Assembly: GCA_946478975.1 (NCBI GenBank)
Contig: CAMLEO010000061.1
Location: 1 to 27,748, forward strand
Direction of reading: 5' to 3'
Source: an uncultured Steroidobacter sp.
GTDB taxonomy: Bacteria > Pseudomonadota > Gammaproteobacteria > Steroidobacterales > Steroidobacteraceae
Length of the DNA: 27,748 nucleotides
Shown: piece after piece, positions 1-27,748 of the stretch
Numbering within the stretch: the first letter of the stretch is position 1
How the letters are laid out: each line of letters begins with the position of its first letter
Made by a program: the position numbers and the translations under genes
The notes under the pieces: generated by a model
What the model was told of the DNA's origin: nothing
Databases searched by the model: none
Seen by the model: only the letters and a program-made list of their open reading frames with translations

Positions 1-654
1 GTCACGCAGGTGTTGGATCGCACCACGGTGCTGCGAGTCAACTACTCGTACAGCGATGCCAGCGGCTATCTCAACGATCCTTACAAGATCCTGAGCGTCG
101 TCGATCCGGTGACAGGCGACACGATCGCTCGCACGCCCGCTGCAGGTACGCAAGGCCCGACCGGCGTGTATCGCTATGAGAATCGTCCCGACAAGCGCGT
201 CAAGCAGAGCCTGTATGCCGAAATGAAACATTCGTTCGGCTCGCCGGTGCTGCGCGTGGCGTATCGATTCATGACCGACGATTGGGGCATCGATTCGGAC
301 ACGCTGGAAACCTCGTTGCGCTGGCCGCTGGGCTCGGACAGCTACATCGAGCCGCAGTTGCGTTATTACACGCAAAACGAGGCGGACTTTTACCGCTCCA
401 ACCTGGTGGCCGGGCAGCCGCTGCCTCAATACGCGTCTGCGGACTTTCGGCTGGGCAACTTCGATGCGACCACGATCGGTGTAAAGTACGGCCGCAAGAC
501 CGCAGCCGGCAACGAGTGGAGCACGCGTTTGGAGTACTACCAGCAGAGTGGCGACATTCCGAGCAGCCAGATCATCGGCAACCAGGCGAATCGCCCGCAG
601 TATCCGGATCTGAGCGCGGTCATCGTGCAGTTCGGTTATCGCTTCGGGATGTAA
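1..654 (+). CDS. DUF3570 outer-membrane protein (C-terminal part)
   Basis: The reading frame is open from the first base, so the gene begins outside the window; 217 residues are visible. The alternating pattern of aromatic and polar residues (for example SLRWPLGSDSYIEPQLRYY and QFGYRFGM at the end) is that of an outer-membrane beta barrel, and it ends with strand-like residues as many such proteins do. I recognise it as the DUF3570 family, whose genes commonly sit beside apbE and a small DUF4266 lipoprotein gene; apbE does follow here, overlapping its stop codon by one base. The family has no settled biochemical function. An outer-membrane partner of a flavinylated redox protein is a reasonable inference from the neighbour, not something seen in the sequence. 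A GTG at position 10 lies in frame but is unlikely to be the true start because homology-like sequence runs to the edge. Confidence 0.8.
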   Translation, partial: VTQVLDRTTVLRVNYSYSDASGYLNDPYKILSVVDPVTGDTIARTPAAGTQGPTGVYRYENRPDKRVKQSLYAEMKHSFGSPVLRVAYRFMTDDWGIDSDTLETSLRWPLGSDSYIEPQLRYYTQNEADFYRSNLVAGQPLPQYASADFRLGNFDATTIGVKYGRKTAAGNEWSTRLEYYQQSGDIPSSQIIGNQANRPQYPDLSAVIVQFGYRFGM

Positions 655-1556
655 TGCGCAACGGCGACCCACATGCGGTCACGCTCGATTATGAGCAGGG
701 TCACTTCGTGGGTCGTTTCGTCGCCATGGCGTGCCCATGCGAAGTGCTGATCGACTCGCACTCGCCGGAGCTGGCACAGACGTTGGTCCGTTCGATTGCC
801 GGCGTCGCGTGGCGAGTCGAGCAGAAGTTCAGCCGCTATCGCATCGACAGCGTGGTGCACGAGATCAACACCGCCGCCGGCAAGGCGATCGCGGTCGATG
901 ACGAAACGGCTCAGCTGCTGGACTTTGCGGACACGCTCACGAAATTTTCGGAAGGCCGCTTCGATATCACCTCCGGCGTGCTGCGTCGGGCTTGGACGTT
1001 TGATGGCGGCAGTGTCGTTCCTTCGCAATCTCAGATCGATGCGCTGCTGCCGCTCGTTGGCTGGCACAAAGTGTTGTGGCGGCGTCCGCATCTGACGCTG
1101 CAGCCTGGCATGCAGATCGACTTCGGCGGCATCGGCAAAGAATACGCTGTCGACTCGGCCGCCATGCTGGCGGGATCGATCGCGCCCGATGTGAGTTGTC
1201 TGGTGAACTTCGGCGGCGACATCGCCGTTCGCGCCCCTCGCGACAGCACTCGGGAATGGTCGGTCGGCGTCGAACGTCACGATCAATCAGGTGTCGCTCG
1301 CGAGATCGTGAAGTTGCGCCGGGGCGCGCTCGCCACCAGCGGTGACTCGCGACGTTTTGTATTGAAGGACGGCCGCCGCTACTCCCACATTCTCGATGCC
1401 CGCACCGGCTGGCCCATCGCCGATGCGCCGAGCTCAGTCACCGTCGCCGCCGACACCTGCACCCAAGCCGGCGCCCTAACGACGCTGGCGATGTTACAAG
1501 GCACAGGCGCGTCGGAGTTTCTTCGTAACAGCGGCTGCAAGTTCTGGTTGCAATAG
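654..1556 (+). CDS. apbE: FAD:protein FMN transferase ApbE
   Basis: This 300-residue protein belongs to the ApbE flavin transferases, which attach FMN to a threonine or serine of exported redox proteins using FAD. Family signatures are visible in order: GGIGKEYAVD (flavin site, about residue 158), NFGGDI, ATSGDSRRF, and YSHILDARTGWP near residue 245. The C-terminal metal-binding motif, often ADAxxT, reads AGALTT here, so the usual aspartate is glycine while the threonine is kept; similar variants exist in the family, so I would not call it inactive. The ATG at 654 overlaps the preceding TAA (TAATG), implying translational coupling with the DUF3570 gene. No clear lipobox or cleavable signal is seen at the N-terminus, so location is uncertain. 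The substrate protein is not in the window and probably lies upstream. Confidence 0.9.
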   Translation: MRNGDPHAVTLDYEQGHFVGRFVAMACPCEVLIDSHSPELAQTLVRSIAGVAWRVEQKFSRYRIDSVVHEINTAAGKAIAVDDETAQLLDFADTLTKFSEGRFDITSGVLRRAWTFDGGSVVPSQSQIDALLPLVGWHKVLWRRPHLTLQPGMQIDFGGIGKEYAVDSAAMLAGSIAPDVSCLVNFGGDIAVRAPRDSTREWSVGVERHDQSGVAREIVKLRRGALATSGDSRRFVLKDGRRYSHILDARTGWPIADAPSSVTVAADTCTQAGALTTLAMLQGTGASEFLRNSGCKFWLQ

Positions 1557-1572
1557 CAGATCGTGTAAAGTA

Positions 1573-2181
1573 GTGGGCCGTCGCTGCCAGCCCCGCATCC
1601 CAAGGAGCTCGATTCTGTTACAGCTGACCACAGCATGTGTCCTGCTGCTGTTTATCGTGCTCAAAGCCGGCTTTGGATTGGACAGCTCGCGTACCCTGGA
1701 GATTGGCACTGCCTGCAAGGTGGCAGCGATTCTTGTGTACGCACCCTTGGCTTTGCTGGCCGATTGTTGGTTTTTGTACCGTGCTACGGACTCGCCGAAT
1801 GCCGACGGATTTCGGCTCCGTGTGAAGTATCCGAATTACTGGATGCTCGTCGGTGCCGCCAAGGCGGCGTTCCTGATCCTCGTCACCGTCCTCATCGCGC
1901 TAGACATCTGCGCCATGCTGGCACCGCGCTGGGGCGGCGAAGTGCAGCACGTGACCGCCAGAGTGGCGGCCGTGCGCAATGGCGACTTCGGGCTGTCGAA
2001 CTGTGCGCGTTACGTCGAGCTGGAGATGCCCGACGCAGAATCGGAGCGGATCTGCTTTCGGCGCAAACGAACCCCGGACGTTCTCAATTCTCACGAGCCC
2101 ATGCCCGGCGAGTACGTCTCACTGCGCACGCAGACCAACGCGTTGGCCACCTACGTCGACATGCTCACGCGGACGATGTGA
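1573..2181 (+). CDS. Conserved membrane protein of unknown function
   Basis: I do not recognise the family. Three hydrophobic segments are visible at about residues 15-34, 48-66 and 90-113, followed by a soluble tail of about 85 residues with two well-spaced cysteines. It starts 16 bases after apbE and runs in the same direction, so it may be cotranscribed. The start is unclear. GTG at 1573 has no good ribosome-binding site. A strong AAGGAG at 1602-1607 is followed by in-frame ATT (1612) and CTG (1615) codons and no in-frame ATG, so a rare start codon that removes the first 14 residues is possible and would begin the protein right at the first helix. The 3' end overlaps the convergent phosphoribosyltransferase gene by 63 bases. 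Function unknown. Confidence 0.6.
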   Translation: MGRRCQPRIPRSSILLQLTTACVLLLFIVLKAGFGLDSSRTLEIGTACKVAAILVYAPLALLADCWFLYRATDSPNADGFRLRVKYPNYWMLVGAAKAAFLILVTVLIALDICAMLAPRWGGEVQHVTARVAAVRNGDFGLSNCARYVELEMPDAESERICFRRKRTPDVLNSHEPMPGEYVSLRTQTNALATYVDMLTRTM

Positions 2182-2820
2182 GCTGCGGCCGCGAGACTGG
2201 GCGATCAGGGATGTGACTTCGCTGTCGTCGACCTGGTCGAAGTCGTCGTACCACTGGCCGACGGATAGAAACAACTGCGGTTCCATCGCGCACGCGACTT
2301 CATCTGCTTCGGCGCGCATGAGGCGCAGGGCGTCGGAGGATGCGACGGGAACTGCAGCAACCACACGAGCTGCGCCGAGCTTTCGAGTGGCTCTAATCGC
2401 GGCGCGCATTGATGCGCCGGTGGCTGAGCCGTCGTCGACGAGAATGACGGTGCGGCGTTTGATCTCCAATGGCAGGCGACCGTTGCGATAGAGACTTTCT
2501 CGGCGCGCGAGCTCCTGGCTCTGGTGATGTAACTCAGCACGCAGACGCAGCGGATCGCAGAGCGGGGCGGTCTCCTCGTTGAAGATGGATATGCCGCCGG
2601 ACGCGATTGCACCCATCGCGAACTCGGGTTGGCCGGGAGCCCGCAGCTTGCGAACCACCATCACATCCAACGGCAAGTGCAGTGACGCTGCAACCTCGAA
2701 CGCGACCGGCACGCCGCCTCGCGGCAGTCCCAACACGATGGCGTCGCTGCGTTCGAAATAAGCTGCTAACAATGCCGCGAGCGTCCGGCCCGCCTCAGTG
2801 CGGTTGATGAAGGGGTTCAT
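2119..2820 (-). CDS. Predicted phosphoribosyltransferase
   Basis: The 233-residue protein carries the PRPP-binding signature of type I phosphoribosyltransferases, VILVDDGSATGASM (two acidic residues then the phosphate loop), near residue 126. The N-terminal LGLPRGGVPVAFEVA segment and MVVRKLRAPGQPEFAMGAI are typical of the COG1926-type predicted phosphoribosyltransferases. The substrate is not known for this group. The ATG at 2820 is chosen because GGAAG precedes it at suitable spacing and the family starts near the NRTEAGRTLA segment; an upstream in-frame ATG at 2850 would add ten unsupported residues. Genes of this family are often near universal stress protein genes and one is in the mycobacterial dormancy regulon. 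It is divergent from the LOG gene and its 3' end overlaps the convergent membrane-protein gene. Confidence 0.85.
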   Translation of the reverse strand: MNPFINRTEAGRTLAALLAAYFERSDAIVLGLPRGGVPVAFEVAASLHLPLDVMVVRKLRAPGQPEFAMGAIASGGISIFNEETAPLCDPLRLRAELHHQSQELARRESLYRNGRLPLEIKRRTVILVDDGSATGASMRAAIRATRKLGAARVVAAVPVASSDALRLMRAEADEVACAMEPQLFLSVGQWYDDFDQVDDSEVTSLIAQSRGRSSHRPREHVDVGGQRVGLRAQ

Positions 2821-3011
2821 GGGTCGCGCTTCCGAAGGATGTCGTTCCATTTACGCGCCTCAGCGCCCGGCCGCCCTCCGCGAATATCCGTGCTTGCACG
2901 TGGAACATCCCGAGAAACCAGGGTGTTTGCGGCAAACGCGTGCGTCCCGCTGGAAGTCCCGAGGTGCCGGCGCCAGCGCGTGCCGGCAACGTGGCGCAAA
3001 GAGAGGTGTGG
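2821..3011. promoter_or_regulatory. Divergent promoter region with two perfect dyads
   Basis: This 191-base gap separates the divergent phosphoribosyltransferase and LOG genes and must hold both promoters. Two exact inverted repeats are visible: CGTGC-TT-GCACG at 2889-2900 and GTTTGC-G-GCAAAC at 2925-2937. Either could be an operator. I see no convincing sigma-70 hexamer pair. The plus-strand gene has a purine-rich site, GAGAGG, just before its ATG. Confidence 0.4.
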
Positions 3012-3833
3012 ATGTCCACGCAAATCGTCGCCACGCAAATCGCCAGCGAGAGCCCGCAGACCCGCTCCAGCAGTTATCTGCTGCCGATCGAGGATCCGCA
3101 GTTTTTATTGCGCGACGAGGTGCGTGCCGTGCGGTTCGCGCTCGAGTACGCGAAAGCGGATTTGATACTGCGCGACTGGCGGATTCGATCGACCATCATC
3201 GTATTTGGCAGCGCACGCGTGCCAGCGCCGGAAGCACTTGATCATCTGCCAGGCGCTACAGGAAAAGAAATGACGCTTCGGCAGCAGCAACGCCGCTGGT
3301 ACGAAGCTGCGCGCGAGTTCGGGCGAATTGCCTCGTTGCGAGGCGGGGCGCTGAAAGACGGCGGCTGCGCACGTGACAATGTGATTGCAACCGGCGGCGG
3401 GCCGGGGCTGATGGAGGCGGCGAATCGAGGCGCACACGACGCGGGCGCACCGTCCATCGGTTTCAACATCAGCCTGCCGACGGAGCAGCGGCCCAACCCG
3501 TACACCACGCCGGAGCTGACGTTTCAGTTTCATTACTTCGCCATGCGTAAGATGCACCTGGTGATGCGCGCCAACGCGCTGGCGATTTTTCCGGGCGGCT
3601 TCGGCACGCTCGATGAGTTGTTCGAGGTGCTGACGTTGTTACAAACGCGCAAGGCATCGGCACTGCCGGTGGTGCTGTTCGATCGTGCCTACTGGCAAAA
3701 GATCGTCAACTTCGAGGCTCTGGTGGACGAGGGCATGATCTCTGCCGACCATTGCGAGCTGTTCGAGTTTGCGGAAACGCCCGAAGAGGCATGGCACAGC
3801 ATCGAACGTCGTGGATTGCACACTCACGGCTGA
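3012..3833 (+). CDS. LOG-family (TIGR00730-type) nucleotide hydrolase
   Basis: This 273-residue Rossmann-fold protein shows the two LOG-family signatures: GGGPGLMEAANRGA near residue 130 and PGGFGTLDELFE near residue 195, the latter holding the catalytic PGGxGTxxE glutamate. Family members are cytosolic phosphoribohydrolases that release a base from nucleoside 5'-monophosphates; some make cytokinins and others are general nucleotide monophosphate nucleosidases. The protein is longer than the 180-200 residue plant LOG type, having about 80 extra N-terminal residues, as in the larger bacterial group. The ATG at 3012 is preferred over an upstream ATG at 2940 because GAGAGGTGTG precedes it. It is divergent from the phosphoribosyltransferase gene, which would suit a nucleotide salvage pairing. 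The stop codon lies three bases from the convergent GMC gene's stop. Confidence 0.88.
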   Translation: MSTQIVATQIASESPQTRSSSYLLPIEDPQFLLRDEVRAVRFALEYAKADLILRDWRIRSTIIVFGSARVPAPEALDHLPGATGKEMTLRQQQRRWYEAAREFGRIASLRGGALKDGGCARDNVIATGGGPGLMEAANRGAHDAGAPSIGFNISLPTEQRPNPYTTPELTFQFHYFAMRKMHLVMRANALAIFPGGFGTLDELFEVLTLLQTRKASALPVVLFDRAYWQKIVNFEALVDEGMISADHCELFEFAETPEEAWHSIERRGLHTHG

Positions 3834-3836
3834 GCC

Positions 3837-5432
3837 TCACGCATGAGATTTGATCAGAGTCGCCGCCTTCTCGGCGATCATGATCGTGGGCGCATTGGTA
3901 TTGCCGCTGACGATCTTGGGCATGACCGAAGCGTCCACCACCCGCAGGCCGGCAACTCCCCGGACGCGCAGCGTATCGTCGACGACGGCGGTTTTGCCCG
4001 AGCCCATGCGACACGTTCCGACCGGGTGATAAACCGTTTCCGCCTTGCGTCGAATGAAGCTCGTCAGTGCGCCATCGCTGTCGTCGCTCGTGCCAGGGAA
4101 TATTTCTTCGCCGCGAAACTCGTCGAACGCAGATGAGCGCAGTATCTCCCGCGACAGGCGCACGGCTTCCAGCAGCACTTCCATGTCATGAGCATCTTGC
4201 AGGTAATTGGCGAAGATCAGCGGCGCATCCTCGGCCCGATTGGAGCGCAAGCGAATGCGGCCGCGGCTGCGCGGTTGAAGATGACAGGCATGCAGCGTGA
4301 AGCCGTGGCCGGGCAGACGATTGCGTCCATGATCGTCGAGCTGGGCCGGCACGAAGTGCATCTGGATGTCCGGCCGGCCAGGCACCGCATGAGAGCTGCA
4401 GGCGAACGCACCTGCCTCGGCGATATTCGATACGCCGGCACCGCGACGTTGCAGCCAGTACTGCAACAGGACTTTCAACTCTTGCAGCGGATTGAAGTCG
4501 TAGGTGATCGGCCGCGTGCTTTTATATAACGTGCACACGTCCAGATGATCCTGAAGGTTTTCGCCCACTGCGGGTTGATCGACGATCACCGGAATTTCGT
4601 GACTGCGCAGATGATCCGCCGGGCCGATGCCGGACAACATCAACACTTGCGGCGAGTTGACCGCCCCGGCGCTCAACAGCACTTCGCCGTCGCAGTAGGC
4701 GGTGTGAGTTCTGGAACCGACGCGATAGCTCACACCGATCGCACGGCCGTGCTCGATCAGCACGCGTTCGACCAGCGCATTCGTTGCAACGGAGAGATTC
4801 GCTCGTTGGCGTGCGCCGTTTAGATAAGACACAGCGCTGCAGCGCCTGCCGGCCTGCTGTGTGACTTGATAGTAGCCGGCGCCTTCCTGTCGCTCGCCGT
4901 TGAAGTCATCGTTGCGCGGCAAGCCGCTGGCCACTGCAGCCGATACAAATGTATCGGTGAGGGGATTACGGAAACGCAGGTCTTCGACCCAGAGCGGGCC
5001 GCTGTCGCCGTGATACATGGACGCGCCGTGTTGCTGGTGCTCGGCTTTGCGAAAGTACGGCAGCACGTCGTCGTAGCCCCAGCCGACCGCGCCGTCGCGC
5101 AGCCAGTCGTCGTAATCTTCGGGCTGGCCACGGATGTAACACATCGCGTTGATCGAGCTGCAGCCGCCGAGGACTTTGCCACGAGGCCAATACAGCCTGC
5201 GGTTGTCGAGCTGCGGCTCGGGCTCGGTGTGATAGTTCCAGTTGATGCGACGGTTGTGGACCAGCTGCGCAAGTCCCGCCGGCATATGGATGAAGGGGCT
5301 CGAATCGCGTCCGCCGGCTTCGAGCAGCAGTACGCGACGATACGAATCCTGCGAGAGCCGCCGCGCCAGCACGCAACCGGCGGAGCCGGCGCCGATGATG
5401 ATGAAATCGTAGCTGTTGAGCGCTGAGGACAT
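3837..5432 (-). CDS. GMC-family FAD-dependent alcohol oxidoreductase
   Basis: The 531-residue protein is a glucose-methanol-choline oxidoreductase. The FAD-binding GAGSAG motif is at residues 14-19, the GMC signature WPRGKVLGGCSSINAM is near residue 85, and the C-terminal catalytic pair is HPVGTCRMG (His469) with Asn in GNTNAPT (about 511). Members oxidise primary alcohols, choline or sugars; AlkJ-type enzymes oxidise medium and long-chain fatty alcohols to aldehydes at the membrane. It starts eight bases after the FFLEELY gene, the last gene of a minus-strand run that includes FadD, a lipase and a wax ester synthase. That context favours a long-chain fatty alcohol as substrate, which is inference. 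Choline dehydrogenase is the main alternative, but no betaine aldehyde dehydrogenase or betI is nearby. ATG at 5432 is chosen because the flavin motif follows immediately. Confidence 0.88.
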   Translation of the reverse strand: MSSALNSYDFIIIGAGSAGCVLARRLSQDSYRRVLLLEAGGRDSSPFIHMPAGLAQLVHNRRINWNYHTEPEPQLDNRRLYWPRGKVLGGCSSINAMCYIRGQPEDYDDWLRDGAVGWGYDDVLPYFRKAEHQQHGASMYHGDSGPLWVEDLRFRNPLTDTFVSAAVASGLPRNDDFNGERQEGAGYYQVTQQAGRRCSAVSYLNGARQRANLSVATNALVERVLIEHGRAIGVSYRVGSRTHTAYCDGEVLLSAGAVNSPQVLMLSGIGPADHLRSHEIPVIVDQPAVGENLQDHLDVCTLYKSTRPITYDFNPLQELKVLLQYWLQRRGAGVSNIAEAGAFACSSHAVPGRPDIQMHFVPAQLDDHGRNRLPGHGFTLHACHLQPRSRGRIRLRSNRAEDAPLIFANYLQDAHDMEVLLEAVRLSREILRSSAFDEFRGEEIFPGTSDDSDGALTSFIRRKAETVYHPVGTCRMGSGKTAVVDDTLRVRGVAGLRVVDASVMPKIVSGNTNAPTIMIAEKAATLIKSHA

Positions 5433-5440
5433 TAGGGCTC

Positions 5441-6127
5441 TCACGGCAGGCGAAAGGGATTGGCGACCCCGGCGATGAGTCGATGCATGATGTCGGTCTC
5501 GCGCTGCTCGATGATCTTCAGCAGTGCTTCGGCGCCCTGCATTTGTTTGAATGCGCGGTAACCGCGTTCGAGAAACTGTTGCAGGTCCGTGACGCCGAGC
5601 AGCCGGGCGGGAACGCGAGCGATGCGCAGCGCCGTACCCAGCGCCGGAATGTCGATGAGCGAGGCAAGGTCGTGGCCCGCGGCAAGAATGAGATCGATCT
5701 GCCGGCGTCGATCGTTGTAACGGCCGGCACGGCGATAAGCGGCGGGATAGGTCTCGAAGCCAGGCTCCGCCCCCTGCAACGCTTCGACCATGTCGACATC
5801 GAGTGCTTCCGACAGCAGCTCCAGTTCTAAAGCACCGCCGACAGCATCTAATGCTCGTGCGGGCAACAGCCGCGCCCATTGATCGAGTACTTTGCGCAGG
5901 TCTCGGTCGCGCTGGCTGTGATCGTGCGGGCCGTAAAGATCGTCGACGAAGAAGTCGAGCGCGGCCCGATATCTGGGCTGCGAGGCACAGTCGGCGTAAG
6001 TCGCGCGCAATCGTTCGACCTGGAATCGTTGCAAAGCCCGCAGGCGCTCGCGTCGCTCGGGGTCGCGATCGATGCGGGCCCGTTGCTGCGAAATCGACTC
6101 AATGATCCGCTGTGCCGGTTGCGCCAT
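5441..6127 (-). CDS. FFLEELY-motif conserved protein
   Basis: The 228-residue, mostly helical protein contains LDFFVDDLYGPHDHSQRD near residues 56-73, a variant of the FFLEELYGP motif for which this family is named. No signal peptide or membrane segment is visible and the protein is rich in arginine and leucine. The biochemical role of the family is unknown to me. Its start overlaps the end of fadD by 29 bases and its stop is eight bases from the GMC gene, so it is almost certainly translated from the same transcript as both. Its place between an acyl-CoA synthetase and a likely alcohol oxidase in a neutral-lipid locus hints at a job in fatty acid or lipid-body metabolism, but nothing in the sequence itself proves this. 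Confidence 0.8.
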   Translation of the reverse strand: MAQPAQRIIESISQQRARIDRDPERRERLRALQRFQVERLRATYADCASQPRYRAALDFFVDDLYGPHDHSQRDRDLRKVLDQWARLLPARALDAVGGALELELLSEALDVDMVEALQGAEPGFETYPAAYRRAGRYNDRRRQIDLILAAGHDLASLIDIPALGTALRIARVPARLLGVTDLQQFLERGYRAFKQMQGAEALLKIIEQRETDIMHRLIAGVANPFRLP

Positions 6128-7790
6128 GAGATTCCTTGCCTGCGTCGTCGAGCAGCGCCCGGCGCAGAATCTTGCCGATGTTGGTCTTCGGCAGGGTGGG
6201 GCGGAACTCGACGTACTTCGGCACCTTGTACGGCGTGAGCCGCTCGCGACAGAACGCGATGATCTGCTCGGTGCTCACAGTGGTGCTGGTGACGACGAAT
6301 GCTTTCACGGCCTGGCCGGAGCGGTCGTCCGGCACGCCGATGCAGCCGGCTTCGATGATGGCTTCGTGCATGGTCAGCACCGCTTCGATTTCGTTCGGGA
6401 ATACTTTGAAGCCCGAGACGATGATCATGTCTTTCTTGCGGTCGACGATGCGAACGAAGCCCTCTTCGTCCAGCTTCGCGATGTCGCCGGTGCGCAGCCA
6501 GCCCTGCTCATCGAGGGTCAGGGCAGTTTCGGACGGCATGTTCCAATAGCCGCGCATGACTTGCGGGCCACGTACATACAATTCGCCGGCTTCTCCGACA
6601 TCGAGCTCGCGGCCGTCGTCGCGGATGGAGATTTCGGTCGAGGGCACCGGCACACCGACGCTGCCGAGGCGCGACGCTTCGGGCAGATTACAGGAAACAA
6701 CCGGCGACGCCTCGGTGAGGCCGTAGCCTTCGATGAGCGTGTTGCCGGTGACTTTGTGCCAGCGCCCGGCGACTTCCGGATGCAGCGCCATGCCGCCCGC
6801 GACCGCCAGCTTGAGCTTGGAGAAATTCACCTGCGCGAAGCGGGGGTGCTGCAGCAGTGCGTTGTACAAGGTGTTGACGCCGGTGATGATGGTGAACGGC
6901 CAACGTGCGAGCTCGGCGACGAATGCTGGAATGTCGCGCGGGTTGGTGATCAGCACGTTCAATCCACCGTGCTTGAAGAAGCACAGGCAATTGCACGTCA
7001 AGCAGAACACGTGATAGAGCGGCAGCGGTGTGATGATGACCTCGGCGCCATCGACGATATACGGCCGCCACAGCGTCGAGACCTGCTCCAGGTTCGCCAT
7101 CAAGTTGTGATGCGAGAGCATCGCGCCCTTGGCAACGCCGGTCGTGCCGCCTGTGTATTGCAGGAACGCCAGGTCGTTCGCCGAGATCGATGGCGGCGTG
7201 AACCTCATTCGTGCACCGGCGTCCAGCGCCTGGCGAAACGGTACGGCTTCCGGAAGATCGTATTCCGGCACCAGTTTTTTCAGGTGCCTCGCGGCCCAGC
7301 TGACGGCGATGCTCTTGGGAAATCGCAGCAGGTCGCCGAGGTCGGTGGTGATGACCGTGCGAACCTTGGTATTCGGCAGCACGCGCTCGACGACGTGCGC
7401 AAAATTCGCCAGCACCAGAATGCCTGTCGCACCCGAGTCGCGCAGCTGATGTTCCAACTCGCGCGGTGTGTAGAGCGGATTGGTATTGACGACCACCAGT
7501 CCCGCACGCAGAGCGCCGAACATTGCGACCGGATACTGCAGGATGTTCGGCAGCATCAACGCGAGGCGCTCACCCTTCTTGAATCCCTGCGCCATGAGCC
7601 AGGCCGCGAACGCCCGCGAGCGCTGTTCCAGCTCGGAGTACGTGAGCGTCGTTCCCCAGTTGTGAAATGCCGGCCGCGCCGCGTAGCGCGTGCACACGGA
7701 TTGAAACATGTCGACCAGCGTGGCTTGCGGATCGAGCGCGATCTCAGTGGCTGCGCCCGGCGGATAATGTTTGAGCCATGGCTTGTTCAT
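6099..7790 (-). CDS. fadD: Long-chain fatty acid--CoA ligase
   Basis: This 563-residue adenylate-forming enzyme matches FadD in length and motifs. The AMP/phosphate loop YTGGTTGVAKG is near residue 212, LIEGYGLTEASP (A5-type motif) near 355, the hinge motif DRKKDMIIVSGFKVFPNEIE near 450, and the C-terminal catalytic lysine region LPKTNIGKILRR near 545. It activates fatty acids to acyl-CoA at the inner membrane face, supplying beta-oxidation or, here, wax ester synthesis. GGGGAGC precedes the ATG at 7790 with good spacing. It lies 108 bases after the patatin gene on the same strand and overlaps the FFLEELY gene by 29 bases. Placement between a lipase and an alcohol oxidoreductase suits re-activation of fatty acids released from stored lipid. 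Confidence 0.93.
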   Translation of the reverse strand: MNKPWLKHYPPGAATEIALDPQATLVDMFQSVCTRYAARPAFHNWGTTLTYSELEQRSRAFAAWLMAQGFKKGERLALMLPNILQYPVAMFGALRAGLVVVNTNPLYTPRELEHQLRDSGATGILVLANFAHVVERVLPNTKVRTVITTDLGDLLRFPKSIAVSWAARHLKKLVPEYDLPEAVPFRQALDAGARMRFTPPSISANDLAFLQYTGGTTGVAKGAMLSHHNLMANLEQVSTLWRPYIVDGAEVIITPLPLYHVFCLTCNCLCFFKHGGLNVLITNPRDIPAFVAELARWPFTIITGVNTLYNALLQHPRFAQVNFSKLKLAVAGGMALHPEVAGRWHKVTGNTLIEGYGLTEASPVVSCNLPEASRLGSVGVPVPSTEISIRDDGRELDVGEAGELYVRGPQVMRGYWNMPSETALTLDEQGWLRTGDIAKLDEEGFVRIVDRKKDMIIVSGFKVFPNEIEAVLTMHEAIIEAGCIGVPDDRSGQAVKAFVVTSTTVSTEQIIAFCRERLTPYKVPKYVEFRPTLPKTNIGKILRRALLDDAGKESHGATGTADH

Positions 7791-7898
7791 CGCGAGCTCC
7801 CCTTAAGCTGCGATCGACTGTGGCTAAAGATAGGTCGAAACGCCGGCGCGGCGCGCTCGTGACCCTCGCGTAGACGCTCAGGGGAACTGGAAGCGGAG

Positions 7899-9116
7899 TT
7901 ATTGAGCGGCGATCCAGTGCGACAGGCGATCGAGCGCAAAATTCAAATCGGCCGTGGGCGCGGTGCGGAAGTGAGTGGCGTCGCTCGGAGCCAGCGTGCG
8001 CTGCGGATCTCGCAAACGTTCCAGGCGCAGAGAAACGCCGTGCCGTTCCAATACACCCGCCAGCGAGTCGGCGTGCGTCAACAGGTCCTCGCGAGTGCGC
8101 TGATACGCATGGCTCGCCAGGCGGTAGCGCGCCGAATAGCGGAACACATTGGTGAAGAACATGATCTCGTCGTCGCGGTCCGGCTGAAACAACAATCGGT
8201 CGCTGTGCGGAAAGCGCAGGCGGTACGCAGCCATGCCAATCTGCATGCGCGACTGGATCAGCGCCCGGAATGTTTGATTCATGACGGTGATGAAACCGCC
8301 GTCGGCCAGGTCGTTGTAACGAGGATGATGATGCGTGCGCGAGCCGGAGAATGTCACCAGCGGGTTCACGGTGATCAACAGATCCGCGCCGCTTTCGAGC
8401 GCGAGCGATGCATGCGCCGTACGCAGCAATGCGCCATCCACGAGTGTGCGGCCGCCGATGCGGACTGGCGTGTACAGACCAGGAAGTGCAGTGCTGGCCC
8501 GGATGGCTTCGGAGATCGGCACCCGATCCAGGCCGGGCTCGCCGAAGCGCACTTCCTCGCCGCTGTTCAGATCGGTGGCGATGATCCGCAGCAGCGGGCG
8601 CAGTCGGCGAAAATCATTGCTGCGTCCCGGACCGCTGAGCAAGCCGCGCAGATACTCCTCGAACGGGCGATTGTCGAACACGCCCGTGGGAATCGCTTCG
8701 GTGAGCGGGCTCGAGATCGAGGCCCAGTTTTGACCGAACGGATCTTTGGAAATATTTCTAACGACGCGCGCCAGCAGCGATGGCACGCGCAGCGCACGCC
8801 GACAGTATTCGTCGAACGCCGGACGCATGAGCATGCCGGGCGAAAGCGGATATTCCTCCGAACCATTGTCCAGAAAGAACAGCCGCACCATCTGCGCCGT
8901 ATCGATGCCGTTGGCCAGCCCGGCGCTGATGATGGCGCCGGAGCTCACGCCGATATATGCATGCAGTTGCGTGAGATCCAGGCCGTCGGTGCAGTCGGCC
9001 AGCGCATGCAGGCAGCCGAGTTGATAGAACGCTCCCAACGGCCCGCCGCCAGCCAGTGCCAAAGCGATGCGCCGGCGCGTGCGTCGCTTTCTGGCGGCGG
9101 GTTCGACCTGCAGCAT
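7899..9116 (-). CDS. Patatin-like phospholipase/lipase
   Basis: The 405-residue protein has the complete patatin catalytic set: oxyanion-hole GGGPLG near residue 23, nucleophile-elbow GVSSG (Ser in GxSxG) near residue 56, and the aspartate of the Ser-Asp dyad in VDGAL near residue 227. Patatins hydrolyse acyl esters of phospholipids or neutral lipids. There is no signal peptide; the N-terminus is short and basic (RKRRTRRR), so it should act in the cytosol, possibly at a membrane or lipid-body surface. It starts nine bases after the phasin gene, which suggests an operon with phasin upstream and fadD downstream. A role in mobilising wax ester or triacylglycerol inclusions, or intracellular polyhydroxyalkanoate-associated lipid, is inferred from neighbours. 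A phospholipase role is the alternative. Confidence 0.9.
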   Translation of the reverse strand: MLQVEPAARKRRTRRRIALALAGGGPLGAFYQLGCLHALADCTDGLDLTQLHAYIGVSSGAIISAGLANGIDTAQMVRLFFLDNGSEEYPLSPGMLMRPAFDEYCRRALRVPSLLARVVRNISKDPFGQNWASISSPLTEAIPTGVFDNRPFEEYLRGLLSGPGRSNDFRRLRPLLRIIATDLNSGEEVRFGEPGLDRVPISEAIRASTALPGLYTPVRIGGRTLVDGALLRTAHASLALESGADLLITVNPLVTFSGSRTHHHPRYNDLADGGFITVMNQTFRALIQSRMQIGMAAYRLRFPHSDRLLFQPDRDDEIMFFTNVFRYSARYRLASHAYQRTREDLLTHADSLAGVLERHGVSLRLERLRDPQRTLAPSDATHFRTAPTADLNFALDRLSHWIAAQ

Positions 9117-9125
9117 GGGCGCCGC

Positions 9126-9629
9126 TCAGACCGCAGCGCCTTCCTGGTTGGTAGGCGCCGCTGGCGTCGATCCCTTGCGCCCGGCGTTGCCGCTCGACTT
9201 GGCTTGCGTAAGGGCCTGCACCGAGCGGTTCAGCTCTTTGACCTTGCGCGACAATGCATCGATCTCGTTCGAAGTCGGCACACCGAGCTGTTGTAACGCT
9301 TTGAGCACGCGTGCTTGCAGAATGCCTTCGAGGTTGTCGATGGTTTCTGTCGCCTTGCCACGCACGCCAGCGGTGCGCTCATCGAACTGCGCACGCAGTT
9401 GCTTCCACGCATCGGCGGTGCGCTCCTGCACGTTCTCGCGCTGCCGCTCCTGGAACTCGCTGCCTTCTGCGACCAGTGTTTGAAACAGCTTCGGGCCTTC
9501 CTGCTGAGCCCGTGCGACGGCACCGAGGCCGGCCAGCCAGATCTGTTGTCCCGTGTCGATCACGCTCGCGAGCGCACCCGCCGCTTGAGTGGACGCGCGC
9601 TTGCCCTTGCTCTTTTTTCGAGTAGCCAT
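9126..9629 (-). CDS. Phasin-family granule-associated protein
   Basis: This 167-residue protein has the layout of PhaI/PhaF-type phasins: a lysine-rich start (ATRKKSKGKR), the WLAGLGAVARAQQEGPKLF amphipathic segment at residues 31-49, a long heptad-like helix to about residue 145 ending in a leucine-zipper-like stretch, and an Ala/Pro/Gly-rich tail. Phasins coat hydrophobic storage granules and control their size; most are known from polyhydroxyalkanoate granules. No PHA synthase or depolymerase is in the window, whereas a WS/DGAT gene lies 82 bases upstream and a lipase nine bases downstream, so this one may coat wax ester or triacylglycerol bodies. That is inference. A strong GGAGG site precedes the ATG. 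Both PHA and neutral-lipid roles remain possible. Confidence 0.88.
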   Translation of the reverse strand: MATRKKSKGKRASTQAAGALASVIDTGQQIWLAGLGAVARAQQEGPKLFQTLVAEGSEFQERQRENVQERTADAWKQLRAQFDERTAGVRGKATETIDNLEGILQARVLKALQQLGVPTSNEIDALSRKVKELNRSVQALTQAKSSGNAGRKGSTPAAPTNQEGAAV

Positions 9630-9711
9630 ACTTGATCCTCCGGAGAATATGATCCAAAGCGAGTGTGCGAGCGCTGCCGGGATCGAAGGTATAGCGAAAT
9701 CCCACGGGTGC

Positions 9712-11097
9712 TTACGGACTGGTCGCTGCAGCGAGCTTTGCGGCTGCCGGAATTCCGGCGAGCGCTTGTAACAACAGATGTTCGAACTCGCCGACGAACC
9801 GAGCGGTGATGTGTTCGGGATGCGGAATCAGCTGGCGATCGGCGATCACGCCGAAATGGACGAGCCCGTTGTATGTCAGCAGGCTCACGCCGACGCCGAT
9901 GCTGCCGGCCTGCGGCACCCAGAAAAACTGCCGCTCGATGCGCACGCCGGCGACATAGAGCGGTTCGGGCGGGCCGGGAACGTTCGAGATCACCGCGCTC
10001 GCTTTGGTTGTGAACAATTCGATCGCCTGCTGCTCGACCACGCCAGGTAACAACCCCATGGCGGTCAGCAGCCAGAACGCGACCAGGGCCTGCGAGGAAT
10101 GTTTCAGCGCTTCCATATCGCGATGCACGGCGTACAGGCGGGCGAGTGGATGACGCTCACCGACCGGCAGGCTGGCGAATACCAGGCCGAATTCATTGCC
10201 GAGCCGCGGCGCTTCATCCGGCGGACGCAGGTTCACCGGCACGAGCGCTTTGAGCGTCATCGAGTCGATCGCGGTGCCTCGAGCTTCCAGATACGAGCCG
10301 AGCGCACCGGCCACGGTCGCGAGCAGCACGTCGTTGATGGAAACACCCAGCGCATGCGCGACGGTTCTTACTTCTGCGAAAGACAACGGCTCCGCCCACG
10401 ACACTTGTTTATGCTGGCTCAAGGGCCCTTTCAAGGCCGTCGTCGGGTCCTGTGGCAACAACGCGATCTTCGCGAGCTCGCGCGTCGCATCGGCCGCCCG
10501 TTCGACCATCGCAGCGGCCTGTGTCGGATGAGCGAGGCTTTGCAAAGACGTACTCACAACCTGGGCAGTTGTTTCAAGTGCGAACTGCACGAGATTGCTC
10601 GTATGCTCGCTCGGCGGCAACGGGGCAGGTGAATCGTCCCGGTCAGTACTGGTTAGAGACAGCATCACGCGCATCAGCGCAACGCCATCGGCGTAGCAGT
10701 GATGCACGCGCCCGATGATGGCGCTGCCTGTGCCGAAATGTTCGACCACATGGAATTGCCACAGCGGTCGCGCCGGGTCGAGCGGCGTGCTGGCGAGCTT
10801 GCTGGCAGCAGCTTGCAACTGAGCCTCGCCCGCTCGCGGCGGCAGCTTCAGGCGGCGCAGATGGGCATCGAGCTTGAAATGTTTATCGCGCTGCCAGTGG
10901 CCGCCGCCGAGCGCGTCGGTCACCGGCCGGTCCAGGAAACGTTCGAACTTCAACAACCGCTGTGCCAGCACTCGTTTCAGCCGCGCATGCGACAGCGGCC
11001 CGGCCAGAATCAAAACAGCCACGATCACCATTGGATTGGTCGGGCGGTCCATGCGCAGCCATGCCAGATCCACCGGGCTGATCGATTCGCCAGACAT
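9712..11097 (-). CDS. Wax ester synthase / acyl-CoA:diacylglycerol acyltransferase (WS/DGAT)
   Basis: The 461-residue protein is a bifunctional WS/DGAT. The catalytic HHxxxDG motif reads HHCYADG at residues 132-138, preceded by the PLW motif (111-113); the NDVLL motif near residue 255 and SNVPGPPEPLYVAG near 375 are also family hallmarks. The second histidine is the base that activates a fatty alcohol or diacylglycerol for acylation by acyl-CoA, giving wax ester or triacylglycerol at the inner face of the cytoplasmic membrane. AAGGAG lies about ten bases before the ATG. It is divergent from the fatty acyl-CoA reductase gene, with a 126-base gap, and is followed on its own strand by phasin, patatin and fadD. 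The adjacent alcohol-forming reductase favours wax ester as the main product. Confidence 0.94.
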   Translation of the reverse strand: MSGESISPVDLAWLRMDRPTNPMVIVAVLILAGPLSHARLKRVLAQRLLKFERFLDRPVTDALGGGHWQRDKHFKLDAHLRRLKLPPRAGEAQLQAAASKLASTPLDPARPLWQFHVVEHFGTGSAIIGRVHHCYADGVALMRVMLSLTSTDRDDSPAPLPPSEHTSNLVQFALETTAQVVSTSLQSLAHPTQAAAMVERAADATRELAKIALLPQDPTTALKGPLSQHKQVSWAEPLSFAEVRTVAHALGVSINDVLLATVAGALGSYLEARGTAIDSMTLKALVPVNLRPPDEAPRLGNEFGLVFASLPVGERHPLARLYAVHRDMEALKHSSQALVAFWLLTAMGLLPGVVEQQAIELFTTKASAVISNVPGPPEPLYVAGVRIERQFFWVPQAGSIGVGVSLLTYNGLVHFGVIADRQLIPHPEHITARFVGEFEHLLLQALAGIPAAAKLAAATSP

Positions 11098-11223
11098 TAC
11101 ATGCGGCTCCTTGATGAGCGCATGGAACTGCCAACGCGCCTGCGCTGTAAACCGCGTGTGCCCCTGAGCGGTTACGGGCTACTCCCGATGTTTGAATGGC
11201 TGCGGCGCTCTTAGCCTGCTCGC
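11098..11223. promoter_or_regulatory. Divergent control region of WS/DGAT and acyl-CoA reductase
   Basis: A 126-base gap lies between the two divergent wax ester genes and must drive both, unless other promoters exist. On the plus strand TGGAAC (11123-11128) and TGTAAA (11146-11151) are 17 bases apart, a weak sigma-70-like pair. I see no long dyad. On the minus strand the WS/DGAT ribosome-binding site AAGGAG lies at its edge. The plus-strand gene has only a poor site before its ATG. Confidence 0.35.
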
Positions 11224-13206
11224 ATGGCTTGTTTCGTCACCGGCGCCACAGGTTTTATCGGCCGTTACCTGGTCCGGGAGCTGTTGTCGCGCGTGCCGGG
11301 GCCCATCTATGTGCTGGCCCGCAAATCCGCCTCGCAAAAGTTGGACGAGCTGCGGCAGTGGTGGGGGCCTGCGGCTGAGCGAGTGATCGCGATCGACGGC
11401 GATTTGCGGGAACCGGAGCTGGGCGTCTCAGCCGGCGACCGGGCCCGGATCGGCGCGCCCATCGATCATTTCTTTCATCTCGGTGCGCTCTACGATATCG
11501 ACGCGGACAGCGAGGAATTACTGCGCGCCAACGTCGACGGCACGCGCCACGCACTCGAATTCGCTCGGGCGATGAGCACGGGCCATTTCCATCATGTCAG
11601 CTCGATTGCGTCCGCCGGCCTATATGACGGCATGTTCACTGAAGATATGTTCGAAGAGGCGTGTCATCTCGAACATCCTTACTTTCGCACCAAGCACGAT
11701 TCCGAGGCACTGGTGCGACAGCAGAACCACGTGCCGTGGCGCATTTATCGGCCGGGCATGGTGATCGGCGACTCGCGCACCGGGCACATCACCAAAGTCG
11801 ACGGTCCGTATTATTTCTTCAAGGCGCTGCAGATCCTGCGGCGTCACGTGCCGGCCTGGCTGCCGACGATCGGGTTGGAAGGCGGCTACGTCAACCTGGT
11901 GCCGGTGGATTACGTGGCCGGGGCGCTGGCGCATCTGTCGCAGCTGCCGGATCAGGATTTTCGTTGCTTTCATCTCACCGATCCGCAGCCGCGTCATGCC
12001 GGCGAAGTGTTGAATCTGTTCGCACGCGCCGGGCACGCACCGTCGATGGGATTGCGTGTCGACACCGAGTTGCTGCGCACTCTGCCATTCGACTTGTCCT
12101 CGGTGATCGAGAGTTACGAGCCGGTGCGGGCGATCGTGAACCAGGTGCTCGACGACCTGCAGCTGCCACGCAGCGTGCTCACGTTCATCAACATGCCGAC
12201 GCTGTTCGACAACCGACGCACGCGTACGCTGCTACAGGGCAGTGGAGTCACTCTGCCGCGGCTCGAAGAATACGGCTGGCGAATCTGGGACTACTGGGAA
12301 CGTCACCTCGACCCCGATCTCACGCTCGACCGCAGCCTAGCAACCCGGGTGGCGAACAAACGAGTGCTGATCACCGGCGGCAGTTCGGGCATCGGCAGAG
12401 CGACTGCGCTCCGGCTGGCGGATGCGGGCGCGAAAATCATCATCGTGGCTAGGGATGCCCAGCGGCTGGCCGAAACTCAAGCGGAGATTCGCAAGCGCGG
12501 ACACGCGGCTCACACCTACGTTTGTGACATCACCGACGACGCTGCGTGCGATGCGTTCATTCAACGGCTGACCGCCGATCACTGCGGCGTGGATATTCTG
12601 ATCAATAACGCCGGCCATTCGATTCGACGTTCGATCGCGGCGTCCTGCCAGCGCCTGCACGATTTCGAGCGCTTGATGAAGCTGAACTACTTCGCGGCCG
12701 TGCGCCTGACGCTCGCGTTGCTGCCGGGAATGGAGGCGCGAGGCAGCGGGCAGGTGGTCGTGATCTCGTCCATCGGCGTTCTGAGCAACGCGCCCAGATT
12801 CTCTGCTTACGCGGCCTCCAAAGCCGCCATCGAAACATTCGCGCGGTGTGCGGCCTCGGAGTATCGGGATCGCGGCGTGCGATTCAGCGTGATCAATATG
12901 CCGTTGGTTCGAACACGCATGATTGCGCCGACCACTGCGTACACCAAGCTGCCCGCGTTATCGCCGGAGCAAGCAGCAGAGCTGGTGGTGGACGCCATCG
13001 TCCATCAAGCGCCCCGCGTGGCGAGCCGTTTGGGAACGTTCGCGAGAATGCTGGAGCTGTTCGCACCCAGAATTGCCGACACCATCAATAGTGCTGCGTT
13101 CCGAATGTTTCCTGATTCAGCGGCGGCGTTGGGCACAACCGTGGAAACGCCGCCAAGCGACGAGGCGATCGCCTTCGCGCGAGTCATTCATGGTCTGCAT
13201 TGGTAG
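11224..13206 (+). CDS. Two-domain alcohol-forming fatty acyl-CoA reductase
   Basis: The 660-residue protein fuses two short-chain dehydrogenase-like domains. Domain 1 (about 1-370) has TGATGFIG at residues 6-13, the serine-bearing HVSSIASAG, and the catalytic YFRTK at 153-157. Domain 2 (about 376-660) has GGSSGIG, NNAG, ISSIGV and YAASK at 529-533. Length, order and several long stretches (IDHFFHL, VDGPYYFFK, IWDYWERHLDPDL, MPLVRTRMIAPT) match from memory the ~660-aa Marinobacter alcohol-forming reductases, and domain 2 closely resembles Acinetobacter Acr1. Such enzymes reduce long-chain acyl-CoA or acyl-ACP to fatty alcohol with NADPH, the aldehyde staying as an intermediate. It is divergent from WS/DGAT, so its alcohol product has an adjacent consumer. 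An in-frame TAG just upstream fixes ATG 11224. The 3' end overlaps the convergent gene by 23 bases. Confidence 0.93.
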   Translation: MACFVTGATGFIGRYLVRELLSRVPGPIYVLARKSASQKLDELRQWWGPAAERVIAIDGDLREPELGVSAGDRARIGAPIDHFFHLGALYDIDADSEELLRANVDGTRHALEFARAMSTGHFHHVSSIASAGLYDGMFTEDMFEEACHLEHPYFRTKHDSEALVRQQNHVPWRIYRPGMVIGDSRTGHITKVDGPYYFFKALQILRRHVPAWLPTIGLEGGYVNLVPVDYVAGALAHLSQLPDQDFRCFHLTDPQPRHAGEVLNLFARAGHAPSMGLRVDTELLRTLPFDLSSVIESYEPVRAIVNQVLDDLQLPRSVLTFINMPTLFDNRRTRTLLQGSGVTLPRLEEYGWRIWDYWERHLDPDLTLDRSLATRVANKRVLITGGSSGIGRATALRLADAGAKIIIVARDAQRLAETQAEIRKRGHAAHTYVCDITDDAACDAFIQRLTADHCGVDILINNAGHSIRRSIAASCQRLHDFERLMKLNYFAAVRLTLALLPGMEARGSGQVVVISSIGVLSNAPRFSAYAASKAAIETFARCAASEYRDRGVRFSVINMPLVRTRMIAPTTAYTKLPALSPEQAAELVVDAIVHQAPRVASRLGTFARMLELFAPRIADTINSAAFRMFPDSAAALGTTVETPPSDEAIAFARVIHGLHW

Positions 13207-13996
13207 GCCGCGGTTCGAAACCCGGCAGGCGGTCGAGCTGAATGCGGTAGACGAACAGATTGTCTCGCGCCGGCCACGGCGTCCAGGTCTCGTCACCGAT
13301 CACTTGAATCCCATGCACGCCGAGCTTGCCCAGGTCCGTCAGCGACAGGTCCCAGCCCGCATAGTCGTGATCGTTCGCCAGCAGCTCCTGTTCGAACAAA
13401 TGGCCGAGCACGGTGATTCGCGCGTCGACGCCGGTGCGGGCGAAGAACGCTGTTTCGCGCTTGATCAACTCCAGTCGCGAGGCCTCCAGCTCCTGGATTA
13501 AACGTTCTCGCGGATGCTCGGCGAGCACGGCGTCGCGTGCGTCTCGTTCCAGCGTTCCGAGCATGTCGTCGAGCAGATGTTCGAGCTCGGGCCGGTCGAT
13601 CGGCTGCGTGACGCCGCCGTGCCACATCAGCGAAGCGTGCGGGGTGAGCCGCTTGTTGCGTCCGGCAAGAAACACGTAGTTGGCGCAGCTGGAGTAACAA
13701 TAGGTGTCGATTTGCACATCCAGCTCGTTGTCGATCATCCAGTTGCCGAGCTGCATGGCCGCAGCAGCACCGCCGCCGTAGCTTTCGATCACGAGGGCAG
13801 TGGGTTTCGGCGACGCCTCCTGGTACAGATCGAATACTCCTTGATTCGCTTCTGACGTGATCAGTCCCTGGTATTCGATGCAGCAGTCGGTGAGCCGGAT
13901 CTTGGTGACGATCCTCACGTCGGTCGATTCGGCGTGCGCGGCCGGTGCGAGCACCGGGAGCAACAGCACCCATGCGAGCACGCCCTTGATATCCAT
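13184..13996 (-). CDS. Exported ClpP/SppA-fold protein, putative serine peptidase
   Basis: The 270-residue protein starts with a signal peptide (hydrophobic LAWVLLLPVLAPAAHA, likely cut after AHA near residue 22), so it should be periplasmic. The core resembles the ClpP/crotonase fold: ALVIESYGGGAAAAMQLGNW near residue 67 is like the glycine-rich oxyanion strand, CYSSCANYVFLAG near 98 resembles the nucleophile-serine helix start, and SLMWHGG near 121 could supply the histidine. Two cysteines flank the candidate serine and could form a disulfide in the periplasm. Family name and substrate are unknown to me. It is convergent with the acyl-CoA reductase gene, overlapping it by 23 bases, and divergent from the nucleotidyltransferase operon. 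A non-catalytic relative of SppA is the alternative. Confidence 0.7.
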   Translation of the reverse strand: MDIKGVLAWVLLLPVLAPAAHAESTDVRIVTKIRLTDCCIEYQGLITSEANQGVFDLYQEASPKPTALVIESYGGGAAAAMQLGNWMIDNELDVQIDTYCYSSCANYVFLAGRNKRLTPHASLMWHGGVTQPIDRPELEHLLDDMLGTLERDARDAVLAEHPRERLIQELEASRLELIKRETAFFARTGVDARITVLGHLFEQELLANDHDYAGWDLSLTDLGKLGVHGIQVIGDETWTPWPARDNLFVYRIQLDRLPGFEPRPTNADHE

Positions 13997-14175
13997 GGTC
14001 TTACCTCGCAGGTCGTTGCCTGGGGCCGATACTCTGAGCCGCGGCCTGCGGCGCAGCCAGCAGCGAACTCACGCAGCCATTCCGGTGTACTACGTAATGT
14101 CCCAGGACCGTTCCGAGCTGTTTCCTGTCGCCGGAGATGACAGGCTCCGTCTCCAGTACCGACAGGGGACGATCA
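13997..14175. promoter_or_regulatory. Divergent intergenic region with repeated operator-like motifs
   Basis: This 179-base gap separates the exported ClpP-like gene from the nucleotidyltransferase-USP operon. It contains the motif TTCCGGTGTACTACGTA at 14080-14096 (listed separately) and an inverted repeat CCTGTC-N9-GACAGG at 14124-14144, with a third GACAGG half-site at 14161-14166 close to the ribosome-binding site. The dyad may be an operator or an mRNA leader stem. Confidence 0.4.
14080..14096 (+). promoter_or_regulatory. Candidate operator, motif A copy 1 (TTCCGGTGTACTACGTA)
   Basis: This 17-base word recurs at 25559-25575 with a single difference (T to A at the ninth base). Both copies are intergenic, in the same orientation, 77-96 bases before the first gene of an operon that contains universal stress proteins. 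The TACGTA end is palindromic. A LuxR/FixJ-type or other transcription factor site is the guess; no regulator gene is in the window. Confidence 0.45.
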
Positions 14176-15165
14176 ATGTCACAACAGCGCTGGGATACAC
14201 ACTGGGACGCCGGCCACAACTGGGCGTTGATACTGGCGGGCGGCGAGGGGACGCGGCTGCAGGCACTTACGCGACTGGCATCGGGCATCGCTGTTCCCAA
14301 GCAGTTCTGTTCATTGGGCCATAGCGGCTCGTTGCTGCACGATGCGGCTGATCGCGCGAGCCTGGTGACATCACCCGAGCGGACCGCGGTTGTGGTGTCC
14401 GAGCATCATCGCCGCTGGTGGCAGGGCCTGGATCTGGGCATTCCCGAACGCAATCTGTTCAGCCAGCCGAGCAATCGCGGCACGGCGCAAGGCATTCTGC
14501 TGCCGTTGTTGCGCATCCTGCATCGAGATCCGGAAGCGAGCTTGCTGGTGCTGCCTTCGGATCACTATGTGAGCAACGAGGCCGTGCTGGCGGACAGCCT
14601 GCGCGACGCGATGAGAGAAATATCCCTCACTCGCAACGGCATCCTGTTGCTCGGCATGTGCGCCGAGGAAGCCGATCCCGAGCTCGGTTACATCGTGTCG
14701 GAGGGGCCGACCGATGTGAGCGAGGTGCGGGATTTCGTCGAGAAGCCGGATGTGAGTACGGCGCGTGCGTTGATTGCCCGCGGCGCCGTGTGGAACTCGT
14801 TCATCTTTGCGGCCCACGGGCAAAGCCTGTTGCGTCGATTCGAGCGGACCTGTCCGGATCTGGTCGGCGAGATGCGTCACATCGTGACATCTGTTCCTGT
14901 TTCGGCGCAGCCGGCGAGACTCGCCGATCTGTACGCGCGTTCGCCGAGCGTCGATTTCTCACGTGACATTCTGCAGCGCTCGACCGCTGGACTGCGCGTG
15001 CTGCGAGTTCCTGCCTGCGGCTGGAGCGATCTGGGAACGCCACGCCGCGTGATCGAGACGGTCGGCCGGATCAAGTCGCAGGCGAGCGCGCCGCGTTCGA
15101 GCAATCAAAACCGCCCGGCATTCCTGAACCTGGCGGGCCGCGCGCCGGAATTTTTTGCCGCTTGA
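14176..15165 (+). CDS. Sugar-phosphate nucleotidyltransferase (mannose-1-phosphate guanylyltransferase-like)
   Basis: The 329-residue protein has the nucleotidyltransferase pattern of the ManC/RfbM group: LAGGEGTRL near residue 20 (nucleotide and metal binding), VPKQFCSL shortly after, LPSDHYV near 133 (metal-binding aspartate), FVEKPD near 190, WNSFIF near 208 and GWSDLGTP near 281. It should make GDP-mannose from GTP and mannose 1-phosphate in the cytosol. It lacks the isomerase domain of bifunctional ManC proteins, whose length is over 450 residues. AGGGG precedes ATG 14176; an upstream in-frame ATG (14137) would add 13 unlikely residues. It is the first gene of an apparent operon with the broken OsmC gene, a double USP and a flavodoxin. 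Another NDP-sugar product is possible. Confidence 0.82.
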   Translation: MSQQRWDTHWDAGHNWALILAGGEGTRLQALTRLASGIAVPKQFCSLGHSGSLLHDAADRASLVTSPERTAVVVSEHHRRWWQGLDLGIPERNLFSQPSNRGTAQGILLPLLRILHRDPEASLLVLPSDHYVSNEAVLADSLRDAMREISLTRNGILLLGMCAEEADPELGYIVSEGPTDVSEVRDFVEKPDVSTARALIARGAVWNSFIFAAHGQSLLRRFERTCPDLVGEMRHIVTSVPVSAQPARLADLYARSPSVDFSRDILQRSTAGLRVLRVPACGWSDLGTPRRVIETVGRIKSQASAPRSSNQNRPAFLNLAGRAPEFFAA

Positions 15166-15172
15166 GAATGTC

Positions 15173-15464
15173 ATGATGCAACCCCTGCCTCATGTTTATT
15201 CCGTCGCTGCCGCCAGGAGTGCCGAGGGCAGCGTGACTCTGAGCTCGGCAGGTCTGCCGACATTGCCGAGCGAGCCGCCTCACACAGGTCATTACACGAG
15301 CGATGCTCACTGTCGCGCCCGGAACATCGACGGTGCTTTGCGAACGTGCGTTGACCAAGGCGGAGGAGAGCTGCCTGGTGGCGAACTCGCTCCGTTGCAA
15401 ACGCGAGCTTGCGATCGAGCTGGTGAAAGCTCCCATGGATGAACCCGAAACCGAGGTGGTCTGA
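15173..15464 (+). pseudogene. OsmC-family protein, internally deleted and frameshifted
   Basis: Two fragments of one OsmC-family protein lie in different frames. The first, from ATG 15173, reads MMQPLPHVYSVAAARSAEG then SVTLSSAGLPTLPSEPP, the usual N-terminus of small OsmC/Ohr-like proteins. The second, from about 15277 to the TGA at 15462-15464, reads RLTQVITRAMLTVAPGTST and then ALTKAEESCLVANSLRCK, the usual C-terminal part with the second conserved cysteine. Missing between them are about 40-50 residues, including the WSPExLLxxAxxxC segment with the first reactive cysteine. The join is at about 15270-15290. Since a whole segment is gone and the frame changes, this is a deletion scar, not a simple read error. 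It sits seven bases after the nucleotidyltransferase and three bases before the USP gene, so the operon spacing was kept. Intact relatives reduce organic peroxides. Confidence 0.7.
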
Positions 15465-15467
15465 GCT

Positions 15468-16367
15468 ATGTACGGCAAAATTCTGGTCGCAGTGGATGGC
15501 AGCGAAACCTCGCTGAAGGGACTGGCCGAAGGCATCCGGCTGGCCAGAGCCGGCGGCGCACGTTTGTTACTGCTGCATGTCCTGAATGCGCTGGTGCTGG
15601 AATCCGAGATTGCCTCCACGGCTTATTACCAGGCGCTGGCGAATGAGTTTCGCGCGTCGGGTTGGAAGATTCTCGAACACGCTGCCCTGGCGGCCCGCAC
15701 CGCCGGCATTTCGTTCGAGCAGAAATTGGTAGAGAAGATTGGCGCGCACGCTGCGGATGAGATCGTCGAGCAGGCCAAGGCGTGGCACGCGGATTTGATC
15801 GTGCTTGGAACGCATGGACGCCGCGGACTGAAACGACTGGTCATGGGCAGCGACGCCGAACTGGTGCTGCGACAGGCGCCCGTACCCGTATTGTTGGTGA
15901 GGGAGGGAATCAGCATGTACAAAAAAATCCTGGTGCCGGTCGACGGCAGCCAGGCTTCGATGCTGGGCTTGAACGAGGCGGTCAAGATCGCCAAGAGCCA
16001 AGGGTCGCAGCTGCAGCTGGTGCACGTCGTCAACGAGCTGATCCTGACCGGGATGGAAACACCGGCGCTGTATGTCGACAAAGTTGCCGATGCGCTGCGC
16101 GAGGAGGGAAGAAAGATCCTTGCCAAAGCGGAGCGCGTGGTGCGCGAACAGGCGCTCGAGCCGAAGACCGTGCTGCTCGAATGTATCGGCGCCAGCGCGG
16201 CGGATTTCATCGTCGAGCAGGCCAGGCAGTCGCAAGCCGATTTGATCGTGATGGGCACGCACGGCCGTCGCGGGCTGCGCCGCCTTGCGCTCGGCAGCGA
16301 CGCGGAACTCGTGGTGCGATCCGCACCGGTGCCGGTGTTGTTGGTGCGAGCAGAGACTGCTTTCTAG
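15468..16367 (+). CDS. Tandem universal stress protein (two UspA domains)
   Basis: The 299-residue protein has two full UspA domains (residues 1-148 and 150-299). Each begins with a MYxKILVxVDGS strand and ends with the nucleotide-binding pattern GTHGRRGLKRLVMGSDAE or GTHGRRGLRRLALGSDAE, so both match the ATP-binding G-2x-G-9x-G(S/T) rule. Such cytosolic proteins support survival under hypoxia, starvation or oxidative stress. The second domain starts with an in-frame ATG at 15915 preceded by GGGAGGG, a good ribosome-binding site; the pair therefore looks like two genes fused by loss of a stop, and a separate C-terminal product of 150 residues may also be made. AGGTGG precedes the first ATG. 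It lies in the operon behind the candidate operator at 14080. Confidence 0.92.
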   Translation: MYGKILVAVDGSETSLKGLAEGIRLARAGGARLLLLHVLNALVLESEIASTAYYQALANEFRASGWKILEHAALAARTAGISFEQKLVEKIGAHAADEIVEQAKAWHADLIVLGTHGRRGLKRLVMGSDAELVLRQAPVPVLLVREGISMYKKILVPVDGSQASMLGLNEAVKIAKSQGSQLQLVHVVNELILTGMETPALYVDKVADALREEGRKILAKAERVVREQALEPKTVLLECIGASAADFIVEQARQSQADLIVMGTHGRRGLRRLALGSDAELVVRSAPVPVLLVRAETAF

Positions 16368-16407
16368 CTTAACCGCCCGTGGATTGCGCGTTATAACGAG
16401 GTGAACC

Positions 16408-16920
16408 ATGGACGCGTCGAAGTCATTGTTGATCGCTTACTACTCGCTCACGGGCAATACCGCGCGTGTGGCGACAGATCTCGCCGCTCGATTGGGAGCG
16501 GACCTGGAGAGCATCCAGGATAAAGGTCACGGCACCAGCGTTCTCGGACATTTCACTGCAGCTTTCGATGCATGGCGCAGAGCGCCGGCACACATAGGCG
16601 CGCTTCAACAGGATCCGGCGCAGTACGCGATTACAGTGATTGGAACGCCGGTGTGGACGTGGCAGATGACGCCCGCGGTGCGTGCTTATCTCAAAGAAGT
16701 CCGCGGCCGAATTCACGACGTGGCGTTCTTTGTGACTTCCGGCGACACGGATGTGCGGAAGGTCCTGCCGTCGCTCGAAGCGGAGGCAGGGATCAGATCG
16801 GTTGCGTCAGCAGGCTTCAACGCTCACGAGCTCAGCGATGCCGCGACCTACGAAAAGAAGCTCGCAACGTTCGCGGACAGCATCATGAGTGCGGCACGAT
16901 CGGCGCAAAGGGTCGCGTAG
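16408..16920 (+). CDS. Flavodoxin-family protein
   Basis: This 170-residue protein has the flavodoxin fold signature: the N-terminal FMN phosphate loop YYSLTGNTARVA (residues 11-22), and GTPVWTWQMTPAVRAYL near residue 78, where the tryptophan would stack on the flavin ring. It is close in length to long-chain flavodoxins and to the flavodoxin-like proteins annotated as NAD(P)H:quinone oxidoreductase relatives. It probably binds FMN and carries electrons in the cytosol; the partner is unknown. GAGGTG lies five bases before ATG 16408. The gap to the preceding USP gene is 40 bases, so it probably ends that operon. Its stop codon falls in the loop of a strong hairpin shared with the convergent small gene. 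Confidence 0.85.
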   Translation: MDASKSLLIAYYSLTGNTARVATDLAARLGADLESIQDKGHGTSVLGHFTAAFDAWRRAPAHIGALQQDPAQYAITVIGTPVWTWQMTPAVRAYLKEVRGRIHDVAFFVTSGDTDVRKVLPSLEAEAGIRSVASAGFNAHELSDAATYEKKLATFADSIMSAARSAQRVA

Positions 16921-16930
16921 CCGCGACCCT
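16909..16930. terminator. Perfect 9-bp hairpin between convergent genes
   Basis: AGGGTCGCG (16909-16917), loop TAGC, CGCGACCCT (16922-16930) is an exact 9-base inverted repeat. The flavodoxin stop codon TAG is in the loop, and the convergent small gene ends at 16943. It should fold in transcripts from both strands and so may end both. Neither side has a run of T, so intrinsic termination is not certain; a transcript-end stabilising stem is the alternative. Confidence 0.6.
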
Positions 16931-16942
16931 GAAAGCGTTGGG

Positions 16943-17281
16943 TTACTTCGCGAGCTCGGCCGCGACGCCTTCGGCTTCTTTCGCGGCCTGCTCGTAATAT
17001 TTCGCAAGCTGCTCGCAGTGTTCGACCACGTTCGCGTAGTTCGCAGTGCCTTTGACCGGCGTACGGCCGCGGTAGAGCTGTGCGAGCTTACGATGCGATT
17101 CGGCTTTCTCACGCAGCTGAGTCGCCTCGTCTTTATATTCGACTGCGACGTCTTTGTCGCTGCGATGATCCATATCGGATTTATGCATGTGCATGGGCGG
17201 CTTGGCATCGCCGTCGGCGAACGTCACAGTTCCGAGCAGCACGGTGTTCGCCGCCAGGGCGATCAGGATGGGATGTTTCAT
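16943..17281 (-). CDS. Small exported helical protein of unknown function
   Basis: The 112-residue product starts with a signal peptide (MKHPILIALAANTVLLGTVTFA, likely cut near residue 22), then a Met/His-rich stretch PPMHMHKSDMDHRSDKD at about 26-42, then a long charged helix rich in Ala, Glu and Lys to the end. The Met/His cluster could bind metal, but this is speculation. I do not recognise the family. The ATG at 17281 is chosen because GGAGAA lies just upstream and the signal peptide begins there; an upstream extension to 17341 lacks support. It is divergent from the magnesium-type ATPase gene, with dyads in the shared control region. There is one cysteine in the mature part. Confidence 0.7.
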   Translation of the reverse strand: MKHPILIALAANTVLLGTVTFADGDAKPPMHMHKSDMDHRSDKDVAVEYKDEATQLREKAESHRKLAQLYRGRTPVKGTANYANVVEHCEQLAKYYEQAAKEAEGVAAELAK

Positions 17282-17481
17282 CGGGTTCTCCGCGGTTGAA
17301 AAACTAAGCGGCAGCTTAGTCCGCCCGCACGGCCGCCCCATTCAGGGAATGGCACCGTCGAACTGTGGTTGTCACTTAAACTCGCGATGGGTGAGAGGGC
17401 CGAGGGTCGTGCCTGGTTCACGTAACTGCCGAGTAGATCTCCCGAGTGCGCCGTCCGGTGGACGGTGCATGCTGCGATGGA
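17282..17481. promoter_or_regulatory. Divergent control region with three inverted repeats
   Basis: This 200-base gap between the small exported protein gene and the P-type ATPase gene contains three exact or near-exact dyads: ACTAAGC-GGCA-GCTTAGT at 17303-17320, CCATTC-AGG-GAATGG at 17338-17352, and TGCGCCGTCC-GGT-GGACGGTGCA at 17447-17469 (ten pairs with one G-U if RNA). The first two may be operators. The third lies 12 bases before the ATPase ATG and may be a leader-RNA stem that affects translation or transcription of this gene. Confidence 0.5.
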
Positions 17482-20010
17482 ATGAAAACCAGAAGCCCGG
17501 TGCGCGAGACCATCCCTGCTTACTGGGCGCTCCCGCCGGAGCAGGTCCTGGAGCAGCTCGACAGCAGCACTCGCGGGCTCACCTCGGAGCAAGCAGCCGA
17601 ACGGCTGCGAAGGTTCGGAAGAAACGAGCTCCGCCAGGACCGGACGCTGTCGCACCTGGATATCCTGCTGCGACAGTTCAAGAATCCGCTGCTGCTCCTG
17701 TTGCTGTTCGCGGCCATTGTCGCTGCCGCCACGGGTGATATCACCGATGCAATCATCGTGCTGGCGATTCTGGCCGCGAGCGCGTTGATCACGTCGCGAC
17801 GGGAGTACACGGCACATGCAGCGGCCGCGGCCTTGCGGGAACGCATCAAGGCGCGCACCAAAGTTCTGCGCGATGGCGAAGAGCGCCTCGTCTGGCTCGA
17901 AGAGATCGTTCCCGGAGATATCGTCCTGCTATCCGCCGGCAGCCTGGTGCCAGCGGATGCACGTGTGCTTGCTGCCGAGGATTGTTTCGTAAGCGAAGCG
18001 GTTCTTACCGGCGAGAGCTTTCCAGTCGAGAAATGCGCGGGCTTGTTGACGGCGGAGGCACCGCTCGCGAAACGTTCCAATTGTGTTTATCTCGGCACCA
18101 ATGTTCGCAGCGGCAGCCTTCGATGCGTGGCGGTGGCCACTGGCGCAGGCACGCAGTTCGGGACGATCGCGCAACGCCTGGAATTGCGGCCCGAACAGAC
18201 GGAATTCGATCGCGGGGTGCTGCGTTTCGGATATTTGCTCACCAGCGCCATGCTGGTCATGGTGCTCATCGTATTCGCCGCGCATATGCTCGACGGGCGG
18301 CCGGTGGTGGAAACATTGCTGTTCGCCGTCGCCCTGGCGGTGGGGCTGAGTCCCGAACTGCTGCCGGCGATCTTGAGCGTGAACCTTGCTCGTGGCGCGC
18401 AGATGCTCGCGCGACAGGGTGTGCTCGTCCGCCGTCTGAACGCGATCGAAAACCTCGGCAGCATGGACGTGCTGTGCACCGACAAGACCGGCACGTTGAC
18501 CGAAGGCGTCGTCAGTCTGGAAGCTGGATATGACGCTCGGGGCGTGAAGTCCGATGCTGTGATCGAGCTCGGTGCGATCAACGCGGCGCTGGAAACGGGC
18601 TTCGCAAGCCCCCTCGACGATGCGATCCTCGCCACGCACTCGCCGGATGTTTCCAAGCTGCACAAGCTGGCGGAGATCCCATTCGACTTCGTGCGCAAGC
18701 GGGTCAGCATCGTCGTCGAGCGCGACGGCGGGGCACTGCTCATCGGCAAGGGCGCGTTCCATCATCTGCTGGAGGTGTGCACCTCGCTGGCCGACGGTGC
18801 GCCGCTCGATGAGAGAGCCAGCGCCGACCTGGAACGCCAGTACGCGGAATGGAGCGAGCGCGGGATTCGAGTGCTGGCGGTGGCGACCCGTAACCTGCCA
18901 GCACAAACGAAGTACAGCCGCGAGGATGAACGCGAGCTCGCGTTCGCCGGCTTCCTGACGTTCCTGGATCGGCCGAAAGAGGGCGCGGCGGAAGCAATCA
19001 AGGATCTCGAACAACTCGGCGTCTCCGTCAAGCTCATCACGGGTGACGCGAAGCTGGTTGCCGAGCACATCGCGAAGCTGGTGGGACTGAAGCACGAGCG
19101 CGTGCTTACCGGTGCTCAGCTCGATCAGTTTCGCGATGAAGCGCTCTGGCGCGAGGCCGAGCGCACCGATTTGTTTGTCGAAGTCGATCCGAATCAGAAA
19201 GAGCGGATCATCCTGGCGTTGAAGAAGATGGGACGCGTCGTCGGATTCCTCGGTGACGGCGTCAACGATGCGCCGGCGATGCATGCGGCGGACACGAGTC
19301 TTTCGGTCGAGCACGCAGTGGACGTGGCGCGGGAAGCTGCGGATTTCGTGCTGCTCGAACGCAACCTGGACGTGATCCGCCGCGGCATCGAAGAAGGTCG
19401 CAGGACGTTCGCGAACACGCTGAAATACATTCTGACCACCACCAGCGCCAACCTAGGCAACATGGTGAGCATGGCGGCGGCCTCATTGTTTCTGCCGTTC
19501 CTGCCGCTGACGGCCGGGCAGATTCTGCTCAACAACTTTCTATCGGACGTCCCGGCCGTCGGCATGGCGGACGACGCGGTGGATCCGGAGCTCATCGAGC
19601 GGCCGCGCCGCTGGGACATGCGTTTCATCGGCCGTTACATGGTCGAGTTCGGCTTGCTGAGCTCGGTGTTCGATCTGCTCACGTTTGCGTCGTTGCTGTG
19701 GATCTTTCATGCCTCGGTGGCCGAATTCCGCACCGGCTGGTTCATCGAATCGCTGCTCACCGAACTGGTGATTGCGCTGGTCGTACGCACGCGGCGGCCG
19801 TTTTTCCGCAGCCGACCCGGAACGCTGCTGCTCGCGTCGACGCTCATACTCATTGTCATCACGCTGCTCATTCCCTATCTTCCCTTCGTCGCGGTGCTGG
19901 ATTTCGTGCCATTGCCGGCAACGCTGATGCTGATGCTGGTCGCGATCACTGTTGCATACGTCGCGGCGGCGGAGGGGACCAAGCGCTGGTTCTATCGTGC
20001 CCGGGCGTAG
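17482..20010 (+). CDS. mgtA: Magnesium-type P-type ATPase (MgtA/MgtB group)
   Basis: The 842-residue protein is a P3B-type ATPase. Visible elements in order: actuator loop LTGESFPVEK near residue 175, phosphorylation site DKTGTLTEG near residue 334, hinge GDGVNDAPAMHAADTSL near 592, and around ten membrane helices, with the C-terminal stretch DDAVDPELIERPRRWDM and FDLLTFASLLWIFHAS as in Salmonella/E. coli MgtA. It should import Mg2+ across the inner membrane with ATP. In M6 the usual NLLYDxSQ reads NNFLSDVPA; the Asn and Asp remain, but the tyrosine and SQ are lost, so ion choice is less sure. ATG 17482 is preferred; GTG 17446 is possible but lies at the leader hairpin. It is 40 bases before cydA on the same strand. 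Its family also occurs in bacterial dormancy regulons as cation ATPases. Confidence 0.9.
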   Translation: MKTRSPVRETIPAYWALPPEQVLEQLDSSTRGLTSEQAAERLRRFGRNELRQDRTLSHLDILLRQFKNPLLLLLLFAAIVAAATGDITDAIIVLAILAASALITSRREYTAHAAAAALRERIKARTKVLRDGEERLVWLEEIVPGDIVLLSAGSLVPADARVLAAEDCFVSEAVLTGESFPVEKCAGLLTAEAPLAKRSNCVYLGTNVRSGSLRCVAVATGAGTQFGTIAQRLELRPEQTEFDRGVLRFGYLLTSAMLVMVLIVFAAHMLDGRPVVETLLFAVALAVGLSPELLPAILSVNLARGAQMLARQGVLVRRLNAIENLGSMDVLCTDKTGTLTEGVVSLEAGYDARGVKSDAVIELGAINAALETGFASPLDDAILATHSPDVSKLHKLAEIPFDFVRKRVSIVVERDGGALLIGKGAFHHLLEVCTSLADGAPLDERASADLERQYAEWSERGIRVLAVATRNLPAQTKYSREDERELAFAGFLTFLDRPKEGAAEAIKDLEQLGVSVKLITGDAKLVAEHIAKLVGLKHERVLTGAQLDQFRDEALWREAERTDLFVEVDPNQKERIILALKKMGRVVGFLGDGVNDAPAMHAADTSLSVEHAVDVAREAADFVLLERNLDVIRRGIEEGRRTFANTLKYILTTTSANLGNMVSMAAASLFLPFLPLTAGQILLNNFLSDVPAVGMADDAVDPELIERPRRWDMRFIGRYMVEFGLLSSVFDLLTFASLLWIFHASVAEFRTGWFIESLLTELVIALVVRTRRPFFRSRPGTLLLASTLILIVITLLIPYLPFVAVLDFVPLPATLMLMLVAITVAYVAAAEGTKRWFYRARA

Positions 20011-20050
20011 GGCAAACTGGGGTCGCAAGACCGGCTGAGAGGGCGGACGC

Positions 20051-21598
20051 ATGATCGATCTGGATGTCGTCAACCTGTCGCGCCTGCAGTTCGCCCTGAC
20101 GGCGATGTATCACTTTCTGTTCGTGCCGCTGACCTTGGGCCTGTCGATGATCCTGGTGATCATGGAGGCCACCTATGTCATGACCGGTAGAGTCATCTGG
20201 AAACAGATGACGCAGTTCTGGGGCGTGCTGTTCGGGATCAACTTTGCCATGGGCGTGGCCACCGGCATCACCATGGAATTCCAGTTCGGCACCAACTGGG
20301 CCTATTACTCGCATTACGTCGGCGACATCTTCGGTGCGCCGCTGGCCATCGAAGGCCTGATGGCGTTTTTTCTCGAATCCACCTTCATCGGCCTGTTTTT
20401 CTTCGGCTGGAACCGGCTGTCCAAGGTCGGGCACCTGGTCGTCACCTCGCTGGTCGCGCTCGGCTCCAGACTGTCGGCATTGTGGATCCTGATCGCCAAC
20501 GCCTGGATGCAAAACCCGGTTGGCGGCGAGTTCAATTATGAAACCATGCGCATGGAGCTCACCTCGTTCGGCGCGGTGTTTTTCAATCCGGTCGCGCAGG
20601 CCAAGTTCGTGCACACGGTGGCCGCGGGTTATGTGGTCGGCTCGGTGTTCGTTCTGGCGGTGAGCGCGTGGTATCTGCTGCGAGGAAGAAATGTCGAGAT
20701 CGCGCGTCGCTCGCTGGCCGTCGCGGCGAGCTTCGGGCTGGCGTGCTCGCTTTCAGTCGTGGTGCTGGGCGATGAGTCGGGTTACGTCGCGAGCGAAAAC
20801 CAGAAGATGAAGATCGCCGCTATCGAAGCGGCGTGGCACACGGAACCTGCGCCCGCGGGTTTCACAATTTTCGGTGTGCCGGACGTGCAGGAGCGACGCA
20901 CGCACGCCGAAGTGAAGATTCCGTGGCTGCTCGGCTTGATCGCCACCCGTTCCATCGATGGCGAAGTCGCCGGCATCAACGAACTGGTGGAGCATGCGAA
21001 GCTGCGCGTGAGCAATGGCATGCAGGCTCATGCAGCCTTGCAGAGGCTGCGAGCGAATTCAAACGATGCCGACGCCCGGGCGACGTTCGACAAACATCGC
21101 GCCGACCTCGGCTATGGATTGCTGTTGCTTCGTTATACCAACGATCCGGCGAAAGCGACCGCCGAGCAAATCGAACGCGCGGCGTGGTCGACGGTGCCGA
21201 ACGTGCCGGTGCTGTTCTGGAGCTTCCGGTTGATGGTGGCACTGGGATTCTTTTTTATTTTCATGTTTGCGGCTGGCTTCTACCTGGCGTCCCGTCATCG
21301 CTTCGATCGCAATCGCTGGTTCTTGCGGCTCGCGTTCTACAGTCTGCCGCTGCCGTGGATCGCAGCCGAGCTGGGCTGGATCGTCGCCGAGTATGGCCGG
21401 CAGCCGTGGGCGATCGACGGCATGCTGCCAACCTTCCTCGGTGTCTCCGCCACGTCGGCGTCGAACGTTTGGACGTCACTGCTCGGCTTCGTTGTTTTCT
21501 ACACCGTGCTGGCCGCTGTCGATGTTTATCTGATGCTGCGAGTGGTGCGACGAGGGCCGGATGGGCTGGGGTATTGGCCGCTCCCGCGTGAGGTTTAG
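20051..21598 (+). CDS. cydA: Cytochrome bd ubiquinol oxidase subunit I
   Basis: The 515-residue membrane protein is CydA. Haem ligands are recognisable: His21 in MYHFLFVPLTLG (the E. coli His19 position, haem b595), His in KFVHTVAAGYVVG near 196 (haem b558), and Met in FWSFRLMVALG near 395 (b558). The proton-path glutamates are in LAIEGLMAFFLEST near residue 100. The quinol-binding loop has SENQKMKIAAIEA with the conserved Lys and Glu. With CydB it oxidises ubiquinol and reduces oxygen to water with high oxygen affinity, which suits microaerobic growth. GAGAGGGCGG precedes the ATG. Only 40 bases separate it from mgtA, so it may be cotranscribed with it; I see no FNR-like box in that gap. CydB follows after two bases. 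Confidence 0.95.
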   Translation: MIDLDVVNLSRLQFALTAMYHFLFVPLTLGLSMILVIMEATYVMTGRVIWKQMTQFWGVLFGINFAMGVATGITMEFQFGTNWAYYSHYVGDIFGAPLAIEGLMAFFLESTFIGLFFFGWNRLSKVGHLVVTSLVALGSRLSALWILIANAWMQNPVGGEFNYETMRMELTSFGAVFFNPVAQAKFVHTVAAGYVVGSVFVLAVSAWYLLRGRNVEIARRSLAVAASFGLACSLSVVVLGDESGYVASENQKMKIAAIEAAWHTEPAPAGFTIFGVPDVQERRTHAEVKIPWLLGLIATRSIDGEVAGINELVEHAKLRVSNGMQAHAALQRLRANSNDADARATFDKHRADLGYGLLLLRYTNDPAKATAEQIERAAWSTVPNVPVLFWSFRLMVALGFFFIFMFAAGFYLASRHRFDRNRWFLRLAFYSLPLPWIAAELGWIVAEYGRQPWAIDGMLPTFLGVSATSASNVWTSLLGFVVFYTVLAAVDVYLMLRVVRRGPDGLGYWPLPREV

Positions 21599-21600
21599 TC

Positions 21601-22737
21601 ATGTTCGACTATGAAACATTGCGGCTGATCTGGTGGGCGATCCTCGGCGCGCTGCTGATCGGGTTCGCGGTGACGGATGGCTTCGATCTCGGCGTTGGAG
21701 CGATCTTCCGGTTCGTGGGCCGCACCGACGAGGAGCGGCGCGTGCTGCTGGAAGCAGTGGAGCCGGTGTGGGAGGGTAACCAGGTCTGGTTCATCCTCGG
21801 CGGTGGTGCCGCGTTCGCTGCGTGGCCTTTGCTCTATGCCGCTTCGTTCTCCGGGCTGTATCTGGCGCTGTTCCTGGTGCTGCTGGCGCTGATCCTGCGG
21901 CCGGTGGGCTTTTCCTTTCGTGACAAGTTGCACGATGCGCGCTGGCGCAATGTTTGGGATTGGGCGCTGTTCGTCGCTGGCGCCGTGCCGGCGCTGCTGT
22001 TCGGAGTTGCTTTCGGCAATCTGCTGCTCGGCGTGCCGTTTCATTTCGATGAGTTGCTGCGGCCGGTGTACACGGCGGGCTTCTTCAACCTGCTGCATCC
22101 GTTTGCATTGCTGAGCGGCGTGATCAGCCTGTCGATGCTGGTCATGCATGGAGCCACCTACGCGGCACTGAAGATCGATCGCTCGCTGGCGCCTCGTGCT
22201 GCAGTCGTCGGCAGAGCCGCGGCAGTCGTTTTGATTCTCGCGCTGATCGTGGCTGGAATCTGGCTCGGCCTGGGCATCGAGGGTCAGCGGATCGTGTCGC
22301 CGCTGAACACGGGCGGCCCATCGAATCCTTTGGCCAAGAGTGTTGCAGTGGTCCGCGGCGGATGGCTCACAAACTACCGTGTGCATGCCGTGTTGTGGAT
22401 CGTGCCGGCGCTCGCGCTGGTGGCCCCTTCTCTGACGGAACGTCTGCTGAGACGAGGGAGCTTCGGGTGGGCCTTCATCACCAGCGCAGTTACTCAAGCG
22501 GCTGTCATTTTGACCGCCGGCATCGCGTTGTTTCCTTTTCTAATGCCGTCGGCCACGCAGCCCAACCATGGCCTGACGATCTGGGATGCTTCCAGCAGCG
22601 CCAAGACGCTTGGAATCATGCTGGCGGCGGTCGTCGTATTCCTGCCTGTCGTGCTCATCTATACCGCGTGGGTGTTCCGCACCTTGCGCGGTGAAGTGAC
22701 GCTCGATCACGTGCGACGAGGAACGGGGTTCTATTAG
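21601..22737 (+). CDS. cydB: Cytochrome bd ubiquinol oxidase subunit II
   Basis: The 378-residue, eight- to nine-helix protein is CydB, with the N-terminal DYETLRLIWWAILGALLIGFAVTDGFDLGVG motif region (residues 3-33), WEGNQVWFILGGGAAFAAWP near 58, RPVGFSFRDK near 100, and NHGLTIWDASSS near 322, all typical of the family. It forms the second half of the bd oxidase and stabilises the haem-containing subunit. Its ATG follows the cydA stop by two bases. Its stop codon is part of the TAGGAG ribosome-binding site of the next small gene, so the three are translated from a single message. Confidence 0.95.
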   Translation: MFDYETLRLIWWAILGALLIGFAVTDGFDLGVGAIFRFVGRTDEERRVLLEAVEPVWEGNQVWFILGGGAAFAAWPLLYAASFSGLYLALFLVLLALILRPVGFSFRDKLHDARWRNVWDWALFVAGAVPALLFGVAFGNLLLGVPFHFDELLRPVYTAGFFNLLHPFALLSGVISLSMLVMHGATYAALKIDRSLAPRAAVVGRAAAVVLILALIVAGIWLGLGIEGQRIVSPLNTGGPSNPLAKSVAVVRGGWLTNYRVHAVLWIVPALALVAPSLTERLLRRGSFGWAFITSAVTQAAVILTAGIALFPFLMPSATQPNHGLTIWDASSSAKTLGIMLAAVVVFLPVVLIYTAWVFRTLRGEVTLDHVRRGTGFY

Positions 22738-22746
22738 GAGCATTCG

Positions 22747-22857
22747 ATGTGGTATTTCACCTGGATCCTGGGGTTGGGTCTTGCGCTCGTGTTCGGAGTG
22801 CTGAACGCCATGTGGTATGAAATCGGCGAGCGCGACTTCACGTCTGAGCGACAGTGA
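22747..22857 (+). CDS. cydX: Cytochrome bd accessory subunit CydX
   Basis: This 36-residue reading frame begins MWYFTWILGLGLALVFGVLN and continues AMWYEIGERDF, the characteristic CydX/YbgT sequence with one membrane helix and the conserved Trp, Glu and Tyr. CydX is needed for assembly and stability of cytochrome bd, packing against CydA. AGGAG overlaps the cydB stop codon seven bases before its ATG. It completes the cydABX operon. It is easily missed because of its size. After its stop, a short region with weak stems (22861-22900) may hold a terminator, but no T-run follows. Confidence 0.93.
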   Translation: MWYFTWILGLGLALVFGVLNAMWYEIGERDFTSERQ

Positions 22858-22903
22858 CGGTGCGGCGGCGTGCGCCGACCCGAGTGTTCCCGAGACGGGT
22901 TAA

Positions 22904-22916
22904 GCGACGTTCCTTA
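22904..22916 (+). promoter_or_regulatory. Candidate operator, motif B copy 1 (GCGACGTTCCTTA)
   Basis: The 13-base word GCGACGTTCCTTA is identical to 25538-25550; with three upstream bases, TAxGCGACGTTCCTTA, 15 of 16 positions match. Both copies are intergenic and point toward the downstream gene. This one is about 60 bases before the aminoglycoside-phosphotransferase-like gene. A transcription factor site is the likely reading. Confidence 0.4.
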
Positions 22917-22977
22917 TTCTTTGCCGGCGAGGCGGCGCTAGGCTGATTTGGAACTGGCCGTCAGGGAGCCGCTTTCC

Positions 22978-24051
22978 GTGAATGTCTCGGCGTCAACGAT
23001 CGTTCCTGGCGTTGCCCAGGAAGTCACCTCCGAGGACAAAGTTCGGGCGTTGCTGGCACCCGATCCGACGTTCGGCGGCGACGATCGCATCGAAGCGATC
23101 GAAACGCACTTCGCGTGGCTGATTCTGAAAGGCGACTATGCCTTCAAAATGAAGAAGCCGGTGGTGCAGCCGCTGATGGACCTGCACTCGCTGGTGGCGC
23201 GAAAGCTCAACTGCGAAGAAGAGCTCAGGCTCAATCGCCGTCTGGCGCCGAATATCTATCTCGCGGTCGCGCCGCTCGTGCTGCGCAAAGATGGACAGTT
23301 GCGAGTGGGCGGCGAGGGCGAGCCCGTCGAGTGGCTGGTTTGCATGAAACGCCTGCCGTCGCATCTGATGCTGGATCGCGCGATTGCCGCGGGAACGGTT
23401 TCCGTCGAGGCGTTGAAGGCAGTGGGCGTCGCGCTGGCGGACTTCTATCGCAAGCAGACGCGCTTCGAGCAGCAGCCGCACGAATACATCGCACTGATGC
23501 GGCAGAAGATCGACGAAGACGAGCGTGCGCTGCTGGCGCCTGAATTGAAACTGCCGAGGTCGCGAGTTCACGCCGCGGTCGACGCGATGACTCGCGCGCT
23601 GGAGCAGGCGAGCGAAGAGCTCGGACAGCGGGCGCAGAGCGGGCGAATCGTCGATGCGCACGGCGATCTGCGGCCGGAACACATTTGCCTGTGCGATCCA
23701 CCGTGCATCATCGATGCGCTGGAGTTTTCGCAGGAGCTGCGTCGGTTGGATATTGCCGAGGAGCTCGCGTTCCTGCTGCTCGAATGCAAACTCGCCGGTG
23801 ACGAGAACGCCGGCCGGCAAATCGTCCAAGCTTATTGCGACCGGTCCGGCGACTCATTCAGCGGCCGCGTGCTGGATTTCTATCGCAGCCGACGCGCCGT
23901 GGTGCGAGCGAAAATCATGGCGTGGCATCTGAACGACCCGGCCGTCGCAGGCCTTGCGCCGTGGGGCGACCGAGCGTGTGCGTACCTGGATATCGCGGAA
24001 CAATATGCGCAGCTCAGCGCTTCCCGCGACTCTCGCGAGCCTGCTCTTTAG
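22978..24051 (+). CDS. Aminoglycoside-phosphotransferase-like predicted kinase (COG2187 type)
   Basis: The protein (357 residues from GTG 22978) matches the N-terminal domain of predicted kinases of the COG2187 type. Signatures are IETHFAWLILKGDYAFKMKKPV (with the presumed ATP-binding lysine) near residue 45, CEEELRLNRRLAPNIYLAV near 82, and the catalytic-loop-like DAHGDLRPEHICL near 225, then IDALEF with the metal-binding aspartate. Many relatives have an added C-terminal P-loop kinase domain of about 150 residues; this one ends without it. Substrate is unknown. A dormancy-regulon protein of M. tuberculosis (Rv2004c) is, from memory, of this family. The start is uncertain: TTG 22948 would add ten residues, but GGGAG lies before GTG 22978. 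The 3' end overlaps the convergent CBS gene by 38 bases. Confidence 0.82.
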   Translation: MNVSASTIVPGVAQEVTSEDKVRALLAPDPTFGGDDRIEAIETHFAWLILKGDYAFKMKKPVVQPLMDLHSLVARKLNCEEELRLNRRLAPNIYLAVAPLVLRKDGQLRVGGEGEPVEWLVCMKRLPSHLMLDRAIAAGTVSVEALKAVGVALADFYRKQTRFEQQPHEYIALMRQKIDEDERALLAPELKLPRSRVHAAVDAMTRALEQASEELGQRAQSGRIVDAHGDLRPEHICLCDPPCIIDALEFSQELRRLDIAEELAFLLLECKLAGDENAGRQIVQAYCDRSGDSFSGRVLDFYRSRRAVVRAKIMAWHLNDPAVAGLAPWGDRACAYLDIAEQYAQLSASRDSREPAL

Positions 24052-24463
24052 TAACAACCCCAGCCAGGGTCGCGGCCTGCTCGGCGAAGTGACGCTGGAA
24101 ATCGTCCAGGGTCAGTATGCCTGCGATCTCGCCCGCATCGTTGATGACGGGCAGGCGTCGCACGCCGTGCGCACGCATGCGTTCGATCGCGACATCGACT
24201 TCTTCGGAAGTGCCGGCAACCACGAGCGGGGCGGCCATGACATCTGATACCACGATCCGGTTGGGATCCCGGCCCTGTGCGATGACCTGCACGACGATGT
24301 CACGATCCGTAACGATGCCCACCGGCTCGCGGCTGCCATCGATGTCGTCGATGACGATCAGGTCGCCGGTGTGACACTGGCGCATCAGCCGGGCGGCATC
24401 GGCAATGGTCGTTTCCCGCTTGCAGCTGGCCACGTCCAGCACGCAAAGATCTTTCAGCTTCAT
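24014..24463 (-). CDS. CBS-domain pair protein
   Basis: The 149-residue protein consists of two CBS domains: residues about 10-60 (TTIADAARLMRQCHTGDLIVID through VGIVTDRDIVVQVIAQG) and 72-130 (VSDVMAAPLVVAGTSEEVDVAIERM through RRLPVINDAGEIAGILTLDD). CBS pairs bind adenosyl nucleotides such as AMP or ATP and act as energy sensors. As a free-standing pair it resembles HRP1-type proteins made under hypoxia. AGGAGTATC precedes the ATG. It follows pfkA by 21 bases, so the two probably form an operon, which would place an adenylate sensor with a glycolytic enzyme. Its end overlaps the convergent kinase-like gene. Confidence 0.92.
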   Translation of the reverse strand: MKLKDLCVLDVASCKRETTIADAARLMRQCHTGDLIVIDDIDGSREPVGIVTDRDIVVQVIAQGRDPNRIVVSDVMAAPLVVAGTSEEVDVAIERMRAHGVRRLPVINDAGEIAGILTLDDFQRHFAEQAATLAGVVTKEQARESRGKR

Positions 24464-24484
24464 ATCGATACTCCTGAATATTTG

Positions 24485-25456
24485 CTAACGCGCCAGGTCC
24501 TGAGCCATTGCCAGCAGGCGCGGATCGAGCGGCTTGCAGGCGCCGATGACTTCGTTGAGCGGTGTGGCCACGATCTCGTTGCCACGGATGCCGACCAGGC
24601 AGTCGTGCGCACCGTGCCCGATCAATTCGACGGCATGGCTGCCCAGGCGGCTGGCGAGAATTCGGTCGAACGCGTTGGGCGCGCCGCCGCGTTGCACGTG
24701 CCCGAGCCGCGTCATGCGCAGCTGCATACCCACTTGAGCGACATGGCGGTCGAAATATTCGACCAGCACATCGGCGTTGTACTTGGCGCCTTCGGCAACG
24801 ACGACGATCGCATGTTTCTTACCGCGCTCGCGCGAGGCGCGCAGCTGCTCCGCCAGTTGTTGAGGCGTGGTGTCTATTTCCGGAAGCACGACGGCTTCGG
24901 CGCCGCCGGCAATCGCGGCGGAGAGAGCCAGGTAGCCGCAGTGACGGCCCATGACCTCGACCAGGAACGCACGCTCGTGCGAGGCGGCGGTGATTCTGAG
25001 CCGGTCGATGGCGTCGAGCGCCGTATCCAACGCCGTCGACGCACCAATAGTAATGTCGGTGCCGCACAGATCGTTGTCGATCGTCGACGCCACTCCGATC
25101 ACGCGCACGCCGTAGCGGGCCAAAGCATGACTGCCCGTCTGCGAGCCGTTGCCGCCGATGACGATGAGATGTGAGATATCGTGATCGTGCAGCTGCTGGA
25201 CGGCGGCACGCTGGCCGGATTCGGTCATGAATTCCTCGCAGCGGCTGGTTTCCAGCATCGTGCCGCCTTGATGAACGATGCCGCCGACCTCGCGCGGGCC
25301 CAGGTGCAGAAACTCGCCGGCGATCAGGCCGGCATAGCCGCGTCGAACACCAAACATCTGCAACCCATGCAGCACGCCGGTGCGGACGATGGCCCGCGTC
25401 GCCGCGTTCATGCCCGGTGCGTCACCGCCACTCGTCAGTACTGCAACGCGCACCAT
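24485..25456 (-). CDS. pfkA: 6-phosphofructokinase, ATP-type scaffold
   Basis: The 323-residue protein has the PfkA layout and length (E. coli has 320): GGDAPGMN at 10-17, TIDNDLCGTD with the catalytic Asp127 and Asp129 at 125-134, VEVMGRHCG near 169 and the R-rich effector and substrate sites. It phosphorylates fructose 6-phosphate to the 1,6-bisphosphate. The nucleotide loop reads GGNGS at 101-105: Gly104 fits ATP rather than pyrophosphate use, while the Mg2+-binding Asp103 of E. coli is Asn, so donor choice and activity merit a test. The ATG at 25456 has GGAG five bases upstream; a longer in-frame reading to 25963 overlaps the cytochrome gene on the other strand and is not real. It is followed by the CBS gene. 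Confidence 0.92.
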   Translation of the reverse strand: MVRVAVLTSGGDAPGMNAATRAIVRTGVLHGLQMFGVRRGYAGLIAGEFLHLGPREVGGIVHQGGTMLETSRCEEFMTESGQRAAVQQLHDHDISHLIVIGGNGSQTGSHALARYGVRVIGVASTIDNDLCGTDITIGASTALDTALDAIDRLRITAASHERAFLVEVMGRHCGYLALSAAIAGGAEAVVLPEIDTTPQQLAEQLRASRERGKKHAIVVVAEGAKYNADVLVEYFDRHVAQVGMQLRMTRLGHVQRGGAPNAFDRILASRLGSHAVELIGHGAHDCLVGIRGNEIVATPLNEVIGACKPLDPRLLAMAQDLAR

Positions 25457-25537
25457 GCGCACTCCGGTTGTTATTTCGTAGGGTAAGTATGCCCGCCGCC
25501 GGTGGAGGTGCATTCGAGCCTTACCGATAGCCGCTAC

Positions 25538-25550
25538 GCGACGTTCCTTA
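25538..25550 (+). promoter_or_regulatory. Candidate operator, motif B copy 2 (GCGACGTTCCTTA)
   Basis: Identical 13-base copy of the word at 22904-22916. Its last seven informative bases, GTTCCTT, are repeated in inverted form as AAGGAAC at 25582-25588, so it may be half of a dyad that brackets motif A. Confidence 0.4.
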
Positions 25551-25558
25551 GCAGCGAG

Positions 25559-25575
25559 TTCCGGTGAACTACGTA
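25559..25575 (+). promoter_or_regulatory. Candidate operator, motif A copy 2 (TTCCGGTGAACTACGTA)
   Basis: Sixteen of 17 bases match the copy at 14080-14096. It lies 77 bases before the first cytochrome ATG, in front of an operon with a UspE-like protein and a further USP, the same kind of target as copy 1. Confidence 0.45.
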
Positions 25576-25651
25576 TGAAACAAGGAACAGTCACGGCACC
25601 CGGCATGGACGGTGAATGCCAGTCTGTATCGAAGCGCATAGGGAGCATCGC

Positions 25652-26065
25652 ATGAAACTTCTCGCAGTCCTGGGCCCGCTGATCCTGGTCGCGGCCTGTT
25701 CCACCGTTCAGCCGCAACAGAAAACCGTATCGCAAATGTCCGGCATGGAGATGTACGAGTCGTTCTGTGCCAGCTGTCACGGCGTCGCCGGCAAGGGCGA
25801 CGGTCCGGTGGCGCCGCTGGTGAAGACCGGCGTGCCCGATCTCACTCGCATCGCCCATCGCGACGGCGGCGAGTTTCCCGCCGAAGATGTCAGGCGCACC
25901 ATCGACGGCCGGTTCGATCGGCCCGCGCACGGGGCGCGAGATATGCCGGTGTGGGGCTGGCAATTTTATAACAGCACAGCAACCAACGACCCCGCCGAGC
26001 GTGCGCGAGTGGACGCGTTGATCGCGAGGCTGGTCGATTACCTGCGCTCCATCCAGGTGGAATGA
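25652..26065 (+). CDS. Lipoprotein cytochrome c, class I-like
   Basis: The 137-residue protein begins with a lipoprotein signal (LGPLILVAAC, lipidated cysteine near residue 18). A single haem-attachment site CASCHG lies near residue 41, and MPVWG near residue 99 supplies the probable axial methionine. It is thus a small membrane-anchored monohaem cytochrome c facing the periplasm. GGGAGCATCGC precedes ATG 25652. It overlaps the start region of a second, similar cytochrome (about half the residues alike around the haem site), pointing to tandem duplication. The partner oxidase or dehydrogenase is unknown; the bd oxidase nearby takes electrons from quinol and does not use cytochrome c. It heads the operon under motifs A and B. 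Confidence 0.88.
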   Translation: MKLLAVLGPLILVAACSTVQPQQKTVSQMSGMEMYESFCASCHGVAGKGDGPVAPLVKTGVPDLTRIAHRDGGEFPAEDVRRTIDGRFDRPAHGARDMPVWGWQFYNSTATNDPAERARVDALIARLVDYLRSIQVE

Positions 26066-26067
26066 TC

Positions 26068-26511
26068 ATGAACCGCGGAAAAGTCACAACACTGCTGGCG
26101 TTGCTGCTGCTGACCTGCACGGCGCAGGCGGCCGATTACGTCGCCATGTCCGGAAAGGATCTGTACGTCCGCTTCTGTGCCAGCTGCCACGGCCCCGAAG
26201 GCCGCGGCAACGGGCCGGTGGCGTCTTCATTCAAAGTCGAAGTGCCGGACCTGACGCTGATTGCGAGGCGGGCAGGCGGCGAATATCCCCGCGATCGCAT
26301 CGCTCGAATCATCGACGGTCGTTACATCGTTGGCGCTCACGGCACGCGCACCATGCCGGTGTGGGGCGAGGACTTCAGTCACCTGGAGATCGGCAACCCC
26401 GAGGCCGAGCGCAGCACCCGCGTGATCATCGGCCGGCTGGCGGATTACGTCTGGCTGCTGCAGCGAGCGCAGCCGGCCGATGAGAGGACGCAGTCCCATG
26501 AAAGCCGCTAA
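26068..26511 (+). CDS. Periplasmic cytochrome c, class I-like
   Basis: The 147-residue protein has a cleavable signal peptide (TTLLALLLLTCTAQA, cut near residue 21) and no lipobox at the cut, so it should be soluble in the periplasm. CASCHGPEGRGNGPV near residue 38 binds haem and TMPVWGEDF near 95 gives the axial methionine. It is a paralogue of the preceding lipoprotein cytochrome. The start is ATG 26068, seven bases after AGGTGG; ATG 26062 overlaps the previous stop (ATGA) but would be too close to that site. The C-terminal end overlaps the UspE-like gene by 14 bases. A fixed pair, one anchored and one mobile, suggests an electron relay, which is inference. Confidence 0.87.
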   Translation: MNRGKVTTLLALLLLTCTAQAADYVAMSGKDLYVRFCASCHGPEGRGNGPVASSFKVEVPDLTLIARRAGGEYPRDRIARIIDGRYIVGAHGTRTMPVWGEDFSHLEIGNPEAERSTRVIIGRLADYVWLLQRAQPADERTQSHESR

Positions 26512-27583
26512 GGAACAATGGAAGTGCATCATGGTCGTCATCGACGACCCGTTTGCACGCGAGCAGATTGCGTTGGAAAAGGCTGCAGTCGTGGCATTGG
26601 CGAGCGGCGCCCGGCTGGTGTTGTTCAACTCATTCATGCTGCCGCAGCCGATCTCGGATGTTCCTGCGACCTCGCAGCGGCAGATCATCGCCGCAGCCGT
26701 GCGCCAGCGGCGCGAGCGCATGGAAGCGATGGTCTCGCATTCGCCCGAACTGCATGCCGAGTGCATCGTGGTTTGGGACTATCCGGCGCATGAGGCCATC
26801 GTTCGCCAGGTGCTGAAAACCAAGCCGGATCTGCTGATGTCCGGCAGCCATCGGCGCGGCCGCCTGGCCCGGCTGCTGTTGAGCAATACCGATTGGGAAG
26901 TGATGCGGCTGTGTCCTTGCCCGGTCTGGTTTGTGAGATCGGGCGAGTTGCCGCAACGTCCGGGTGTGCTGGTGGCGGTCGATCCGTTTCATGCGCATGA
27001 CAAGCCGGCGCGCCTCGACGATCGATTGATGCTCGCCGCCGGCCTGCTGGCGCGGACGTTCGATGCCGGCGTCACATTGATCCACGCATATTACGAAGAT
27101 CGAAGTTTTCGTGCCCTCGGGCCGGCGGCGTTTGCTCGTGCCGAGCAGGCGGTGAACGACCTGGGTGCGAAGTTCAAGCTCATTCCGAACTACTGCCAGG
27201 TCAGGGAAGGGCCGCCGGACGAAGTCATTGCTTCGACAGCGCGCCGCGAGGGTGCGGACATCCTCATCATGGGCGTGGTTTCTCGAAGCCTGCCGCAGCG
27301 TCCTTTCATTGGCGGCACGGCGGAGCGGGTGATCGATCGCGTCAGCTGCGATCTGCTTGCAATCAAGCCCGCGGGGTTCAAGTCACCGGTGCAATTGAGG
27401 AGCGATCATGTACACGAAAATTCTGGTGCCCGTCGACGGCAGCGCCACGTCGATGCGGGGATTGAAGGAAGCGATCGAGCTCGCCAAGGCGCTCAAGGCC
27501 AAGGTCAAGCTGGTGCACATCGTCAACGAGCTGCTGGGCGACTACACGCTCGCGCCGTCGGTGTACTACGAAAAAGTGATTGA
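26498..27583 (+). CDS. UspE-like double universal stress protein with out-of-frame tail
   Basis: Residues 1-300 form two USP domains in the UspE arrangement: the first ends with MSGSHRRGRLARLLLSNTD near 116, the second with MGVVSRSLPQRPFIGGTAE near 257 and CDLLAIKPAGFKSPVQL at about 284-300, which is where UspE proteins normally end. The frame then fails to stop and runs 61 more residues, overlapping the next gene by 176 bases. Those residues (RSDHVHENSGARRRQ onward) are only the shifted reading of the next USP gene. A TGA exists one base out of frame at 27396-27398, so a one-base deletion, real or a sequence error, would explain it. ATG 26498 is chosen; it overlaps the cytochrome gene by 14 bases. 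The role would be survival under anaerobic or stationary stress. Confidence 0.82.
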   Translation: MKAAKEQWKCIMVVIDDPFAREQIALEKAAVVALASGARLVLFNSFMLPQPISDVPATSQRQIIAAAVRQRRERMEAMVSHSPELHAECIVVWDYPAHEAIVRQVLKTKPDLLMSGSHRRGRLARLLLSNTDWEVMRLCPCPVWFVRSGELPQRPGVLVAVDPFHAHDKPARLDDRLMLAAGLLARTFDAGVTLIHAYYEDRSFRALGPAAFARAEQAVNDLGAKFKLIPNYCQVREGPPDEVIASTARREGADILIMGVVSRSLPQRPFIGGTAERVIDRVSCDLLAIKPAGFKSPVQLRSDHVHENSGARRRQRHVDAGIEGSDRARQGAQGQGQAGAHRQRAAGRLHARAVGVLRKSD

Positions 27584-27748
27584 GGGCGAGCGCGAAGCCG
27601 GCCGGAAAACGCTGGCGAACGCCAAGGCCTACGCTCACGACTTCGACTTCGATGTCGAAGTGGAAATGATCGAAACCATCGGCGCGCCCGCCACCACCCT
27701 CATCGTCGACGCAGCCAGGCCGTCGGGTGCAGAACTGATCGAGATGGG
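27408..27748 (+). CDS. Universal stress protein (N-terminal part, cut by window end)
   Basis: The frame starts at ATG 27408 with GAGGAG four to ten bases upstream and begins MYTKILVPVDGSATSMRGLKEA, a clear UspA domain. It is a close relative of both halves of the double USP at 15468 (shared KLVHIVNEL and YYEKV-type segments). The window ends just before the GxxGxxxxxxxxxG nucleotide loop, so whether it is a single or double USP cannot be told. The last visible residues, ARPSGAELIEMG, differ from the usual ADLIVMG, perhaps natural variation or edge sequence quality. It is the fourth gene of the cytochrome-USP operon. Confidence 0.9.
   Translation, partial: MYTKILVPVDGSATSMRGLKEAIELAKALKAKVKLVHIVNELLGDYTLAPSVYYEKVIEGEREAGRKTLANAKAYAHDFDFDVEVEMIETIGAPATTLIVDAARPSGAELIEM

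Follow-up and report, generated by a model that had tools for sequence, protein, structure and literature searches.

The seven adjacent genes at positions 3837 to 13206 of the window (the whole 27,748-nucleotide stretch of Steroidobacter DNA analysed here) probably constitute a wax-ester storage locus, which, judging from the encoded sequences, would combine synthesis of the ester, coating of the wax bodies and their breakdown. This set of genes is more than a chance assembly, since it recurs across genomes. The conserved cluster brings the predicted enzymes of the known wax-ester pathway together with a phasin, a patatin and a protein of the FFLEELY motif family.

Organization of the locus

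Profile searches against Pfam and NCBIfam and direct reading of the motifs verified the seven genes and their catalytic motifs at the following positions, the fatty acyl-CoA reductase (FAR) gene being located on the plus strand and the other six on the minus strand:

3837..5432, minus strand: GMC oxidoreductase, 531 aa, proposed oxidase or dehydrogenase of fatty alcohol (PF00732/PF05199; start corrected)
5441..6127, minus strand: FFLEELY motif protein, 228 aa, proposed accessory of lipid bodies or of WS/DGAT (NF047641)
6099..7790, minus strand: FadD-type long-chain acyl-CoA ligase (PF00501/PF13193, PRK08974)
7899..9116, minus strand: patatin-like acylhydrolase, proposed wax-ester/neutral-lipid lipase (PF01734, dyad motifs)
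9126..9629, minus strand: phasin, proposed wax-body coat (PF05597)
9712..11097, minus strand: WS/DGAT acyltransferase (PF03007/PF06974, TIGR02946, HHCYADG)
11098..11223, no strand: intergenic region between the divergent genes, which FAR and the WS/DGAT gene run presumably share as promoter region (alignment with loci L002 and L001)
11224..13206, plus strand: two-domain FAR, 660 aa (NF005539/PRK07201, both YxxxK sites)

The earlier note had described seven adjacent genes on two strands, and its positions and family names stand, with two corrections. The motif of the FFLEELY protein does not read literally so, but FFVDDLYG, and the GMC gene had been given a wrong start. Its open reading frame is 680 aa long; since its first 149 residues are read from DNA that also encodes the FFLEELY protein in a different frame, and since homology (Pfam) begins only at about residue 157, the start is most likely M150, at position 5432. 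As calculated from the coordinates, the gaps in the run WS/DGAT-phasin-patatin-FadD-FFLEELY-GMC are 82, 9, 108, -29 and 8 nt, and the run is presumably co-transcribed. The divergent FAR and WS/DGAT genes are separated by 126 nt, in which alignment with L002 and L001 revealed conserved blocks; another conserved element, of 15 nt, occupies this region in 11 sister loci.

Synthesis enzymes and their predicted product

The WS/DGAT protein scores 413 bits against TIGR02946 (NCBIfam, cut-off 310), contains both Pfam domains, carries HHCYADG as its version of the HHxxxDG motif, and aligns with the solved chains 7nxg and 6chj. FAR comprises the NAD_binding_4 and adh_short domains (Pfam) and scores 877 bits against NF005539/PRK07201 (cut-off 549); the motifs GATGFIG, YFRTK, TGGSSGIG and YAASK were read directly, and both YxxxK sites are invariant across 15 aligned sequences. 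An acyl-CoA reductase able to supply fatty alcohol is expected to have two SDR domains, including their cofactor and YxxxK sites; FAR shows these sequence features, and this function is predicted for it. In the proposed scheme FAR would convert acyl-CoA to fatty alcohol, and WS/DGAT would join the latter with a second acyl-CoA to form the wax ester.

Within the order, FAR is present in 21 of the 24 genomes with a WS/DGAT ortholog versus 5 of the 50 without it (Fisher p about 7e-11, without correction for kinship), and the trees of the two proteins have many terminal subclades in common. WS/DGAT enzymes are also able to make triacylglycerol, being bifunctional in many hosts, and TIGR02946 does not separate the two activities. 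Triacylglycerol, or its mixture with wax, might therefore be the main product, FAR providing for a minor wax fraction, and the 3 of 26 ortholog genomes (genomes G001 and G003 being added) in which FAR was not detected would fit this explanation. We nevertheless regard it as rather unlikely, as FAR occurs in the other 23 genomes, inside the cluster in 17 of them (in the remaining 6 it is located on another contig, without the partners), and as a scan of 29 window ORFs found no Kennedy-pathway acyltransferase. Wax ester is retained as the predicted product.

Conservation of the cluster

All seven genes are found in identical order in Steroidobacter and Peristeroidobacter (L001 and L002), and the full set recurs, rearranged, in two Alphaproteobacteria (L123 and L141), the other 9 of 11 alphaproteobacterial loci not showing it. 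Of 37 orthologous loci of the order, 16 (11 of 24 plus 5 of 13) contain every member of the five-gene core formed by FAR, WS/DGAT, phasin, patatin and FFLEELY, a combination that none of 17 control WS/DGAT loci shows. No full-length partner lies near 4 of the 24 orthologs (L054, L057-L059), and the core is missing from the six places of the class sample outside the Peristeroidobacter genome G002 (L077-L082). The gene order, on whose conservation in relatives the earlier note had made its proposal depend, is therefore kept, together with gene content, within the order and is rearranged in some Alphaproteobacteria. The view that FAR and WS/DGAT, as the synthesis pair, and the patatin, as a lipase, belong to a conserved unit is likewise supported.

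The patatin (PF01734) possesses the Ser-Asp dyad (GVSSG at 56, DGA at 227) and presumably acts on wax ester or neutral lipid; together with an alpha/beta hydrolase, which stands beside it in some relatives, it would free acyl groups when carbon is needed. In the Steroidobacter branch the slot of this hydrolase is occupied by FadD, so that the freed fatty acid could be re-activated there.

The FFLEELY protein (family NF047641 / PF26621; 216.8 bits against NF047641, NCBIfam cut-off 55) is predicted to be all-helical (pLDDT 91), and may serve WS/DGAT or the body surface as a specialised partner. Its recurrence in the cluster puts this uncharacterised protein forward as a candidate for wax storage that can be tested; in the literature searched neither the word FFLEELY nor any tie of the family to wax-ester genes was found. 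The least expected result of the analysis was that the FFLEELY gene adjoins WS/DGAT at 10 of 11 alphaproteobacterial loci.

Probable role of the phasin

The phasin scores 118.9 bits against PF05597 (cut-off 28.8) and 92.2 bits against TIGR01837 (NCBIfam), slightly below the cut-off of 94.7. Exactly one phasin is encoded in 26 of 28 genomes, and in 22 of these 26 it adjoins WS/DGAT. Considering that PF05597 is the family of polyhydroxyalkanoate (PHA) granule phasins, that 9 of the 26 ortholog genomes have PhaC above its cut-off, and that Galvan et al. (PMC10351704) mention PHA-related genes in the vicinity of some WS/DGAT genes, the phasin, the patatin and perhaps the FFLEELY protein might serve PHA granules, with WS/DGAT and FAR as neighbours by history. 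We find this quite improbable. In 16 of 21 tested genomes whose sole phasin lies in the cluster there is no PHA synthase above the cut-off, although this may partly reflect assembly gaps, since completeness of the assemblies is not stated; the 16 include the 9.4 Mb genome G002, with a best PhaC score of 22.1 bits (cut-off 23.7). Moreover, all four orthologs without the cluster (in G083, G077, G025 and G011) sit in PhaC-bearing genomes. No PhaC was found among the 29 window ORFs scanned. A sole phasin without PHA synthase in so many hosts points to wax or other neutral-lipid bodies as what it most likely coats, and makes a function as PHA phasin unlikely for most of the tested hosts; of the earlier proposal, the place of the phasin in a conserved unit is upheld, and its coat role is a probable one.

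Proposed breakdown and reuse

The GMC oxidoreductase, assessed for the AlkJ type by its domains and motifs (PF00732/PF05199; HPVGTCRMG and SGNTNAP), may act on fatty alcohol and would oxidise the alcohol freed from the ester. Its gene comes after FFLEELY in the window and also in several distant relatives. FadD has PRK08974 as its best NCBIfam match (788 bits, under the cut-off of 884) and carries the motif TGGTTGVAKG. The self-contained reuse claimed earlier was overstated: GMC is linked at only 5 and FadD at 6 of 37 loci of the order (some being cut by contig ends), and the GMC product would be an aldehyde and the FadD substrate is an acid; the scan of 29 window ORFs revealed no aldehyde dehydrogenase. 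This sparse linkage, as well as the solved chains nearest to GMC by sequence (choline dehydrogenase, a chloramphenicol-inactivating oxidoreductase and two alcohol oxidases), could mean that both are general genes of alcohol/alkane or fatty-acid catabolism which neighbour the storage cluster by chance. We consider this unlikely, if less so than the other alternatives, because where linked the proteins are well conserved (GMC at 60-65% to the window protein in L042, L043, L051 and L053, FadD at 63-65% in L042 and L053), and because linkage extends to Alphaproteobacteria (GMC at 5/11 loci, FadD at 3/11).

Comparison with known systems

Maqu_2220 is about 661 aa long. As in the Marinobacter/Rhodococcus pathway (Maqu_2220 or FcrA plus WS/DGAT), an acyl-CoA reductase of some 660 aa and WS/DGAT would here account for both chemical steps; unlike that pathway, as far as described in the part of PMC8401914 considered, the locus places the two genes side by side in divergent orientation, within a conserved cluster to which phasin, patatin and FFLEELY also belong. 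According to the same paper, the wax-ester content rises when Rhodococcus FcrA (664 aa) is overexpressed, and deletion of fcrA leaves wax-ester levels close to the wild type. The latter observation weighs against the wax-ester reading of the locus.

Galvan et al. (2023) described WS/DGAT gene clusters of marine sediments. An SDR reductase, lipases and acyl-CoA ligases near WS/DGAT and a phasin on one WS/DGAT scaffold, in Beta- and Gammaproteobacteria, are shared with our locus (PMC10351704), and the PHA genes lie near some of the alphaproteobacterial WS/DGAT genes. Unlike the window locus, those clusters have genes of the Kennedy pathway, of beta-oxidation or of PHA, or acyl-CoA-binding protein, at their centre. 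Their main text does not contain the word "patatin", nor does FFLEELY appear in section 23. As for PHA granule loci (PhaC/phasin/depolymerase), they likewise unite a storage enzyme, a PF05597 coat protein and a hydrolase, but in the window a neutral-lipid synthase stands in place of the PHA synthase, and only 9 of 26 hosts have PhaC above the cut-off.

Significance

In the usual view, bacterial wax esters involve two enzymes, FAR and WS/DGAT. With the cluster, a coat protein would join them, as would a lipase and a helical family that is uncharacterised, providing a parts list for the building and consumption of wax bodies. The cluster also opens the role of the FFLEELY family, and that of phasins in the absence of PHA synthase, to direct tests. 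We tentatively propose, as a plausible but far from assured extension, a modular wax-storage unit (FAR, WS/DGAT, phasin, patatin and FFLEELY, with an optional TPR-like protein, hydrolase, GMC and FadD) existing in two proteobacterial classes. If this is true, FFLEELY would be a new kind of wax or neutral-lipid-body protein, functionally tied to one WS/DGAT clade and its phasin, and the latter would work on wax rather than on PHA.

Gene cluster and its surroundings

The adjacency of seven genes on two strands, described in the earlier note, is confirmed by family matches and by the catalytic motifs, which direct sequence reading found in all five enzymes of the cluster. The genes are as follows.

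Within 3837-13206, minus strand: GMC oxidoreductase
Within 3837-13206, minus strand: FFLEELY motif protein
Within 3837-13206, minus strand: FadD-type ligase
Within 3837-13206, minus strand: patatin
Within 3837-13206, minus strand: phasin
Within 3837-13206, minus strand: WS/DGAT
Within 3837-13206, plus strand, adjoining the six: two-domain reductase FAR

The true GMC gene is most likely 3837-5432, because 149 residues of the longer, 680-aa frame overlap the FFLEELY gene. The gaps between the six minus-strand genes (82, 9, 108, -29 and 8 nt) fit a predicted single transcript, and 126 nt separate these genes from the divergent FAR. This divergent gap (11098-11223) has blocks around GTAAA...TTACGGGCTA in common with the Steroidobacter and Peristeroidobacter loci L001 and L002, and contains a GTAAACCGC/GCGGTTAC inverted repeat. 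At other compared loci (L040, L042-L047, L050-L053) the corresponding gap carries, once and with 0-2 mismatches, a 15-nt element with the consensus GGTTTGCCACGATGC, a candidate operator or promoter, which in L053 forms an inverted repeat.

A protein encoded at 13184-13996, overlapping the end of FAR and kept beside the cluster in Peristeroidobacter, matches nothing in Pfam, and its best NCBIfam resemblance, to ClpP-like proteins, is weak. A DUF3570 protein followed by an ApbE flavin transferase occupies 10-1556, while 15468-27583 encodes in a row universal stress proteins, flavodoxin, an Mg-type P-ATPase, cytochrome bd oxidase, a CBS protein, phosphofructokinase and two small cytochromes c, and looks like a microaerobic/stress island.

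Conservation of the cluster

The nearest relatives found were Steroidobacteraceae. Gene order, checked across genomes by tblastn, supports the unit proposed earlier: the same seven-gene order and strands occur in Peristeroidobacter soli (74-85% identity over the seven proteins) and in the Steroidobacter sp. RBC007 MAG (58-73%). In both of these and in Microvirga alba (3/3) the genome has no second match to the WS/DGAT family. A sample of 246 genomes of the Peristeroidobacter order contained 69 with a WS/DGAT match at E <= 1e-20, 24 of them being clear orthologs (E <= 3.6e-91; next best genome 4e-42), and another sample of 90 genomes, at family level, supplied 13 more orthologs. Up to 20 kb of sequence surrounding each of these orthologs was compared by tblastn (E <= 1e-4, minimum lengths), FadD and GMC being counted only at >=45% identity; 17 loci of distant WS/DGAT paralogs, hand-picked from the order-sample match list, one per genome, served as controls.

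Partner genes at the compared WS/DGAT loci (contig ends cut many family-sample loci)
Order sample, 24 loci: FAR 15, phasin 18, patatin 15, FFLEELY 19, GMC 5, FadD 5; complete five-gene core (FAR, WS/DGAT, phasin, patatin, FFLEELY) 11
Family sample, 13 loci: FAR 11, phasin 12, patatin 10, FFLEELY 5, GMC 0, FadD 1; complete core 5
Controls, 17 loci: FAR 0, phasin 2, patatin 0, FFLEELY 0, GMC 1, FadD 1; complete core 0

No partners were found in the regions around four orthologs (L054, L057-L059). Orthologs were present in 5/369 genomes of a class-level sample, which may or may not belong to the order; the core was not found at the six class-sample places fetched outside the Peristeroidobacter genome G002, phasin and FadD being present at one. 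Two further genes recur at the 24 order loci: a protein with weak TPR matches on the opposite strand between WS/DGAT and phasin (15), and an alpha/beta hydrolase between patatin and FFLEELY (9). Both are absent from the window branch, where FadD takes the position of the hydrolase.

Of the 26 ortholog genomes (the 24 of the order sample, G001 and G003), 23 yielded FAR, inside the cluster in 17 and on another contig, with no other cluster protein beside it, in six (G010, G045, G066, G077, G011, G025). It was also found, without partners nearby, in five of 50 genomes lacking the ortholog; these 50 were selected by list order and comprised 30 of the 45 with distant paralogs only and 20 of the 177 without any. 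When the comparison is confined to the order sample (21/24 versus 5/50), Fisher's p is about 7e-11, which is no true probability because the genomes are related. The WS/DGAT and FAR trees have many terminal subclades in common, and alphaproteobacterial sequences hold corresponding places in both; their deeper branching is unlike, with several forks open.

In the second class, Alphaproteobacteria, the M. alba locus (L003) has six of the seven genes, rearranged. Orthologs occurred in 9/312 genomes of the Microvirga order and 3/89 of its family, which gave 11 loci, Microvirga being common to both samples. FFLEELY adjoins WS/DGAT divergently at all of them except L003 (10/11), and the other genes are less frequent (GMC 5, FadD 3, FAR 4, phasin 4, patatin 5). 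The complete set of nine genes, in a different arrangement, is present at loci L123 and L141, the GMC of L123 being 44% identical and below the identity filter of the locus comparison; L140 stops within the cluster. The cluster is rare in Alphaproteobacteria, since only Microvirga itself had an ortholog in a wider sample (1/385). That the gene content stays the same while its arrangement varies speaks for function, and not for inherited position, as the explanation.

Proposed function

The conversion of acyl-CoA by FAR and then WS/DGAT is established chemistry for these families (PMC8401914, PMC3522743). In the cluster these two enzymes would perform the make step, phasin would serve storage, and patatin, FadD and GMC would serve reuse. 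The earlier reading of a self-contained wax ester make-store-reuse locus holds in part; it falls short at reuse, where the arm has one step missing, aldehyde to acid: a scan of 29 window ORFs revealed no aldehyde dehydrogenase. GMC may perform both oxidations, or the aldehyde-to-acid enzyme may be encoded elsewhere.

Exactly one PF05597 phasin is present in 26/28 genomes, and it adjoins WS/DGAT in 22 (exceptions G1066, G077, G083, G149). PHA synthase (PhaC) exceeded the cut-off in five of 21 tested genomes with this arrangement (G003, G006, G173, G047, G212) and stayed below it in 16, although some absences may be assembly gaps; in G002 (9.4 Mb) the best PhaC score was 22.1 bits, under the cut-off. 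Since a single phasin lies beside WS/DGAT and PhaC is mostly undetected, coating wax or neutral-lipid bodies is the most likely role of the phasin.

FFLEELY protein and relation to known clusters

The FFLEELY protein of the window matches NF047641 at 216.8 bits; its motif reads FFVDDLYG, and FFxxDLYG is found in 36 of 42 aligned relatives. The structure model built with 42 aligned sequences is all-helical (mean pLDDT 91.0, pTM 0.86), and a PDB search gave no significant match. The family cut-off was exceeded in 11/369 class-sample genomes, 4/5 with the ortholog versus 7/364 others, and in three of the four the gene lies away from WS/DGAT. In one of the seven, G456 (L100:5918-9681), FAR diverges from a phasin gene and an FFLEELY gene that overlap, and the region contains no WS/DGAT of this clade. 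Ten neighbours were scanned across eight FFLEELY loci; apart from this phasin they are of many kinds (UbiE, pseudouridine synthase, Na+/H+ antiporter, peroxiredoxin, GDSL lipase, acyl-CoA dehydrogenase and others), so the family extends beyond wax storage. A second region of G002 (L103) has another FFLEELY gene, 74% identical to that of the window, adjoining a paralog (76%) of the window nucleotidyltransferase (14137-15165), together with a paralog of the window phosphoribosyltransferase (55% over 100 residues), which suggests a duplicated segment.

A full-text literature search, with subscription journals mostly outside its scope, found neither the word FFLEELY nor a description of the present cluster. 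The closest report, Galvan et al. 2023 (PMC10351704), describes WS/DGAT with SDR reductases, with one phasin nearby, as well as Kennedy-pathway clusters; in an archaeal wax-ester paper (PMC11948995) WS/DGAT adjoins ATP synthase genes. What is new here is the conserved unit and the FFLEELY link.
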